From positions 19,287-83,286 of the forward strand of contig JAFYWG010000061.1 in the NCBI GenBank assembly GCA_017558115.1: DNA of 64,000 nucleotides, in the 5' to 3' direction. Positions 1 through 64,000 of the stretch are shown here, in pieces; the first letter of the stretch is position 1, and every line of letters starts with the position of its first letter. The DNA is from Alistipes sp. (GTDB taxonomy: Bacteria > Bacteroidota > Bacteroidia > Bacteroidales > Rikenellaceae). The notes beneath the pieces were generated by a model. That model was given only the letters and a program-made list of their open reading frames with translations. It searched no databases and was not told the origin of the DNA. A program made the position numbers and the translations under genes.

Positions 1-448
1 TGTTGACTTGGCATCTATCGTGCCCAACATGCCCGAGTATCAGGAGGCAGTTGCAAACCTCGAGACATATGGCAAGGATTTGCAGGACCAGCTCGAGCAG
101 ATTATGGTTGAGTTCAACACCTTGTATGCTAACTACGAGAAGAGTGCAGCTACTATGACCGACTCAGTACGTCAGCTCAAGGAGCGTGAGCTCGCAGAGC
201 TCCAGCAGCGCTACCAGGACTTCTCACAGATTGCACAGCAGGACATCCAGCGCAAGGAGACAGAGCTTATGACACCTATCTACGATAAGGCTAACGAGGC
301 TGTTAAGAAGGTTGCATCGGAGGGTGGCTACACTGCTATCTTCAGCACAGCGGGCGATCAGCCCTCTTCTGCAGGTTTAGCATACTTCGACCCCGCTACA
401 CTCACAGATATCACTGCTGAGGTCAAAAAAGCCCTCAACATCGAGTAA
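1..448 (+). CDS. OmpH/Skp-family periplasmic chaperone, 3' part
   Basis: This is the C-terminal part of an OmpH/Skp family protein, a periplasmic holdase for unfolded outer-membrane proteins. The frame is open to the left edge, so the signal peptide and true start lie outside the window. The first visible residues (VDLASIVPNMPEYQEA) match the start of the mature family domain, which usually follows a signal peptide and a GYVD-like strand. A long charged, Gln/Glu-rich helical stretch follows (visible residues about 15-95), the coiled-coil tentacle of Skp. The C-terminal strand region ends at ALNIE. In Bacteroidota such genes often sit in pairs behind bamA, but the neighbour on that side is not visible. 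A compound hairpin element begins at its stop codon. Confidence 0.85.
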   Translation, partial: VDLASIVPNMPEYQEAVANLETYGKDLQDQLEQIMVEFNTLYANYEKSAATMTDSVRQLKERELAELQQRYQDFSQIAQQDIQRKETELMTPIYDKANEAVKKVASEGGYTAIFSTAGDQPSSAGLAYFDPATLTDITAEVKKALNIE

Positions 449-558
449 ATTTCTTGTGAACAGGGGTCATTCTCGACCTCTCAATCAATAGCCAGAATGG
501 GATATACTTGACGTATGTCACATCCTGGCTATTTTCATATCGAGGCCAAGCCTAACCC
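446..558 (+). terminator. Compound 3' hairpin element, copy A
   Basis: The element starts at the stop codon of the OmpH gene with TAAATTTCTTGTGA, followed by GGGGTCATTCTCGACC. The inner hairpin has arms ATAGCCAG (488-495) and CTGGCTAT (525-532) with an AATGGGATATAC/GTATGTCACAT upper stem. The 3' flank CCAAGCCTAACCC can pair with the 5' GGGGT to form an outer stem. It is homologous in layout to four other copies (11612-11707, 20083-20198, 59171-59274, 60786-60897). The inner hairpin plus TATTTT probably acts as a terminator. The conserved flanks go beyond a simple terminator. Confidence 0.7.
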
Positions 559-710
559 ATTTTTACAACACTCTATCTCATGGCTCTTGGTCTGACTTAT
601 GTTGCGCTTTACAAAAATGCAACGCGCAAAGGATCGCATTCACTTAGCCTCTGTAAGGGTACCACCTCACAGCTCATCATATTCCTCCTTATAAGAGTAG
701 GCCCAAATAC

Positions 711-754
711 AAAAAAAGGCTACGCACGTCTCTCCTTCGAGGACAATGCGTAGC
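711..754 (-). terminator. Intrinsic terminator of the candidate small RNA
   Basis: On the minus strand GCTACGCA (747-754) pairs perfectly with TGCGTAGC (719-726). The loop can itself pair further through GTCCTCG/GAGAGAC-like bases. A run of seven T (711-717) follows. The direction is leftward, away from the TPR-HTH gene, so it belongs to the transcript starting near 947. Confidence 0.8.
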
Positions 755-947
755 ACCGGACACATTAAAATATTCATTAACCAATATCGTATAAAGCCCA
801 AAACCTTGGGGCGATATCTCAAATATAAGAGCAAGTGTAGAGGTCATTTATACTAATAAACTGCTTCTCAGAATAACCATATTTTTATATTGGCTATATG
901 CAGCAAAAACCTCCATCAGCAACGGAGAGTCTTCCTCTCTATTACTG
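711..947 (-). ncRNA. Candidate structured small RNA, about 235 nt
   Basis: A stand-alone transcription unit is predicted on the minus strand. A full Bacteroidota promoter lies at 951-982 and a strong intrinsic terminator at 711-754, with no credible reading frame between. The RNA would begin directly with a hairpin of arms 935-950 and 914-929: 16 pairs, one mismatch and two G-U pairs, with a 5-nt loop. A central part has ATATCG...CGATAT (near 787-817) enclosing a GCCCCAA/TTTGGGC stem. The 3' end is the GCTACGCA/TGCGTAGC terminator followed by seven T. The promoter-hairpin-terminator layout resembles what is described for Bacteroidales-specific RNAs such as Rfam Bacteroidales-1, but I cannot assign a family by eye. 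Confidence 0.6.
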
Positions 948-950
948 ATG

Positions 951-982
951 CAAAGGTATATGTTTGTGGGTGAGTGACCAAA
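951..982 (-). promoter_or_regulatory. Bacteroidota-type promoter for the small RNA
   Basis: Read on the minus strand, the -33 element is TTTG (979-982), the spacer is exactly 20 nt, and the -7 element is TACCTTTG (951-958). This matches the TTTG-N19-21-TAnnTTTG consensus of the Bacteroidota housekeeping sigma factor. Nothing coding lies downstream before the terminator at 711-754. Confidence 0.75.
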
Positions 983-1145
983 TTTTTGGCCAAAAAAGAT
1001 TTCGCAAAGCGATTTTTACCCTACTGAAAATCAATGAGTTATAAAATAATTTTTTATTGTTTTTTCGCAATCCTGATAATCAGCGAGTTACACGATTATA
1101 TAGTGTAAATTTTGCATTTACACCTAATTAATTGAAAATCAGCAT
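983..1145. other. AT-rich intergenic stretch with three related short repeats and a weak hairpin
   Basis: Three related words are spaced about 48-59 nt apart: AAAATCAATGAGTTAT (1027-1042), GATAATCAGCGAGTTACAC (1075-1093) and GAAAATCAGC (1134-1143). An 8-bp hairpin GTGTAAAT/ATTTACAC (1103-1123) lies just downstream of the stop codon of the minus-strand regulator and may help end its transcript. No gene is visible here. The stretch 559-710 on the other side of the small RNA also holds no gene that I can support. Confidence 0.35.
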
Positions 1146-2849
1146 TTAGCGGTCGCCAATAGAAGAGATAAGAAGATCGGCATCTTTTGACTCGCACTCC
1201 TTAATTTTCAGCTTAATTCTGTATTTCATCTTCGAAAGAGCCACAGGATTGGTCTCCATAAAGACGCAAATAGCACGTGATGAGAATCCAGCATAGCTAT
1301 ATAACACTACTCGCTGCTCCTTAGCATTAAGCTTCGAGCACTGCTCGCGGAGCTTCTGCATAAGGTTGCCGCGGCACTTATTCACAAGGTGTTCCAACTC
1401 CTCTATGCGTGCTTCGTCGCTCTTTATAGACTCGATGGTCTCACGCACCTGCTCGAATACCTTTGCCGTATGGCGCGAGGTATCGCTATGCTCGTAGTAT
1501 GTTTCGCATAGGCGGTTTAGGTCGTTGAGGCGGTCGTTGTATAGCTCGTCGACAGCCTCCGACAGCGAATCCGATGTGTTGTGTGTAGTAAGCTGCAACT
1601 CATGGATAGTCTCGATATATCGCTGAATATCCCTATTCTTCTTCGATGCAAGGCCTCGCAAGAAACCAAACAGCAGAGACAGTATAATCGCTATGGTTAC
1701 ATATACAGCGATGTTACGCTGACGCGTTATGCGCAACTCCTGCGCCTCCTTATCGAGTGAGCTCTGCAGAAGGTCGATCTGATAGTTCAACATTGGCTGC
1801 TCTGCCGCCACCAATAGCGCCTCATCCAAGCGGGCATTGGTGCGCTCCAACCATATTAGCGCACTATCAGCATCTCCCATATTCTTATATATATGGTACT
1901 TCGCATCCTCTATAATAGCATCGTCACGATATTCCTCAGCCTCGGCCTGGGCTACAAACTGCAACGCCTCCGCGTTGTCGCCCATTTCGCTGCTTACAAT
2001 AGCCCTCATCGCGTAGTAGCGCGATACGAACCAAAGGAGACAGTCGTACTCCTCGAACATATCAAGCGTCTCTTTACACTTCGCATAATCCCCCTGGTTG
2101 AGGTATATCTCGCACAACTCATGCAGCACGGCGCACAAGAAATCCATATCGGAGGTCTCGATAGCATAGTCGCGCGACTCAATAAATAGACCCTCAGCCT
2201 CGTCGTAGTTGCGCATCTTCACCGCAACCTGACCCATATTATACTTGGTATAGTAGATGTGGTATTGGAGCTGCAAGATGTTGAAACAGCCGTAGGCGAG
2301 GCTATACTCATGGTAGCTATTGGTGTAGCAGTAGCGCGCACGATATATGTCGCCCATGGTGCGGTGTACAACGCCCTCAAGACGCAAGTTTCCATAGTAG
2401 CCTATAGACTTTAGCGACTCCATAAAGGCGATTACTGCCTCAGGATATTGCTTATTGAGGTTCAACACCATGCCGTGCTGGAAGTATGCACGCGCACGGA
2501 GGTCGTGGTTATCGCTATTTTTGTAGTAGTTTACCGATATTGAGGTCAGCGAGTCGCTGGCAATAAGTTTACGATTGTAGTAACATGCCTCACTATATAT
2601 CAACGCGTAGTAGGCAAGTTCCCTATTTTCGGTTATCTCACTACGATCTATACCCTCCATTATTGCGAGTGCCTCCTCGGGGCTATCCTTAAGCAGGCTC
2701 TCGGCACGCTCCACATCGTCTATATCATCCTCAGTTACGTCACAAGAGGTGGACATGGTGAGCACAAAAAGTACACAAAAGAGTGAGAACGCTCTATGAA
2801 AATTGCGATGTATAATATCTAAGATGTTGTGTATAAGGGTCTGTTTCAT
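1146..2849 (-). CDS. TPR-HTH membrane regulator (unknown ligand)
   Basis: The protein has 567 residues and a Bacteroidota-specific architecture. A hydrophobic N-terminal signal ends in TMSTSC (about residues 18-36), a possible lipobox. Degenerate tetratricopeptide repeats follow (about 45-350), rich in paired Tyr/Ala helices. A single membrane helix (about 378-396) comes next, then a coiled coil (about 410-490). A C-terminal helix-turn-helix resembling LuxR/GerE domains (about 506-555, starting LNAKEQRVVLYSYAGF) closes the protein. Such proteins are thought to sense something outside the cytoplasm and act on DNA from the membrane; the target is unknown. The adjacent pullulanase gene is divergent, so control of it is possible but only inferred. 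A TATCTTTG box lies 4 nt before the ATG, so the message could be leaderless, or the box is chance. Confidence 0.75.
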   Translation of the reverse strand: MKQTLIHNILDIIHRNFHRAFSLFCVLFVLTMSTSCDVTEDDIDDVERAESLLKDSPEEALAIMEGIDRSEITENRELAYYALIYSEACYYNRKLIASDSLTSISVNYYKNSDNHDLRARAYFQHGMVLNLNKQYPEAVIAFMESLKSIGYYGNLRLEGVVHRTMGDIYRARYCYTNSYHEYSLAYGCFNILQLQYHIYYTKYNMGQVAVKMRNYDEAEGLFIESRDYAIETSDMDFLCAVLHELCEIYLNQGDYAKCKETLDMFEEYDCLLWFVSRYYAMRAIVSSEMGDNAEALQFVAQAEAEEYRDDAIIEDAKYHIYKNMGDADSALIWLERTNARLDEALLVAAEQPMLNYQIDLLQSSLDKEAQELRITRQRNIAVYVTIAIILSLLFGFLRGLASKKNRDIQRYIETIHELQLTTHNTSDSLSEAVDELYNDRLNDLNRLCETYYEHSDTSRHTAKVFEQVRETIESIKSDEARIEELEHLVNKCRGNLMQKLREQCSKLNAKEQRVVLYSYAGFSSRAICVFMETNPVALSKMKYRIKLKIKECESKDADLLISSIGDR

Positions 2850-2942
2850 AATACAAAGATAGGAAAAGTATTGGCGAAAATAGAATAAAACGATAAAAAT
2901 TTAGAAAAAAGGCTATACCAACTACAATTCAATAATTTTTAC

Positions 2943-2950
2943 TAACTTTG
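2943..2950 (+). promoter_or_regulatory. -7 promoter box upstream of the pullulanase gene
   Basis: TAACTTTG matches the TAnnTTTG box and sits 42 nt before the ATG at 2993. No clear TTTG element is present 20 nt upstream. Confidence 0.5.
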
Positions 2951-2992
2951 TAAGAGAATCACTCGTGGTGAAACATCTAAAATTTTTCATAT

Positions 2993-4978
2993 ATGCGACA
3001 CATCAAACTGTTAATTACGGGCGTGGCTATGGCTGCTATGGTTACGTTTGTTGCCTGCAACGAGGAGTCAAAGAAGAGTCAGGAGGAGGAGCAGCAGCAG
3101 AGCATCCCCACAACCCCCATCGAGGAGATGAGCTACACCCTAGAGAAGACATCATTCGAGCTCTGGGCACCCACAGCCGAGAGCGCAGTGGTACGCCTAT
3201 ATAATGGCGACACTATGGCCGAGGAGATTACCATGCAGAGGGGCGAGCATGGAGTATGGAATGCCGAGGCTGAGGGCGACAAGAAGGGTATGTACTACGC
3301 CTTCCAGGTTACTATCGATGGTAATAAACTCAAGGAGACTGCCGGCATCTTTGCCCGCGCCCTCGATGTAAATGGTAACCGCGGAGCTATCATCGACATG
3401 CGCGACACCGACCCAGCGGGCTGGAGCGCAGATAAGAGCCCCGTTGTAGACCCCACCGAGATTGTAATCTACGAGATGCACTACCGCGATATGACGGCTC
3501 ACGCGAGCGCTGGTAGCAGCAATCCAGGTAAGTATATCGCCATGGCGGAGCACGGCACACGCTCTTTTGAGGGCCTATCAACAGGCATCGACCACCTCCG
3601 CGAGCTTGGCGTAACACACGTCCACCTACTCCCCACTGCCGACTTCGGCTCTATCGACGAGTCACAACCCACAAACCAGTATAACTGGGGCTACGAGCCT
3701 AAGAACTATAACGCTCCCGAGGGCACATACTCTACAGACCCTGCCGACCCCGAGGCACGCATCCGCGAGCTTAAGACATTGGTTAAGGCTATGCACGATG
3801 CTGGCCTGTGCGTGGTTCTCGACGTGGTATATAACCACACCACCGCAACCGAGAACTGCGGCTTCGAGCTCACCGTACCTGGCTACTTCTACCGCATGCG
3901 TGAGGATGGCTCATTTGCCGATGGTTCGGGCTGTGGCAACGAGACCGCAAGTGAGCAGCCTATGATGCGTAAGTATATGGTAGAGTCGCTGGAGTATTGG
4001 GTTAAGGAGTACCATATCGACGGATTCCGCTTCGACCTCATGGCCATCCACGACATAGAGACTATGAACCTTATCCGCGAGCGCCTTGCGGCTCTCAACC
4101 CCGATATTTTACTCTATGGCGAGGGATGGGCAGCAAGTGCTCCACTCTATGACGAGAGTAAGTTGGCCTTCAAGCGCTACACATATCAGATGCCAGGTGT
4201 TGCAGCCTTCTCCGACGACATCCGCAACGCCCTACGCGGCACTCTTGACCTCTCTGAGGGTGGCTTCATCCACGGCGTTGAGGGTAATAAGGAGGCGTTG
4301 AAGTTTGGTATCGTTGGCGCTGTTGAGCACCCACAGGTTAACCACACTGAGGCAGCATGGTGTGCCGAGCCACGCCAGCATATAAGCTACGTAACATGCC
4401 ACGACGACCATAACCTCCGCGACCGCCTCGAGCACCTATCGCCCGATGCTACGGAGGAGGAGCGCCTCCAGATGGCCAAGCTTGCACACATGGGTGTGTT
4501 TACATCGCAGGGTGTGCCCTTTATCTTCTGTGGTGAGGAGATGTACCGCTCGAAGCGCGGCGAGAAGAACACATACAACATGCCCGATGAGTATAACGCT
4601 ATCAACTGGGCTCTCAAGAGCGAGTATAGCGACTTGGTGGAGTACTGCAAGGGTCTTATCGCAATGCGTAAGGAGCACCCAGCATTCTCGTTGGGTACAG
4701 CCGAGGCTGTGCGCGAGCACCTTACCTTTATAGAGAACGATAGCGAGGCCGCTGTGGGCTTTATACTCGATAACTTGGAGGGCATCGACTCTGCAAAGCG
4801 CATCATCGTGTTGATGAACGGTTCGCGCGAAGATGTGGAGTTCGACATCCCCGTGGGCACATATAAGTGGATCTCGGATGGAGAGTTTGTCCACCCCAAG
4901 GGCATGGTACCATTTAATATTCGCTCGGGTAAGGTCTCTGTCAAGCCTATCTCTGGTATTATTTTAGCCGAATATTAA
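2993..4978 (+). CDS. pulA: Type I pullulanase, lipoprotein (GH13)
   Basis: This 661-residue debranching enzyme should hydrolyse alpha-1,6 linkages in pullulan, glycogen or starch fragments. The N-terminus has a lipoprotein signal with lipobox VAC and Cys22, so it is probably membrane-anchored in the periplasm or at the surface. An immunoglobulin-like CBM48 module (about residues 45-150) precedes the GH13 barrel. The pullulanase signature YNWGYEPKNYNAPEGTYST is present. GH13 motifs are intact: DVVYNHT, GFRFDLMAIHD with nucleophile Asp348, LLYGEGW with acid/base Glu377, and CHDDHNL. A short all-beta C-terminal domain closes the protein. No susCD genes are adjacent. It is convergent with the ABC exporter and they share a bidirectional terminator. 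Confidence 0.93.
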   Translation: MRHIKLLITGVAMAAMVTFVACNEESKKSQEEEQQQSIPTTPIEEMSYTLEKTSFELWAPTAESAVVRLYNGDTMAEEITMQRGEHGVWNAEAEGDKKGMYYAFQVTIDGNKLKETAGIFARALDVNGNRGAIIDMRDTDPAGWSADKSPVVDPTEIVIYEMHYRDMTAHASAGSSNPGKYIAMAEHGTRSFEGLSTGIDHLRELGVTHVHLLPTADFGSIDESQPTNQYNWGYEPKNYNAPEGTYSTDPADPEARIRELKTLVKAMHDAGLCVVLDVVYNHTTATENCGFELTVPGYFYRMREDGSFADGSGCGNETASEQPMMRKYMVESLEYWVKEYHIDGFRFDLMAIHDIETMNLIRERLAALNPDILLYGEGWAASAPLYDESKLAFKRYTYQMPGVAAFSDDIRNALRGTLDLSEGGFIHGVEGNKEALKFGIVGAVEHPQVNHTEAAWCAEPRQHISYVTCHDDHNLRDRLEHLSPDATEEERLQMAKLAHMGVFTSQGVPFIFCGEEMYRSKRGEKNTYNMPDEYNAINWALKSEYSDLVEYCKGLIAMRKEHPAFSLGTAEAVREHLTFIENDSEAAVGFILDNLEGIDSAKRIIVLMNGSREDVEFDIPVGTYKWISDGEFVHPKGMVPFNIRSGKVSVKPISGIILAEY

Positions 4979-4991
4979 TAGCAACTAAATT

Positions 4992-5032
4992 AAAAGATGT
5001 GCTACCCCACGATGAGGTAGCACATCTTTTTT
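4992..5032. terminator. Bidirectional terminator between convergent genes
   Basis: AAAAGATGTGCTACC (4992-5006) pairs perfectly with GGTAGCACATCTTTT (5016-5030). There is a T run on the plus side and an A run on the other, so it can serve both the pullulanase and the ABC exporter genes. A second small hairpin TGGTAG/CTACCA lies just downstream, near 5060-5080. Confidence 0.85.
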
Positions 5033-5084
5033 AGTCTATGACGAAATTGCCAGAGTGGCATGGTAGCACCACTACCACAATAAA

Positions 5085-6929
5085 TTAAGTGAAGGATTGC
5101 ATCTCAATTAGGTGGGCATATATACCACCCTTGTCGAGAAGCTCCTGATGTGTACCCTCCTCAGCTACGCGACCCTGGTCGATGACATAGATGCGGTCTG
5201 CATTGTAGATGGTGCTGAGGCGGTGTGCAATGACTACAGAAGTACGACCCTTGAGAAGGTTTGTGAGAGCCTCCTGCACGAGCTTCTCACTCTCGGTGTC
5301 GAGAGCAGATGTAGCCTCGTCGAGGATAAGAATCTCGGGGTTCTTAAGCACGGCACGTGCGATGCTGAGACGCTGGCGCTGGCCACCAGAGAGCTTAGTG
5401 CCGCGGTCACCGATATTTGTGTCGTAACCCTCGGAAGCCTCAGATATAAAGCCGTGGGCATTTGCCACCTTGCAAGCCTCGATAACCTCCTCGTGTGTTG
5501 CTGTGGGGCGACCCATAAGGATGTTACCCTCGATAGAGTCGTTGAAGAGTACGGTATCTTGTGATACGATGCTCATCTTACTGCGTAAGGACTCCTGTGT
5601 GTAATCTTTGACAGACTTACCATCAAAGAGTATATCGCCAGACTTAACGTCGTAGAAGCGTGGTATAAGCTCGCTAAGCGTACTCTTACCACCACCTGAA
5701 GGTCCTACAAGAGCGATTGTTTGACCCTTCTTAATTTTGATACTTACATTGTTGATTACATCACGCTCACCGTCATAAGAGAAGAATACGTTGCGAAGCT
5801 CGATAGAGTCGTTTAGTCCCTTAAACTCCTCGGCATCCTCCTTATCCTTTACCTCCGACTCCGCATCGATGATGGTGAAGATACGCTCACCTGCTGCAAC
5901 ACCCTGGTTGATGTTTGCAAACTGATCGATAAACGAGCGTAGGGGGCGTGTAATCTGTGAGAAGGCGGCGATGAAGGCAATGAAGCCTGCACCAGTTATA
6001 AGATCCTTCTCTACGAGCGAGCCACCAAACACGAGGATTACAGCCACAGCCGTGATACCCAAGAACTCACTCATGGGCGATGCGAGCTGCTGGCGCTTAG
6101 CCATGCTTATAACAAGCTCCGAGAAGTGCTTATTTATACTCTTGAACTTATTGATAATGAACTTTGTGGCGTTGTAACCCTTGATAATCTTCATGCCCGA
6201 TAGTGACTCATCGAGTATAGATACCATATCTGCCATGCGTTCCTGACTGCGCTTTGCGGGGTGGCGCAACTTCTTGACTATGCGACCAATGATGAGACCT
6301 ACGATGGGCAAGAATACAATAGCGAAGAGTGACAACTCCCACGATATGCTAAACATGAGTACAAGGTAGCCCACGATGAGGAAGGGGTCGCGGAAGGCAA
6401 CCTGCAGGGTGTTGGTGATACAGAACTGCACTACCATAACATCCTGTGTGATCTTAGACATGATATCACCCTTACGCTGATCGCTGAAGAAACCTACGTT
6501 CATCTCCAATACGCGCGAGTACATCTCGTCACGCATGCGCTGGATTGTGTTTACACGTAGGCGCTCCACGGTCATTGCCGAGGCGTAGCGGAAGAGGTTA
6601 CTAAAGAGGTTCATGCATACGGTAACAATGCCGAGCAACATGAGGAATTTCACTCTATCTACCTCGCCCTCGCCGAAGAATATGCCATAAATGTAGCAAA
6701 GAAGATCTGAGAAGCCCTGCTCCGAGAACTCAATGCCAGGGAATGATGTGATGACTACCATTACCTCTTGACTTTCGCCACTCTTAAACATTGTGGTTAG
6801 GATGGGGATGATCATCGCGTAGTTGAAGGTGTTGAATAGGGCATGCAACGCCGCGAAGAAGAAGTATGGCACAGTATAACGACTCAAGGGCTTGGCAAAG
6901 TTCAAGAGTCTTAGATATGTTTTAAACAT
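5085..6929 (-). CDS. ABC exporter, permease-ATPase fusion (MsbA-like)
   Basis: This is a 614-residue half-transporter that would work as a homodimer in the inner membrane. The N-terminal half holds about six membrane helices (residues about 20-325, ABC_membrane fold). The C-terminal half is a complete nucleotide-binding domain: Walker A GPSGGGKST (about 408-416), signature LSGGQRQRLSIARA, Walker B ILILDEATSALD and the switch IAHRLSTI. The family includes MsbA and other lipid, peptide or drug exporters; the substrate cannot be read from sequence. It lies 48 nt downstream of nrnA on the same strand and is probably co-transcribed with it. It ends just before the bidirectional terminator shared with the pullulanase gene. 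Confidence 0.88.
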   Translation of the reverse strand: MFKTYLRLLNFAKPLSRYTVPYFFFAALHALFNTFNYAMIIPILTTMFKSGESQEVMVVITSFPGIEFSEQGFSDLLCYIYGIFFGEGEVDRVKFLMLLGIVTVCMNLFSNLFRYASAMTVERLRVNTIQRMRDEMYSRVLEMNVGFFSDQRKGDIMSKITQDVMVVQFCITNTLQVAFRDPFLIVGYLVLMFSISWELSLFAIVFLPIVGLIIGRIVKKLRHPAKRSQERMADMVSILDESLSGMKIIKGYNATKFIINKFKSINKHFSELVISMAKRQQLASPMSEFLGITAVAVILVFGGSLVEKDLITGAGFIAFIAAFSQITRPLRSFIDQFANINQGVAAGERIFTIIDAESEVKDKEDAEEFKGLNDSIELRNVFFSYDGERDVINNVSIKIKKGQTIALVGPSGGGKSTLSELIPRFYDVKSGDILFDGKSVKDYTQESLRSKMSIVSQDTVLFNDSIEGNILMGRPTATHEEVIEACKVANAHGFISEASEGYDTNIGDRGTKLSGGQRQRLSIARAVLKNPEILILDEATSALDTESEKLVQEALTNLLKGRTSVVIAHRLSTIYNADRIYVIDQGRVAEEGTHQELLDKGGIYAHLIEMQSFT

Positions 6930-6977
6930 ATAGTATATATTACTTAATGTAATTCAAATAGTTAGGGTATAATAAAA

Positions 6978-8009
6978 TTACAACATACCCTCCTTTGCGT
7001 ACTCCTTGATAGATGTCTCGAAGTGCTTGATGGTATCCTCCATATTCATAAAGGACTTACCACCTGCAGCATTCTTATGACCTCCACCATTGAAGTAGCG
7101 CTGTGCGAAGATGTTCACATCTATATCGCCACGCGAGCGCAAGGATACACGTATGAAGTCGGTGTGCTCGGTAAACATCGCCGACACCTTCATCTTCTTA
7201 ATCTGGAGTGGGTAGTTTACGAAGCCCTCAGAGTCACCCTGCTGGAACCAGAAGCGGCGCATCTCATCTTCGGTAAGCGACATGTGTGTCACGGTGCCAT
7301 TATGGAAGATTTTCATCTTGCGGTTTATGACATAGCCGAAGAGACGGGCACGACCCTCAGTGAAGGAGTTGTATACGTTGTTGTGTATTTCGGGAATAGA
7401 GATACCCTTTGATGCAAGCACCGATACCATGCGGAATACGTCAGGTGTAACGCTTGAGAATGCGAAGTTACCCGTATCAGTCATCATGCCGACGAAGATA
7501 TTTACCGCCATATCCTTCGATATGCTCTCGGCACCAAACATAGTCTCCACAAGGAGTGCCACCATATAGCATGTGCTCGACGCCTCGGGATATGATATCA
7601 TGAGGTCGAAGTCCTCCATGGGGTTGAGGTGGTGGTCAATCAATATGCGCTTAGCATGCTGATTCTCCTCAATAAGGTCGCTAAGGCCATCCAAGCGAGA
7701 CATGGTGTGGAAGTCGAGGCAGAAGATAAGGTCGGCATGGCGTACAGCCTCTGCTGCGCGACCCGCGCTATCATTCTTGTATATCACCATATCGCCACAA
7801 CCGGGCATGAAGTCGAGGTAGTAGGGAAACTTATTGGGTAGAATACATGTTACATCGTGGCCATGACGCTTCAACACCTCAGCCCATGCAAGTGATGAGC
7901 CTATGGCATCACCGTCGGGATTTGTGTGCGAGAGGATAACCACACGCTGTGGCTGCTCTATATAGTCACGAAGTTGCTCTATCTTATTTCTTGCTATCTG
8001 CATAGACAT
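6978..8009 (-). CDS. nrnA: NrnA-type DHH/DHHA1 phosphoesterase
   Basis: This 343-residue protein belongs to the NrnA family, which degrades nanoRNAs of 2-5 nt and dephosphorylates 3'-phosphoadenosine 5'-phosphate. The DHH domain has motif I SHTNPDGDAIGSSLAW (about residues 29-44), motif II DFHTMSRL and the namesake DHH in LIDHHLNP (about 124-131); these bind catalytic metal ions. The DHHA1 domain ends with GGGHKNAAGG, which contacts the nucleotide. Length and domain order are normal for the family. The gene is the first of a probable two-gene unit with the ABC exporter. A CAAATATA box (minus-strand TATATTTG) lies 17 nt upstream of the start. Confidence 0.9.
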   Translation of the reverse strand: MSMQIARNKIEQLRDYIEQPQRVVILSHTNPDGDAIGSSLAWAEVLKRHGHDVTCILPNKFPYYLDFMPGCGDMVIYKNDSAGRAAEAVRHADLIFCLDFHTMSRLDGLSDLIEENQHAKRILIDHHLNPMEDFDLMISYPEASSTCYMVALLVETMFGAESISKDMAVNIFVGMMTDTGNFAFSSVTPDVFRMVSVLASKGISIPEIHNNVYNSFTEGRARLFGYVINRKMKIFHNGTVTHMSLTEDEMRRFWFQQGDSEGFVNYPLQIKKMKVSAMFTEHTDFIRVSLRSRGDIDVNIFAQRYFNGGGHKNAAGGKSFMNMEDTIKHFETSIKEYAKEGML

Positions 8010-8025
8010 TTATATGTTAATTTCG

Positions 8026-8033
8026 CAAATATA
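8026..8033 (-). promoter_or_regulatory. -7 promoter box for nrnA
   Basis: TATATTTG on the minus strand matches TAnnTTTG and lies 17 nt upstream of the nrnA start. No convincing -33 element is seen. Confidence 0.45.
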
Positions 8034-8189
8034 GTAAAAATTAGTCTAATAAACTAATATAGAATAGAAAATAAGATATTAGGACCACTTTTCACCTCCT
8101 ATGCTGCAAAAGTGTCGACAGCCTCTATTATTTCTATTTTATTCTTTTTTACGTTATACATAAATTAGAGATTTTAGAATTGAGACTTT

Positions 8190-8613
8190 CGTGGTGGATG
8201 TTGTCAACATTTGTTTTATATTTTTTTGTACTTATATATATAAATAATAAAATCAAATAATAATAAAGGGTGTTGATTGTGTCAATAACTTTAGACTTGA
8301 GTTTTTATCAACATTTTCCATTTTATTTTGTTACATTATTTTTTATTTTTTGTTTCTTTAATTTATTAAATATTAATAGTATAAAAATAAAATTAAACAG
8401 AAATAAACACTATGAACAAAGTGTTATCAACATATCAACATTGTTGAAATATTAACAATGGGTGCTGAAAAACGTCGATAAGTGAGTTGAAAAGATAGGG
8501 TATAAGTTTTTATCTTTTTATTTGGAAAAAGAGAGCGGCCGTATATACAACGACCGCTCTCAATTTTGCAAATCTTTTTATTGTAATTTTGCCAACAATT
8601 ATCCACACACTTG
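8190..8613. other. AT-rich region with DnaA-box-like sites; candidate replication origin
   Basis: The gap between nrnA and mrp is 604 bp. It contains one exact consensus DnaA box TTATCCACA (8599-8607), two TTATCAACA sites (8305-8313, 8424-8432), one ATATCAACA (8432-8440), a TTGTCAACA (8201-8209) and weaker matches such as the complement of CGTCGATAA near 8473-8481. All the listed exact and near-exact sites share one orientation. Between them, 8321-8400 is almost entirely A and T, like a DNA-unwinding element. The left part (8034-8190) holds no feature I recognise. Clustering of boxes next to an unwinding-like tract is typical of oriC, but the flanking genes do not diverge and dnaA is not here. 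Confidence 0.4.
8524..8561 (-). terminator. Intrinsic terminator downstream of mrp
   Basis: On the minus strand GAGAGCGG (8554-8561) pairs with CCGCTCTC (8531-8538) and is followed by a T run (8526-8530). It is oriented to end the mrp transcript. Confidence 0.75.
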
Positions 8614-9669
8614 TTAACACTCCGTTGGGAGCTTTTCAACAACCTTAGCGGCAATCTCTGCATAGTACTTCTCGACACGTGGATCGAAGCCACCAGCAGG
8701 ACGACCATCATCACTACCCTCCATGATAGACTGGATGATAGGTATCTGACCAAATAGGTCAACACCTACAGCCTCAGCATACTGCTTAGCACCTCCCTTA
8801 CCAAAGAGATAGTACTTATTGTCGGGCAACTCCTCGGGAGTAAACCATGCCATATTCTCTACAACACCCAACACCGGAACATTCACCTGTGGGTGGCGGA
8901 ACATCTCAACACCTCGCACTACATCCGCTACAGCCACCTGCTGGGGAGTAGAAACAATAACAGCGCCCGAAATCTTGAGCTCGTTGATGATAGAGAGGTG
9001 TATATCACCAGTGCCTGGAGGAAGATCTATCAAGAGGTAGTCCAACTTACCCCAGCGTGTCTGGTGGATGAGCTGATGCAAGGCATTTGTAGCCATGCCA
9101 CCCCTCCACATCAAGGCGTCGGTAGGCTTAATGAAGAAGCCAATGCTCATAACCTTAATGCCCAACGACTGCGCAGGAATGATATAATCCTTACCCTCTT
9201 CGTCGCGCTCAGCATCGGGAATATAACCCTCAAGACTAAACATCTTATTCTGCGAAGGACCATATATATCGGCATCGAGAATACCTACATTGCATCCTCT
9301 CTGGCGCAATGCCACGGCAAGGTTGGCTGTAACAGTAGACTTGCCTACACCACCCTTGCCAGATGCTACAGCAACGATACGACATATATCCGTAGTTGTT
9401 GTTATATTCTCCTGGCGGCGTGGCTTGGGTGCTGCCTCGCGGATGATGACCATAGCCTGGTTGTCGGGGAAGGTAGCCTTCATAAGCTCCTCAACCTGGC
9501 GCTTAATCTTCTGTGCAAAGGGGTCGCGCGCCTTCTGGAAGCGGAGTGTGATGGCAACAGAGCCATCCTCACCCCTATCTGCACGATCCACAAAACCGCT
9601 ATCAACGATATTCTCGTTGGTCTCGGGGTGTATAATGCTTCTAAGTAACTGTTCTAACTGTTCGTTCAT
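8614..9669 (-). CDS. Mrp/NBP35-family P-loop ATPase (Fe-S carrier type)
   Basis: This 351-residue protein is a member of the Mrp/ApbC/NBP35 family that assembles or carries iron-sulfur clusters. An N-terminal MIP18/DUF59 domain (about residues 5-80) precedes a deviant Walker A P-loop VASGKGGVGKST (101-112), DADIYGPSQ and LLIDLPPGTGD. Members such as E. coli ApbC bind a bridging cluster through a C-terminal CxxC. Here the matching segment reads ENMAWFTPEELPDNKYYLF with no cysteines. Cluster binding must therefore use other residues or be lost; the same replacement may be usual in Bacteroidota, but I cannot check. The gene lies 28 nt downstream of sppA on the same strand. Confidence 0.88.
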   Translation of the reverse strand: MNEQLEQLLRSIIHPETNENIVDSGFVDRADRGEDGSVAITLRFQKARDPFAQKIKRQVEELMKATFPDNQAMVIIREAAPKPRRQENITTTTDICRIVAVASGKGGVGKSTVTANLAVALRQRGCNVGILDADIYGPSQNKMFSLEGYIPDAERDEEGKDYIIPAQSLGIKVMSIGFFIKPTDALMWRGGMATNALHQLIHQTRWGKLDYLLIDLPPGTGDIHLSIINELKISGAVIVSTPQQVAVADVVRGVEMFRHPQVNVPVLGVVENMAWFTPEELPDNKYYLFGKGGAKQYAEAVGVDLFGQIPIIQSIMEGSDDGRPAGGFDPRVEKYYAEIAAKVVEKLPTEC

Positions 9670-9697
9670 ATTAGGGATAACCTATAATTATATATTA

Positions 9698-11530
9698 TTA
9701 AAACTCAAGCTGCATCTCGCCTGGTACGATAGCCTGAATACCACCATTTGTGAGGAGTAATGGGTTTTCCATAAGGAAGTTGTGAATCTCCTCGAAGTAT
9801 GTGCTATTTCTGCTAATACCAATATTCACCGTTGCCGTAGCACCCATATCCATCAACCACTGCTCGAAGGGTGTTAGGGGTGCGTTAAACTCATAAAGTG
9901 CATACTTATTGCTGATGCCAGCAAGCTCCGTAGCCTTGGCAACAGCCTCTGTGAAGCCACCAATATCATCTACCAAGCCAATCTCCACGGCGTTGCTACC
10001 ACTCCATACTCTACCCTCGGCGATATTCAAAACATCCTCGAGAGGAAGGTTACGACCCTCGCTCACGTGCGAAGTAAATGTGCTATATACGCGGTCTACA
10101 CCCACCATGATAGACTCACGCTGCTCCTTGGTGAGTGAGCGCAAGATGGTAATATCACCTGCAGAAGGTGATGTTGCTGCGGTGTCGGTAGTGAGGCCGA
10201 GCTTATTCTTAAGTGTATCTTCAATGTTGTAGATAACACCAAATACACCGATAGAGCCTGTGAGTGTGAGTTTATCTGCAAAGATATAGTCGGCAGGAGC
10301 AGATATATAATAACCACCACTTGCTGCCATGTCACCCATAGAGATAACCACGGGCTTGGTCTGCTGCAAGAGTGTCATCTCGCGCCATGCTACCTCCGAT
10401 GCCAAAGCTGAGCCACCAGGAGAGTTAACACGCACTACAACAGCCTTAGTCTTATTATCCAAGCGTGCCTGACGCAACTCCTCAGCCAAGCGTGAGCCAA
10501 AGACGTAGCCATCAGCATACATATTACCATCCATAATCTGGCCCTCGGCGTAGATGATAGCCACAAGTGGCTTGTTCATATCCTCGATAGCGCTCTTGTC
10601 GCCTACAGATACGCGCTTAGGAGATATATTAATATAGGTAATATAGTCGCGCAAGCCGATGCTGTTGTAGAGACCATAGTCGTTACGCTTCACGCCATAC
10701 TCGCCAAAGCGGTCGAACAACTCATCCTCATATGCAATTCTATCTACCATGCCGCGAGAAAGGGCATCCTCAGGAGTGTTAATCTCGAGGTTCGCAGCAT
10801 AGCTCTTAAGCTGGTCTACATCCAAATTGCGGCTCGCGGCAACATCGTCTACGATGTCATTCCACATGGAGTTTGCCAAGACCTCCATCTGCAAGCGGTT
10901 CTCTGGCGACATGTTTGTTCTGAAGAAGGGCTCTACAGCACTCTTATATTTACACTCTGTGGGGCGGAAGATCTCAGCCTCGATGTCGAGCTTATCCATA
11001 AGGCCCTTGTAGAAGAGTGTTGTGAAGCCTACGCCGCGCCAATCCAACGTGCCCTCGGGGTTGATGATAATCTCGTCGGCTGCAGTAGCGAGGTAGTACT
11101 CGCTCTGAGTATATGTGTCGTCGTAAGCGATGACAAACTTACCCGAAGCCTTGAAGCGCTGCAATGCTGCGCGCAACTCCTCAATGTTGGCTGCAGAGAT
11201 AAAGCCATCACCTGAGCAGTAGATACATATACCCTTGATGCGACCATCGGCACTTGCATTTTCAATGGCTGTAAGCGTCTGAAGAATGGTTACAGGCTCC
11301 GAGAGTGTCATAGTCGTAGCATCCAACGCACCAAGTGGTGATGCTGTGGGGGCGTCTGTAATATCCTCCGTGAGGTTGATATATAGGACACTCTGATTGG
11401 GTACCGTACCTGTCTCCACCTCGAATGAGAGGAGAAGCTGAAAGATGAAGAATATAACTGCACCAATAACTAATGCTGAAGTTACTGCAAAAGCAAGCAG
11501 CGAGGCTCCAAATGTTTTCCAGAAGTTCAT
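9698..11530 (-). CDS. sppA: Signal peptide peptidase SppA, 67K type
   Basis: The 610-residue membrane serine protease of family S49 clears cleaved signal peptides from the membrane. One N-terminal membrane anchor (about residues 8-35) is followed by two tandem S49 domains, as in the long E. coli type. The catalytic dyad is split between them: the Lys lies in CKYKSAVEPF (about residue 193) in the first domain, and the Ser in MGDMAASGGYY (about residue 402) in the second, followed by LTGSIGVFG. Length and spacing match the long family. The gene is transcribed towards mrp and probably shares its promoter (minus-strand TATCTTTG at 11553-11560). Confidence 0.92.
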   Translation of the reverse strand: MNFWKTFGASLLAFAVTSALVIGAVIFFIFQLLLSFEVETGTVPNQSVLYINLTEDITDAPTASPLGALDATTMTLSEPVTILQTLTAIENASADGRIKGICIYCSGDGFISAANIEELRAALQRFKASGKFVIAYDDTYTQSEYYLATAADEIIINPEGTLDWRGVGFTTLFYKGLMDKLDIEAEIFRPTECKYKSAVEPFFRTNMSPENRLQMEVLANSMWNDIVDDVAASRNLDVDQLKSYAANLEINTPEDALSRGMVDRIAYEDELFDRFGEYGVKRNDYGLYNSIGLRDYITYINISPKRVSVGDKSAIEDMNKPLVAIIYAEGQIMDGNMYADGYVFGSRLAEELRQARLDNKTKAVVVRVNSPGGSALASEVAWREMTLLQQTKPVVISMGDMAASGGYYISAPADYIFADKLTLTGSIGVFGVIYNIEDTLKNKLGLTTDTAATSPSAGDITILRSLTKEQRESIMVGVDRVYSTFTSHVSEGRNLPLEDVLNIAEGRVWSGSNAVEIGLVDDIGGFTEAVAKATELAGISNKYALYEFNAPLTPFEQWLMDMGATATVNIGISRNSTYFEEIHNFLMENPLLLTNGGIQAIVPGEMQLEF

Positions 11531-11552
11531 AGGACAAAATATTTGTTTTGCA

Positions 11553-11560
11553 CAAAGATA
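11553..11560 (-). promoter_or_regulatory. -7 promoter box for sppA-mrp
   Basis: TATCTTTG on the minus strand lies 23 nt before the sppA start. No good -33 element is seen at the expected spacing. Confidence 0.45.
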
Positions 11561-11611
11561 ACAAATTTTTCCTATGGTTAGTTATACTATACTTATATTT
11601 AATAACTAGAG

Positions 11612-11707
11612 CCAGACAAAAAAAGCCAGAATGCGATATACATCAAGTATATCCCATCCTGGCTATTGATTGAGAGGTCAAGAATGACCCCTTAACATAA
11701 GAAATTA
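11612..11707 (-). terminator. Compound 3' hairpin element, copy B
   Basis: Read on the minus strand, the element starts at the stop codon of the M13 peptidase gene: TAATTTCTTATGTTA, then GGGGTCATTCTTGACCTCTC. The inner hairpin has arms AGCCAG (11659-11664) and CTGGCT (11624-11629), followed by a T run. It is nearly identical to copy A (446-558), including ATGGGATATACTTGA. Unlike A, D and E it has no obvious 3' partner for the GGGGT flank. Confidence 0.7.
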
Positions 11708-13729
11708 CCAGATGATGACACGCTCCTCAACAGGCATAAACATAGCATCACCCTCCTTAACATCGAACGCATCGTACCATGTCTGAATGTTACGCAACGT
11801 AGCATTTACACGGTTGCGACCAAGCGAGTGTACGTCGTTCTTTGTGAGGTTCTCCATCTCCTTCTCAGTGATGTTCTGTGCCCAGAGTGTAGCATAGCCG
11901 ATGTAGAAGCGCTGCTCGCCAGTGAAGCCGTCGATGTCAGCGGGACGACCCTCAGCCCATGCATACTCAGTAAGACCTGTGAATGCGAGGCGGAGACCAC
12001 CCTGGTCAGCGATGTTCTCACCGAGTGAGAACTTACCATCAGCATAGAGGCCAGGAAGGATCTCGATAGCGTTGAACTGGTCAACGAGAACCTGAGTCTT
12101 CTTCTCGAATGCTGCGCGGTCCTCAGTAGTCCACCAATCCTTCATGTTACCATCCTTGTCGAACTGTGAGCCCTGGTCGTCGAAGCCGTGTGTCATCTCG
12201 TGTGCGATAACCACGCCGATAGCACCATAGTTTACAGCATCGTCAGCATTGGGGTTGTAGAAGGGAGGCTGGAGAATAGCTGCGGGGAAGCAGATCTCGT
12301 TTGTTGTAGGCATGTAGTATGCGTTAACAGTCTGGGGAGACATCAACCACTCATCGCGGTCTACGGGCTTACCTACCTTGCTCATAGCATCGATTGAGTA
12401 CCAGCGGTTTGCCTCAACAACATTTGCCCAGTAGCTCTTATTGGGATCTACCTTGAGTGATGAGTAGTTCTTCCACTTGTTGGGGTAGCCAATCTTCACG
12501 GTGAATGATGCGAGCTTCTCCTGTGCCTTAACCTTAGTCTCATCGCCCATCCAGTCGAGGTTGTCGATGTGCTTAGAGAATGCCTGCTGGATGTTTGCTA
12601 CCATCTCCTCAACGCGAGCCTTGTCGCTCTCGGGGAAGTACTTAGCAACGTACATCTGACCTACAGCCTCTGAGAGGATGTTGTTAGGCACGCTCATAGC
12701 GCGCTTCCAACGAGGACGAATCTCCTCTGTACCAGACATCTCCTTGCCGAAGAACTCGAACGATGCTACTGCGAAGTCCTCGCTCAAGTATGCAGTTGCA
12801 GCGTCGATGTAGTGTGCAGCAACATATGCGCGAAGCTCCTCAACAGATGCGCTCTTCAACACATCGAGTGTGTTAGCGAATGATGAAGGCTGGCTTACAA
12901 CGATCTTCTCGATCTTACGTACGCCCATAGCGAGGAAGTATGCATCCCAGTCAACACCCTTATACTGAGCCTTGAATGCCTCGAAAGTGTAGGGGTTGTA
13001 ACCCTTAACGATGTCGCGGCACTCTACGTTTGTCCAGTGCTTAGCAGCGAGGCGATCCTCAACAGCCATAACGTTGTTTACCAAAGTCTCTACGTCGCCC
13101 TCAACACCTGCAAGAGAGAAGATGCGTGCGAGGTATGTGCGGTAGCTTGCCTTGAGGTTTGCGTTCTCAGCCTCGGTGTAGTAATCGCGGTTACCCATGC
13201 CAAGACCACCCTGCTCCATGTAGAGGATTGTCATGTTGCTATCCTCGAGGTCTGCTGCGGGGTATGAGTAGAAGAAGGCGCCAATACCATCGATGTGGAG
13301 CTGTGCAATCTTGCCGATAAGCTCCTCGCGGTTGTTGATAGAGAGGATGTAGTTCAAAGTCTGACGAATAGGCTCTGCACCCTCAGCGTTGAGGCGCTCC
13401 TCGTCGAGACCCATCTTGTAGAGGTCCGAAATCTTCTGCTCTACGCTGCCGAACTCAGCCTCGGTCTGTGTCATCTCGTTGAAGAGGTCGTTGATACGGA
13501 TCTCGTTGTTCTCGCGCAATACGTCGAAAGAGCCGTAGCGTGAGTACTCAGGCTTAAGAGGGTTCTTAGCCTGCCAGCCACCAGTAGCCCACTGGTAGAA
13601 GTCGTCGTTGCGAACAATAGACTCATCGAAGTTTGTCTTGTCGACACCCTCGTACTTCTTCTCGTTCTGTGTTGTTGCACATGCTGTCATAAGAAGCGCT
13701 GATGCAAGGAATAAAGTTAATTTTTTCAT
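11705..13729 (-). CDS. M13-family zinc metalloendopeptidase, lipoprotein (PepO/neprilysin-like)
   Basis: The 674-residue protein is a neprilysin/PepO-type zinc peptidase. The N-terminal lipoprotein signal ends in LMTAC (Cys17), placing it in the envelope. The large alpha-helical Peptidase_M13_N domain (about residues 40-430) is followed by the catalytic domain. This has the zinc motif IAHEMTHGFDDQG (HExxH about 509-513), the third zinc ligand in GENIADQGGL, and the family's VNAYY substrate-binding motif. The C-terminus ends with the conserved tryptophan-containing tail (VIIW). Relatives cleave short peptides; the physiological substrate here is unknown. It is probably transcribed alone. A compound hairpin element starts at its stop codon. 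Confidence 0.92.
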   Translation of the reverse strand: MKKLTLFLASALLMTACATTQNEKKYEGVDKTNFDESIVRNDDFYQWATGGWQAKNPLKPEYSRYGSFDVLRENNEIRINDLFNEMTQTEAEFGSVEQKISDLYKMGLDEERLNAEGAEPIRQTLNYILSINNREELIGKIAQLHIDGIGAFFYSYPAADLEDSNMTILYMEQGGLGMGNRDYYTEAENANLKASYRTYLARIFSLAGVEGDVETLVNNVMAVEDRLAAKHWTNVECRDIVKGYNPYTFEAFKAQYKGVDWDAYFLAMGVRKIEKIVVSQPSSFANTLDVLKSASVEELRAYVAAHYIDAATAYLSEDFAVASFEFFGKEMSGTEEIRPRWKRAMSVPNNILSEAVGQMYVAKYFPESDKARVEEMVANIQQAFSKHIDNLDWMGDETKVKAQEKLASFTVKIGYPNKWKNYSSLKVDPNKSYWANVVEANRWYSIDAMSKVGKPVDRDEWLMSPQTVNAYYMPTTNEICFPAAILQPPFYNPNADDAVNYGAIGVVIAHEMTHGFDDQGSQFDKDGNMKDWWTTEDRAAFEKKTQVLVDQFNAIEILPGLYADGKFSLGENIADQGGLRLAFTGLTEYAWAEGRPADIDGFTGEQRFYIGYATLWAQNITEKEMENLTKNDVHSLGRNRVNATLRNIQTWYDAFDVKEGDAMFMPVEERVIIW

Positions 13730-13792
13730 CTATTATAAAGTTTATTAGTAATCTTAGTCTCTATGTGGTTAGTATCCCAATATTTGCAGAAA

Positions 13793-15055
13793 TTACTTGC
13801 GGATTGCCGCTACGCCGGGAAGTTCCTTGCCCTCCATATACTCGAGCAAAGCACCACCACCAGTAGATACGTAAGATACCTTATCTGCCAAGCCGAACTT
13901 GTTTACACAAGCTACAGAGTCGCCACCACCGATGAGTGAGTATGCGCCATTCTTCTCTGTTGCCTCAGCGATAGCCTCAGCCACTGCGCGAGAACCAGTA
14001 GAGAACTTATTGATCTCGAATACGCCTACAGGGCCATTCCAGAGGATAGTCTTGCAACCAAGGATGTGCTCGCGGAACTTTGCCTTACCGCCAGTAGCGA
14101 TGTCGACACCCTCCCACTCGTCGGGGATGTTGTTTGCGGGAGCCTCCTGAGTGTTTGCATTCTCAGAGAAGTCGTCGCAGATGAGTGCATCGGGAGAGCG
14201 AAGAATCTGAATGCCACGCTCCTCGGCCTTCTTCAAAATCTCAAGCGCTACGGGGAACATATCGGGCTCGCAAATTGATTTGCCCTCCTTGCCACCCTCA
14301 GCACCTGCGAAGGTGTAGGTCATACCGCCACCGATGATGATAGAGTCTACCTTCTCCATAAGCTTCTCGATGATGGTAATCTTTGTAGATACCTTCGAGC
14401 CACCGATGATAGCGCAGAATGGGCGCTCGGGGTTCTCCATAACGCCGTCGATAGCCTTGAGTTCGTTCTCCATAACGTAGCCAAACATCTTATCCTGGGG
14501 GAAGTAGTCAGCGATAAGCGCTGTTGAGGCGTGTGCACGGTGTGCAGTACCGAATGCGTCGTTGATGTAGCAGTCAGCATATGAAGCGAGTCTCTTTACG
14601 AACTCCTTCTGTGACTCCTTAACGGCCTTCTTAGCCTCCTTCTTCTCATCCTCTGTTGCATCCTCTGCCAAGCCGCGGGGCTTACCTTCCTCCTCAGCAT
14701 AGAAGCGCAAGTTCTCGAGAAGCATAACCTCGCCGGGCTTGAGGTTTGCTGCCATCTCTGCAGCCTTCTCACCCATGCAGTCACCTGCGAACATCACCTG
14801 CTGGCCGAGGCGCTCCTCGATAGCGTAGATGATCTGCTCCAATGAGTACTTTGCATCGGGGTTCTTCTTAGGACGACCGAGGTGCGACATCAAGATTACA
14901 GAGCCACCGCCTGCCAACACCTTCTTGATGGTGGGGATAGCGGCACGAATACGTGTGTCGTCAGTCACTTTACCCTCTGCGTTGAGGGGCACGTTGAAGT
15001 CTACGCGGATGATAGCGCGCTTACCTGCGAAGTTGTAGTTGTCGATAGCGAACAT
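13793..15055 (-). CDS. pgk: Phosphoglycerate kinase
   Basis: This glycolytic enzyme has 420 residues and transfers phosphate from 1,3-bisphosphoglycerate to ADP in the cytoplasm. Family motifs are present: RVDFNVPLN near the N-terminus, SHLGRPKK, the [15 protein letters not shown] loop, and the C-terminal nucleotide-binding segments GPVGVFE and [13 protein letters not shown] with [13 protein letters not shown] at the end. The length is normal. Residues about 130-155 form a Glu/Lys-rich loop that is slightly longer than in many homologues. A TAACTTTG box (minus strand) lies 37 nt upstream. Transketolase is divergent on the other side of a 287-bp intergenic region. Confidence 0.97.
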
Positions 15056-15092
15056 AACTATATTTGTTTTGGTGAATAATCAGTTGTCGGCA

Positions 15093-15100
15093 CAAAGTTA
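15093..15100 (-). promoter_or_regulatory. -7 promoter box for pgk
   Basis: TAACTTTG on the minus strand lies 37 nt before the pgk start codon, in the 287-bp divergent region shared with tkt. Nothing else is recognised in that gap apart from the tkt promoter box. Confidence 0.5.
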
Positions 15101-15250
15101 CGATTTTTTTCATATTAATCATACACAATACCTATGTATTATTAACAGAAATTACGCTCTTTTTCAGGGTAGTCTCATGCAAAAAGCGCGACAAAAACTA
15201 TTTTTCACGAAAAAAGCACACTTTATCCTACACGATTGCAAAAGTTTTGC

Positions 15251-15258
15251 TACCTTTG
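15251..15258 (+). promoter_or_regulatory. -7 promoter box for tkt
   Basis: TACCTTTG lies 84 nt before the transketolase ATG, so the leader would be about 80 nt. The -33 element is weak. Confidence 0.5.
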
Positions 15259-15342
15259 TATGACGTATTGACTTTATGTTCAAAGTCGCACTACAGAAAC
15301 AAACTGAAAATAACATAAACTATAAAAAATAAAACCTGAATT

Positions 15343-17367
15343 ATGGAGAATAACAAGCTTCAGCGCGCAGCCGATAACATCCGAATCTTGGCTGCATCGA
15401 TGGTAGAAAAGGCTAAGTCTGGTCACCCCGGTGGTGCCATGGGCGGTGCTGACTTTATCAATGTGCTCTACACAGAGTTCTTGCGCTACGACCCCGACAA
15501 CATGGCGTACCCCCACCGCGATCGCATGTTCCTCGATCCCGGTCACATGTCACCTATGCTCTATGCTGTGCTTTCGTTGGCTGGCAACTACTCAACAGAG
15601 GATTTGCAGTCGTTGCGTCAGTGGGAGAGCGTAACACCTGGTCACCCCGAGGTAGACGTATTGCGTGGTGTGGAGAACACCTCAGGTCCCCTTGGTCAGG
15701 GTCACGCTATGGCTCTCGGTGCTGCTATCGCTGAGCGCTTCATGGTAGCTCGCTTCGGTGAGTGGATGGCACACAAGACCTACGCATTCATCTCTGATGG
15801 TGCTGTACAGGAGGAGATCTCTCAGGGCGTGGGCCGCATCGCTGGTCACCTCGGCTTGGCAAACCTCATCATGTACTACGACTCTAACAACATTCAGCTC
15901 TCAACAAAGTGCGACGAGGTTGATACAGAGGATATCGAGATGAAGTATAAGGCTTGGAACTGGAATGTTATCACAGTAAATGGCCAGTCTATCGATGAGA
16001 TTCGTGCCGCTTTGAAGGCTGCAAACGCAGAGACAGAGCGTCCTACACTCATCATCGGTAAGACCATCATGGGCTACGGTGCACGTAAGGCTGACGGCTC
16101 AAGCTTCGAGAATATGGTATCTACACACGGTCAGCCACTTACAGCTGCTGGTGCCGATATCGCTGCAACAATCAAGAACCTCGGTGGTAATCCCGATGAG
16201 CCATTCGCAGTATTCGAGGAGTCGAAGGAGGTATACGCAGCGCGTAAGGAGGAGTTGCGTGCTTGGGCTAAGGAGATGCAGGCTACAGAGGCTGCATGGC
16301 GCAAGGAGAACCCCGCACTTGCTGAGAAGATGGATAACTTCTACTCTGGCAAGCTCCCCGAGATTGACTACTCTGCTATCAACATCAAGCCCGACGATGC
16401 TACACGTTCAGCATCTGCAGCTATGCTCGGTTACTTTGCAGAGCATGTTGAGAATATGGTCGTATCATCTGCCGACCTCTCTAACTCAGATAAGACCGAC
16501 GGCTTCTTGAAGAAGACCAAGGCATTCACTAAGGGTGACTTCAGCGGTAACTTCTTCCAGGCAGGTGTTGCTGAGCTCACCATGGCTTGCGTGATGAATG
16601 GTATGGCTCTCCACGGCGGTATCATCCCCGCTTGCGGTACATTCTTCGTATTCTCTGACTATATGAAGCCCGCGGTGCGTCTCTCAGCTCTTATGGAGAA
16701 GCACGTTGTATATATCTGGACACACGACTCATTCCGCGTAGGTGAGGATGGTCCTACCCACGAGCCCGTTGAGCACGAGATGCAGATCCGCCTCATGGAG
16801 CACTTGCGCAACCACTCTGGTGAGCGTTCAATGCTCGTACTCCGCCCTGCGGATGCTGAGGAGACTGTAGCAGCTTGGAAGATGGCTTTGGAGGAGAAGC
16901 GTCCCGTTGCTCTCATCCTCTCACGCCAGAACATCAAGTCGTTGCCCGCATTGAACGGCCTCTCACGCCGCGAGGAGGCTATGAAGGCTGAAAAGGGTGG
17001 CTACGTAGTTATGGAGGCACCTAACGCTAAGGTTACCCTCGTAGCTACTGGTTCTGAGGTGTCTACATTGGTTGAGGGCGCTGAGCTCTTGGCTGCTGAG
17101 GGCATCGCAACACGTGTTGTATCTATCCCTTCTGAGGGCTTGTTCCGCGACCAGCCTAAGGAGTACCAGGCTGAGGTGTTGGGCACATTGCCACGCTATG
17201 GTATGACCTCAGGTTTGTCTGTTAACCTCCGTGGCCTCGTTGGCGAGGAGGGCTTCATCCACGGCTTCGACCACTTCGGTTACTCAGCACCTTTCAAGGT
17301 ACTCGACGAGAAGTTTGGTTACAACGGCAAGACTGTAGCCGAGGAGGTTAAGGCAATGCTTAAGTAA
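15343..17367 (+). CDS. tkt: Transketolase
   Basis: The 674-residue thiamine-diphosphate enzyme moves two-carbon units between sugar phosphates in the non-oxidative pentose phosphate pathway. The sequence shows SGHPGGAMGGADF near residue 25, the ThDP-binding GHGMALG-like segment (LGQGHAMALGAAIAE), and the central pyrimidine-binding domain with HDSFRVGEDGPTHEPVEH. The C-terminal domain includes VATGSEVSTLVEGA. The length is usual for the family. It stands alone, with its own promoter and a strong terminator. Confidence 0.97.
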   Translation: MENNKLQRAADNIRILAASMVEKAKSGHPGGAMGGADFINVLYTEFLRYDPDNMAYPHRDRMFLDPGHMSPMLYAVLSLAGNYSTEDLQSLRQWESVTPGHPEVDVLRGVENTSGPLGQGHAMALGAAIAERFMVARFGEWMAHKTYAFISDGAVQEEISQGVGRIAGHLGLANLIMYYDSNNIQLSTKCDEVDTEDIEMKYKAWNWNVITVNGQSIDEIRAALKAANAETERPTLIIGKTIMGYGARKADGSSFENMVSTHGQPLTAAGADIAATIKNLGGNPDEPFAVFEESKEVYAARKEELRAWAKEMQATEAAWRKENPALAEKMDNFYSGKLPEIDYSAINIKPDDATRSASAAMLGYFAEHVENMVVSSADLSNSDKTDGFLKKTKAFTKGDFSGNFFQAGVAELTMACVMNGMALHGGIIPACGTFFVFSDYMKPAVRLSALMEKHVVYIWTHDSFRVGEDGPTHEPVEHEMQIRLMEHLRNHSGERSMLVLRPADAEETVAAWKMALEEKRPVALILSRQNIKSLPALNGLSRREEAMKAEKGGYVVMEAPNAKVTLVATGSEVSTLVEGAELLAAEGIATRVVSIPSEGLFRDQPKEYQAEVLGTLPRYGMTSGLSVNLRGLVGEEGFIHGFDHFGYSAPFKVLDEKFGYNGKTVAEEVKAMLK

Positions 17368-17381
17368 TACATTGAATCTCA

Positions 17382-17428
17382 TATTTTAACAGAGCCCGCC
17401 TATATTTTTAGGCGGGCTTGTTAAAATA
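17382..17428 (+). terminator. Intrinsic terminator of tkt with long outer stem
   Basis: GCCCGCC (17394-17400) pairs with GGCGGGC (17411-17417). The stem is extended by TATTTTAACA (17382-17391) pairing with TGTTAAAATA (17419-17428). Confidence 0.8.
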
Positions 17429-17460
17429 GATTGTATCCAAACTTTTACATAGAGTTTTGT

Positions 17461-20073
17461 ATGATTTCGGAGTATATAGTTATTTCAGTTGCATGCATTG
17501 CTTTAGTTATAATAGCCATATTAGTAATGGCTTTATGGCGCAACTACGCTCGCAGAAAAGCCTCAAAACTCATTAACGAGATTATACAAATTGCACACTA
17601 TTGTAAGCTGAGTAATGCTGCATCTTCTGTGTCGGAATCAGAATTCAATTTCAATATTAAATCTGAAATAGATACAAATTTCACGAATGCAGTAATCTCA
17701 CTATCGGATATTCAACATTTCAAAAATCATTATCTACCGACCTATAGTAAGGCTTTGAATTGTCGTTCTTTACATGAACATTTAAGGTTAAGGCTTCCAG
17801 ATGTCATAGGTGTATTTATCAGCGAATGTGCGACAATTGATAAATATATTAAAGAGCATAATGACATATGTATCAATGCTATTTTATATACGCATAAACA
17901 TTTTTTTGACACTTGTCTTAAATATCCGTTGGATAGACAGCAAAGAAGGTCTATTGTGTCGGAAGAGGATAACTGCTTAGTTGTAAGTAGTGCAGGTAGT
18001 GGTAAGACATCATCTATTATTGGCAAGGTAAAATATCTTACTAACATAAAGGGTATTCGTCCCGAAAGAATACTCCTTATTAGCTATACAAATAAGGCTG
18101 CTGCGGAACTTACAGAACGACTTGATACGCCTGGATTGCGAGGATATACATTCCACAAATTAGCTCTTGATATTATCGGTAAAGCTACGGGAGTAAAACC
18201 ATCTATATGTGACAATACCGACTCAGTTTTCATCGAATCTTTTAGAAGTCTCACAAATACAACAGCCTATAAAAACAGTGTAATTAAGTATTTTGCTGAT
18301 TATCAAAAAATAGAATCGGTTAGCGAGGTATGCGAGAGCGAGCGTCGTGAGCAATTATCGGAGCTCAAAAAGAAAGAGATTAAGGCGATGCTACCAGATA
18401 TGGATGGTCGAACTATCTATGTGCGTAGCGAACAAGAGGCACAAATATGTTTCGCTTTATCTAAATTAGGAATTAAATTTAGATATGAAGAGCCATACGA
18501 ATTCGACTTAGCCGATGAAAAGCACTCGCAATACCATCCCGATTTTTCAATTTACTATCCCCACTTTGGTGAGACGAAGCGTATTTATTTAGAGCACTTT
18601 GGCATAAATGAACAGGGCTTAGTTCCTGCGTGGTTTGCAAAGGATAAGAACATATCATACGAAGAGGCAAATAAGTTGTACAACGATGGTATAACATGGA
18701 AGGTTGAGGCTCATAAAAAGCATGGTACAACCCTCATAACGACAACCAGTGCAGATTTTCAGTCGTTTAATATTACGGACAAGCTTAAGGAGCTTCTTCA
18801 CGGTGCTGGAGTACCTATTATAGAAGTTCCTGATGAAGAGTTGTACGAGTTGGTTCTGCCAAAGGGAAGTAAGCGCGAGAAGGCTTTAATACGTCTTATA
18901 GCTACCTTTGTAACGCTCTTAAAAACAAGTTGCAAATCTGTAGACGAGGTTTTGCGTATGATAGAGGCCAATGGGGACAAGCGCAGTGGGTTTATTGTAA
19001 AAGATCTTTTCTTGCCTATTTATACCGTATACGAACAGGTGCTTAAACGGCGAGGACAGATAGATTTTACCGATGCGATAATTCAGGCTACAAATTTGTG
19101 CAATACTATGAGTATTGCCGAATACGATTATATTATAGTTGATGAGTTCCAAGATATATCAGTAGATAGATATAATTTCTTGAAAGCACTACGCAAGGGA
19201 ACAACCTTAGCAAAACTTTACTGTGTGGGTGATGATTGGCAGTCTATATACCGCTTTTCAGGTAGCGATATGTCTCTTTTCAATCAATTTGCAGACTATT
19301 TTGGACTAACTGAAATTAATAAGATTGAGACTACATATAGATTTGGAGAGCCTTTGGTATCTCTATCTGCAAACTTTATACAACGCAATACCGCTCAAAT
19401 TACAAAGCAGATACGACCTTTTGACATAAATGCCAAGACAGAATTAGCATTTTGTGGGTATGATAAGAGTTCGTATTGCAGTCGGTTAGAGCAAATCGTA
19501 TCCTATATTCCAAAGGATAAAAGTGTGTTTTTGTTGGGACGATACTCTTTTGATGACATATATCTATCAGGATATTACAAGTGTGTAAAGGAGAATGATA
19601 AATTCTACTATGTCATTGGGGAGAGAAAAATAGAGTTTCTTACAGCACATAAATCAAAGGGGTTGGAGGCTGATTATGTGATATTGCTACAATGTAATAG
19701 GGATACTTATGGATTTCCCTCTCTTGTAAGCGATGACCCTGTGCTGAATTATGTTCTTACCCAAAGTGACCGCTTCCCATTTAGTGAGGAACGAAGATTG
19801 TTTTATGTTGCAATTACACGAGCAAAGGAAAAAACAATCGTTATGTATGATTGCAAGTCTCCCTCTGTGTTTGTAAACGAATTCTTGCATCCTGAGAGAG
19901 TTGATAAAAATAGTTATGAGAAGCACCCTAATTCGCAAAAGCGATGGACTCGTAGCGAGGATGCTTTCTTATTAACTTTGCATAGGGAGGGCAAATCGAT
20001 CAAGGAGATTTCATTGAAGATGGGCAGAAGTCAAACAGCCATAATAATGAGATTAGGAAAACTTAATAGTTAA
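17461..20073 (+). CDS. Membrane-anchored UvrD/helicase-IV-like protein with nuclease-like insert
   Basis: I take the ATG at 17461 (870 residues); the frame extends upstream only through a TTG. Domains in order: one membrane helix (about 5-26); Walker A SSAGSGKTSS (about 176-185); an insert with SEQEAQICFAL, YHPDFSIYYP and IYLEHFGI, resembling the PD-(D/E)XK-like domain in many helicase-IV-type proteins; Walker B IIVDEFQDIS; motif III/IV GDDWQSIYRFSGSDMSLF, diagnostic of the HelD/helicase IV branch; motif V/VI HKSKGLEADYV and RRLFYVAITRAKEKT. A C-terminal Myb/SANT-like tail follows (RWTRSEDAFLLTLHREGKS, about 826-870). The gene is visibly more AT-rich than its neighbours and stands between two terminators, which suggests acquisition. 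The function may be repair or defence; unknown. Confidence 0.85.
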   Translation: MISEYIVISVACIALVIIAILVMALWRNYARRKASKLINEIIQIAHYCKLSNAASSVSESEFNFNIKSEIDTNFTNAVISLSDIQHFKNHYLPTYSKALNCRSLHEHLRLRLPDVIGVFISECATIDKYIKEHNDICINAILYTHKHFFDTCLKYPLDRQQRRSIVSEEDNCLVVSSAGSGKTSSIIGKVKYLTNIKGIRPERILLISYTNKAAAELTERLDTPGLRGYTFHKLALDIIGKATGVKPSICDNTDSVFIESFRSLTNTTAYKNSVIKYFADYQKIESVSEVCESERREQLSELKKKEIKAMLPDMDGRTIYVRSEQEAQICFALSKLGIKFRYEEPYEFDLADEKHSQYHPDFSIYYPHFGETKRIYLEHFGINEQGLVPAWFAKDKNISYEEANKLYNDGITWKVEAHKKHGTTLITTTSADFQSFNITDKLKELLHGAGVPIIEVPDEELYELVLPKGSKREKALIRLIATFVTLLKTSCKSVDEVLRMIEANGDKRSGFIVKDLFLPIYTVYEQVLKRRGQIDFTDAIIQATNLCNTMSIAEYDYIIVDEFQDISVDRYNFLKALRKGTTLAKLYCVGDDWQSIYRFSGSDMSLFNQFADYFGLTEINKIETTYRFGEPLVSLSANFIQRNTAQITKQIRPFDINAKTELAFCGYDKSSYCSRLEQIVSYIPKDKSVFLLGRYSFDDIYLSGYYKCVKENDKFYYVIGERKIEFLTAHKSKGLEADYVILLQCNRDTYGFPSLVSDDPVLNYVLTQSDRFPFSEERRLFYVAITRAKEKTIVMYDCKSPSVFVNEFLHPERVDKNSYEKHPNSQKRWTRSEDAFLLTLHREGKSIKEISLKMGRSQTAIIMRLGKLNS

Positions 20074-20082
20074 ATATAAAAT

Positions 20083-20198
20083 GGTTTAGATGCGGCCTGT
20101 CACAAAAGAAGACCCCTCGGGATAGTACAAAGAAGTACAGCCCGAGGGGTCTTACTTTTGGAGATGGGGCGCAGATGACCCCTTATCACGCTAAATTA
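20083..20198 (-). terminator. Compound 3' hairpin element, copy C
   Basis: On the minus strand it begins at the GH5 stop codon with TAATTTAGCGTGATA and GGGGTCATCTGCGCC. The inner stem is a perfect 13 bp, AAGACCCCTCGGG/CCCGAGGGGTCTT (20141-20153 with 20109-20121), topped by GTAC/GTAC. CAAAAG/CTTTTG extends it below. The 3' flank GGCCGCATCTAAACC weakly complements the 5' flank. The upper part CTGTAC...GTACTATCCC is shared with copy E despite a different stem sequence. It also faces the end of the helicase gene and could terminate it too. Confidence 0.7.
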
Positions 20199-21527
20199 CA
20201 AGTTGCCGAGTTTCTGGTTGGTCTCGCGGATGATGCTCATTGTTGACTCATCCTCCACGAAGATAGAGTTAAGACCCTGCTGCTCCTGTGCTGGGTCACC
20301 CGTGTAGTCGTCACCCTTTGCCCAGTACTCGTGGTCCTCGACATTTGTCTCGGCGAAGCCACCCCAACTCCAGAAGTTGCAACCAGCAAATACGCCACCC
20401 TCCTGTCGTGCCTTGACGATGAGGTCGAAGACAAACGTGTAGTACATATCGCGACATGTTACGGGGCTACCCTTGTGGAAGTCCATATTATCGCGTGGCA
20501 TGCCAAACTCCTCAACCACAACGGGTTTGCCAATCTTATTTCCGAGCTCGAGGTGCATGTTGATATACTCCTCGGTATTCTCGCACGACTGCTTCAAATC
20601 CTCGCGCATGGCGTCACCGCGCATCCACTTCCAGTTGTATGGCCACACGTGGCAGTTGATGTACGACACCTCGTCGATGGCGTGAATACGCTCGCAGAGG
20701 TCCATATCCCACTCACAGCCGTAGAAGCCCTCCGAGCCTGTCGAGATCATATGGTTGGGGTCGAGTGAGCGGATGAGCTTCGCGCTGGCCTCAATCCACT
20801 GGGCGAAGGCCTCCTTGTTGTCCACGTCACGGCTGCTAAATGCGCGTGGCTCGTTCGAGATCTGCCATGAGAAGATTGCGGGGTCGTCGATATACTTAAG
20901 GCCTGTGTAGCGGTTGGTGCGCGAGACGATGAAGCGCACGTGGTCGTAGAAGAGGTTCTTCGCGCGCTCATTACGCACGAACTCGCCCGCGAAAGTATTA
21001 TATGAGAACCAGCCATCTACGCGGGGCACGAGCACGGGCTCGTTGTTTGCCCATGCAACATACTGTGTGTAGCCACCGCTCCACTCCCATGCGTTGTTGA
21101 AGTAGAGCACTGCGGTCATATCGCGCTTGCCGAGCTCCATCATAAGGAAGTCGAGACCTGCCAATACGTCGTCGTTATATACACCGGGCTGAGGCTGGAG
21201 GTTGGGCTCAATCTTGCCCAAGAGGCCATTCTCTCCCTCGCCACCTACCAAGATGCGGAGGTTGTCGATACCGTTAGCCTTCATAAAGTCGAGCTCGCGG
21301 CAGAGGCGCTCGCGGTTGCCACCCTCACCCTCCGAGCCGAGGATTGCACCATACCAGAAGTTTGTACCTACAAAGTAGTAGGGCTCGCCATTGCGGATGA
21401 ACTGACCATCCTTGACGCTAATAAATTTGCTTGCCTCGGGCTCGGCGTTACCCTTTGGGGCGCAGCCTACAGCCATCATCACAGCCGCAAAAATCGCGGC
21501 GAGGCATACCTGTTGAAATCTCTTCAT
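20196..21527 (-). CDS. GH5 mannanase-like glycosidase, lipoprotein
   Basis: The protein has 443 residues with a lipoprotein signal (AVGC, Cys22). It has a single (beta/alpha)8 glycosidase domain most like GH5 endo-beta-1,4-mannosidases (subfamily 7 type): GTNFWYGA at the start, acid/base Glu226 in WQISNEPRAF, CHVWPYNWKWM, nucleophile Glu340 in VVVEEFGMPRD, and NFWSWGGF near the end. The retaining mechanism is known for the family. The exact substrate (mannan, glucomannan or a host glycan) is inferred. No susCD pair or other polysaccharide-utilisation genes flank it. It diverges from murG. Confidence 0.85.
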   Translation of the reverse strand: MKRFQQVCLAAIFAAVMMAVGCAPKGNAEPEASKFISVKDGQFIRNGEPYYFVGTNFWYGAILGSEGEGGNRERLCRELDFMKANGIDNLRILVGGEGENGLLGKIEPNLQPQPGVYNDDVLAGLDFLMMELGKRDMTAVLYFNNAWEWSGGYTQYVAWANNEPVLVPRVDGWFSYNTFAGEFVRNERAKNLFYDHVRFIVSRTNRYTGLKYIDDPAIFSWQISNEPRAFSSRDVDNKEAFAQWIEASAKLIRSLDPNHMISTGSEGFYGCEWDMDLCERIHAIDEVSYINCHVWPYNWKWMRGDAMREDLKQSCENTEEYINMHLELGNKIGKPVVVEEFGMPRDNMDFHKGSPVTCRDMYYTFVFDLIVKARQEGGVFAGCNFWSWGGFAETNVEDHEYWAKGDDYTGDPAQEQQGLNSIFVEDESTMSIIRETNQKLGNL

Positions 21528-21582
21528 TGTAATAAGGGAATTCTATAATTAGTTAATAAATTTTCGTTGTGAAATTTGTTGG

Positions 21583-21590
21583 CAAAAGTA
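21583..21590 (-). promoter_or_regulatory. -7 promoter box for the GH5 gene
   Basis: TACTTTTG on the minus strand lies 56 nt before the start codon, back to back with the murG promoter. Confidence 0.45.
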
Positions 21591-21623
21591 GGTAATTTTT
21601 TTGAAAAATTACTGCTTTTTACA

Positions 21624-21655
21624 TTTGTAAAATTAGACTATCTTGTGTACTTTTG
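21624..21655 (+). promoter_or_regulatory. Promoter of the murG-ftsZ cluster
   Basis: TTTG (21624-21627), a 20-nt spacer and TACTTTTG (21648-21655) form a complete Bacteroidota promoter. The start site would be near 21660, giving a leader of about 145 nt before murG. This shows that the cluster from murG onward has its own promoter. Confidence 0.7.
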
Positions 21656-21659
21656 TAGG

Positions 21660-21805
21660 GTGAAATTGCGTCAATATCCCCCGATGTCAATGCTCGGAAC
21701 TATAACTCGTTGGCATACAGATTATTGCAATGAAGCATCGAGTGAAAATAGAGCCATGATAAGTGGCTGTTTTCGCACGGTAAAGATTACTCAACCAGGA
21801 AGAAA
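21660..21805 (+). other. Long 5' leader of murG
   Basis: This is about 145 nt of untranslated sequence between the predicted start site and the murG ATG. It contains small hairpins, for example GCCA/TGGC near 21750-21770, but no riboswitch class that I recognise. A short frame overlapping the murG start (ending 21809) has no ATG near its beginning and no recognisable protein. Confidence 0.35.
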
Positions 21806-22909
21806 ATGAAGCGTATTATACTATCCGGTGGTGGTACCGGAGGACATATATATCCGGCAGTTGCCGTAGCAGAGGCTCTGAAGCGCAAATTTAGTGACGA
21901 CGTAGAGCTACTTTTTGTAGGTGCAGAGGGCAAGATGGAGATGGAGAAAGTACCCGCTTTGGGCTACAACATCAAGGGTCTCCCCGTGGCAGGTTTGCAG
22001 CGTAAGTTGTCGCTGAAAAACCTCGCATTGCCATTCAAGGTGGCAGCCAGCGTGCGCCGCGCTAAGCGCATCATCCGCGAGTTTAATGCCGACATCGTCG
22101 TGGGCTTTGGTGGCTATGCCTCTGCTCCCGTGCTTTGGGCAGCACAGCGCCTCGGCGTGCCCACGCTGATTCAGGAGCAGAACTCCTATGCTGGCCTTAC
22201 GAATAAGTTGCTCTCGAAGCGTGCTAAGCGCATCTGCGTGTCGTACGACAAGATGGAGCGCTTCTTCCCCGCTGACCGCATCGTGATGACGGGTAACCCC
22301 TTGCGTGGTCGCTTCACGGCAGATGGCGCAAATCGTGGCGAGGCACTTGCCTACTACGGCCTCAACGACACTTTGCCCGTGGTGTTGGTCGTGGGTGGCT
22401 CGCTCGGCACGCGCACCCTCAACGAGATGATGAAGGCATGGATACTCACGCTCGGTGGCAAGGCTCCCGTGCAGGTTATATGGCAGACGGGTAAGTTCTA
22501 CGAGCGCGAGATGCAGGAGTTCCTTGCGGCGCACCCCACGAAGAATATCTGGCAGGGTGCCTTTATCGACCGCATGGACTACGCCTACGCAGCAGCCGAT
22601 GTGGTGCTCTCGCGTAGTGGTGCCTGCACCGTGTCGGAGTTATGTCTCGTGGCGAAGCCTACGATCTTTGTCCCCTCGCCCAACGTCTCGGAGGATCACC
22701 AGACGAAGAACGCCATGGCACTTGTCGAGAAGGGTGCTGCGGAGATTGTGCGCGACAGCGAGGCTGTGGCGCGCGGCATGAAGGAGGCTGTGGCCTTGGC
22801 TATGGATCGTGAGCGCCTTGAGCGCCTCTCGGCAAACATTGCAAGCCTCGCCATTGTGGACTCTGCAGACCGTGTAGTAGCGGAGATAGAGAAGATTTTA
22901 ACGAAGTAA
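21806..22909 (+). CDS. murG: MurG, lipid II-forming GlcNAc transferase
   Basis: The 367-residue peripheral membrane glycosyltransferase adds GlcNAc to lipid I to make lipid II on the inner face of the cytoplasmic membrane. The N-terminal glycine-rich loop SGGGTGGHIYPAVAVAE binds the diphosphate, and GFGGYASAPV is the second G loop. VVGGSLGTRTLNE and the UDP-GlcNAc-binding region SRSGACTVSELCLVAKPTIFVP follow in the C-terminal half. It is the first gene of this cluster; ftsW and the earlier dcw genes are not upstream. murC follows after 4 nt. Confidence 0.96.
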   Translation: MKRIILSGGGTGGHIYPAVAVAEALKRKFSDDVELLFVGAEGKMEMEKVPALGYNIKGLPVAGLQRKLSLKNLALPFKVAASVRRAKRIIREFNADIVVGFGGYASAPVLWAAQRLGVPTLIQEQNSYAGLTNKLLSKRAKRICVSYDKMERFFPADRIVMTGNPLRGRFTADGANRGEALAYYGLNDTLPVVLVVGGSLGTRTLNEMMKAWILTLGGKAPVQVIWQTGKFYEREMQEFLAAHPTKNIWQGAFIDRMDYAYAAADVVLSRSGACTVSELCLVAKPTIFVPSPNVSEDHQTKNAMALVEKGAAEIVRDSEAVARGMKEAVALAMDRERLERLSANIASLAIVDSADRVVAEIEKILTK

Positions 22910-22913
22910 GAGC

Positions 22914-24302
22914 ATGGAGCGTAACTATACGAAGATATACTTCCTCGGTATTGGCGGCATTGGCATGAGTGCCCTTGCGCGCTACTACATGCACGAGGGT
23001 TACCGCGTGGCGGGCTACGACCGCACCGCTACACCCTTAACGCGCGCACTCGAGGCTGAGGGTGCCGAAGTGCACTACGAGGACGACATCGCGCTTATCC
23101 CCGAGGATATGCGCTCGGCAGAGGATACTCTCGTTATCCTCACTCCCGCCATCCCCGCCGACCACATGGAGTGGGCATGGCTTCGCGAGAATGGCTTCCA
23201 CATCGAGAAGCGCTCGCAGATACTCGGACATATCTCCGAGGGTAAGCTCTGCATGGCTGTTGCGGGTACGCACGGCAAGACTACTACCTCGACGCTTGCA
23301 GCATGGCTCAACCACGCCGCATCAAAGGAGGGCAGCGCACTCTTGGGTGGTATCTCGCGCAACTTCAACTCCAACCTCTCGCTTGGCGAGGGTAAGCGTT
23401 TGGTAGTTGAGGCCGACGAGTATGACCGCTCCTTCTTGCGCCTGCATCCCAACGTTGCCGTTATCACGGCTGCCGATGCCGATCACCTCGACATCTACGG
23501 CACTGCGGAGGCTGTTACCGAGGCCTTCGAGGAGTTTGCATCGCAGATAAAGGGGGGTGGCGCACTTATCCTTAAGCAGGGCGTAGAACTTAAGTTCGAC
23601 ACCGCTACACGAGCGCTCTATCGCTATTCGTGCGACAATGGTGGCGATTTCCACGCAGAGAATATATCGCTTATCGAGGGCGGTCACTATCGCTACGACA
23701 TCGTCTTACCGGATGGTCGCATCGAGGGTTGCACGCTCGGCATCTTGGGCAAGGTACACATCGAGAACTCGGTGGCTGCGGTGGCTATGTTGTGGTGTGC
23801 CGCAAAGATAGAGGGTAAGGAGTTCGATAAGGAGGCAGTGAAGGCGGCTCTCGCAAGTTTCGAGGGCGTAAAGCGCCGCATGGAGGTATACCTCAACACC
23901 CCAGAGTTGGTATATATCGACGACTATGCCCACCACCCCGAGGAGTTGCGCGCTACCATAGAGTCGTTGCGTGGCATCTTCCCTGGTCGTAGGTTGTTGG
24001 CTATCTTCCAGCCCCACCTCTACACACGCACGCGTGATTTCGCTGCGGAGTTTTCGGAGGTGTTGACGTTGTGCGACGAGGTTATCATGGTGCCCATCTA
24101 TCCTGCGCGAGAGTTGCCCATCGAGGGTGTATGCTCTGAGATGATTGGTCGCAATTTGAGGGTGGAGTGGCAGCTTGTGGAGCGTGAGGCACTCGCCGAG
24201 CGACTTCGCGACATGGAAACAGATGTGGTAGTGACATTCGGCGCGGGTAATATCGACGCCGTATGTGAGGATATATACAAGGCACTTAAGAGCAAGTTGT
24301 AG
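22914..24302 (+). CDS. murC: UDP-N-acetylmuramate-L-alanine ligase
   Basis: This 462-residue cytoplasmic Mur ligase adds L-Ala to UDP-MurNAc with ATP. The N-terminal Rossmann motif is GIGGIGMSALARYY, the ATP loop is AGTHGKTTTSTLAAW (about residues 119-133), and the central domain has EADEYDRSFLRL and ADHLDIYG. The C-terminal domain has IDDYAHHPEELRATI and FQPHLYTRTRDF, both characteristic of MurC. Coupling to its neighbours is tight: 4 nt after murG and 1 nt before ftsQ. Confidence 0.97.
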   Translation: MERNYTKIYFLGIGGIGMSALARYYMHEGYRVAGYDRTATPLTRALEAEGAEVHYEDDIALIPEDMRSAEDTLVILTPAIPADHMEWAWLRENGFHIEKRSQILGHISEGKLCMAVAGTHGKTTTSTLAAWLNHAASKEGSALLGGISRNFNSNLSLGEGKRLVVEADEYDRSFLRLHPNVAVITAADADHLDIYGTAEAVTEAFEEFASQIKGGGALILKQGVELKFDTATRALYRYSCDNGGDFHAENISLIEGGHYRYDIVLPDGRIEGCTLGILGKVHIENSVAAVAMLWCAAKIEGKEFDKEAVKAALASFEGVKRRMEVYLNTPELVYIDDYAHHPEELRATIESLRGIFPGRRLLAIFQPHLYTRTRDFAAEFSEVLTLCDEVIMVPIYPARELPIEGVCSEMIGRNLRVEWQLVEREALAERLRDMETDVVVTFGAGNIDAVCEDIYKALKSKL

Positions 24303-24303
24303 G

Positions 24304-25407
24304 ATGCAGAAGGGTTGGACACATAAGCTATTGGGTTATGCAGGCTATGGCATATTGTTCGTAGTCTTCATCTCGGTTGTTGTATGTGCCGAAGTGCTCA
24401 ACCGCAAGCACCGCGCTACGCAGCCCATCCAGAGCCTTAAGGTGACAATCACCGAGGGTGCCTCGAGCCCCTTGGCCGACAAGGAGAGCATAGAGCGCTG
24501 GATAAGGGATGCAGAGCTACTGAAGCCCAATACCACGCTCGAGAATGTGGACCTCGCGACTATAGAGCACCGCGCTGCAGAGCACAATGCCGTTGCTAAG
24601 GCCAATGCCTATGTGGACTACGAGGGCAATGCTATGCTCGATGTGGTGTTGCGTGAGCCCATTGCGCGCTTGCGTGCCGATGGCTACGACCTCTACATCA
24701 CCGAGGATGGCTTTCTGCTTCCCACGGTAGCCGACCGCACAGCGGCTGTGCCCGTGATAACTGGAACTTATCGCCCCCTCTTCCGCCCAGGATATTCGGG
24801 CTATGCGAAGAGTGTGGTTGCCGACTCTATAGCTGTGCTCGACAAGCTTATCAAGAGTTTGGAGGATGATAAACTTCCAATCTATCGTCAGCTTGACGAC
24901 AACGACAAGGTGCTCCGCGAGGCACTTAGCGAGAGCGTGCGTAAGGGCATATTCATGTCCGATAGCGAGTACAAGGTCTTGCTTGGCGACTTGGAGAGCC
25001 GTAAGGTTGTGGCGCGCGAGCGACATACAGCAACAAAGCGTAAGCTCGAGGCTCAGATTGAGGCTCTTGCCATGGAGCAGGATGTGGCGCGACAGAAGCA
25101 GAGCAGCGTGAGGGCTGCGGGTGAGGACTTCGATGCCTTGCTCGGCTTCTTGAAGCACGTCGACAACAACAAATTCTGGAGCGCAGAGGTTGTGCAGATA
25201 ATGCTGGCTGGAGGTAACGGCAAGCGCATGGAGTTGCGCTTTGTGCCCCGCTCAGGAACCTTTGTCGTGGACCTTGGTGCGCCGAGTGGCTACGACACAA
25301 AGCTATCGAACCTATATAGATTCTACACCAAGGGTCTCGACAATGTAGGTTGGAATAAATATAGCAGCATCAGCCTCCGCTACAGCGGACAGGTGGTATG
25401 CCGCTAA
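24304..25407 (+). CDS. ftsQ: FtsQ/DivIB-like division protein with a helical insertion
   Basis: I chose the ATG at 24304, directly after the murC stop; it gives 367 residues with a basic N-terminus and one membrane helix (about 11-30). A POTRA-like segment (about 40-120) and the beta domain follow. The protein ends SISLRYSGQVVCR, the Bacteroidota FtsQ tail that contacts FtsB/FtsL-type partners. Common Bacteroidota FtsQ proteins have about 240-260 residues. Here about 90 extra residues (about 185-275) form a highly charged helical, probably coiled-coil stretch between SIAVLDKLIKSL and LLGFLKHVDNNKFW, which are adjacent in ordinary homologues. No frameshift is visible. Identification rests mainly on position and the C-terminal motif. 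Confidence 0.88.
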   Translation: MQKGWTHKLLGYAGYGILFVVFISVVVCAEVLNRKHRATQPIQSLKVTITEGASSPLADKESIERWIRDAELLKPNTTLENVDLATIEHRAAEHNAVAKANAYVDYEGNAMLDVVLREPIARLRADGYDLYITEDGFLLPTVADRTAAVPVITGTYRPLFRPGYSGYAKSVVADSIAVLDKLIKSLEDDKLPIYRQLDDNDKVLREALSESVRKGIFMSDSEYKVLLGDLESRKVVARERHTATKRKLEAQIEALAMEQDVARQKQSSVRAAGEDFDALLGFLKHVDNNKFWSAEVVQIMLAGGNGKRMELRFVPRSGTFVVDLGAPSGYDTKLSNLYRFYTKGLDNVGWNKYSSISLRYSGQVVCR

Positions 25408-25443
25408 CACACAATGGAAATATAAATAAAAACAACATAGAAG

Positions 25444-26910
25444 ATGAAAGAGAGACAGATTGTAGCCATTGACGTGGGCTCATCTAACGTAGTTATCGCC
25501 GTAGGTGCGATTGAGGATGACGGCCGCGTAAATATTCAGGGCATAGTATCGGAGCCTATCGAGGGCATCGATGCAGGCCGTGTGGAGAATAGCGAGACTG
25601 CAGGTCGTGCAGTAAAGGCGGCTAAGGAGCGTATAGAGCAGGAGCTAAACATCAAGATTACGGAGGCATACGCAGGTCTCTCGGGTGACTTTGTGCGCTG
25701 TGTGCAGGTCACAGACTATGTCTATGTGCAGGATGATGGCAGCAACCAGGTTACCGAGCGTGACCTCGACGACCTCGACCGCCGTATGCGTAGCGTTAAG
25801 CTCCCCGACGACCGTGAGGAGATCCTATCGATGGAGGCTATTCGCTACACCATCGACGATAAAGTTGTAGATATACCCGTAGGTGCTTATGGCCATATGC
25901 TTAAGGCAACCTACAACTTTATACTTGGTGACCGTGCTATGCGCGACCGCCTCAACCAGTGTCTCATGAGACAGGGCATCAAGGTCAAGGAGTTTGTGCC
26001 CAACGCCCTTATCTCGCACCTCTCTGTAGCTACGGATGAGGATATCGAGGAGGGTGCAGTGATTGTAGACCTCGGTGGCGGCGTTACGGATGTGTCGGTG
26101 CTCTTGCGTGGCAAGGTGCGCCACATAGCATCTATTCCTATCGGTGCTGATGCCATCAACAACGACATCCGTGCATATGGCATCCCCGCAAACTATGTCG
26201 AAAACCTCAAGCGTCGCTATGGCTCGGCCCTCACCGACTTGGCTACCGACGATAAGATTGTCTTCCCTGTGCGCCGTGGTGTGCCTAAGAGTATCCTTCG
26301 TCGCAACCTCGCAACTATTATCGAGGCGCGCCTCAAGGAGATTGCCGAGTGGGTACGTCGCGAGATTAAGGAGGCGGGTTGTGGCACACGCTTCTCGCCC
26401 ATCCTTCTAATCACGGGTGGTGGCGCCGAGATGCAGAACATCGAGACACTCTTTGCACGTGAGCTCGGCATTGACGAGGTGCGTGCTGTATATCCCGAGT
26501 ATGGCTTTACTGAGAATTTGACCGATGTTATCACCACTACGGCATACGCTACCGTGGCGTCGCTCTTGCGCTTTGGTGCAGAGCGTGGCACATGTTCTGT
26601 TGCTGTAGGTACGCGCGTTATGGCCCCTGTAGTTGAGGAGAAACCCGAGCGTCCCGCAGTTCGTGTTGTAGCGCCCAAGGCTGAGCCCGCCAAGGTTGTG
26701 GAGCCCGAGCCTGAGTCCACACCCGAGCCAGAGTCGAAACCCGCCACAGCACCTAAGCCTAAACCAGAACCAATAGATTATCAGGACCCATTTGATCCAG
26801 GTACTGGTGAGAAGCCCAAGAAGCTCAGTTTTATGGAGCGTGTTCAGCAGAAGATGAACAAGCTGGGTAGTGCGTTCGTAGGCAAGGAGGATGATAAAGA
26901 GGATTGGTAA
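25444..26910 (+). CDS. ftsA: Cell division protein FtsA
   Basis: The 488-residue actin-like ATPase tethers FtsZ to the membrane. The actin fold shows IDVGSSNVVIAVG near the start, the 1C domain, VIVDLGGGVTDVSVL (phosphate 2) and ITGGGAEM (adenosine motif). After the fold comes a long Pro/Glu/Lys-rich linker (about 400-455). An amphipathic tail (SFMERVQQKMNKLGSAFVG) follows that should be the membrane-targeting helix. Extended linkers are common in Bacteroidota FtsA. It is 36 nt after ftsQ and 18 nt before ftsZ. Confidence 0.95.
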   Translation: MKERQIVAIDVGSSNVVIAVGAIEDDGRVNIQGIVSEPIEGIDAGRVENSETAGRAVKAAKERIEQELNIKITEAYAGLSGDFVRCVQVTDYVYVQDDGSNQVTERDLDDLDRRMRSVKLPDDREEILSMEAIRYTIDDKVVDIPVGAYGHMLKATYNFILGDRAMRDRLNQCLMRQGIKVKEFVPNALISHLSVATDEDIEEGAVIVDLGGGVTDVSVLLRGKVRHIASIPIGADAINNDIRAYGIPANYVENLKRRYGSALTDLATDDKIVFPVRRGVPKSILRRNLATIIEARLKEIAEWVRREIKEAGCGTRFSPILLITGGGAEMQNIETLFARELGIDEVRAVYPEYGFTENLTDVITTTAYATVASLLRFGAERGTCSVAVGTRVMAPVVEEKPERPAVRVVAPKAEPAKVVEPEPESTPEPESKPATAPKPKPEPIDYQDPFDPGTGEKPKKLSFMERVQQKMNKLGSAFVGKEDDKEDW

Positions 26911-26928
26911 AAAAGGAGAAACAAAGAT

Positions 26929-28290
26929 ATGGAGAATATGAATGGAAATATGACCGACGACTTGGTTAAGGCTATCGCCGGCGACAATATATCGAACTTC
27001 GAGCTCGACTCTGAGTCTAACATCATGGTTATTGGTGTTGGTGGTGCGGGTGGCAATGCCGTAAACCACATGTACAAGATGGGTATTACGGGTGTAAACT
27101 TCGTGGTATGTAACACCGATGCCAAGGCTTTGAGCAACTGCGATGTCAAGAACAAGGTGCAGATGGGTCCCGGTCTTGGTGCGGGTAACGACCCTAAGCG
27201 TGGTAAGGAGCTCGCAACAGAGAGTGAGGAGCAGCTTCGTAGCTTGCTCGAGACCTCGGGTGTGAAGATGCTCTTCATCGCAGCAGGTATGGGTGGTGGT
27301 ACCGGTACTGGTGCTTCGCCCGTCATCGCAAAGCTCGCACACGAACTGAACATCCTCACCGTGGCTGTAGTTACAATGCCCTTCCGCATGGAGGGTCCTA
27401 GTCGCTACAATAGCGCTGTGGAGGGTGTCAGCGAGCTTAAGCAATGGGTGGACTCAACACTCGTTATCGACAACGAGCGCTTGCGTATGCTCTATGGTAA
27501 GTTGCCACTTAAGGAGGCCTTCGGCAAGGCCGATGATGTGTTGAGCATGGCGACTAAGGGTATTGCGGAGATTATCACCGTTGAGGTGGCCTTGGTACGT
27601 GTCGACTTTGCTGATGTCGAGAAGGTCATGCGCAAAAGCGGCCGCACACATATGTCTATGGTTAAGGCTACGGGTGAGAACCGCGCCTTGGAGGTTGCCG
27701 AGGGTGCTCTTAACTCTTCGCTCCTCGACGACAACAACATCAATGGCGCTAAGGAGATCTTGATTAACTTCGCCGTGCGCGACATTGATAACATTACTCA
27801 GGACGACATCACCATCGCTTTGGAGTGCATCCAGAAGCATGCAAGCTACAAGGATGAGGATGGTAACATCCACGCTGCCGATATCATCTGGGGTGCTTGC
27901 CAGAAGCCCTCGTTGGGTGAGGACGAACTCGAGATGGTCATCGTTGCTACGCGCTTTGCTGATGGCGAGGATATCAACATCGAGACTACATATGTTGAGC
28001 CTGTAACACCTTTCGACACCCAGCAGGGTGGCGTTGTGGAGCCGCAGCCGGTTGTCAATGAGCCACAGAAGCCTATCACCCCCGAGCCTCGCCGCGAGGT
28101 TATCATCACACCTCAGCAGGATAGATATCGTCAGGTGGGCCTCCAGAAGCGTGAGCCAGCATATGTGCGTCTCCGCTCGCAGTTTGAGGTGGAGAGCGAC
28201 TCACAGCAGAGAGTAAACTACCAGCAGCAGAGCGTAGCGCGCGAGGAGCGCCCCGCATCTGAGGGTGGCTTTGGTGAGCTTCAGTTCTAA
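26929..28290 (+). CDS. ftsZ: Cell division GTPase FtsZ, divergent T7 loop
   Basis: The 453-residue tubulin homologue forms the division ring. GTP-binding motifs are intact: VGGAGGNAVNHM (about 37-48) and tubulin signature GGGTGTGASPV (122-132). The T7 synergy loop, usually NVDFAD, reads VRVDFADV with Arg224 in place of the Asn; Asp226 and Asp229 are kept. The downstream SPLL-type segment also differs (SSLLDDNNINGAKEIL). The C-terminal linker (about 360-440) is Gln/Arg/Glu-rich and ends GGFGELQF. Catalysis in FtsZ needs insertion of the T7 loop into the next subunit, so the change may alter GTP turnover. It follows ftsA and precedes gldE by 17 nt. Confidence 0.95.
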   Translation: MENMNGNMTDDLVKAIAGDNISNFELDSESNIMVIGVGGAGGNAVNHMYKMGITGVNFVVCNTDAKALSNCDVKNKVQMGPGLGAGNDPKRGKELATESEEQLRSLLETSGVKMLFIAAGMGGGTGTGASPVIAKLAHELNILTVAVVTMPFRMEGPSRYNSAVEGVSELKQWVDSTLVIDNERLRMLYGKLPLKEAFGKADDVLSMATKGIAEIITVEVALVRVDFADVEKVMRKSGRTHMSMVKATGENRALEVAEGALNSSLLDDNNINGAKEILINFAVRDIDNITQDDITIALECIQKHASYKDEDGNIHAADIIWGACQKPSLGEDELEMVIVATRFADGEDINIETTYVEPVTPFDTQQGGVVEPQPVVNEPQKPITPEPRREVIITPQQDRYRQVGLQKREPAYVRLRSQFEVESDSQQRVNYQQQSVAREERPASEGGFGELQF

Positions 28291-28307
28291 GTAATACGAA
28301 AGTCGTA

Positions 28308-29699
28308 ATGTTTAACATTCTGACAACTGCCGACACACTCTCCATCGAGGCGGACTCGCTTGTGGTTACCACGGCGCCATCGGGCGTTGAGGCCGCGGCG
28401 ACGAGCGCTACGGAGGTGGCGGCCATAGCACTAAATAGCAATATAGACCTTGGCAATGTGGTGTTGTACGCCATCATTGCCTTGGTGCTTATTCTCTTTT
28501 CGGCAATGGCATCAGGTTCGGAGGTGGCATTCTTCTCGCTTACGCATAGCGATATCGATGAGTTGGAGTCGAAGAATACGGTGACCTCACGTCGCGTGCT
28601 CGACCTGCTCTCGAATCCCGACCGACTGTTGGCAACAATACTTGTGACCAATAACATGGTCAACATCTGTCTCGTTATCATGGCCACGCTGCTTGTGAAC
28701 GAGATATTTACCTTCGACGGCATCTGGCAGTTTATATTCAACACCATAGTCATCACCTTTGTGCTTCTGCTCTTTGGCGAGATATTGCCCAAGGTGGTGT
28801 CGCAGGCAAACCCCGTGAGGGTGTCGCAGATGCTCTCTGGACCGCTTAAGCTCTTGCGCTGGGCGGTGTACCCCTTGGCATTTATCCTTATCCGCACCTC
28901 GAGCCGTGTGAGTCGCCTCGCTACGAAGAATGCCGAAATATCGATTGAGGAGCTTGCCGATGCTGTAGACCTAACGGAGACGGGCTCCGTTGAGCAGCAG
29001 AAGATGCTCTCGGGTATTGTAAACTTCGGACAGACAGAGGTGGTGGAGATTATGCACTCGAGAGTAGACATCACGGGCTTGGAGTACGACTCGGACTATG
29101 ACGAGGTGCGTAAGGTGATTGTGGAGCAGGGCTACTCGCGCATCCCCGTCTATGGTGACGACCTCGACGATGTGCGTGGCATACTCTACGTCAAGGACCT
29201 ACTCCCCTACATCGCAGAGGCTACAACCTTCGAGTGGCAGAAGCTCCTGCGTAAGCCCTACTTTGTGCCTGAGCACATGATGATTGACGACCTCTTGAAG
29301 GAGTTCCAGAAGAATAAGATTCATATCGCCATCGTGGTAGATGAGTATGGCGCAACGCAGGGTCTTATTTCGTTGGAGGATATCCTCGAGGAGGTTGTGG
29401 GTGAGATTACGGACGAAAGCGATGAGGATGAGGATAAGCTCTATGAGAAGATTGGCGAGAGGAGCTACATCTTCGATGCCAAGATTCATATCGGCGAGTT
29501 CTTGCGCGTAATAGGCTTCGACGAGGATAGCTTCCAGGATGTTGAGGGTCATGCCGAGACGTTGGCGGGTCTAATGATGGAACTTAAGCGCGACCTACCG
29601 CGTCGTGGCGATGAGCTTGAGGCACATGGCGTGAAGTTCTTCATCGCAACGATGGATGGCCGCCGCGTGGATAAGATTAAGGTGGATATAAATGGTTAA
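28308..29699 (+). CDS. gldE: GldE-like CNNM/CorC-family membrane protein
   Basis: The protein has 463 residues. An N-terminal DUF21 (CNNM) domain contains about three or four membrane helices (about 45-200; MASGSEVAFFSL is the conserved start). A pair of CBS domains follows (about 230-360; GYSRIPVYGDDLDDVRGILY and DEYGATQGLISLEDILEE). The C-terminal CorC_HlyC transporter-associated domain ends GRRVDKIKV. CNNM/CorC proteins are linked to magnesium or cobalt export. In Bacteroidota the gldE name comes from gliding motility, which non-gliding Bacteroidales lack, so its role here is more likely ion transport. It overlaps the next gene by 8 nt. Confidence 0.88.
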   Translation: MFNILTTADTLSIEADSLVVTTAPSGVEAAATSATEVAAIALNSNIDLGNVVLYAIIALVLILFSAMASGSEVAFFSLTHSDIDELESKNTVTSRRVLDLLSNPDRLLATILVTNNMVNICLVIMATLLVNEIFTFDGIWQFIFNTIVITFVLLLFGEILPKVVSQANPVRVSQMLSGPLKLLRWAVYPLAFILIRTSSRVSRLATKNAEISIEELADAVDLTETGSVEQQKMLSGIVNFGQTEVVEIMHSRVDITGLEYDSDYDEVRKVIVEQGYSRIPVYGDDLDDVRGILYVKDLLPYIAEATTFEWQKLLRKPYFVPEHMMIDDLLKEFQKNKIHIAIVVDEYGATQGLISLEDILEEVVGEITDESDEDEDKLYEKIGERSYIFDAKIHIGEFLRVIGFDEDSFQDVEGHAETLAGLMMELKRDLPRRGDELEAHGVKFFIATMDGRRVDKIKVDING

Positions 29700-30267
29700 A
29701 CTTATAGTAGAGGCTATACCTCCCATATATCTCTGTTGCGATGCGCTCATCATGGCGAGCGACGTGGCCTCGGCCTCGCGCTTTCAGAACGACAGACGCC
29801 GCCGCGAGCACCTCGCATGGCGACGTGTGGTGCGCAGTGAGTTGGGTCGCAACGTATTGATAGAGTACAACGAGGTGGGAGCACCTGTGGTCGACACACC
29901 AAATACGCATATCAGTGTGGCTCATGGTGGTGAGAGGGTTGCTGTGGCCTTTGCGGATGAGCCTGTGGGTGTAGATGTAGAGTCTTTGGATCGTAACTAC
30001 GACCGGGTGAAGTCGCGCTATATGAGCCCCGCGGAGGAGGCGCTTTCCGAGATGGAGGAGTGGCCCGCAGTGGTGTGGACAGCCAAGGAGGCGGTATATA
30101 AGCTCTATGGCCAGCGCGAGGTGGATCTAACCGAAGATATACGCATCACGGCCTTCGATGCCGAGCGTATGCAGCTCAATGCTTCGGTGCGCGAGAGGGC
30201 AGACATCGTAGTCGAGGCTCAGATAATAGAAAATAGTGTGGTCGTATCAGTAGCCACATATAAATAG
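29692..30267 (+). CDS. 4'-phosphopantetheinyl transferase superfamily protein
   Basis: This 191-residue Sfp/AcpT-like enzyme would load the phosphopantetheine arm from CoA onto a carrier protein. The core motifs are VGVDVESLDRNYDRV (metal-binding Asp and the first signature) and VVWTAKEAVYKLYG (the WxxKEA signature). The start overlaps gldE by 8 nt. The gldE-PPTase pairing is recurrent in Bacteroidota. Which carrier protein it modifies cannot be told; no polyketide or peptide synthase is in the window, so the fatty-acid acyl carrier protein is the default guess. Confidence 0.88.
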   Translation: MVKLIVEAIPPIYLCCDALIMASDVASASRFQNDRRRREHLAWRRVVRSELGRNVLIEYNEVGAPVVDTPNTHISVAHGGERVAVAFADEPVGVDVESLDRNYDRVKSRYMSPAEEALSEMEEWPAVVWTAKEAVYKLYGQREVDLTEDIRITAFDAERMQLNASVRERADIVVEAQIIENSVVVSVATYK

Positions 30268-30273
30268 AGAAAA

Positions 30274-31728
30274 ATGTCATCAGTACAGAACAATACCGTT
30301 TCACTCGGTACCGACTCGCTCGGTAAGCTCTTGGCGCGATATGCCATTCCGGCAATCATCGCCATGGCATCGTCGTCGCTCTACCACATCATCGATAGTA
30401 TCTTTATCGGTCATGGCGTGGGTGGCTACGCAATCTCGGGTATGGCCATCACGCTGCCCATCATGAACATCGCTGCTGCCTTTGGTGCGATGGTGGGTGT
30501 GGGTGCTGCAGCCCGCATATCTATACGTTTGGGTGAGGGAAATAAGCGCGCCGCAGAGCAGATTCTCGGAAATGCCGTATTGCTAAATATGGTGCTTGGT
30601 ATATCTATCATGCTCATATTCCTCATCTTCCTCGACCCCATCCTCGTCTTCTTCTCAGGCGGTCAGGCGGGCGAAGAGACACTACACTATGCGCGCGAGT
30701 TTATGCGTGTGATTATGTTTGGTAACATCGTCACACACCTATACCTCGGCCTCAATGAGCAGCTTCGTGCCTCGGGATACCCCCGCAAGGCGATGTTCAT
30801 CATGATACTCTCGATGGTGATATGTACCATTTTGAACCCCTTGTTTATCTTCGGCTTCGGCTGGGGTGTGCGAGGCTCGGCTATCGCTACGGTCATCTCG
30901 CAGGTCATCTGTCTGCTTATCCAGATACACCACTACACCTCGAAGAAGAGCTTCTTGCGCTTCAGGCGCGAGAGCTTCCGCTTCAAGCGTAGCATCGTCA
31001 TCAACATCATCTCTATCGGCATGGCACCCTTCATCCTTAACGTGTGTGCCTCGCTCGTTGCGCGCTTCATGAACACGGCGCTCTTGGAGTATGGTGGTAT
31101 GGGTGTCGACGATGTGATACAAGCGTCAGCCCCTATTGAGGGTGGCGTGGGTGATATCTATGTGGGAGCCTACGGCGTTATGAACCGTGTGATTCTGCTC
31201 TTTATCATGGTTGCCAACGGCTTTAACCAGGGTATGCAGCCTATCGTGGGCTACAACTATGGCGCAAAGCAGTATGGCCGTGTACTAAAGACGTTGAAGT
31301 ATACTATAATCTGCGCTACGTGCGTCACTACCTTCGCCTTTGCCATCGGTATGCTCTTCCCAGAGTATGTTGCGGCACTCTTTGTTGAGGGTGGCAATAG
31401 CGCTGCCGACCAGGCTATGATTAGGGTTGTGGAGCAGGGTTTGAGCATCGCGATGATTATGTTCCCCTTGGTGGGCTTCCAGATTGTTGCGGGTGGCTTC
31501 TTCCAGTATATCGGTCGTGCCCCCATGGCAATGCTTCTTTCAGCGTCGCGACAGTTGTTGTTCCTGTTGCCGCTGTTGCTCACGCTTACTCCCCAGTTTG
31601 GTGCTGTGGGTGCGTGGATGTCGATGCCTATTGCCGACTCGGCATCGGTGCTTGTAGCCGCCACGCTCCTCTTTATCCAGGTGCGCAAACTAAAGCGCAT
31701 GGAGCGCGAACAACTCTTCCACAGATAA
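30274..31728 (+). CDS. MATE-family efflux transporter
   Basis: The 484-residue inner-membrane protein has about 12 membrane helices in two MatE halves. The first half begins LLARYAIPAIIAMASSSLY and IIDSIFIGHGVGGYAISG, a strong MATE signature. The second half contains MNRVILLFIMVANGFNQG and QPIVGYNYGAKQYGR, the NorM/DinF-like motif after helix 7-8. MATE proteins export cationic drugs or metabolites using Na+ or H+ gradients; the substrate is unknown. It lies 6 nt after the PPTase gene and is the last gene of the murG-led run. Confidence 0.93.
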   Translation: MSSVQNNTVSLGTDSLGKLLARYAIPAIIAMASSSLYHIIDSIFIGHGVGGYAISGMAITLPIMNIAAAFGAMVGVGAAARISIRLGEGNKRAAEQILGNAVLLNMVLGISIMLIFLIFLDPILVFFSGGQAGEETLHYAREFMRVIMFGNIVTHLYLGLNEQLRASGYPRKAMFIMILSMVICTILNPLFIFGFGWGVRGSAIATVISQVICLLIQIHHYTSKKSFLRFRRESFRFKRSIVINIISIGMAPFILNVCASLVARFMNTALLEYGGMGVDDVIQASAPIEGGVGDIYVGAYGVMNRVILLFIMVANGFNQGMQPIVGYNYGAKQYGRVLKTLKYTIICATCVTTFAFAIGMLFPEYVAALFVEGGNSAADQAMIRVVEQGLSIAMIMFPLVGFQIVAGGFFQYIGRAPMAMLLSASRQLLFLLPLLLTLTPQFGAVGAWMSMPIADSASVLVAATLLFIQVRKLKRMEREQLFHR

Positions 31729-31752
31729 TGGTTATACCTTATATATTATAGT

Positions 31753-31784
31753 AGAGTCCCACCAAATTGGCGGGACTCTTTTTG
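31753..31784. terminator. Terminator between MATE gene and recJ
   Basis: AGAGTCCC (31753-31760) pairs with GGGACTCT (31772-31779), followed by a T run. It lies between convergent genes and mainly serves the plus-strand MATE transcript. Confidence 0.8.
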
Positions 31785-31792
31785 TTGCAACT

Positions 31793-33553
31793 CTATCGCT
31801 CGGGCTTGATATCCTTAACGCGAAGCTGCTTGCTTACTGTGCCACGATAGTGGTTCTCGACAATCTGGTAGCACACCGAGATGGGCTTACCACCGCGTAC
31901 CCACTCGTAGTGTGTGGGCTGCTGGAAGGCGATAGCGGGGATTGTCGTATGTGGCTTCTGACGCTGCATCAAGTCCATGCGCAAGTGGTCGCACTCAACG
32001 CCCACAAGCTTCGCATCACCGCGGTTGCTTGCACCTGTAGTCATAAAGACTGGAGCGCCATTTCCAGGACCAAAGGGCTGGAAATTGTTCAGATGACGCT
32101 GGAACTGATCCGTAATGTCCGAGAACAACAACTCGCTATCGATGTCCACCTGGGGAACAAGGATGTTGGGGTCGATATTCTCTTCCACATAGTCGTTGAA
32201 GCGCTTGGTGAAGGCCTCAACATTCTCCTCCTTCATCGTGAGACCCGCAGCGTACATATGTCCACCGAAGTTCTCCAACAAGTCGGAGCACGACTCAACA
32301 GCTTGGTATAGGTCGAAGCCCGCAACCGAGCGTGCAGAGCCTGTAACGAAGCCGTTAGACTTTGTGAGCACAACCGTAGGACGATAGTAGGTCTCGATAA
32401 GGCGCGATGCCACGATGCCTACGATGCCCTTCATCCACTTAGGATTGTAGATGACAGTGCTCTTGAGAGCCTTAAGCTCGGGATGAGACTCCACATAGTC
32501 GTGCGCCTCCTGCGTAACGTTGCGGTCGATAGACTTACGATCCTGATTGAACGAGTCGATAACCTCGCCAAACTTCGCAGCCTCCTGCTCGTTACCCTCG
32601 ATAAGAAGGCTCACAGCAGCATGACCACCCGAAGGTGCAGCATTCTCATCATCCTCATCCATACGCATGCGTCCCGCAGCATTGATGCGTGGACCAATCT
32701 TGAAGACGATGTCGTCGATGGTGATGTTGTGACCCTCGAGACCACAAATCTTGATTATCGAGAGCAATCCCTTCGACGGCGTAGAGTTGAGCTTACGCAA
32801 TCCGTAGTATGCCAAAATGCGGTTTTCATCCACAAGAGGCACGATGTCTGAGGCGATACTTACGACCAACAAATCCAACAAGGGCTCGATCTGCGAGAAT
32901 GGAATGTTGTTGCGTCGTGCATAGGCCTCGACGAGTTTAAAACCAACGCCACAACCCGACAACTCATCGAAAGGATAGTTGCAGTCTGTGCGTTTGGGAT
33001 CCAATACAGCCACTGCCTGGGGAATCTCCTCGGCAGGTAGGTGGTGGTCGCAGATGATGAAATCTACGCCACGCTCTTTGGCATAGGCCACCTTTTCAAC
33101 GGCTTTGATACCGCAATCCAAAGCTATGACAAGCGTTACACCCTTGCGCAGTGCATGCTCGATGCTTCGGATTGATATGCCGTAACCATCGACATATCGG
33201 TCAGGAATGTAGAACAACAAATTTTTGTGTCCTATCTGGCTTAAGAACTTGTAGACCAGCGCCACGGCAGTGGTTCCGTCGACATCGTAGTCTCCGTAAA
33301 TCATTACCTTTTCGCCAGCCTTCACTGCCCTCTCGATGCGCTCCACGGCCTTGTCCATGTCCTTCATTAGGAATGGATCGTGCAAGTCGCGTAGCGATGG
33401 CGAGAAGAACTTCTTGGCCTTCTCCATGGTGTCTATGCCCCTCTGAACCAGTAGGTTGGTCAACACAGGCGACATGCCGAGCTCGGCTGATAAAGCCTCC
33501 ACCGTAGCGCGATCGCCTTGTGGCTTGACAACCCATCTTTTCTCTATGGGCAT
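31793..33553 (-). CDS. recJ: Single-stranded-DNA exonuclease RecJ
   Basis: This 586-residue 5'-3' exonuclease acts in mismatch and recombination repair. The DHH domain has YGDYDVDGTTAVALVYKFL (metal-binding Asp residues, about 84-102), ALDCGIKA and ICDHHLPAEEIP. The DHHA1 domain has FGGHMYAAGLTM (GGH motif), followed by an OB-fold C-terminal part. Length and order are normal. It is the last gene of a lipA-lipB-recJ unit, 5 nt after lipB. Confidence 0.95.
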   Translation of the reverse strand: MPIEKRWVVKPQGDRATVEALSAELGMSPVLTNLLVQRGIDTMEKAKKFFSPSLRDLHDPFLMKDMDKAVERIERAVKAGEKVMIYGDYDVDGTTAVALVYKFLSQIGHKNLLFYIPDRYVDGYGISIRSIEHALRKGVTLVIALDCGIKAVEKVAYAKERGVDFIICDHHLPAEEIPQAVAVLDPKRTDCNYPFDELSGCGVGFKLVEAYARRNNIPFSQIEPLLDLLVVSIASDIVPLVDENRILAYYGLRKLNSTPSKGLLSIIKICGLEGHNITIDDIVFKIGPRINAAGRMRMDEDDENAAPSGGHAAVSLLIEGNEQEAAKFGEVIDSFNQDRKSIDRNVTQEAHDYVESHPELKALKSTVIYNPKWMKGIVGIVASRLIETYYRPTVVLTKSNGFVTGSARSVAGFDLYQAVESCSDLLENFGGHMYAAGLTMKEENVEAFTKRFNDYVEENIDPNILVPQVDIDSELLFSDITDQFQRHLNNFQPFGPGNGAPVFMTTGASNRGDAKLVGVECDHLRMDLMQRQKPHTTIPAIAFQQPTHYEWVRGGKPISVCYQIVENHYRGTVSKQLRVKDIKPER

Positions 33554-33558
33554 AACTT

Positions 33559-34251
33559 CTATTTTTTATATTTAACATTTAAATTTTTCGTTAGGTGATT
33601 GATAAACTTGGGCTTAACCTCCTCCATCGTTACCTCGCGGCCAGTCAACGTCGTGAGTGAGCATACGCCACGATCGGTAAAGCCACATGGGTTGATCAGA
33701 TGGAACCAGTTGAGGTCCGTTGCGACGTTCATAGCCAAGCCGTGCATAGTTACGCCATGAGATGCGCGCACGCCAATGGCGCAAAGCTTCTCCAAGCGGT
33801 TGCCGGGGCGGGTGATCCACACACCCGATGCTCCCTCCGAGCGGTGAGCCTCGATGCCATACTCGGCTGCGAGGTCGATGATAGTCTGCTCGAGGGCTTC
33901 AATGTAACGTCTTACGCCCAAACCTATTGCGTCGAGGTCGACAATTGGGTAGCATACAAGCTGTCCTGGGCCATGGAAGGTGATGTCGCCGCCGCGGTCA
34001 ATGTGATAGAACTCCGCGCCGAGGCTCTCGAGGTACTCCTTCGAGCAGAGCATATTCTCGGCATGACCACTCTTTCCGAGGGTGTAGACGGCGGGGTGCT
34101 CAACGATAAGGATGGTGCCACGAGGCTCGTCCTCCTGGAACTCCTTGTTGAGCTTCTTAGTGCACAAAGCATCGAATAGCGAACGCTGCAAATCCCAGCA
34201 CTCGCCATACGACATGGTCTGTAAATCTCTGATTTCTACTTCGTGTTGCAT
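33559..34251 (-). CDS. lipB: Octanoyltransferase LipB
   Basis: The 230-residue cytoplasmic enzyme transfers octanoate from acyl carrier protein to lipoyl domains. Family motifs: VEHPAVYTLGKSG, RGGDITFHGPGQLVCYPIVDL with the conserved His and Gly-Pro-Gly-Gln, and IGVRASHGVTMHGLAMNV with the catalytic Lys region replaced as usual by the conserved Gly/His loop. The catalytic Cys is in LINPCGFTDRGVCSL. The start overlaps the end of lipA by 16 nt, so translation is probably coupled. Confidence 0.95.
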   Translation of the reverse strand: MQHEVEIRDLQTMSYGECWDLQRSLFDALCTKKLNKEFQEDEPRGTILIVEHPAVYTLGKSGHAENMLCSKEYLESLGAEFYHIDRGGDITFHGPGQLVCYPIVDLDAIGLGVRRYIEALEQTIIDLAAEYGIEAHRSEGASGVWITRPGNRLEKLCAIGVRASHGVTMHGLAMNVATDLNWFHLINPCGFTDRGVCSLTTLTGREVTMEEVKPKFINHLTKNLNVKYKK

Positions 34252-35129
34252 ACCTTCTTCACAGCATCTAATGCGGCATCAGCCAGGTATGACGAGCGCA
34301 CAAGGGGTGCGCTGGCACAATAGCTGAAGCCCATGTCGAGAGCTGCAAGTCGGTACTCTTCGAACTTCTCGGGAGTGATATACGCCTTAACGGGGTAGTG
34401 CTCCTTTGTTGGTCGAAGATACTGTCCGAGGGTGACGATGCTCACGCCCACTTCGCGTAGGTCTCTGAGTGTTGTCAACACCTCCTCTTCGCTCTCGCCC
34501 AATCCGACCATAATACCGCTTTTTGCCACTGCTCCGCTATCGGCGATGTGCTTAAGTGTCGCCAACGATGTGCGATACTTAGCGCGCGAACGCACCTCGG
34601 GAGTTAGTCGCTCAACGGTCTCGATATTGTGTCCCACGATGTCGGGACGCGATGCCAACACCACATCGAGTAACTCGGGGCGGGCATCCATATCGGAAAT
34701 AAGGAGCTCTATAGTTGCGTTAGGATTATCACGACGAATAGCCTCGACGGTGCGCGCCCAGATGCGTGCTCCATGATCTTCGAGGTCGTCACGTGTTACA
34801 GATGTAACCACAACATGCTTTAGGCCCATGAGCTTTACGCTCTCGGCAACCTTGTCGGGTTCTGCCTCATCGGGTGGCAACGGTCGTCCCGTCTGCGTTG
34901 CGCAGAAACGACAGTTGCGTGTACATATGTCGCCCAAAATCATGAAGGTAGCGGTACGACGGCTCCAGCACTCCGCCTTATTGGGACACATTCCGCTGCT
35001 GCATATGGTATGCAGGCAACGTCCCTCGACGATTTGCTCCACCTCCGCACTATCCGCCGTACTTCTTAGGCTAATCTTTAGCCATTCGGGCTTACGCAGA
35101 TGCTCGTATTTTTCACGAACCTTCGGCAT
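34236..35129 (-). CDS. lipA: Lipoyl synthase LipA (radical SAM)
   Basis: I choose the ATG at 35129 (297 residues, MPKVREKYEHLRKPEWL). An upstream in-frame ATG adds 40 unlike residues and lies beyond the promoter boxes. The enzyme inserts two sulfurs into octanoyl groups made by LipB. It has both cluster motifs: the auxiliary CSSGMCPNKAECW and the radical-SAM CTRNCRFCATQTG. It also has the terminal RSSY motif that ligates the auxiliary cluster. A complete promoter lies just upstream. LipA, LipB and RecJ form one unit. Confidence 0.96.
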   Translation of the reverse strand: MPKVREKYEHLRKPEWLKISLRSTADSAEVEQIVEGRCLHTICSSGMCPNKAECWSRRTATFMILGDICTRNCRFCATQTGRPLPPDEAEPDKVAESVKLMGLKHVVVTSVTRDDLEDHGARIWARTVEAIRRDNPNATIELLISDMDARPELLDVVLASRPDIVGHNIETVERLTPEVRSRAKYRTSLATLKHIADSGAVAKSGIMVGLGESEEEVLTTLRDLREVGVSIVTLGQYLRPTKEHYPVKAYITPEKFEEYRLAALDMGFSYCASAPLVRSSYLADAALDAVKKVCNTK

Positions 35130-35156
35130 TTTAAGTTCACTTTTTTCCAATTGATG

Positions 35157-35188
35157 CAAAAGTATAGAAAAAAAACAAAAATTGCAAA
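35157..35188 (-). promoter_or_regulatory. Promoter of lipA-lipB-recJ
   Basis: Minus-strand TTTG (35185-35188), a 20-nt spacer and TACTTTTG (35157-35164). It places the start site close to 35152 and supports the 35129 start of lipA. Confidence 0.7.
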
Positions 35189-35284
35189 ATTTTTCAGTAA
35201 AATGTTGCGTAGCCCACAAAACATATTGTAAGAAAATGAAAAGCTGCATGTCTCAAACTTGCCTAAAAAGTGGGTAAGTAGATA

Positions 35285-35316
35285 TTTGGATTATAGATAT
35301 ATTATTACTAACTTTG
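35285..35316 (+). promoter_or_regulatory. Promoter of the DUF262 gene pair
   Basis: TTTG (35285-35288), a 20-nt spacer and TAACTTTG (35309-35316). It lies 28 nt before the first DUF262 start codon. Confidence 0.72.
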
Positions 35317-35344
35317 TTCCATAAGCGGATAAATAACCATAGCT

Positions 35345-36823
35345 ATGAGCCAAATCAAAGCAACAATAGAATCGGTCAACAACCTAATAGTAAAGAATGG
35401 GGAAATGAGTTTGAGTATTCCCCCCTACCAGCGACCCTATCGATGGAATAACAAGAATGTCAGACAGCTGTTAGAGGATATTCTTGTGAATAAAAGTGCG
35501 GGAAAGGAGAGGTATCGCATAGGTAGTGTCATACTATACAAGAATAGCGAAGAGAGCACGCTCGATATTGTTGATGGTCAGCAGCGTATAACCACATTGC
35601 TCCTATTGGCAAAAGCCATTGGGGATGATTCGTTTAACAGCCTGCTCTCTACACTTAAGTATAATCACAACGATTCGCGATACAACATTGTCCAGAACTT
35701 CAATTATATAAAAAAGTGGATAGATGAGCATTCGGCTCTAAAAGATGATTTTTGGCGCTATATAAAAGATAACTGCGAGTTTGTGGTGATTGTTGTGGAC
35801 GACCTCTCGGAGGCATTCCAGATGTTCGACTCTCAGAATGGTCGAGGCAAGGAGTTGGAGGCATACAATCTTCTCAAGGCCTACCACATTAGGGCGATGG
35901 AGCAGGACACGTATGAGCAGAAGGTGGCGTGCGACAAGCGCTGGGAGGCTGCCACAATGTACGATGCAACACCTACGATTGATGGCGATCCAAACATTGA
36001 TGTCCTAAAACAGATATTCGACGAGCAACTCTATCGAGGTCGCATATGGTCGAAGGGGTGTGAGGCACAGAAGCTTACAAAGGCCGATATAGAAGAGTTT
36101 AAGGGCTTTACAATTGATAAGAATCATAATATTTGCTTTCCTTTCCAGAACCCTTCTCTATTGCAATACCTAACAGAGAAGTTCTATAGGAACATTTTGG
36201 CCGGAACAATAGCAACGCAGCCGCGCTTCAACTATGGTGATGGTGAGAATATTGATCCATTTGTCAGCATCACGCAGCAGATTGTCAACGGTAAATCTTT
36301 CTTCGACTATGTGGAGACATATGTAGAGATTTACAAGCAACTTTTCATCCAACTCAAGGGCTTCCAATTGAAGGAGTTTAAGGCATTCTTCTATAAATAT
36401 TGCCTTAACTATGGTGCGGAGTTAAAGGAGTGTAAGGAGGAGTTATGCTTTAAGCCTAAGGGCTATGCGAATCGTTCTGGCGACAAATATCTGCTCGAGG
36501 CATACAAGACTGTGGTAATGCTACTATTTGATAGGTTTGGCGAGAGTGGCTTGAATAGATATTATGAGGTGCTATACAAGCTCATCTATGTCGAGCGAGT
36601 GGTTTCGAGCCAGGTGCGTAGTGATAGTGTCGCTAAGTTACCAATACCTATCATTGCGAAAATCAATCAAGCTCAAAACTTGGCGGACCTAATAGCGTTG
36701 GAGAATATGTGGGAGGATAGGTTTAAGGAGGCTAAGGTATTGATTGCTAAACCATCACATAAAGACATCAAGAATATTGATGATATTAAAAAGTTATTGG
36801 GATTTACGTCTGAAAATAAATAG
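35345..36823 (+). CDS. DUF262 protein without a nuclease domain
   Basis: The protein has 492 residues. The N-terminal DUF262 domain shows IPPYQRPYRW (about 25-34) and IVDGQQRITTLLLL (DGQQR at 77-81), the ParB/Srx-like nucleotide-binding signature found in GmrS. A DSQNGRGKELEAYNLLKA segment follows near residue 165, typical of the same family. The C-terminal half is helical and lacks the His/Asn pattern of DUF1524 HNH nucleases. It is followed after 8 nt by a second DUF262 gene that does carry that region. Relatives belong to type IV restriction (GmrSD) and other phage-defence systems; the specific role is inferred. Confidence 0.82.
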   Translation: MSQIKATIESVNNLIVKNGEMSLSIPPYQRPYRWNNKNVRQLLEDILVNKSAGKERYRIGSVILYKNSEESTLDIVDGQQRITTLLLLAKAIGDDSFNSLLSTLKYNHNDSRYNIVQNFNYIKKWIDEHSALKDDFWRYIKDNCEFVVIVVDDLSEAFQMFDSQNGRGKELEAYNLLKAYHIRAMEQDTYEQKVACDKRWEAATMYDATPTIDGDPNIDVLKQIFDEQLYRGRIWSKGCEAQKLTKADIEEFKGFTIDKNHNICFPFQNPSLLQYLTEKFYRNILAGTIATQPRFNYGDGENIDPFVSITQQIVNGKSFFDYVETYVEIYKQLFIQLKGFQLKEFKAFFYKYCLNYGAELKECKEELCFKPKGYANRSGDKYLLEAYKTVVMLLFDRFGESGLNRYYEVLYKLIYVERVVSSQVRSDSVAKLPIPIIAKINQAQNLADLIALENMWEDRFKEAKVLIAKPSHKDIKNIDDIKKLLGFTSENK

Positions 36824-36831
36824 TTAGCATT

Positions 36832-38766
36832 ATGGCAATTGAAAATTTAGAGAAATCATCTGAGAATTTAGAAAAGAGTATCGCTGAGATATTCGATGCT
36901 AACAGTAGATATGTCATTCCGCTATATCAGCGTAACTACGCTTGGGGTGAGGACCAGATCGAGGCGCTTTTCCAAGATATATATGAGGCGTGGAACTCAA
37001 AGACGGATCAATACTATTATATCGGTAGTTTGGTTGTCTTGAAGCGTCGTAATGGTGACTACGAGGTTATCGATGGTCAGCAGCGTCTTACCACCTTGTC
37101 GTTGCTTACAAAGATGCTTGGCATTAGCACTAAGCCTGTGCTAACCTATGAGTCTCGCCCCGAGGTTGAGAGATTCTTCGAGGAGTTTTATGCAGGGGTT
37201 GAAATATCTCAAACGTCACAGACCTACTATCTGCGTGAGGCGATAGATATCATCAAAAAAGCTAAGATTGATGTAGGTGGCGCTGAAAAAGAAAATGGGT
37301 TTGAGAAGTTGTGCGAAATCAAAGATTATCTCGAACATAAAGTGATACTTGTCAGGGTTGAAATACCCGAAGATACGGACGTTGCATCATACTTCGAGAT
37401 AATGAACAATCGTGGCGAGCAGCTGCAAAAGCATGAGATTCTAAAGGCGCGATTGATGAATGTCTTGGACGAAAAGTATCACGCAGAGTTTGACCTTATC
37501 TGGACGGCGTGCTCCAATATCGACACCCCTATCCAGCAGTGCTTTGTTGCTACCGATAGAGCAAAATACTTTGGCGAAGAGTATAATACATTCTGCTTTA
37601 ATGGGTTGACAGAGTGTGGAGAGAATCCTAATGATGTGGAGAGTGGCGATACGCAGCCAACAACGATTGACGATATCCTTAAAGCGGAGAAGATTCAAAA
37701 GGACGAAAAGCGCGATGACGCATACAAGAATAGCGATAAGATAAGCTCTATTATAGACTTCCCCAACTTCTTGATGCACGTGCTAATGCTATATGCAAAG
37801 AAGGAGTCACATAAACAAGAAGTCAAACTTAACGAGAAATTCCTTTTATTATGTGCTGATGAACTATTTGGCAAAACGCCAAATAAAGACATGGTTAAAG
37901 GGTTTATAGCATTGCTATTTAAGTGTAGAACTCTCTTTGATAGATATGTTATAAAAGTAAAGGGTGTGCAAGATGATGAGGAGTTTAAGTGGGTATTGAA
38001 TAAACCTAATAAAGGTGTATATAGTGACAAGGTTTCAGTCAAGTATGATAGTAATACGTATGGTGACACTCCGCAGCAGTCGCACGTCATTATGGCGCAA
38101 TCGATGTTGCAGGCGACATTCCGTCAGCGTATCTACAAAAATTGGCTGCAGAATCTCCTTGAGCATCTCGATAAGCAAGACTGCGCACTCCATGAGATTA
38201 AGGCGGAGAGCATACTCAAATGCCTCCACAAACATATGAAGAATCATTTTGACGAGTTGAAACTAAAACTAAATTTCGATGAAGAGATAGGGCTGCAGGA
38301 TGGTCAGAAATATAAGTGTCTGAATATGGGTGTGAATACGCCGCATTTTCTGCTTAATTTTATAGATTACCTCTATTGGGTTGAGTATATAGTGAAGCCC
38401 TCATTAGAGGGAAAGAGAGATCCACGCAGAATTGAAAACTTCGAGTTCCGTTATTATAACTCTGTTGAGCACCACTTGGCGCGTAAAAAGGCAGAGGAGA
38501 AAAAGTTGGAAGGTATTGTAGATTGCCTCGGTAACCTCTTTATGATTAGCAAAAATGCCAACTCTCGCCTTAGTGATAGAGATGTGAAGGAGAAGGTGGA
38601 GATGTCGAAAGATGGCAAGATGGGCGCAAATAGACAGATTATATATAAGACGACTAAGGATAATAATTACAATTGGGGTGAGCGCGAAATCAAAGCCCAC
38701 TATGAGGAGCTTAATCAATTATTGAAAGATGAAAATATAGATACACTTCTAAAGTTAGGGTGTTAG
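36832..38766 (+). CDS. DUF262-DUF1524 protein (GmrSD-like)
   Basis: The 644-residue protein has an N-terminal DUF262 domain with IPLYQRNYAWGEDQIEALF (about 29-47) and VIDGQQRLTTLSLL (DGQQR 81-85). FEIMNNRGEQLQKHEILKARL follows (near 190). The C-terminal region resembles DUF1524, an HNH/His-Me finger nuclease: SVEHHLA (about 544-550), LGNLFMISKNANSRLSDR, then Lys-rich helices. In GmrSD the two parts cut glucosylated hydroxymethylcytosine DNA after NTP binding. Canonical DUF1524 has a clear HxxP-type motif, which is less clear here, so nuclease activity is likely but unproven. It is transcribed with the preceding gene. Confidence 0.82.
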   Translation: MAIENLEKSSENLEKSIAEIFDANSRYVIPLYQRNYAWGEDQIEALFQDIYEAWNSKTDQYYYIGSLVVLKRRNGDYEVIDGQQRLTTLSLLTKMLGISTKPVLTYESRPEVERFFEEFYAGVEISQTSQTYYLREAIDIIKKAKIDVGGAEKENGFEKLCEIKDYLEHKVILVRVEIPEDTDVASYFEIMNNRGEQLQKHEILKARLMNVLDEKYHAEFDLIWTACSNIDTPIQQCFVATDRAKYFGEEYNTFCFNGLTECGENPNDVESGDTQPTTIDDILKAEKIQKDEKRDDAYKNSDKISSIIDFPNFLMHVLMLYAKKESHKQEVKLNEKFLLLCADELFGKTPNKDMVKGFIALLFKCRTLFDRYVIKVKGVQDDEEFKWVLNKPNKGVYSDKVSVKYDSNTYGDTPQQSHVIMAQSMLQATFRQRIYKNWLQNLLEHLDKQDCALHEIKAESILKCLHKHMKNHFDELKLKLNFDEEIGLQDGQKYKCLNMGVNTPHFLLNFIDYLYWVEYIVKPSLEGKRDPRRIENFEFRYYNSVEHHLARKKAEEKKLEGIVDCLGNLFMISKNANSRLSDRDVKEKVEMSKDGKMGANRQIIYKTTKDNNYNWGEREIKAHYEELNQLLKDENIDTLLKLGC

Positions 38767-38855
38767 CATAACAAAAATAACTCAACGTGGCTATCGAGCT
38801 ATACTCTATAATATTGACACGACTACGTTTACACAACGACAAAACACAAACTAAT

Positions 38856-41800
38856 ATGAGAAGATTATTAACTTTAACGCTATTAGTCTCGTTCATGGGA
38901 CTATGGTCATGTGCCTACGATGACACCAATATCTGGGAGAGGGTCAATGACCACGAAAATAGAATTAGTAAACTTGAGCAGCTCTGCAAGGAGATGAATA
39001 ACAACATCTCTGCCATGCAGACCATTCTGGAGGCTGTGCAAAATAACGATTACATTACGAGTGTAACCCCTATCGAGGTAGATGGCGAGACTATCGGCTA
39101 CACCATCACATTTACCAAGTCAGCCCCCATCACTATCTACCACGGCAAGGATGGTGCAGATGGTAAAGATGGTGCAGATGGCAAGGATGGAGCTGATGGC
39201 AAGGATGGTTACACCCCCATTGTTGGCGTACGTCAGGACGTTGACGGCATCTACTATTGGACTCTTGATGGCGAGTGGCTCACCGACGAGCAGGGCAACA
39301 AAATTAAGGCTGTAGGCATTGATGGTGCAGATGGTGCAGATGGTGCAGATGGCGAGGATGGCAAGGATGGTGCCGACGGTGCTAATGGTGAGGATGGTAA
39401 GAATGGTGAGGATGGAGCTAACGGCAACGATGGCAACGATGGCAATGATGGCATCACCCCATTGCTCAAAATCGAGAACGACTACTGGTATATCTCTTAC
39501 GACGATGGCAGCACATGGCATGAACTTGGCAAGGCCAAAGGCGAGGATGGCAAAGATGGCAAGAACTACTGTGAGTTCTTCGAGGATATAACCGAGGATG
39601 AAGAGGAGGTTGTCTTTACGCTTGTTGATGGCACGGTCATTCGCGTGCTTAAGGATAAACCATTCAGCTTGGAGCTTGAGACCGACCGCTTTGAGTACTC
39701 TACAGGCATGACCTATCATATCGGTTTTACCATCACTGGCGCTACTCTCGATACCGTTATCGAGGTTATCCCATCGAATAACTTGCGTGCATATGTAAGC
39801 AACTACAGAATCTATGATGGCGTTGCTACGGGCGATATCGTTGTTGAGATGCCCAAGGCAATCCTTGAGTATGCCACCGTTGCCGTTATCGTTAGCGATG
39901 GTCGCAGCAAGGTTATCATGAAGGCTATACACTTCGATTATGATGGTAGCGAAGATATCGAGAGTGGCATTCTCTATGTTACCAATGGCGAGGCGTTCAA
40001 CTTCCCCAAGGAGGGTGGCGAGCTTCAAATCGACATCCAGACCAACATCAGCTATCGCGTTGAGATCGACCCCAACATCCAGGAGTGGCTTAGCATCGCT
40101 GATACGCGTTCAACACTTCGTGAGGAGTCTCTAACGCTCTATGCAACAGAGAATACTGGCATCTACCGCCACGGCTTCATCTACATTGTAGACGTCTCTA
40201 ACAACCATATTGTAGAGACTATCTACATTTCGCAGAACTCCGACGAGGTCTACTACGAGGAGGTCATCCTCTTCCACGAGACATTCAACAGCTATATGGT
40301 TTCAAACTTCGATATCAATAAGGATGGTGTTGTTACTCGTCTCGAGGCTCTTGAGGCTGTAAACATCACTGTTCCCTCCACTGTCGCCGACCTCAGTGGC
40401 TTGGAGTACTGTGTGAACCTCAAGCACCTCAACATCAGCAATAATAGCAAAGTTACGTCACTCGATACCTCGACATTTGCGCTTCTCGAGTCGCTCAACA
40501 TATCGCGCTCGTCAATTGCAACTATCGACCTTAGTCGCAATCCTCTTTTGAAGAGCTTTAACTGCTCAGGTTCAAAGGTTTCGGCTGTCGATCTATCGGC
40601 TAACAATAAGCTCGAGACAATCGACTGTTCGTCGCTTGGCTCTCTCGCCAACAACACCCTTATCCTTGAGAATCACCGTAGCTTGACAACGCTAAATTGC
40701 AGCAATAGTAAGTTTACGATGCTCAATATTTCGGGCTGTCCCGAGCTTTATGAACTCAACTGTAGCACCAACTCTATCACCGAGCTCGACATTACAAAGT
40801 CTCCAAAGCTCGAGGTTCTCACAATGAACAACAACGCCATCTATGAGCTTGACTTGAGCAAGAGTGTAGAACTCCGTAAGTTTAATTGCTCATACAACCA
40901 GCTGCGCTCTTTGGATCTTCAGGCTTGTATGAAGCTTCATGAGTACAACTTCGACCGCAACCCCTTGCAGATATTGAATTTAGGCTCTGTGCCACGACTT
41001 AAGAGTGTTAAGGTGCAAACATACAATTCTACTGACTATGACTTTGCAATTAGCGGTTTGGAGATTGAGTCTTTTGAAGTATCAAATATCGGCGACGATT
41101 ATTTCAAGAATATTATTTTTGATACACCCAACATCAAAAGTGTATATGTAAGTAGTTATTCGGGTACTGATATTGACTTCTCGTCTATACCATCTGTAGA
41201 GACCATCAAATTGGATGCCAAGAATGTTTACAACATTGATATAACCAAAAATTCAAATTTGAAGAGTTTTGAGTTCTATGGAAGTAGTAACCCAAATATC
41301 AAGAAGATAGACTTCTCTTACAACTCTGAACTTACAAGCGTTAAACTTACTCATTGTGGTATCACGGGCCTTGATCTCTCAAACAACTTGAAGGTGACAG
41401 ATGTGAAACTTTTAGCTAAAAATTGTAAGTATATTAATTTGGGATATAATCCTGTGCTTAAGGAACTTGATCCACTACTTGATGGTAGTGGCATGTATAA
41501 CCCCAGTAATGAGCATGACGACCTTATAGTTATAGCACCGCTACTTGAGTCGCTCACTTTGACTGAGTGTGGGGGTTATGTAGATGTTACGGCATGCCCA
41601 AATCTTACATACTTGAAGATTTCACCCGACGCTCATACAACTACTATGCAGGCGCTTGACTTGAGCAATCAGACAAAACTTCAATCACTTGTACTCGAGT
41701 ATCAGCCTAATATGCCCGAACTGCAGTTGTGGCATTTGGCGAATCTTGAGAGTGTAACCATCACCGGTTGCCGTGGTTTGAGTAATCTCGACTTGTCGGG

Positions 41801-42269
41801 ACTTAAGAACTTGACAAGTGCAACAATCAGCAGCAACGATAACATGGCAGAACTTAACTTGAAGGATTGCCCAGCACTAACAACGCTCAAATGTTATAAC
41901 AATAAGATGCTTACCGAGCTTAACCTCAAGTTCTGTCCTGCTATCACAGGACTTACCTGCTACGGCAATAGCAAACTCTCTGTGTTAGACGTCAGCGACT
42001 GCGTAGTGCTCGAAACCCTTGACTGCTACTCTATGCCTATTGAGAAGCTCGATTTGAGCAACAACCCATTGTTGACAACGCTCAAATGTTATTCGACACT
42101 GATTGAGAGACTTGACGTGAGCTGCTGCCCATTGATAACAAGTCTCGACTGTAGTCCTAATGACAATCTTACAACGCTATATATGGCCGAGGGTCAGACA
42201 ATCGGTTGGATTAACAACAATAGAAATAATAGTTACATCCCCGAGACTACGGAGATTGTGTACAAATAG
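38856..42269 (+). CDS. Surface lipoprotein with collagen-like, BACON-like and leucine-rich repeats
   Basis: I use the ATG at 38856 (1137 residues), which gives a lipoprotein signal (LWSC, Cys19); the longer frame adds 23 unlike residues. A short coiled coil (about 26-62) is followed by a Gly-x-Asp collagen-like tract (97-118) and a second (155-199, 15 triplets), with DGIYYWTLDGEWLT-type modules between. A third short tract lies at 229-236. A BACON-like beta domain follows (about 370-465). From about 500 to the end are degenerate leucine-rich repeats of the LxxLNxSxNxxxxxLD type. Such proteins are exported to the cell surface and probably bind ligands. It follows the DUF262 pair by 89 nt; a functional link is unproven. 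Confidence 0.85.
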   Translation: MRRLLTLTLLVSFMGLWSCAYDDTNIWERVNDHENRISKLEQLCKEMNNNISAMQTILEAVQNNDYITSVTPIEVDGETIGYTITFTKSAPITIYHGKDGADGKDGADGKDGADGKDGYTPIVGVRQDVDGIYYWTLDGEWLTDEQGNKIKAVGIDGADGADGADGEDGKDGADGANGEDGKNGEDGANGNDGNDGNDGITPLLKIENDYWYISYDDGSTWHELGKAKGEDGKDGKNYCEFFEDITEDEEEVVFTLVDGTVIRVLKDKPFSLELETDRFEYSTGMTYHIGFTITGATLDTVIEVIPSNNLRAYVSNYRIYDGVATGDIVVEMPKAILEYATVAVIVSDGRSKVIMKAIHFDYDGSEDIESGILYVTNGEAFNFPKEGGELQIDIQTNISYRVEIDPNIQEWLSIADTRSTLREESLTLYATENTGIYRHGFIYIVDVSNNHIVETIYISQNSDEVYYEEVILFHETFNSYMVSNFDINKDGVVTRLEALEAVNITVPSTVADLSGLEYCVNLKHLNISNNSKVTSLDTSTFALLESLNISRSSIATIDLSRNPLLKSFNCSGSKVSAVDLSANNKLETIDCSSLGSLANNTLILENHRSLTTLNCSNSKFTMLNISGCPELYELNCSTNSITELDITKSPKLEVLTMNNNAIYELDLSKSVELRKFNCSYNQLRSLDLQACMKLHEYNFDRNPLQILNLGSVPRLKSVKVQTYNSTDYDFAISGLEIESFEVSNIGDDYFKNIIFDTPNIKSVYVSSYSGTDIDFSSIPSVETIKLDAKNVYNIDITKNSNLKSFEFYGSSNPNIKKIDFSYNSELTSVKLTHCGITGLDLSNNLKVTDVKLLAKNCKYINLGYNPVLKELDPLLDGSGMYNPSNEHDDLIVIAPLLESLTLTECGGYVDVTACPNLTYLKISPDAHTTTMQALDLSNQTKLQSLVLEYQPNMPELQLWHLANLESVTITGCRGLSNLDLSGLKNLTSATISSNDNMAELNLKDCPALTTLKCYNNKMLTELNLKFCPAITGLTCYGNSKLSVLDVSDCVVLETLDCYSMPIEKLDLSNNPLLTTLKCYSTLIERLDVSCCPLITSLDCSPNDNLTTLYMAEGQTIGWINNNRNNSYIPETTEIVYK

Positions 42270-42326
42270 TAACATCTCTATTTAGTAATAGAATGAAGTT
42301 GTCTAACATGTTATACAACTTCTTAC

Positions 42327-42368
42327 AAAAACGGGTCTGTCCAACAATAAAGTGGACAGACCCGTTTT
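42327..42368. terminator. Strong bidirectional terminator
   Basis: AAAACGGGTCTGTCCA (42327-42342) pairs perfectly with TGGACAGACCCGTTTT (42353-42368). It lies between the LRR gene and the convergent GH97 gene. Confidence 0.88.
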
Positions 42369-42538
42369 ATTTCGGGATTATACACATAAGACTTGTACCG
42401 ACTACGTCATTCTATATTTGCAGGAGCAAAGCGACTGTGGGACTCTCCTCGCAGTCGACAAGCGACAACGTACATAGCGTATTGTCATTGAGGAGATGCT
42501 TCGCTCCGCTCAGCATGACATTCAGAGTGTGGTGTTAC
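42369..42538. repeat. Dispersed palindromic repeat, copy 1
   Basis: Starts with TTTCGGGATTATACACATAA, similar to copy 2 at 50951. It continues with GTCATT...GGAGCAAAGCGAC-GTGG-ACTCTC (about 42403-42450), a form of the widespread GTCATTGCGAGGAGCGNAGCGACGTGG palindrome. A second palindrome, TGTCATTGAGGAGATGCTTC (42483-42502) followed by GCTCCGCTCAGCATGACA, occurs before the GH97 stop codon. Such repeats occur in many phyla. No gene is present. Confidence 0.55.
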
Positions 42539-44611
42539 TTACTCTGCCTTCAAACTTATAGCGAAGCCGCCGCCGGGGGCCATGACTATATTTAGTGTGT
42601 CAGCGGATGTAACGTCTGCCTGCTCAATAATATAGTCTGTAGGGTTGGTATCCCAGCTGGCGTTGTTGCCATCGCGGTAGAGGGTTGCACGGTAGGTGCG
42701 GTCGGCGTCGAGGAAGTCGAGCGACAGGCTCACCTCGCGGCGCTCGCCATCGGTGATGCCACCCACGTACCAGTCGTCGCTATACTTATCCTTGCGTGCG
42801 GTGACGACATAGTCGCCAATCTCGCCATCCAAGCACTTCGTCGTTGCCCAGTCCACAGGGACATCGCGGATGAATTGTAGGGCATCGTCGTGCTCGCGGT
42901 AGTTCTCGGGGAGGTCGGCAGCCATCTGTATGGGGCTATAGAAGACAACATATTGTGCCAACTGGTGTGCAAGCGTAGAGTTCACAAAGAAGGTGTAGTC
43001 ATACTCGGTGTTTACCGAGCCGTCGGCCGTAGCCGCAGCCTTGTTAATAGTATTATGGTAGCGGAGGTCGAAGATGCCTGGCGTGAAGTCCATGGCTCCG
43101 GCTACGTTACGTGTGAAGGGCAGTGTGGGGTTGTGGTCTATGCAGTTGCCGGCATTCCATGCGTGCCACTCCTGGCCGCGCATGCCCTCGGCCGACATAA
43201 GGTTGGGGTAGGTGCGGCAGATGCCCGTAGAGTGTATAGGCTCGTGGATGTCGATACATAGCTTGTGGCGTGCGCCATCCACCACGGTGCGGTTGTAGTG
43301 GTCTACCATCTCGCGGTCGTAGTGGTTGAGTCCCTCGATGCTGCCCACATATCCCGTCTTGACGTTGTTCACGCCGAGAGCCTCGTAGAAGGTGTAGGCA
43401 TCCTCCATCTGTAGGTCGTAGTTGCTGACGTTGGCATATGTCTCGTGGTGGCCTATAAGCTCCACGCCACGTGCCTCGGCATAGCGGCAAATATCCTCGA
43501 TGTCGAAGTCGGGGTATGGGCGCGAATAGTCGAAGCGCTCACCCCAGCCCCAGCCTACGTTCCAGCCCTCGACGAGCACACCGCCAAAGCCATTCTCCGC
43601 AGCAAAGTCTATATACTTCTTGACATTCTCGGTTGTCGCAGAGTGGGGGTACTTGCCCTCCATATCCCATATTGAGACCTTGAGGTGCATCTCCCACCAT
43701 ACGCCGACATACTTCATGGGTTTAATCCACGATGTATCCTCCAACTTGCAGGGCTCGTTGAGGTTGAGTACCATCGATGACTCTACCAGTGTGCCCACTC
43801 TGTCGCCTACGATTATGGTGCGCCAGGGTGTAGAGAAGGGTAGCTCCACGTGGCTCTTAACATCGTCGTTGCCAGATAGTTCCGTGGTAAATGTGCGCTC
43901 TTCGGCATCGAAGGCGAGGGCCATGCCTGGGTATGACCATAGCGCCGCCTCATGTAGCGCGATGTAGTTGCCCGCGGGGCTCTTCATGGCCACGGGTGTA
44001 GCCACGCCACACTCTAAAATATCCTTCACACGACCCGCCGATTGCTGCATGGTCTCAGGGGTGATGCCCGACAGCGGTGTGTGCATATAATTAAACTCAG
44101 CATCGTCGTCGCTGCCCGCCATCCAGTGTGCCATGCAGTCCGAGGCCATGCGGAACTCGGTAGCCTCGCCGTAGATGTCGCACTCACCCTCGCCATGGAG
44201 TGTGTAGCGTAGTGCCACGCCATCGTCGAAGGCACGAAGGGTGATGTCGATGCTCTCTCCATCGCTATTCTGTAGCGTTACAACCAACTCGTTGTAGTGG
44301 TTCGCAATCTCGGCATACTGACCCCATACGGGCTCCCACACCTCGCTGAAGGTGCTACGCTGGGTCTCCACCACCTCAAGGCCCTCGTCGAACTCGCCGC
44401 ACGATGTTGCGATGCTGAGCTTCGAGGGTGCTATAATCTCCTCGCTGGCGAAGGTCACGCTGTATAGCGCCTCGCCCTTTTCGTTAACCTCGAATGTCAC
44501 CTCGGTGCGTCCGTCGGGAGATTTTAGGCTCTCGCCACCCGATTTACTCTCTATTGTCGCGCAGCCCATCAACAACACAATGGCCGCCACAACCGATGCT
44601 ATCCTCTTCAT
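42539..44611 (-). CDS. GH97 alpha-glucosidase-like lipoprotein (SusB type)
   Basis: The 690-residue enzyme has a lipoprotein signal (LLMGC, Cys16). An N-terminal beta-sandwich (about 25-270) precedes the catalytic barrel (about 290-590) and a C-terminal beta domain. Barrel motifs include WWEMHLKVSIWDM, GVLVEGWNVGWG, HHETYANVSNYD and DIHEPIHSTGICRTYPNLMS, followed by EGMRGQEW. The Glu in DIHEP matches the base position of inverting SusB-type alpha-glucosidases (HEAVRPTG in SusB). Retaining alpha-galactosidases of GH97 have a different residue there, so I prefer an alpha-glucoside substrate. No sus genes surround it. Minus-strand TACATTTG (44639-44646) may be its -7 box. Confidence 0.9.
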   Translation of the reverse strand: MKRIASVVAAIVLLMGCATIESKSGGESLKSPDGRTEVTFEVNEKGEALYSVTFASEEIIAPSKLSIATSCGEFDEGLEVVETQRSTFSEVWEPVWGQYAEIANHYNELVVTLQNSDGESIDITLRAFDDGVALRYTLHGEGECDIYGEATEFRMASDCMAHWMAGSDDDAEFNYMHTPLSGITPETMQQSAGRVKDILECGVATPVAMKSPAGNYIALHEAALWSYPGMALAFDAEERTFTTELSGNDDVKSHVELPFSTPWRTIIVGDRVGTLVESSMVLNLNEPCKLEDTSWIKPMKYVGVWWEMHLKVSIWDMEGKYPHSATTENVKKYIDFAAENGFGGVLVEGWNVGWGWGERFDYSRPYPDFDIEDICRYAEARGVELIGHHETYANVSNYDLQMEDAYTFYEALGVNNVKTGYVGSIEGLNHYDREMVDHYNRTVVDGARHKLCIDIHEPIHSTGICRTYPNLMSAEGMRGQEWHAWNAGNCIDHNPTLPFTRNVAGAMDFTPGIFDLRYHNTINKAAATADGSVNTEYDYTFFVNSTLAHQLAQYVVFYSPIQMAADLPENYREHDDALQFIRDVPVDWATTKCLDGEIGDYVVTARKDKYSDDWYVGGITDGERREVSLSLDFLDADRTYRATLYRDGNNASWDTNPTDYIIEQADVTSADTLNIVMAPGGGFAISLKAE

Positions 44612-44638
44612 ACTCTTAGGTTTAAAAAGTTAATTAGG

Positions 44639-44646
44639 CAAATGTA
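44639..44646 (-). promoter_or_regulatory. -7 promoter box for the GH97 gene
   Basis: TACATTTG on the minus strand, 28 nt before the start codon; the -33 element is weak. Confidence 0.45.
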
Positions 44647-44680
44647 GGAAAAATTGTGGGATGTGCAAAATGGTAGGTAC

Positions 44681-44710
44681 AAAAAAAATAGTGCCCACAA
44701 TGTGGACACT
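44681..44710 (-). terminator. Terminator of the Cys-rich lipoprotein gene
   Basis: Minus-strand AGTGTCCAC pairs with GTGGGCACT (44702-44710 with 44690-44698, one G-U pair), followed by a run of eight T (44681-44688). Confidence 0.75.
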
Positions 44711-44737
44711 ACATTTTTGTGAGATGTTGTAGAGTAA

Positions 44738-45007
44738 TTACTCGAAATCCAACTCCTCAGCAGCCTCAATAGCAGCCTCTGCATACTCAACGGCCTCAGC
44801 GAGATCAGCCTCATCAATAGCCTCAGCAGCCTCAAGAACAGCCTCGCAGCACTCGCCGTCGCACTCGTCGCAGTCGCCGTCGCACTCGTCGCAGCACTCC
44901 ATTGCCTGAGCCTCCTCAGTCTGCTCCTCAGCAGCCTTCTGCTGGCCGCCACATGCTACCATTGCTACAGCAGCAAACATAGCTGCAAATGCAAATACCT
45001 TCTTCAT
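44738..45007 (-). CDS. Small acidic Cys-rich lipoprotein, unknown function
   Basis: I start at the ATG at 45007 (89 residues), which gives a clean lipoprotein signal (MKKVFAFAAMF...AMVAC, Cys20); a longer frame adds 15 unlike residues. The mature part is very acidic. It contains a Cys-Asp-Glu cluster of two imperfect units, DECDGDC and DECDGEC, flanked by CC pairs (seven Cys within about 20 residues). A Glu/Ala-rich helical tail follows. I do not recognise the family. The thiol- and carboxylate-dense motif suggests metal binding, which is inference only. It has its own promoter box (45050-45057) and terminator, so it is likely expressed on its own. Confidence 0.75.
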   Translation of the reverse strand: MKKVFAFAAMFAAVAMVACGGQQKAAEEQTEEAQAMECCDECDGDCDECDGECCEAVLEAAEAIDEADLAEAVEYAEAAIEAAEELDFE

Positions 45008-45049
45008 AATTTTTAAAAATTTAGAATTGTTAGTAATCTTTTTACCGCA

Positions 45050-45057
45050 CAAATATA
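45050..45057 (-). promoter_or_regulatory. -7 promoter box for the Cys-rich lipoprotein
   Basis: TATATTTG on the minus strand lies 42 nt before the start codon. Confidence 0.5.
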
Positions 45058-45133
45058 CATATTTTTTTCTGATTACAACTTTTTTAGGCTAAAGTTTGCA
45101 TAAAGATGCCTTGATGTGTGATTTTTTTTTTGT

Positions 45134-45268
45134 TCAAGAGACTTAAGAGACAGAAGGACCAAAGAGACAAAAGAGAAGTCGCTATCAACAGAAAGGTCCG
45201 AGCCATCCCTTTGGTCCCTATCGTCTTTTTCGTCCCTTTCGTCCCTATCACACTACCCCTCCTAACCT
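45134..45268. repeat. 9-nt-periodic purine/pyrimidine inverted repeat
   Basis: A purine-rich arm of AAGAGACTT-like 9-mers (45134-45180) is followed by a pyrimidine-rich arm of TTCGTCCCT-like 9-mers (45205-45268). GGACCAAAG (45156-45164) is exactly complementary to CTTTGGTCC (45209-45217). No credible protein is encoded. Confidence 0.6.
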
Positions 45269-45271
45269 TCC

Positions 45272-45326
45272 GTTTCATGTTTCACTGTTTCATAACATAG
45301 GGAAATGAAACAGTGAAACATGAAAC
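45272..45326. repeat. Perfect 22-bp inverted repeat built of GTTTCA units
   Basis: The left arm 45272-45293 and right arm 45305-45326 are perfectly complementary around an 11-nt loop. Each arm is made of GTTTCAT, GTTTCACT and GTTTCAT units. No T run follows, so it is not a standard terminator, although it lies 25 nt after the stop of the SPOR gene (minus strand). Confidence 0.85.
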
Positions 45327-45351
45327 ATGCTCTCTAACTCACCGCGCGCCT

Positions 45352-45858
45352 TTACTCATTTTGTAGGCTATCAGCCACCTCTATAACCTTGGCGCGTGTG
45401 TTAGCCAGATCCCTATATTTTATAACTTCGCGCTTGGGGAAGAGCTCGGGGTACTCGCCCACGAGTTGCTGCATAAGCGTGCTCGCCTCCTCCAGCGTCA
45501 GGCAGTCGCCCACAGAGACCTTGAAGTAGGGGCTCTCGTAGACCATATAGGCGTTGATATGTGGGTGGTTCTTCTTGAATGTCTCGAGTAGGCTCTTGGC
45601 CGTGTCGCCAGCATACTGGCCGTTATCCGAGAAGATGACGATGCGGTAGCCCTCCACCTCCTTGCGGCGCGTTTTGGCCTCTATGTCGCTAACGGCGGAG
45701 CTAACACCCTCGCTCTCTACTACGCGCACCATAGCGCCATCCATAGTGCGTGACGAAAGTTCCGACCTCTTATTCTCTATGCGCTGCGCCTGTGCCTCGG
45801 GCGTGCCAAAGGTCACAAGGGCAAGTGCCGTAATCATTATGCTTAAAAGAGCTCTCAT
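45352..45858 (-). CDS. SPOR-domain-like secreted protein
   Basis: The 168-residue protein has a cleavable signal peptide (to about residue 24, PEAQAQ). The C-terminal half resembles a SPOR peptidoglycan-binding domain: YRIVIFSDNGQYAGDTAKSL, then AYMVYESPYFKVSVGDCLTL and EEASTLMQQL (about 70-150), the usual beta-alpha-beta repeat. SPOR domains bind glycan strands lacking stem peptides, often at division sites. It is the last gene of a four-gene minus-strand unit with an ABC permease, MenG and a small unknown protein, 21 nt after the latter. Confidence 0.75.
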   Translation of the reverse strand: MRALLSIMITALALVTFGTPEAQAQRIENKRSELSSRTMDGAMVRVVESEGVSSAVSDIEAKTRRKEVEGYRIVIFSDNGQYAGDTAKSLLETFKKNHPHINAYMVYESPYFKVSVGDCLTLEEASTLMQQLVGEYPELFPKREVIKYRDLANTRAKVIEVADSLQNE

Positions 45859-45879
45859 AGTCTATAAGTTTTTGCGTTG

Positions 45880-46407
45880 TTATCTGTTTAAGTATTGCTC
45901 CAACCCTTCGAGTGCTGCGGCAGCAATCGGTGCGTTGGCAAGTAGCTCGGTTATGGCTACACCCTCGGCCTCGGCGTTACGCCTAATGAGGCTTGTGCCA
46001 CCCCTTATGCGGTAGTTTAGCGTGATGTCACTCTCGGTCTCGAGGGCACGCCTGAGTGTGCGATGTAGGGCAAAGCTGCTTCGGGCGTTGAAGCGCAGTG
46101 GGATGAGCACTTTCGAGGTGCGCCTACCCCTAACCACCACCTTGTCGCGTAGCGATATGGTGACCACGTTCTCGCCATCCTCGACGACATCTATCTCGGC
46201 GCGGCTAACAACAAGCCTATGGCAGGTGTCGTTGTCCACCTCGATATATAGGTTCATGCCCGAGGTGGATAGGTGCGTAACGTCAACCACGCCCACGAGG
46301 CTCACACCCTCGGCCATGCGCTCCGAAAGGGGCTTGCACGCCCGAGTTCCGTGGCTACACGTCATGAGCGCAACCGCGATAAGCACAACCCTACACAACC
46401 ACTTCAT
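45880..46407 (-). CDS. Unknown secreted protein, possible LEA14-like beta-sandwich
   Basis: The 175-residue protein starts with a signal peptide (MKWLCRVVLIAVALMTCSHG). The mature part has alternating hydrophobic beta-strands; GMNLYIEVDNDTCHRLVVSRAEIDV resembles the first strands of LEA14/WHy domains, followed by a basic segment and an Ala-rich C-terminal helix. The comparison is weak and I do not assign a function. It lies between menG (12 nt) and the SPOR gene (21 nt), so it is almost surely translated from the same message. Confidence 0.6.
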   Translation of the reverse strand: MKWLCRVVLIAVALMTCSHGTRACKPLSERMAEGVSLVGVVDVTHLSTSGMNLYIEVDNDTCHRLVVSRAEIDVVEDGENVVTISLRDKVVVRGRRTSKVLIPLRFNARSSFALHRTLRRALETESDITLNYRIRGGTSLIRRNAEAEGVAITELLANAPIAAAALEGLEQYLNR

Positions 46408-46419
46408 ACTCTAACGCCG

Positions 46420-47139
46420 CTACTTTACCGCTTCGTATATGTGTGCCACGCCAAAGCTCTGCTTGCGTCGCTTTACATCCTTGAAGCCCACACTCTTAAG
46501 TATCTCGACGAAGCGCTCGGGAGCGGGGAACTCATCGATAGACTCGGGGAGGTAGACATATGCCTGCTTATCCTTCGATATCATAGCGCCAATGCCTGGG
46601 AGGATGCGGTGTGAGTACTGGGCATAGAACCAGCGTATAAGGCGATTCTTGGGCACCGAGAGCTCCAACACCACCAACTTACCACCCTCACGTAGCGTGC
46701 GGTGTATCTCGCTGAGGCCACGCTCGAGGTTTTCGAAGTTGCGCACGCCAAAGGCCACGGTGGCGGCATCTATAGAGCCTGTCTCCACCATTGTAAGGTT
46801 CTCGGCATCACCCTTCTCGAGCATGATGCGCTCCTCCAATCCCTGCTTCTGCACCTTGCGGCGTGCCACAGCGAGCATCTCCTCCGAGAGGTCGATACCC
46901 AGAATCTGTGTGCGGTCTACGCGCTTTGCCATGGCTATGGCAAGGTCGCCCGTGCCTGTGGCTATATCCATGATTTTTACGGCCTTTGCACGGCGCACGA
47001 TGCGCACCACCCTACGTCGCCAAATGCGGTCGAGGTTGAAGGATATGATATGGTTTAGCTTGTCGTAGCTGGGGGCGATGTTGTCGAACATCTCCTCCAC
47101 CTGAGCCTTTTTTGTTTGCTGGTCGTTATATGGTTTCAT
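46420..47139 (-). CDS. menG: Demethylmenaquinone methyltransferase
   Basis: The 239-residue SAM-dependent enzyme (UbiE/MenG family) makes the last step of menaquinone synthesis. I use the ATG at 47139 (MKPYNDQQTKKAQVEEMF); an upstream ATG at 47157 adds six residues and overlaps the permease stop region. SAM motif I is IMDIATGTGDLAIAM; other motifs are GIDLSEEMLAVARRK, FGVRNFENLERGLSEI and SFGVAHIYEAVK at the C-terminus. The family signature YDKLNHIISFNLDRIWRR is near the start. It belongs to the permease-menG-unknown-SPOR unit. Confidence 0.93.
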   Translation of the reverse strand: MKPYNDQQTKKAQVEEMFDNIAPSYDKLNHIISFNLDRIWRRRVVRIVRRAKAVKIMDIATGTGDLAIAMAKRVDRTQILGIDLSEEMLAVARRKVQKQGLEERIMLEKGDAENLTMVETGSIDAATVAFGVRNFENLERGLSEIHRTLREGGKLVVLELSVPKNRLIRWFYAQYSHRILPGIGAMISKDKQAYVYLPESIDEFPAPERFVEILKSVGFKDVKRRKQSFGVAHIYEAVK

Positions 47140-47149
47140 ACTCCGAAAA

Positions 47150-48391
47150 TTATTCATAACGCATTGTCTCTGCGGGCGATATGCGCGCCGAGAAGGCTGC
47201 GGGAAGTAACATTACTATAAAGGTTATAACTATCGTAGAGGCCGTTGCCACACCCCACCATCCCCAGCATAGTGACGCTGGCACCGCATCGAGCATGTAC
47301 TCCTCGGCTGAGAGGGGTATAAGGCGGTAGTAGTGCTCGGCAAGAGCTATGGCGATGCCCGTCGCCACGCCCCATGCTACGCCGCGTAGCACGATGAAGA
47401 GTGCGCGGTAGAGGAATACCTCTATAACCGAAGCGCGACGCATGCCGAGGGCTCGCAGTTCGCCAATCATGCGCTTACGCTCAAAAACGATGATAAGCAG
47501 CGCCGTAGTCATGTTCAGTAGCGCTACGATGATCATGATGATGACAATCACCACGGCGTTCACATCGTGTGTAGCCAGCCAGCTGAAGACCTCAAAATAT
47601 ATGTCGTCAATTGCAAAGGCGTAGGTGTCCATCTCCTCCATAAAGTATATCTCGAGGCGGTGCTCGTTGTACTCTGCAGCCATCGCCTTGCGGTCTACGC
47701 CCTCACGTAGCCACACCTCATAGCCCGTAATAAGGTTGTTGTCGCCCTCGTATAGGCGTGTTACGTTGCGTATGTCGGTGACGATATATGTGTTGTCGAT
47801 AGCGTCTACGCCCGTGCGGTAGATGCCCGCTATTGCAAACCTATCGCGTAGAGCCGAGCCGTTAGTGTCGATGAATACCATCTCCACGCGGTCGCCCACC
47901 TCCACATCCATCTTCTCAGCTATGCTCTGGCTCACGAGTATATCCTTCGAGCGGGGCTCTCCCGTGAGGCGGGGTAGCTCACCACACACAAGGCTCTCGC
48001 GGTAGAAGTCGACATTATAGAGCGAGTCGATGCCCTTAAGCAGCACGCCCACGATGTTGTCGTCGCTCTTAATGACGCCCTCCTTGCTGCGGTATACGGA
48101 GTAGCGTTCCACGCGCTCATCATCCAGCAGATGCTCTATGGCATCGCTGCGCTCTATGGCTCTGCTCGATACTATGCCATAGCTCTCGGGTGCGGTGATT
48201 ACGACGTCGCTCACCATGCCTGAAATCTTGGCATCGAGCTCCTCCTTGAATCCCACGACCACCGAGAGGGTCACGATGACCACGGCGAGGCTCACGGCTG
48301 TTGCTATGGTAGCCACACGCTCCATAACACCCGCCTTGTTGCCCTGGCGACGGCTCGATAGTCGTCTGGCTATGTAGAACTCTGTGCGCAC
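47150..48391 (-). CDS. ABC transporter permease, LolC/E-like
   Basis: The 413-residue protein has four membrane helices in the MacB/FtsX arrangement: one at the N-terminus (about 27-48) and three near the C-terminus (about 270-295, 325-350, 375-400). A large periplasmic domain lies between. The N-terminal YIARRLSSRRQGNKAGVMERVATIA segment resembles Bacteroidota LolE-type proteins, which release lipoproteins from the inner membrane. The matching ATPase is not adjacent. A minus-strand TATATTTG box at 48418-48425 lies upstream. Confidence 0.85.
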   Translation of the reverse strand: MRTEFYIARRLSSRRQGNKAGVMERVATIATAVSLAVVIVTLSVVVGFKEELDAKISGMVSDVVITAPESYGIVSSRAIERSDAIEHLLDDERVERYSVYRSKEGVIKSDDNIVGVLLKGIDSLYNVDFYRESLVCGELPRLTGEPRSKDILVSQSIAEKMDVEVGDRVEMVFIDTNGSALRDRFAIAGIYRTGVDAIDNTYIVTDIRNVTRLYEGDNNLITGYEVWLREGVDRKAMAAEYNEHRLEIYFMEEMDTYAFAIDDIYFEVFSWLATHDVNAVVIVIIMIIVALLNMTTALLIIVFERKRMIGELRALGMRRASVIEVFLYRALFIVLRGVAWGVATGIAIALAEHYYRLIPLSAEEYMLDAVPASLCWGWWGVATASTIVITFIVMLLPAAFSARISPAETMRYE

Positions 48392-48417
48392 TGTATATTA
48401 CGTTGGTAATTAACATG

Positions 48418-48425
48418 CAAATATA
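48418..48425 (-). promoter_or_regulatory. -7 promoter box for the permease-menG operon
   Basis: TATATTTG on the minus strand, 27 nt before the permease start codon. Confidence 0.45.
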
Positions 48426-48508
48426 GGCATAATTGTCGAAAAATCGCAATGCGTGGCCCATAATCCTACCAATGGGCTTGGTATTGATACGAATAGGGTA
48501 TAACGAGT

Positions 48509-48540
48509 GATGGGTCACCCGCCTCGGCGAGCAACCCATC
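48509..48540 (-). terminator. Hairpin downstream of katG
   Basis: Minus-strand GATGGGTTGCTCGCC pairs with GGCGGGTGACCCATC (48526-48540 with 48509-48523) with a few G-U pairs and a 2-nt loop. The T tract is poor, so termination strength is uncertain. Confidence 0.6.
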
Positions 48541-48560
48541 CTCGCTATACCATAGTGCTA

Positions 48561-50774
<2,214 letters not shown>

Positions 50775-50823
50775 TTAGTGTTGTTTTATAGAGTTGGTTT
50801 ATATTATTTTCTGTTTATATTTG

Positions 50824-50831
50824 CAAAGGTA
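50824..50831 (-). promoter_or_regulatory. -7 promoter box for katG
   Basis: TACCTTTG on the minus strand. The leader to the katG ATG would be about 55 nt. I cannot identify an OxyR or PerR operator with confidence. Confidence 0.5.
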
Positions 50832-50950
50832 ATAATTTGATTTTTATTAAAAGAATATTTTAGTAACAATTTTTGGTTAAATAATCGTAAATAACTACAA
50901 ATAGTTATCCAAATGGTAGACTCGGGTCGCTATTTTTGGGGAGTAGCCTA

Positions 50951-51090
50951 TTTTTTCGGAATTATATACATTAGGCTTGCACGTTAAAAGGTGTGAGATT
51001 CCCACGCATTTGTTTTGTTCGTCATTGCGAGGAGCGTAGCGACGTGGCAATCTCAAAACAAATGCTCGGAATGAACGAGTTGTTACGCGC
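50951..51090. repeat. Dispersed palindromic repeat, copy 2
   Basis: The region begins TTTTTTCGGAATTATATACA, matching copy 1 (42369). It then has nested inverted repeats: GAGATTCCCACG (50995-51006) against CGTGGCAATCTC (51043-51054), and GCATTTGTTTTG (51006-51017) against CAAAACAAATGC (51054-51065), around the core GTCATTGCGAGGAGCGTAGC. The core resembles a repeat dispersed through many bacterial genomes. The rest of the 50763-51298 gap holds the katG promoter and the next gene's promoter. Confidence 0.65.
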
Positions 51091-51240
51091 CTAAAGTATA
51101 TAATTCAGATTTTTTTTGAGATGAAAATAGAGGTGAACAAAATGAGATTGCTCGAAATATATAAATATAGGTAAGGTGATAGCAGAATGACAAAGACGAA
51201 GAAAATCATTATTGAGGATAAAAAATAGTTTAAAAATATT

Positions 51241-51270
51241 TTTGTTTTTATTAATTTTATAATACTTTTG
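51241..51270 (+). promoter_or_regulatory. Promoter of the BACON lipoprotein gene
   Basis: TTTG (51241-51244), an 18-nt spacer and TACTTTTG (51263-51270), 28 nt before the ATG at 51299. The spacer is slightly short. Confidence 0.55.
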
Positions 51271-51298
51271 CGTAAACAAATTTTTAATATTGGTGACT

Positions 51299-53263
51299 AT
51301 GAGAATTTTTAACCCCTTGTTCCTATATGCAGCCATTATGTTTGCAGGCCTGCTTATGGGATGTAAGAATGACCCTGTAGTTGATGATCAGCCTCAGGGA
51401 GGTAGTGAGAGAGTTATCAACATCGGCGATACAGCGATTAATATCGATGCCGAGGGTGGTGACTACACAATTGAGCTAACTGTGACAAATGCCATTGGCA
51501 GTGTTGCAGTAGCGGCAAAGTGCGAGGCCGAGTGGATTACCATTGGTGAGACATCTAACACCTTTGTGAAGTTCAAGGCTGCGTATAACACAGAGGAGAG
51601 CCCACGAAAGGCAACGTTGACTATCAAGTATCCTGAGGCGAAGGATGTGGTAGTTGAGGTAACTCAAGCAGCGATGAGTGGCGAGCCCTTCACTTTCGAG
51701 ATTAGGAATGTAGGCTATAATAAGTTTACGTCGATTGTAATGCCTCAGAATGATGACAACTACTATGTTTTGTATATGTCGAAGGTGTCATATTTCCAGG
51801 ATATGGGCATCACGGACGAAGAGACACTCTTTACTGACGACTATAACTTCTTCTCGCAGTATGCAACTGCCTATGGCTATAGCATTCAGGAGTTTATGAC
51901 TCAGTTTGGTCTTGCCTTTAAAGGTTATATGGCAATGGAGTGGACAGCCCTCTCGCCAGCCGAGGATTATGCAGTCTATGTATATGGCGTGAAGTTTAAC
52001 GAGGATGGTAGCGATTACACCGTAACCACCCCAGTCTTCTACGAGCTGGTATCTACGCCTATCAACTCTTTCGGTATACAGCACTTTGATATTGATATTG
52101 ATGTAGATGGTCCAGATGCAACAATTAGCATCAATCCAGGCGGGGAGTCAGACTACTACCAGACAATGATTGTTGATGCAGATAGCGAGCTTTATCTTGC
52201 TGAGGGTGCAGTTGTTGATGAGGAGTATGCAGTGCTTGTATCGAAGAATTGGATGAGCTACGTGAACTCTTATATGGGTTACTATGATATGAGCCTCTTA
52301 GAGGTCCTCACAGAGAAGTGTAAGATGGGTAAGCAGACATGGACTGAGCCCCTCATTGCTAATAGAGACTATATGCTTATTGTCTTTAAGGTAGATGCTA
52401 TTAGCGATTTACCTATGCTCTCGACAATTCCCGTTGTTAAGAACTTCTCTACGGGCGATGTTGCAGCAACGGACATGAGCTTCGACATAGAGGTTAACGC
52501 CTGCTATACATCGGTTTTGGATATCACTATCACCCCTTCAAGTACTGAGCCGTTCACGTTCATGAGCATTAAGAAGTCGAAGGTAGAGGAGTACACTACC
52601 GATGAGGAGATTATGAACTATCTAATTGATGGATACTGGCTCGAAGAGTATAGCGGTCCATGTGGCTACCACAACAGCTCCCTCTCTCCCGATACAGAGT
52701 ACTCTATCTTCGTCTTTGGCTATCATGGCGGTGTAGCGACTACAGGCCTTACACGCCTCGATGTTAAGACCGAGCCCGTAGCACCCGCCGTAAATAGTGT
52801 GACAGGTATCGTTACCTATGGTCCATACGACCCTGTTGAGGTTGCAGCTCTCGACCCATCGATGTCTTACTATGAAAGTTATGCGGGCTACTTCTTGATG
52901 CTCCACTGGATCGAGATAGAGAACGAGCAGCATGAGGGTGTATACCACTACATCTATGACACAACAACAGTTGAAGCGTGTGGCGACGAGTGGGTATATG
53001 AGGACCTTATAGCATACTCTTACTCTCCACTCATGATTGATGCTGGTGCATATGGCACAGAGTATGTTATTGCAGGTGTAGTTCAGGACTACCGCGGTAA
53101 CTATAGTGACATGGTCTACAGTGAGCCATTTACCTACTCAGCCGACCAGATGCGCGACGCCCAGGAGTTCATCGATATCTTCTATGGCAATACTCGCAGT
53201 GGCAATGTTCAGGTGAGCCTCGTTGGTCGCAACAAGATTGAGGCGCTTCCCGCAGCGAAATAG
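51299..53263 (+). CDS. BACON-domain surface lipoprotein
   Basis: I use the ATG at 51299 (654 residues); a TTG nine nt upstream would add three residues. The lipoprotein signal ends LLMGC (Cys22). A BACON domain follows (about residues 38-125: INIGDTAINIDAEGGDYTIEL ... WITIGE ... ATLTIKY ... VVVEVTQAA), typical of Bacteroidota carbohydrate- or mucin-binding lipoproteins. The rest is a string of beta-domains, two with fibronectin-III-like ends (LSPAEDYAVYVYGVKF, LSPDTEYSIFVFGY). No catalytic motif is seen. It is monocistronic. Its ligand is unknown. Confidence 0.8.
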   Translation: MRIFNPLFLYAAIMFAGLLMGCKNDPVVDDQPQGGSERVINIGDTAINIDAEGGDYTIELTVTNAIGSVAVAAKCEAEWITIGETSNTFVKFKAAYNTEESPRKATLTIKYPEAKDVVVEVTQAAMSGEPFTFEIRNVGYNKFTSIVMPQNDDNYYVLYMSKVSYFQDMGITDEETLFTDDYNFFSQYATAYGYSIQEFMTQFGLAFKGYMAMEWTALSPAEDYAVYVYGVKFNEDGSDYTVTTPVFYELVSTPINSFGIQHFDIDIDVDGPDATISINPGGESDYYQTMIVDADSELYLAEGAVVDEEYAVLVSKNWMSYVNSYMGYYDMSLLEVLTEKCKMGKQTWTEPLIANRDYMLIVFKVDAISDLPMLSTIPVVKNFSTGDVAATDMSFDIEVNACYTSVLDITITPSSTEPFTFMSIKKSKVEEYTTDEEIMNYLIDGYWLEEYSGPCGYHNSSLSPDTEYSIFVFGYHGGVATTGLTRLDVKTEPVAPAVNSVTGIVTYGPYDPVEVAALDPSMSYYESYAGYFLMLHWIEIENEQHEGVYHYIYDTTTVEACGDEWVYEDLIAYSYSPLMIDAGAYGTEYVIAGVVQDYRGNYSDMVYSEPFTYSADQMRDAQEFIDIFYGNTRSGNVQVSLVGRNKIEALPAAK

Positions 53264-53287
53264 CGAGGTTTAAAGACTCTATATTTG

Positions 53288-53324
53288 GGGGTTGTCCAGC
53301 AGTTTTTACTGTTGAGGCAACCCC
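53288..53324 (+). terminator. Hairpin downstream of the BACON gene
   Basis: GGGGTTG (53288-53294) pairs with CAACCCC (53318-53324), with an inner CAGCAG/CTGTTG stem. No T run follows, so it may be a weak terminator. Confidence 0.55.
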
Positions 53325-53431
53325 TAACTATATGCCCTATATTGGGGTTGTTAACAACGTAGTGTTAATAAGCGGTAATAACTTGTAATAATTTGTGCGC
53401 AAAAAATCATTGTTCTATGGTTAAAAATTCC

Positions 53432-53439
53432 TAAATTTG
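53432..53439 (+). promoter_or_regulatory. -7 promoter box for dnaB
   Basis: TAAATTTG, with TTG (53410-53412) 19 nt upstream. It lies 21 nt before the ATG at 53461 and excludes a longer dnaB start. Confidence 0.55.
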
Positions 53440-53460
53440 TGCTTCGTTAAATCATTCGCT

Positions 53461-55077
53461 ATGGCAAAGCAGTATAACAAATATTCGAAAAACAACCAGG
53501 AGGCCTACGAGAAGCTCACGGGCATTGAGGGTACTATACCCCCACAGTCTATCGAACTTGAGCAGGCGGTGTTAGGTGCATTGATGCTCGAGCGCGACGC
53601 TATCATTGACGTTCAGGAGTATGTCAAGGCTGAGACCTTTTACCTCGAGGAGCACCGCACCATTTTTAGGGCTATCCAGGCCCTCTCGGTGGAGATGAAG
53701 GCTATCGACCTCTACACCGTGACCGAGCGCCTAAAGTCGCAGCGCGAGTTGCAGAAGGTGGGAGGTGCGGCATACCTTGCCGAGCTCACACAGAAGGTGG
53801 CATCGGCGGCACATATCGAGTTTCACGCCAAGATCATCGCACAGAAGTATGTGCAGCGCGAGCTTATCCGCTCGGCTACGGAGATTGAGCGCCGTTCGTA
53901 TGACGACGAGGTCGACGTAACGGAGCTTATTGGTTTTGCCGAGCAGGAGATATTCCGCGTATCGGAGGGTAACGTGAAGCGCTCGGTGCAGGTGGCATCC
54001 GACATCCTTCGCAAGGCACTCCAGCAGATTGAGGAGGCCTCGAAAACTGCGGGCGAGTACAACGGTGTGCGTTCGGGCTTCACCGACATCGATGCCGTGA
54101 CGCTCGGTTGGCAGCCATCGGACCTTATCATCATCGCGGCGCGTCCCTCAATGGGTAAGACCGCCTTCGTGCTCACCATGGCGCGTAATATGTGCGTCGA
54201 GCTAAAGACGCCCGTGGCATTCTTCTCTTTGGAGATGTCGTCGGTGCAGCTTATGAACCGACTTATCGTTGCCGAGACTCAGCTCAACTCTAAGGACTTG
54301 CGCACGGGTAACCTCACCCCTGCGCAGTGGACACACCTCGAGTCGCAGACCGTGGAGCTGGGTCGCTCACCACTATACATTGACGACACGCCTGCGCTCT
54401 CGGTCTACGAGTTCCGCTCGAAGGCCCGCCGTCTAAAGACACAGCACGATATTCAGCTTATTATCATAGACTACTTGCAGCTTATGACGGCCTCAACACC
54501 CGAGACGCGAGGCAACCGCGAGCAGGAGGTGTCACTCATCTCGCGTACGCTGAAGGCTATTGCCAAGGAGCTTAACGTCCCTATCATCGCACTTTCGCAG
54601 TTGAGTCGAAATGTGGAGAACCGCGGTGGCTCGAAGCGTCCCCAGTTGTCCGACCTTCGTGAGTCGGGTGCCATCGAGCAGGATGCTGACGTTGTAGCCT
54701 TCATCCACCGTCCCGAGTACTATGGTCTCACCACCGACGAGAACAATATGCCTACGGCGGGTATGGCCGAGATTATCATCGCTAAGCACCGTAATGGTGA
54801 GGTTACGGATGTGCCCTTGCGCTTTATCAAGGAGCAGGCTAAGTTCGCCGATGCCGACTCTTCGGTTACGGCAGCTGTCGTGTCTCAGGGGCCAAACTAT
54901 GGTCGCGAGGAGAGCTACGATGACTTCTCGTCGAGCGGCAATAGCCAGCCTCCTATGGGTGTTGCCCCTATGGGTATGTCTATGGGTATGGCGGGAGGCA
55001 TACCCAATGAGTTCGACCTCGGAGCGCCATCTGCGGGCTTGGGTGCACCAAAGTCGTTCGACGATGCACCATTTTAG
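53461..55077 (+). CDS. dnaB: Replicative DNA helicase DnaB
   Basis: I start at the ATG at 53461 (538 residues); an upstream start would lie inside the promoter. The hexameric helicase unwinds DNA ahead of the fork. The N-terminal domain (PQSIELEQAVLGALMLERDA) is followed by the RecA-like domain. This has Walker A ARPSMGKTAF, H1a-type FSLEMSSVQLMNRL, Walker B LIIIDYLQLM, and the SQLSRNVENRGGSKRPQLSD loop with the arginine finger region. A Gly/Met-rich tail (about 500-525) is probably disordered. yifB follows after 26 nt. Confidence 0.96.
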   Translation: MAKQYNKYSKNNQEAYEKLTGIEGTIPPQSIELEQAVLGALMLERDAIIDVQEYVKAETFYLEEHRTIFRAIQALSVEMKAIDLYTVTERLKSQRELQKVGGAAYLAELTQKVASAAHIEFHAKIIAQKYVQRELIRSATEIERRSYDDEVDVTELIGFAEQEIFRVSEGNVKRSVQVASDILRKALQQIEEASKTAGEYNGVRSGFTDIDAVTLGWQPSDLIIIAARPSMGKTAFVLTMARNMCVELKTPVAFFSLEMSSVQLMNRLIVAETQLNSKDLRTGNLTPAQWTHLESQTVELGRSPLYIDDTPALSVYEFRSKARRLKTQHDIQLIIIDYLQLMTASTPETRGNREQEVSLISRTLKAIAKELNVPIIALSQLSRNVENRGGSKRPQLSDLRESGAIEQDADVVAFIHRPEYYGLTTDENNMPTAGMAEIIIAKHRNGEVTDVPLRFIKEQAKFADADSSVTAAVVSQGPNYGREESYDDFSSSGNSQPPMGVAPMGMSMGMAGGIPNEFDLGAPSAGLGAPKSFDDAPF

Positions 55078-55103
55078 TTAGCGTATAACTTATTATATAT
55101 CAT

Positions 55104-56642
55104 ATGTTTGTAAGGGTACATACGGGTGCTATTGCGGGCATCGAGGCCGTGGCTGTCACCGCCGAGGTAAATGTCTCAACCGGAGGCTTGGGTCTATTTA
55201 TTGTGGGTCTTCCGGACAACACTATCAAGGAGAGTCAGGAGCGCATACATGCAGCCTTTGAGAACTCGGGATTTAAGCTTCAGGCGAAGAAGACTGTTGT
55301 GAACCTCGCCCCTGCCGACCTACGCAAGGAGGGCTCGCAGTACGACCTACCTATTGCCGTAGGTATCCTCACAGCTACGGAGCAGATAAATACTGATCTT
55401 TTGGCCGACTCCATGTTTATCGGCGAGCTATCGCTCAATGGTCGATTGCGCCCCGTGAAGGGCGTGTTGCCCATTGTTGCCAAGGCGCGCGATATGGGCC
55501 TTAAGCGCATCTTTATGCCCGAGGAGAATATCTCGGAGGGTGCTGTGGTTGAGGGCATCGACACCATTGGCGTGGGCTCACTGCTCGAAATATGCGAGAT
55601 ACTTGCGGGGCGTATGCCATGCATTGCTGTGGAGCATGCTCTTAGCGAGGAGGAGGTAGCTGCCGAGAGCGAGTATGCCGAGGACTTTGCCGACGTAAAG
55701 GGTCAGGCATACGTGAAGCGTGCATTGGAGATTGCCGCTGCGGGAGGCCACAACGTCATCATGGTGGGTGCTCCAGGCTCGGGTAAGACGATGCTTGCGC
55801 GCCGCATGCCGAGCATCATGCCTCCCATGACCTTGGAGGAGGCACTTGAGACAACGAAGGTGCACTCCGTGGCGGGTAAGATAGGTGCTCACCGTGGCCT
55901 TATCTACACGCGTCCCTTCCGTGCTCCCCATCACCTTACGTCGCAGGTGGCGCTCATAGGTGGCGGACAGTCGCCACAGCCTGGCGAGGTGTCGCTGGCA
56001 AATAATGGCGTTTTGTTCCTTGATGAGATGCCTGAGTTTGGTCGCAACGTCCTGGAGGTGTTGCGCCAGCCCTTGGAGGATAGGCACATCACTATTTCGC
56101 GTGCAAAGTACTCTGTGGACTACCCCGCGAATTTCACACTTATAGCCTCTATGAACCCCTGCCCATGCGGCTACTACAACCACCCAACGAAGGAGTGTAC
56201 ATGCTCTACCGCGGCGGTGCACCGTTACATGGCGCATATCTCTGGTCCGCTGATGGATCGTATCGACATACACATAGAGGTTACGCCCGTCTCTATCAGC
56301 GAGATGTCGGACACCACACCTGCAGAGTCGAGTGCCACAATCCGTGAGCGCGTGACGAGGGCTCGCGAGGTGCAGTTGCGTAGGTTCGAGGGTCTTGATG
56401 TTCACTCCAACGCCATGATGAATAGTGCGATGTTGCGTAAGTTTGCACCATTAGATAAGGCCTGCTCCGAGCTATTGGAGCGTGCCATGACCCATCTCAA
56501 CCTCTCGGCACGTGCCTACGACCGCATAATAAAGGTTGCGCGCACCATCGCCGACCTTGAGGGCATGGAGCATATCATGCCGCAACATATCTCGGAGGCT
56601 ATAGGCTACCGCTCGCTCGATAGGGAGAATTGGGGTAGATAG
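55104..56642 (+). CDS. YifB/ComM-family Mg-chelatase-like AAA+ protein
   Basis: The 512-residue protein has an N-terminal ChlI/Lon-like domain (about 20-145; VGLPDNTIKESQERIHAA and LPIAVGILTA). The AAA+ ATPase follows with Walker A VGAPGSGKTMLARRMPSIMP and Walker B NNGVLFLDEMPEF. A zinc-finger-like CPCGYYNHPTKECTC and the C-terminal YifB domain (LSARAYDRIIKVARTIADL) complete it. ComM of Vibrio drives branch migration during natural transformation. Whether this organism is competent is unknown. It probably shares a transcript with dnaB and is followed by a hairpin terminator. Confidence 0.93.
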   Translation: MFVRVHTGAIAGIEAVAVTAEVNVSTGGLGLFIVGLPDNTIKESQERIHAAFENSGFKLQAKKTVVNLAPADLRKEGSQYDLPIAVGILTATEQINTDLLADSMFIGELSLNGRLRPVKGVLPIVAKARDMGLKRIFMPEENISEGAVVEGIDTIGVGSLLEICEILAGRMPCIAVEHALSEEEVAAESEYAEDFADVKGQAYVKRALEIAAAGGHNVIMVGAPGSGKTMLARRMPSIMPPMTLEEALETTKVHSVAGKIGAHRGLIYTRPFRAPHHLTSQVALIGGGQSPQPGEVSLANNGVLFLDEMPEFGRNVLEVLRQPLEDRHITISRAKYSVDYPANFTLIASMNPCPCGYYNHPTKECTCSTAAVHRYMAHISGPLMDRIDIHIEVTPVSISEMSDTTPAESSATIRERVTRAREVQLRRFEGLDVHSNAMMNSAMLRKFAPLDKACSELLERAMTHLNLSARAYDRIIKVARTIADLEGMEHIMPQHISEAIGYRSLDRENWGR

Positions 56643-56676
56643 AGGGCCTGAATTTGAAACATACCTATTTATATAA

Positions 56677-56716
56677 TAGTGGGGTTGTTCCGTGTGGAGC
56701 AGCCCCGCTACTTTTA
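56677..56716 (+). terminator. Terminator of the dnaB-yifB unit
   Basis: TAGTGGGGTTGTTCC (56677-56691) pairs with GGAGCAGCCCCGCTA (56696-56710) including G-U pairs, followed by CTTTTAT. Confidence 0.75.
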
Positions 56717-56986
56717 TAGTGTGAAAATAACCATAAAATAATAGTGAGGTTGTCTCTCTTTGGGCGATATGGTTTTTTGTGGCGATACACCTCATTGTGT
56801 CACATTTGCCCAGCTGCCACTCTTTGGCTATCCACGCTCCAGTAGCGAAAAATAACCTATTTCTTAAAAAACATTGCTTTTTATTTTGCGGTTTGAAAAA
56901 AAGTCTTTAATTTTATAATCCGTAAAGGCACTTAACACACATTTAAGGGTGAAAAAATCACCAAGATGAGGGGTGTGAGGGCCTGT

Positions 56987-57013
56987 AAAAAACCTAAAAA
57001 ACCTAAAAAACCT
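56987..57013 (+). repeat. Three perfect 9-nt repeats in the EF-G paralogue leader
   Basis: AAAAAACCT occurs three times in tandem (56987-56995, 56996-57004, 57005-57013), ending 6 nt before the start codon. Such tandem units can change number by slippage. In the upstream frame they would read Lys-Lys-Pro, but the family domain starts after them. The rest of the gap from 56717 holds no recognised gene. Confidence 0.75.
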
Positions 57014-57019
57014 AATACT

Positions 57020-59173
57020 ATGAAAAACTATTCAGCAAAAGAGATTAAGAACATCGTTCTTATTGGTGCGCCTGGCGCCGGTAAAACTACCCTTGCAGAG
57101 GCAATGGCTTTCGAGGGTAAGGTGATTGACCGCAGGGGTAGCATCGAGAATAACAACACTATCTCGGATAATACAGATATCGAGCACGAGTACAAGCGCT
57201 CGATCTATTCTACAACCCTCTTCACAGAGTTCATGGACCGCAAGCTCAACATCATCGACTGCCCCGGTTCAGACGACTTCTGTGGTTCGCTCTTCTCAGC
57301 GTTTAAGGTTGGTGACGTGGGCGTTATGGTTCTCAATGCACAGAATGGTTGGGAGGTAGGCTCAGAGCTTCAGTCACGCTACGCACGCATCCTCAACAAA
57401 CCTCTTATCGGCGTTGTTAACCAGCTCGATGGCGATAAGGCTAACTACGAGGCTACACTCGAGGGTATCCGCGCAAACTCATCTGTTAAGCCCGTTATCG
57501 TACAGTATCCCGTAAACCAGGGCTCAGGCTTCGACTCATTCATCGACGTATTGATGATGAAGCTCTACAAGTTCGTAGACGAGAATGGTAAGCGTGAGGA
57601 GCACCCCATCCCCGAGAGCGAGTTGGAGCGCGCACAGACTTTGAACCAGGAGCTTGCAGAGGCTGCTGCAGTTTATGATGACGCACTCATGGAGCTCTAT
57701 TTCGAGAAGGGTTCACTCACTCAGGACGATATCCGTGCAGGTTTGAAGCTCGGCGTATCTAAGCGCGACATCATGCCTATCTTCTGTGCTTCAGGTAAGC
57801 GCGACATCGGTACTAAGCGTCTCATGGAGTTCATCATCAACGTAGGTCCTGGCCCATTGAAGGCTCCCGCATTCCTCTCAACTGAGGGTGAGGAGATCTT
57901 GGCTAACGACAGCGAGCCCGCAGTAGTATTCGTATTCAAGAGCCAGATTGAGCAGCATATCGGTGAGATCACATACTTCCGCGTAGTACGTGGTAAGGTG
58001 ACTGAGGGTATGGAGCTTGTTAACTCTCGCACAGGCAACAAGGAGAAGCTCTCACAGCTCTTCGCAGTTGCTGGTAAGAATCGTATCAAGGTGTCTGAGC
58101 TCTCAGCAGGTGACATCGGCTGCACCGTGAAGCTTAAGGGCACACGCACAAACGACACATTGGCAGCTCCCGCCGCTCCCGTGGCTGTTGAGCCTATCGT
58201 ATTCCCTGAGCCTCGCTACCGCGCAGCAGTTAAGGCTAAGGAGCAGAACGACGAGGAGAAGCTCGGTAAGCTTTTGAACGACGCTAAGTTCGAGGATCCT
58301 ACAATCCTTGTAGAGTACTCTAAGGAGCTTAAGCAGACTATCATCCAGGGTCAGGGTGAGCACCACTTGAACATCCTCAAGCAGCGCCTTGCAGCTGAGA
58401 ACAAGATGGAGATCGAGTACTTCGCACCTAAGATCCCATATCGTGAGACTATCACTAAGGTGGCTCAGGCAGACTACCGCCACAAGAAGCAGTCTGGTGG
58501 TTCTGGTCAGTTTGGTGAGGTACACATGGTCATCGAGCCATACTTCGATGGTATGCCCGAGCCTACTAAGTATAAGGTAAATGGTCAGGAGATCGCTGTG
58601 AGCCTCAAGGGTAAGGAGGAGTACGACCTTCCATGGGGTGGTAAGCTCCAGTTCTACAACTCTGTTGTGGGTGGTGCTATCGACACACGCTTCATGCCTG
58701 CTATCTTGAAGGGTATCATGGAGAAGATGGATGAGGGTCCATTGACAGGTTCTTACGCACGCGACATCCGCGTAGTTGTTTACTATGGTAAGATGCACCC
58801 AGTAGATTCAAACGAGCTCTCATTTAAGCTTGCTGGCCGTAACGCATTCAAGGATGCCTTCCGCAACGCAGGTCCTAAGATTATGGAGCCTATCTACAAC
58901 GTTGAGGTCCTCACACCAAGCGAGTATATGGGTGCCGTAATGAGCGACCTTCAGAACCGCCGTGCTATGATCATGGGTATGGAGTCAGATAAGGGCTTCG
59001 ACCGTCTCAACGCACGTGTGCCTCTTGCAGAGCTCTACCGCTACTCAACATCATTGTCATCACTCACTTCAGGTGCTGCTACATACACCATGCAGTTTGC
59101 ATCATACGAGCAGGTTCCTGCCGACGTACAGGATAAGCTCTTGAAGGCATACACTGACACCGACGAAGAGTAA
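57020..59173 (+). CDS. Elongation factor G paralogue (EF-G2 type) with degenerate GTPase motifs
   Basis: I start at the ATG at 57020 (717 residues, MKNYSAKEIKNIVLIG). All EF-G domains are present: G domain, domain II (about 300-385), domain III, the IV segment with GGSGQFGEVHMVIEP, and a V domain ending YEQVPADVQDKL. The P loop is GAPGAGKT (16-23). Switch I lacks the RGITI motif and reads EYKRSIYSTT. G3 is DCPGSDDF, so the catalytic His is Ser84, and G4 is NQLD instead of NKxD. In Bacteroides thetaiotaomicron a related EF-G2 is reported to support translation without GTP hydrolysis and to matter in the gut; I infer a similar role. A compound hairpin element starts at its stop codon. Confidence 0.9.
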   Translation: MKNYSAKEIKNIVLIGAPGAGKTTLAEAMAFEGKVIDRRGSIENNNTISDNTDIEHEYKRSIYSTTLFTEFMDRKLNIIDCPGSDDFCGSLFSAFKVGDVGVMVLNAQNGWEVGSELQSRYARILNKPLIGVVNQLDGDKANYEATLEGIRANSSVKPVIVQYPVNQGSGFDSFIDVLMMKLYKFVDENGKREEHPIPESELERAQTLNQELAEAAAVYDDALMELYFEKGSLTQDDIRAGLKLGVSKRDIMPIFCASGKRDIGTKRLMEFIINVGPGPLKAPAFLSTEGEEILANDSEPAVVFVFKSQIEQHIGEITYFRVVRGKVTEGMELVNSRTGNKEKLSQLFAVAGKNRIKVSELSAGDIGCTVKLKGTRTNDTLAAPAAPVAVEPIVFPEPRYRAAVKAKEQNDEEKLGKLLNDAKFEDPTILVEYSKELKQTIIQGQGEHHLNILKQRLAAENKMEIEYFAPKIPYRETITKVAQADYRHKKQSGGSGQFGEVHMVIEPYFDGMPEPTKYKVNGQEIAVSLKGKEEYDLPWGGKLQFYNSVVGGAIDTRFMPAILKGIMEKMDEGPLTGSYARDIRVVVYYGKMHPVDSNELSFKLAGRNAFKDAFRNAGPKIMEPIYNVEVLTPSEYMGAVMSDLQNRRAMIMGMESDKGFDRLNARVPLAELYRYSTSLSSLTSGAATYTMQFASYEQVPADVQDKLLKAYTDTDEE

Positions 59174-59274
59174 TTTCTTGTGATAGTGGCGCATCTGCGG
59201 CGCTTCAATCAAAGCCCCGAATGGGACGTACGTCAAGTACTACCCATCCGGGGCTTTTTCATGTTAGCGCCACA
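59171..59274 (+). terminator. Compound 3' hairpin element, copy D
   Basis: It begins TAATTTCTTGTGATAG at the EF-G2 stop. A perfect outer stem GTGGCGC/GCGCCAC (59186-59192 with 59267-59273) encloses an inner stem AAAGCCCCG/CGGGGCTTT (59211-59219 with 59249-59257). Its tip is GTACGTCAAGTAC, and the inner stem ends in a T run. The inner loop text AATGGGA..TAC..GTCA matches copy A, while the stem bases differ and still pair. Confidence 0.8.
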
Positions 59275-59328
59275 GCTGCACCACTCTGACACGAAATTAG
59301 GTTGAGGAGCTAATGTACGTTGTGCTTA

Positions 59329-59440
59329 GAGGGTTTAATGAGTTTAGTGTCTCTGCATAGCCAGTGCGCACACTAAATTCCCTAAATTCATTAAACTCCC
59401 TTTGTAACCCTTAAAAACCCTTTACAACCTTTTCACAACC
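59329..59440. repeat. 9-nt-periodic inverted repeat between EF-G2 and kbl
   Basis: A left arm GAGGGTTTAATGAGTTTAG (59329-59347) complements CACTAAA..ATTAAACTCCC (59371-59400) if one 9-nt unit is looped out. The right side continues as 9-mers rich in CCCTTTAAA to about 59440. No protein is encoded. The rest of the gap to 59600 holds the kbl promoter. Confidence 0.6.
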
Positions 59441-59523
59441 CCCTCCTCGCCCCCTCCTCTCTTTTTCCTCTCTTATGTCGAAAAAAAGTCGGGCTTTTAT
59501 GACCAATCTTAAGAATTGTTTTG

Positions 59524-59531
59524 TATCTTTG
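59524..59531 (+). promoter_or_regulatory. -7 promoter box for kbl
   Basis: TATCTTTG, 69 nt before the kbl ATG; the -33 element is unclear. Confidence 0.5.
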
Positions 59532-59600
59532 TAGTTGATTGTGGCTATATGCTAAAATTTCGAGTAATCTTATTAACACAATAACTAAAACTTTACGACC

Positions 59601-60788
59601 ATGTACGGAAAATTTCAGCAGCATTTGCAGAATGAGTTGGCAGAGATTAAGGCTGCCGGTTTGTACAAGACTGAGCGTATCATCGAGTCTCCACAGCGTG
59701 CCGAGATCGATGTAGCTAACCGCCCTGTTTTGAACTTCTGCGCTAACAACTACCTCGGCCTCTCTGACAACCAGCGTCTTATCGATGCTGCAAAGAAGGC
59801 TATGGACGAGCGTGGCTTCGGTATGTCTTCAGTACGCTTCATCTGCGGCTGCCAGGATATGCACAAGGAGCTCGAGAAGGCTATTGCTGACTACTTCGGC
59901 ACTGAGGATACAATCCTCTACGCTGCTTGCTTCGACGCTAACGGCGGTGTATTCGAGCCTTTGTTCACAGCTGAGGATGCTATCATCTCTGACGCCCTCA
60001 ACCACGCATCTATCATCGACGGTGTGCGCCTCTGCAAGGCACAGCGCTACCGCTATGCTAACGCCGACATGGCAGAGCTCGAGGAGTGCCTCAAGCAGGC
60101 GCAGGCTCAGCGCTTCCGCATCATCGTGACTGACGGTGTATTCTCTATGGACGGTAACGCTGCTCCCCTCGACAAGATTTGCGAGCTCGCAGAGAAGTAC
60201 GACGCCCTCGTGATGGTTGACGAGTGTCACTCTGCAGGTGTACTCGGTAAGACTGGTCGCGGTATCACTGAGCTCTACGACCTCCGTGGTAAGGTAGATA
60301 TCCTCACAGGTACTCTCGGTAAGGCATTTGGTGGTGCTGTAGGTGGCTTCACAACAGGCCGCAAGGAGATCATCGACATGCTCCGTCAGCGTTCACGTCC
60401 TTACCTCTTCTCTAACTCACTCCCACCCGCAGTAGTAGGTGCATCTATCGAGATGTTCAAGATGCTTGAGGAGAGCGATCAGCTTCACGATCAGCTCGTT
60501 GCAAACGTTGAGCACTTCCGCACTAAGATGGTTGCTGCAGGCTTCGATATCAAGCCTACACAGTCTGCTATCTGCGCAGTTATGCTCTACGATGCTAAGC
60601 TCTCACAGGACTTCGCAGCAGAGCTCCAGCAGGAGGGTGTATTCGTAACAGGTTTCTACTACCCCGTAGTTCCAAAGGGTCAGGCACGTATCCGTGTTCA
60701 GGTGTCAGCAGGTCACACTGTTGAGCAGCTCGACCGTTGCGTTGAGGCCTTTGTTAAGGTAGGTAAGAAGCTTGGCGTCTTGAAGTAA
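59601..60788 (+). CDS. kbl: Glycine C-acetyltransferase / 2-amino-3-ketobutyrate CoA ligase
   Basis: The 395-residue PLP enzyme of the alpha-oxoamine synthase family cleaves 2-amino-3-ketobutyrate with CoA to glycine and acetyl-CoA. Motifs: NNYLGLSDNQRLI, SVRFICGCQDMHKELEKAI, LNHASIIDGVRL, FSMDGNAAPL, VDECHSAGVLGKTGRG, and the PLP-binding Lys in TGTLGKAFGGAVGGF. The full-length match favours Kbl over the serine palmitoyltransferase branch. Threonine dehydrogenase (tdh), its usual partner, is not adjacent here. A compound hairpin element starts at its stop codon. Confidence 0.94.
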   Translation: MYGKFQQHLQNELAEIKAAGLYKTERIIESPQRAEIDVANRPVLNFCANNYLGLSDNQRLIDAAKKAMDERGFGMSSVRFICGCQDMHKELEKAIADYFGTEDTILYAACFDANGGVFEPLFTAEDAIISDALNHASIIDGVRLCKAQRYRYANADMAELEECLKQAQAQRFRIIVTDGVFSMDGNAAPLDKICELAEKYDALVMVDECHSAGVLGKTGRGITELYDLRGKVDILTGTLGKAFGGAVGGFTTGRKEIIDMLRQRSRPYLFSNSLPPAVVGASIEMFKMLEESDQLHDQLVANVEHFRTKMVAAGFDIKPTQSAICAVMLYDAKLSQDFAAELQQEGVFVTGFYYPVVPKGQARIRVQVSAGHTVEQLDRCVEAFVKVGKKLGVLK

Positions 60789-60897
60789 TTTTTCGAGGGG
60801 TCATTCTCGGCCCATCACTAAAGTAAACCGCCCAGGGCTGTACATCATAGTACTATCCCTGGGCGATTTCTTTTGCGATAAACCAAGCCTAACCCCT
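60786..60897 (+). terminator. Compound 3' hairpin element, copy E
   Basis: It starts at the kbl stop codon with TAATTTTTCG and AGGGGTCATTCTCGGCC. The outer stem is AGGGGT/ACCCCT (60796-60801 with 60892-60897). The inner stem is CGCCCAGGG/CCCTGGGCG (60829-60837 with 60857-60865) topped by CTGTAC...TAGTACTAT, the same tip as copy C. The 3' flank AACCAAGCCTAACCCC matches copy A. Confidence 0.8.
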
Positions 60898-60924
60898 TCT
60901 GACGAAAAATTCGGTGGCTGGTGA

Positions 60925-61049
60925 TTAGGGAAAATAAGGAGTTTAAGGAATTTAAGGAGTTTAAGGAATTTAGGGAATATAGCGAGAGTGTTGGCAGAAT
61001 ATATTGCTTCCTCCCTATATTCCTTAATCTCCCTAATCTCCTTAAATTC
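60925..61049. repeat. 9-nt-periodic AAGGAATTT array with complementary second arm
   Basis: Left arm 60925-60980 is a run of 9-mers alternating AAGGAGTTT and AAGGAATTT. Right arm 61011-61049 contains ATATTCCTT, AATCTCCCT and AATCTCCTT, also 9-nt periodic and complementary. Together they could form a long imperfect hairpin. A short frame across it (KEF repeats) is not credible as a gene. It lies between kbl and the queD promoter. Confidence 0.7.
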
Positions 61050-61084
61050 TATGACCTCACTTTCCTCATAAATTTCCCCTCTCT

Positions 61085-61116
61085 TTTGCTCTATTCAAAA
61101 ATATATACTATTTTTG
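61085..61116 (+). promoter_or_regulatory. Promoter of queD-polA
   Basis: TTTG (61085-61088), a 20-nt spacer and TATTTTTG (61109-61116), about 45 nt before the queD start. Confidence 0.7.
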
Positions 61117-61160
61117 TGAGATTAGATTCTATGGAGTTATAACAAAAAAACTATAATACA

Positions 61161-61613
61161 ATGTCGGTAATTAGACTAACAAAAGAGTTCACCTTCGAGG
61201 CAGCGCACCTATTGGAGGGCTACGACGGCCTTTGTCGCGAGATTCATGGCCACTCATATCGTCTCTTTGTGACAATCAAGGGTGAGCCCCAGAGCGATCC
61301 TGAGTCACCAAAGATGGGCATGGTGATGGACTTCGGCCTACTGAAGCGCATAGTAAACGAGCAGATTGTAAGTCGCCTCGACCACGCCTTCATGATGCGT
61401 AACACACCCATGGCGGAGGAGGTATGCCAGAATCTCGGCTACAACTTCTCGCGTGTGGTGCTCACCGACTACCAGCCTACGTGCGAGAATATGCTTGCCG
61501 ACTTCGCAGAGCGTCTCCTTGGAGCTTTGCCCGAGGAGATTGAGCTATACTCGTTGCGCCTACACGAGACTGCCACATCCTATGCCGAGTGGTACGCCTC
61601 GGACAACTTCTAA
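61161..61613 (+). CDS. queD: 6-carboxytetrahydropterin synthase QueD
   Basis: The 150-residue member of the 6-pyruvoyl-tetrahydropterin synthase family acts in queuosine (7-deazaguanine) synthesis, converting dihydroneopterin triphosphate. Zinc-binding His residues lie in FEAAHLL and IHGHSYRL; the catalytic Cys is in GLCREIHGH. MVMDFGLLK and LDHAFMM follow, as in the family. The final Glu-rich LRLHETATSYAEW carries the substrate-binding Glu. No other que genes are in the window. polA follows after 22 nt and probably shares the message. Confidence 0.92.
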   Translation: MSVIRLTKEFTFEAAHLLEGYDGLCREIHGHSYRLFVTIKGEPQSDPESPKMGMVMDFGLLKRIVNEQIVSRLDHAFMMRNTPMAEEVCQNLGYNFSRVVLTDYQPTCENMLADFAERLLGALPEEIELYSLRLHETATSYAEWYASDNF

Positions 61614-61635
61614 ACATCGCTAAACACCCTGCAAG

Positions 61636-64000
61636 ATGACCAAACGTCTCTTTCTCATCGACGCCTATGCGTTGATATACAAATACTACTACGCCTTTAT
61701 GGGACGCCCCATGCGTAGTCGTGATGGCATGAACACCTCGGTGGTATTCGGCTTCACGAAGTTCTTGCGCGACCTCTTAAAGCGCGAGAACCCCGACCTC
61801 GTAGGCGTAGCTTTCGACCCCCCAGGAGGTAGCTTCCGCCGCGATATATTCCCCGAGTACAAGGCAAACCGCCCACCCACACCCGAGGATATAAAGCTCT
61901 CGGTGCCCTACGTGAAGCGCCTCTTAGAGGCGATGTGCATACCCATTCTCGAGGTGCAGGGCTTCGAGGCAGATGACGTAATAGGCACACTCGCAAAGCG
62001 TGGCGCAGAGGCGGGATTCAACGTCTATATGGTGACACCCGACAAGGACTACGGACAGCTTGTCGACGACAAGTGTGTGATATACAACCAGAAGGGTGAC
62101 GAAATAATATATACCGACCTCGCAGCCATTGAGGCTAAGTATGGCTTTAGCGACCCCGTATTGGTGCGCGACGTGTTGGCTCTATGGGGTGATGCCTCGG
62201 ACAATATCCCCGGTGTGCCAGGCATCGGCGAGAAGGGTGCTGCGAAGCTCGTAAGAGAGTGGGGTACAGCCGAGAACATCCTCGCAAATGCCGATAAGAT
62301 TGGAGGCAAGACGGGTAAGAATATTGCTGAGTGGGGTGATAAGCTGCTGCTTGCTAAGGAGTTGACAACAATACGTTTGGATGCGCCCATAGAGTTTGAC
62401 GAGGCGGCACTCACCATCTGTTGCCCCAACTATACTGAGCTTAAGGCGCTCTATGCTGAGCTCAACTTCACCTCGTTCCTCCGCGACTTGGAGAATGTGG
62501 CACCCGCAGTGCCTGCGACAGATGCCCCAAGGCAGGAGGCGCAGACGCAACTTCAGGAGGTGGCACGTGCCAAGTCTGAGTCGAAGCGTCGTGCCTCGTT
62601 GGAGGGTCAGGGCGACCTCTTTGCTATGTTCGACGCACCAGTTGCGGCAACTATAGAGCCCGTTACGGAGGAGGTAGCCGAGGTAGAGGGATTTTATACC
62701 ATTTCGACAACTAAGCATGACTACCGCATCGTTAATAATGTCAGCGAGTTACGTAAGTTAGTGGCCTATCTCTCAACATTTGCGGAGTTCAGCTTCGACA
62801 CCGAGACTACGGGTATAGACCCCAATACATGCCGCATTGTGGGTATGTCGTTTGCTGCCGAGCCATTCAAGGCGTGGTACCTACCTTTTGGCGATGCAAG
62901 TCGTGAGGACTATATAACTATTTTGCGTCCACTCTTTGAGAATGAGGCTATTGCAAAGGTTGGTCAGAACCTGAAGTACGACATTATGGTGCTTGCCAAG
63001 TTGGGCATCGCGGTGCGTGGCAAGAAGATAGACACCATGCTCCTGCACTACCTACTCGACTCTGAGGCGCGCCACAATATGGACTTCCTCGCTGAACGAT
63101 ACCTCAACTACTCGCCCATATCTATCGAGACACTCATAGGTAAGGGTGCGAAGCAGTTGACAATGGATATGGTTGGCGTGGAGCGTGTTGCGGAGTATGC
63201 AGCAGAGGATGCCGACGTCACCTTGCGCCTAAAGCATGTTCTCTACCCCGAGGTGGAGAAGATGGGTATGCTCGACCTCTACCACAACATTGAGGCTCCG
63301 ATGATAGATGTGCTCGCCGCTGTGGAGATGGCGGGTGTGACGGTCGATTGTGAGGCCTTGGCACGCTACGCCGTGGAGTTGCGAGATATGCTGCAACGCC
63401 TCGAGAGCGAGGTGCGAGAGTTGGCAGGTGAGCCTGCGCTTAACATCAACTCATCGCGCCAGTTAGGCGAGGTGTTATTCGCCAAGTTACGTATCACGGA
63501 GAAGCCTAAGATGACAAAGACCAAGCAGTTCTCAACCGAGGAGGAGTACTTGCAGGGCTTTGCTCACGACTTTCCCATTGTGAGCAAGATATTGGAGTAC
63601 CGCGGCGTGAAGAAGCTCCTCTCTACATACGTTGAGGCGTTGCCTGAGTTGGTAAATAGGGAGACGGGTAAAATACATACTTCGTATAATCAGGCTGTTA
63701 CAGCCACAGGACGACTATCTTCTACAAATCCCAATTTGCAGAATATCCCCGTGCGCGATGCTTTGGGTAAGCCGATACGTGCTGCCTTTGTGGCCTCTGA
63801 TGCGAAGCACACGCTCATCGCTGCCGACTATTCGCAGATTGAGCTTCGACTGATGGCGCATCTTAGTGGCGACGAGGCTCTTATCGAGGCCTTTAAGCAG
63901 GGTGAGGATATCCATGCAGCAACGGCGGCACGCCTCTACAAAAAGGGTGTGGCGGAGGTGTCGAGCGACGAGCGTCGTAGCGCCAAGACTGCCAACTTCG
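61636..64000 (+). CDS. polA: DNA polymerase I, 5' part (cut by window end)
   Basis: The frame starts at the ATG at 61636 (MTKRLFLIDAYALIYKYYYA) and stays open to the window end, giving 788 codons. The N-terminal 5'-3' exonuclease domain (about 1-290) includes VQGFEADDVIGTLAK and SDNIPGVPGIGEKGA. A Gln/Ala/Glu-rich linker follows (about 295-355). The 3'-5' exonuclease domain has an intact FDTETTG motif (about 387-393) and VGQNLKYDIM, so proofreading should be active. The polymerase domain begins around 560 with TGRLSSTNPNLQNIP (about 691) and motif A DYSQIELRLMAHLSG. The final polymerase motifs lie beyond the edge. It is probably transcribed with queD. Confidence 0.95.
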   Translation, partial: MTKRLFLIDAYALIYKYYYAFMGRPMRSRDGMNTSVVFGFTKFLRDLLKRENPDLVGVAFDPPGGSFRRDIFPEYKANRPPTPEDIKLSVPYVKRLLEAMCIPILEVQGFEADDVIGTLAKRGAEAGFNVYMVTPDKDYGQLVDDKCVIYNQKGDEIIYTDLAAIEAKYGFSDPVLVRDVLALWGDASDNIPGVPGIGEKGAAKLVREWGTAENILANADKIGGKTGKNIAEWGDKLLLAKELTTIRLDAPIEFDEAALTICCPNYTELKALYAELNFTSFLRDLENVAPAVPATDAPRQEAQTQLQEVARAKSESKRRASLEGQGDLFAMFDAPVAATIEPVTEEVAEVEGFYTISTTKHDYRIVNNVSELRKLVAYLSTFAEFSFDTETTGIDPNTCRIVGMSFAAEPFKAWYLPFGDASREDYITILRPLFENEAIAKVGQNLKYDIMVLAKLGIAVRGKKIDTMLLHYLLDSEARHNMDFLAERYLNYSPISIETLIGKGAKQLTMDMVGVERVAEYAAEDADVTLRLKHVLYPEVEKMGMLDLYHNIEAPMIDVLAAVEMAGVTVDCEALARYAVELRDMLQRLESEVRELAGEPALNINSSRQLGEVLFAKLRITEKPKMTKTKQFSTEEEYLQGFAHDFPIVSKILEYRGVKKLLSTYVEALPELVNRETGKIHTSYNQAVTATGRLSSTNPNLQNIPVRDALGKPIRAAFVASDAKHTLIAADYSQIELRLMAHLSGDEALIEAFKQGEDIHAATAARLYKKGVAEVSSDERRSAKTANF

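Follow-up and report, generated by a model that had tools for sequence, protein, structure and literature searches.

The five hairpins found in the analysed window, a 64-kb stretch of a 1.88-Mb Alistipes-type MAG, are copies of a dispersed repeat located in more than half of its places exactly at the stop codon of a gene, and its outer arms mirror the adjoining stop codon; these features suggest an undescribed kind of mobile hairpin. The intact element is an imperfect hairpin of ~127 bp (roughly 130 bp) comprising, in order, a 9-bp outer stem that starts inside the stop codon (a length demonstrated on 257 copies), a bubble of 5 mispaired nt, two inner stems, and a terminator-like hairpin tipped by GTAC.

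Element copies in the window

The positions and orientations of the five copies reported in the first-pass annotation, all of them at stop codons, were confirmed. The stop-codon register was exact in four of them, and the copy at 446 was shifted by 1 base. The covariance model R1, a class A model whose training set included the copies at 59169 and 444, matched only the same five places in the 64-kb window at E <=0.01; the remaining rows were opposite-strand matches of these places. The copies, with losses judged by eye, two host genes, and the parts of the element are listed below.

59171..59300, plus strand: complete element at the EF-G stop codon (R1 match 59169-59301, 150.8 bits; folding)
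60786..60914, plus strand: element, inner variant B, adjoining the Kbl-type gene at its stop codon; bubble without its 5' side (R1 match 60784-60914, 38.1 bits, a class A model scored on a variant B copy)
446..570, plus strand: element at the OmpH stop codon, outer 3' arm decayed (R1 match 445-577, 94.4 bits; folding)
11585..11709, minus strand: element remnant (the 11612 copy) at the M13 peptidase stop codon, inner hairpin retained, 3' half lost (R1 match over the same interval, 40.2 bits)
20065..20200, minus strand: variant B element (the 20083 copy), adjoining ORF 20196-21527 at its stop codon; the outer 3' arm has disappeared and the next stem is weakened (R1 match over the same interval, 37.3 bits)
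56966..59173, plus strand: host gene, EF-G, 735 aa (Pfam)
59601..60788, plus strand: host gene, class I/II aminotransferase, first annotated as Kbl, 395 aa (Pfam)
59172..59180, plus strand: 5' outer arm AATTTCTTG, starting at nucleotide 2 of the TAA stop
59181..59185, plus strand: 5' side of the bubble, TGATA, conserved as mispaired
59211..59257, plus strand: inner hairpin, GTAC-tipped and terminator-like, arms 59211-59231 and 59237-59257
59255..59259, plus strand: TTTTT run after the inner hairpin, coding strand
59285..59289, plus strand: 3' side of the bubble, TCTGA
59290..59298, plus strand: 3' outer arm CACGAAATT, pairing with 59172-59180 except at one mismatch
60787..60795, plus strand: 5' outer arm AATTTTTCG of the 60786 copy, with its mirror CGAAAAATT at 60903-60911

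By eye, all stems were retained only in the 59171 and 60786 copies. Their outer arms reach 59298 and 60911, respectively, so the copy lengths originally assigned were too short, and the layout described as an inner hairpin with a distal arm is one continuous imperfect hairpin. The host names OmpH, peptidase M13, EF-G, and aminotransferase (the former Kbl) agreed with Pfam; the gene called GH5 had no Pfam match at 1e-5. No Rfam family matched the 64-kb window at the gathering score. The 13 sub-threshold matches within 59000-61100 all fell in 60865-61074, the best being of a plant-miRNA type in a low-complexity tract. A description of the repeat was not found in the available portions of open-access papers, including the human-microbiome RNA paper (PMC8040213, supplements aside).

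Conserved fold and mirrored outer arms

Of the 36 nonredundant class A copies, alignment A5 contained 32. The other four were removed on visual inspection because they looked chimeric or decayed: L226, the second copy of L128, and two copies of L199, for one of which the removal was not well founded. Changes on both sides were found in 33 of 50 pairs (0 of 500 shuffles), and 95.0% of the cells were paired, compared with 40.8-46.3% when slid. Pair cells included 1383 Watson-Crick, 133 template-strand G·U, 24 A-C, and 56 other combinations. After removal of two columns with a wobble as the rule, the strand bias was 79 versus 24 cells, and G·U was favoured in only 13 columns versus 10. Tandem G·A/A·G pairs occurred in 31/32 and 32/32 copies at one site and in 25/32 and 24/32 at another. 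The proposed structural conservation, with varying stem sequences and retained pairing, was thus borne out by covariation. It extends to the outer stem, where its absence had been named as counter-evidence.

The template strand was predicted to fold more stably in 235 of 257 copies as RNA and in 243 of 257 as DNA. For the two complete window copies, its calculated energies were -77.5 and -72.5 kcal/mol, the latter belonging to the 60786 copy, with -47.1 kcal/mol on the coding strand. The coding strand of the three singly folded window copies had z-scores of -11.2 (59171), -5.9 (60786), and -5.4 (446), and none of 200 shuffles was as stable in each case. As the template strand is where the G·U wobbles and the tandem G·A pairs are found, the alignment and folding models show this strand, not that of the mRNA, as the predicted carrier of the conserved fold. 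The same features speak against the initial view of the compound fold as part of the mRNA 3' end, and an mRNA ending at the T-run of the inner hairpin would exclude the 3' arms. Strong covariation alone does not prove a coding-strand RNA.

Most copies in alignments A2 and A3 had been chosen for outer-arm pairing (<=1 mismatch in 8); the outer arms were therefore evaluated on 257 copies selected by their interior and a recognisable bubble, of which 231 were used for the close-pair, mirroring, beyond-9-nt, and divergence analyses. Changes in one outer arm go along with changes in the other, and the arms mirror the stop codon next to them. The paired fraction was 0.72-0.93 at positions 1-9, exceeding every shuffle except at position 6, and fell within the shuffle range at position 10. 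A TAA stop was mirrored by T in 119/119 cases and a TAG stop by C in 6/8. Where the T-run length was not three (46 cases), it was mirrored in 24 (shuffled mean 2.19, maximum 7). Beyond 9 nt, mirroring showed no excess over shuffles, and the longer mirroring seen by eye in L122 was not counted. The L099 and L110 copies have interiors 99.1% identical and different arms, each 9/9 paired. Among the 46 close pairs with at least two differences in the 5' arm, 37 also differed at two or more positions of the 3' arm. The rule of well-paired arms was broken in some close pairs, namely in L143 (4/9 paired) and in one copy each of L128, L158 (4), and L162 (2). Paired changes were above the independent-change expectation in the core (49 both-sided and paired, 126 one-sided) and in the arms (141 and 58). 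In 13 close pairs, the 3' arms differed with the same 5' arms, and 30 of 257 copies had five or fewer of nine arm positions paired. At interior identity >=98% (31 pairs), a fraction of only 0.13 differed at two or more arm positions, indicating that the arms are mostly carried along with their interiors. To the right of the 3' arm, a conserved tail noted by eye (GCTAAT) was reduced to a weak GGGT in 150 copies, and this low conservation gives no sign of a shared promoter there.

Dispersal, placement, and probable terminator role

The absence of further copies in the genome, which would have spoken against a repeat family, was not observed. The 111 covariance-model match rows in the genome correspond, with strands merged, to at least 75 distinct places, obtained by combining two model searches (one place, on contig C5, came from the R1 search only) and excluding a partial match on C25, a contig-end duplicate on C65, and several partial blastn matches. 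In the family, where matches were called with stricter filters, 107 of 268 genomes were positive. The element is dispersed, and near-identical copies occur at different loci, with identity of up to 99.2% over 130 bp. The best 46 pairs listed include one that does not match in the element. In 20 pairs, the match extends 8-12 nt beyond the bubble on each side; in 7, it ends within 2 nt of the bubble at both ends; and in 19, it ends elsewhere, some matches running further on one side by up to 84 nt. Most foreign copies were retrieved through an exact match to the tip motif, as best-scoring matches, or at the kbl locus, a selection biased towards young copies.

The search for empty sites covered 300 loci and gave 559 flank-pair rows, 77 of them at >=88%, an aligned subset of which was inspected. 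Since the genomes represent one per species, no clean pair of empty and filled sites was found among the aligned pairs, which differed in their arrays, had different subtypes (at EF-G), or were divergent. Replacement or array change rather than simple insertion was the pattern in the best syntenic pairs (92-94% flanks). No constant direct target duplication was visible by eye in the flanks inspected, there being no clean empty site for comparison.

The 5' end of the element coincides with the upstream gene's stop codon far more often than expected by chance, and in a single orientation. Its TAA or TAG exactly terminates a long open frame (open for at least 80 codons) in 41 of the 75 places and lies within 8 nt of such a stop in a further 10. 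The corresponding numbers were 0 and 1 of 75 for the other end of the element on the opposite strand and 5 and 52 of 1500 for random points. The other 24 places lie more than 8 nt from such a stop, and 9 of these are downstream members of tandem pairs. The next downstream gene was convergent in 38 and on the same strand in 29 of the 67 scored places.

From the least to the most isolated copies, the outer arms lose pairing (from 8.31 to 5.41 of 9), and the coding-strand inner hairpin persists at a steady -24.6 to -26.0 kcal/mol. The longest T-run beside it averaged 4.21 on the coding strand versus 3.54 on the other strand (251 copies) and reached at least four on the coding strand in 165 of 251. 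At the kbl locus, the element was present in 20 of 30 relatives, and a plain terminator was predicted in 7 of the 10 relatives without it, compared with 2 of the 20 (weak) carrying it; the copy number at this site among close relatives was 0, 1, 2, or 5. The GC hairpin and T-run at the gene end are a feature of intrinsic terminators, and elements behind genes thus seem, judging from their sequence, to act as transcription terminators. The first-pass annotation had seen in them more than a plain terminator, which is upheld by the shared sequence, mismatches, and enclosing stems behind unrelated genes. Among its options, a mobile repeat supplying terminators is judged the right reading; at kbl, the element occupies the place of the plain terminator of relatives.

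Comparison with known systems and possible origin

Like an intrinsic terminator, the element has, on the coding strand, an inner GC hairpin with a T-run behind it. It differs in the sequence and mismatches that copies at unrelated genes have in common, and in its two additional surrounding stems and its outer arms, whose conservation is on the opposite strand. MITEs are non-autonomous, have terminal inverted repeats, and occur in tens of copies. The element shares terminal inverted repeats and dispersed near-identical copies with them; unlike MITEs, it pairs from end to end, and its terminal arms may differ between near-identical copies. The attC sites are located at the 3' ends of cassettes. 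In the part of PMC2727003 available, they are described as folding on the bottom strand with conserved structure and variable sequence, having a paired outer box, a mispaired central spacer, a paired inner box, and a variable tip. The position at the gene 3' end and the template-strand fold with a mispaired central spacer, as predicted and indicated by covariation, resemble this description. However, a 5' arm containing AAC (R'') combined with a 3' arm containing GTT (R'), the boxes as defined in that account, was present in 0/257 copies (43/257 in reverse order), the element stands behind core genes singly or in short tandems rather than in cassette arrays, and no integron integrase (TIGR02249) scored over the cut-off in 180 genus genomes, 179 of which had sub-threshold tyrosine recombinase matches.

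According to the sections of PMC3733652 available, REP/BIME sequences are short dispersed imperfect palindromes near gene 3' ends with strand-specific hairpins, REPs are 20-40 bp long, their subfamilies have alternative complementary stem residues and G-T pairing, and GTAG REPs often provide a TAG stop codon. As far as these sections allow, the element is alike in being a dispersed imperfect palindrome at gene 3' ends with a strand-specific fold and changing complementary stems, but it is about three to six times longer. Moreover, GTAG/CGTC on either strand near the outer arm edge was found in only 6 (5') and 2 (3') of 257 copies, and the element is placed exactly at the stop codon with arms mirroring the adjoining sequence. 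The RAYT-type Y1 transposase (PF01797) was detected in 2 of the 180 genus genomes (G003 and G004), both without element matches, and not in the genome studied. Among the other candidates, reverse transcriptase (PF00078) exceeded the cut-off in 60/180 genomes and IS110 (PF01548) in 9/180, two of which (G013 and G170) had element matches; both were absent from the studied genome. Neither a mobilising gene tracking the element nor a parent element was found among these four enzyme families. For viral carriage, the tip pattern gave no viral stretches, and the 30 stretches with the 3'-end 16-mer had no model match at E <=1. Template switching at inverted repeats, as stated in the accessible part of PMC8794818, can yield compensatory changes in both stem arms in one event; this is a mutational process, not an element, and alone it would tend to erase the fixed mismatches.

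The element is rather likely to be a non-autonomous mobile DNA repeat, a ~127-bp hairpin spreading within and among Alistipes-type genomes and reused as a terminator. The fixed orientation and position relative to the gene, the longer coding-strand T-run, the inner hairpin kept in isolated copies, and the replacement of the terminator at kbl would also suit a vertically inherited, host-encoded structured element of the mRNA 3'-UTR (terminator and stabiliser), in which selection on the coding-strand RNA yields compensatory changes. Such an origin appears unlikely, however, as the wobbles and G·A pairs point to the opposite strand, near-identical copies stand at separate loci, the kbl element is absent from 10 of 30 close relatives, and outer-arm pairing is lost with divergence. 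G·U and tandem G·A pairs are typical of RNA, and their occurrence on the template strand, together with the low energies of the two complete window copies, could point to a real antisense RNA, either a small RNA or the 3' UTR of a convergent gene. This is considered quite improbable given the low conservation to the right of the 3' arm apart from a weak GGGT, with no sign of a shared promoter, a convergent downstream gene in only 38 of 67 scored places, and the lack of Rfam families at the gathering score in the window. A decidedly low probability is assigned to resident hairpins that no longer move, are homogenised by ectopic gene conversion, and have their arms kept matched by template-switch repair. 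The different subtypes at the syntenic EF-G site in the window and L252, the excess of paired changes, and the capacity of template switching for compensatory changes agree with it, but copies with close relatives have the best-paired arms, pairing drops with divergence, and both presence and copy number vary at the kbl site among close relatives.

For the mobile repeat, an enzyme would act on a single template strand folded as a hairpin. On copying, the 3' arm would at least sometimes be copied from the 9 nt beginning in the host stop codon, possibly by snap-back copying or template switching, which would create a matching outer stem. Once inserted, the copy would provide the gene with an intrinsic terminator, namely its inner hairpin and T-run on the coding strand, which selection would keep, and arms needed solely for mobility would decay. 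A further-reaching proposal is tentative and rather doubtful: a class of mobile elements that recognise stop codons of active core genes, travel with the template strand folded, whether as DNA or as RNA, and on landing add to their distal end an inverted copy of nine bases of the host, the stop codon among them. One half of the outer stem would then come from the host and the other would be its copy, and the enzyme would be of a type not so far connected with dispersed palindromes.

With at least 75 copies in this genome and matches in 107 genomes of the family, cultured relatives would allow the mechanism to be tested. If the interpretation is true, the mirrored arms would be evidence for a single-event origin of compensatory stems. 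Exact landing on stop codons would hint at a link between translation termination and DNA mobility, which to our knowledge is not established for any described palindromic repeat, and dozens of terminators in a genome of this gut lineage would be domesticated mobile hairpins.

Anatomy of the element and its occurrence in the genome and family

The five window copies were confirmed by direct reading to lie at gene stop codons, as claimed in the first-pass annotation, with the host gene on the same strand each time; the copy at 446 (OmpH gene) is offset from the stop codon by one base. The copy at 59171 (EF-G gene) is present; the 104 bp first assigned to it was too short, as it covers about 128 bp with the 3' outer arm at 59290-59298. 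The copy at 60786 (Kbl-type gene) is also longer than first stated and extends to 60911. The remaining three copies (446, 11612, and 20083) are decayed to different degrees, and the 3' half of the 11612 copy (M13 peptidase gene) is gone. The flanks and tip of the compound fold had been described correctly, and the "distal arm" belongs to a single uninterrupted hairpin of about 127 bp, of which it forms the 3' half.

Parts of the element, from the outside inwards
Outer arms: outermost, 9 bp, commonly AATTTnnnG / CnnnAAATT
Bubble: conserved mispaired stretch inside the outer arms, TGATA / TCTGA
Stem with changing sequence: inside the bubble, AGGGGT, AGTGGC, and AAGCCGC types
Tandem mismatch: inside the sequence-changing stem
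Second stem: inside the tandem mismatch
3x3 mismatch: inside the second stem
A/T-rich spacer: between the 3x3 mismatch and the inner hairpin
Inner hairpin: innermost, with a wobble, ATGGG, a two-base mismatch, and a GTAC or ATAC tip
Inner variant B: second inner type, GGGCTGTAC...GTACTATCC

In 32 divergent copies of inner variant A, the type covered by the covariation test, 95.0% of the cells of a 50-pair structure were paired versus 40.8-46.3% in slid controls, a comparison biased in favor of the structure because it was hand-drawn from these and earlier rows. Both sides had changed in 33 of the 50 pairs, and none of 500 shuffles matched any of five structure measures.

Further genome copies, for which a search was proposed at first pass, were recovered by a covariance model (R1, built on inner variant A), which gave 111 match rows on both strands of the window's own genome (1.88 Mb, 68 contigs, 85% complete). 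The blastn search of this genome gave 20 matches with one copy as the query and 45 with another. Merging the R1 rows with a second search yielded at least 75 distinct places, which is a lower bound. Contigs C26 and C65 of this genome overlap at their starts, apparently in one single element copy; the element repeats thus break the assembly, and contig-end copies may be miscounted. In a family-wide scan with stricter filters and at most 12 candidates scored per genome, matches were found in 107 of 268 genomes, including 101 of the same genus (the window's own among them) and six from two other genera. A pattern scan of named genomes gave at least 80 matches, and the titles among those listed were Alistipes sp., Rikenellaceae bacterium, and Bacteroidales bacterium. 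Locus L252 (genome G093) shares identical flanks, over the part compared, with L134 (Alistipes sp. RGIG7737), which ties one same-genus genome to such a title. Loci L132 and L193 (Rikenellaceae/Alistipes MAGs) carry a divergent relative whose outer arms are TTTCCGATTTTA / TAAAATCGGAAA; it occurs in several tandem copies at L132 and suggests further subfamilies barely within the reach of R1. No Rfam matches at the gathering score were detected in the window.

Other repeats were also observed in the window. Shortly after the EF-G element comes a second inverted repeat of the TTTAGGGAATTTAGGGAG type (59328-59401), with 20-nt arms that are 85% complementary and a gap of 34 nt, and similar low-complexity tracts follow several other copies whose flanks were inspected. 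The tandem arrays TAAGGAGTTTAAGGAATT (60935-60978) and CTCCCTAATCTCCTTAAT (61011-61045), located between kbl and the 6-pyruvoyl tetrahydropterin synthase gene and overlain by sub-threshold miRNA-family matches, look as if they were halves of one long inverted repeat. Runs of a 9/18-nt GATGGTGCA-type repeat (39144-39453) lie within a long ORF (38787-42269).

Placement at stop codons and dispersal

In the window's own genome, the TAA or TAG of the element ends a frame that stays open for 80 codons or more in 41 of the 75 places. Such a stop lies within 8 nt in 10 more places, at 13-50 nt in 4, and at 101-149 nt in 9, where the element is always the downstream copy of two in tandem; no such frame lies within 150 nt of the other 11 places. 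In controls, the other element end on the opposite strand gave 0/75 exact positions and 1/75 within 8 nt, and random points in the same loci gave 5/1500 and 52/1500, respectively. Many hosts are core genes rather than cassette-like ones, including DnaK, SecA, trigger factor, and YidC (core hosts were named by eye from their C-termini, window hosts by Pfam). Scored at 67 places, the next downstream gene shared the strand at 29 and was on the opposite strand at 38. The targeting of stop codons may reflect a link to translation termination or strong selection on the spacer.

Copies at different loci are up to 99.2% identical over 130 bp. Among the best 46 pairs, the match reaches 8-12 nt beyond the bubble at both ends in 20, stops within 2 nt of it on both sides in 7, which have differing arms, and ends elsewhere in 19, some further on one side (of these 19, one does not involve the element, and in a few the two copies are neighbors on one contig). 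At the same site, presence, copy number, and subtype vary across relatives. Inspected junctions showed that tandem copies abut with AATT shared or adjoining, and no clean empty site was found. At L235, located at a kbl 3' end, four tandem units of the 5' arm, AATTTCTTGTG, precede one element, a pattern that looks like slippage or repeated arm copying.

Folding of the template strand

At kbl, the terminator is replaced by the element. Among the 30 closest Kbl loci, the element directly follows the stop in 20 (one element in 10 loci, two in 9, and five in 1, partial elements included) and is absent in 10; in a simple scan, 7 of the 10 element-free loci had a predicted plain terminator, as did 2 of the 20 element-bearing ones, where the prediction was weak both times. 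Next to the inner hairpin, the mean length of the longest T-run is 4.21 on the coding strand, that of the upstream host gene, versus 3.54 on the template strand (251 copies). With increasing isolation of the copies, the coding-strand inner hairpin holds steady (-24.6 to -26.0 kcal/mol), the template-strand inner hairpin weakens from -29.8 to -26.6 kcal/mol, and the remaining core does so from -29.9 to -22.4 kcal/mol.

The template-strand bias of the fold is not what one would expect from selection on an mRNA hairpin. The cells of 25 own-genome copies comprised 1058 Watson-Crick, 6 coding-strand G·T, 113 A-C, and 87 other pairs; since coding-strand A-C corresponds to template-strand G·T, the A-C excess points to the template strand. 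In 32 copies aligned as the template strand, taken from several genomes and overlapping little with the 25, the counts were 1383 Watson-Crick, 133 G·U, 24 A-C, and 56 other. With two wobble-rule columns removed, G·U still numbered 79 versus 24 A-C, 13 columns favoring G·U and 10 A-C, so that about a dozen columns account for the strand bias. Read on the template strand, the fixed mismatches are tandem G·A/A·G, G·A, and G·G; on the coding strand they are mostly clashes between pyrimidines. The template strand had the better predicted fold in 235 of 257 copies when treated as RNA (mean -66.7 vs. -54.0) and in 243 of 257 as DNA; for the 60786 copy, the values were -72.5 (template) and -47.1 (coding).

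Concerted, mirrored arms and the origin of the element

The arms were analyzed in 257 copies selected on the interior and bubble only. Pairing at arm positions 1-9 was 0.72-0.93 and exceeded all 200 shuffles except at position 6 (at position 4, 0.864 vs. a shuffled mean of 0.344); position 10 fell within the shuffles, and no excess was found past position 9. The arms pair at 8 or 9 of 9 positions in 196 copies and at five or fewer in 30. Where interiors are at least 94% identical, arms can differ yet still pair, as in L099 and L110 (interiors 99.1% identical; AATTTGTCG/CGACAAATT vs. CTTTTAGCG/CGCTAAAAG); poorly paired counter-examples are L143 and one copy each in L128, L158, and L162. Of 182 close pairs, 46 have at least two 5'-arm differences and 37 of these at least two in the 3' arm as well, while by the same measure the 3' arm alone differs in 13. 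Arms are partly linked to interiors: pairs average about 2 differences in the 5' arm, a figure that drops to 0.81 once the interiors reach 98% identity. For 5' T-runs of a length other than three, the 3' A-run has the same length in 24 of 46 copies (shuffled mean 2.19, maximum 7) and a length of three in 14. The TAA or TAG before the T-run, assigned by position rather than by reading frame in each copy, is mirrored by T for TAA (119/119) and by C for TAG (6/8). Because the copies share ancestry, none of these arm counts represents independent events. Arm pairing averages 8.33 of 9 in copies with close relatives (n = 58) versus 5.86 in isolated copies (n = 21); the arms therefore seem to be made matched and to decay later, not to improve over time.

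The mobile substrate would be the folded template strand, and the 3' arm may at least sometimes be copied from the 5' side of the host, at or soon after insertion, presumably by some enzyme. Snap-back copying or template switching would fit the arm pattern; PMC8794818 includes an account of reverse-complement copying by template switching that creates or repairs stems. A likeness exists to REP and attC, for which passages of PMC3733652 and PMC2727003 give one strand of an imperfect palindrome as the relevant form. Membership in either was rejected. Of 180 genus genomes, 2 encode the REP-associated Y1 transposase and neither has element matches, and nearly all element ends lack the GTAG/CGTC tag. 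The integron integrase was over the cut-off in none of the 180 genomes, and AAC/GTT boxes in attC order were found in 0 of 257 copies. As candidate partners, reverse transcriptase (60 of 180 genomes; none in the window's own, at 85% assembly completeness) and IS110 (9 of 180) do not track the element.

No description of the element was found in the open-access literature searched. The family is a real set of dispersed hairpin repeats of a known broad kind, and it is unusual in combining exact stop-codon placement, template-strand folding, and host-mirrored arms.
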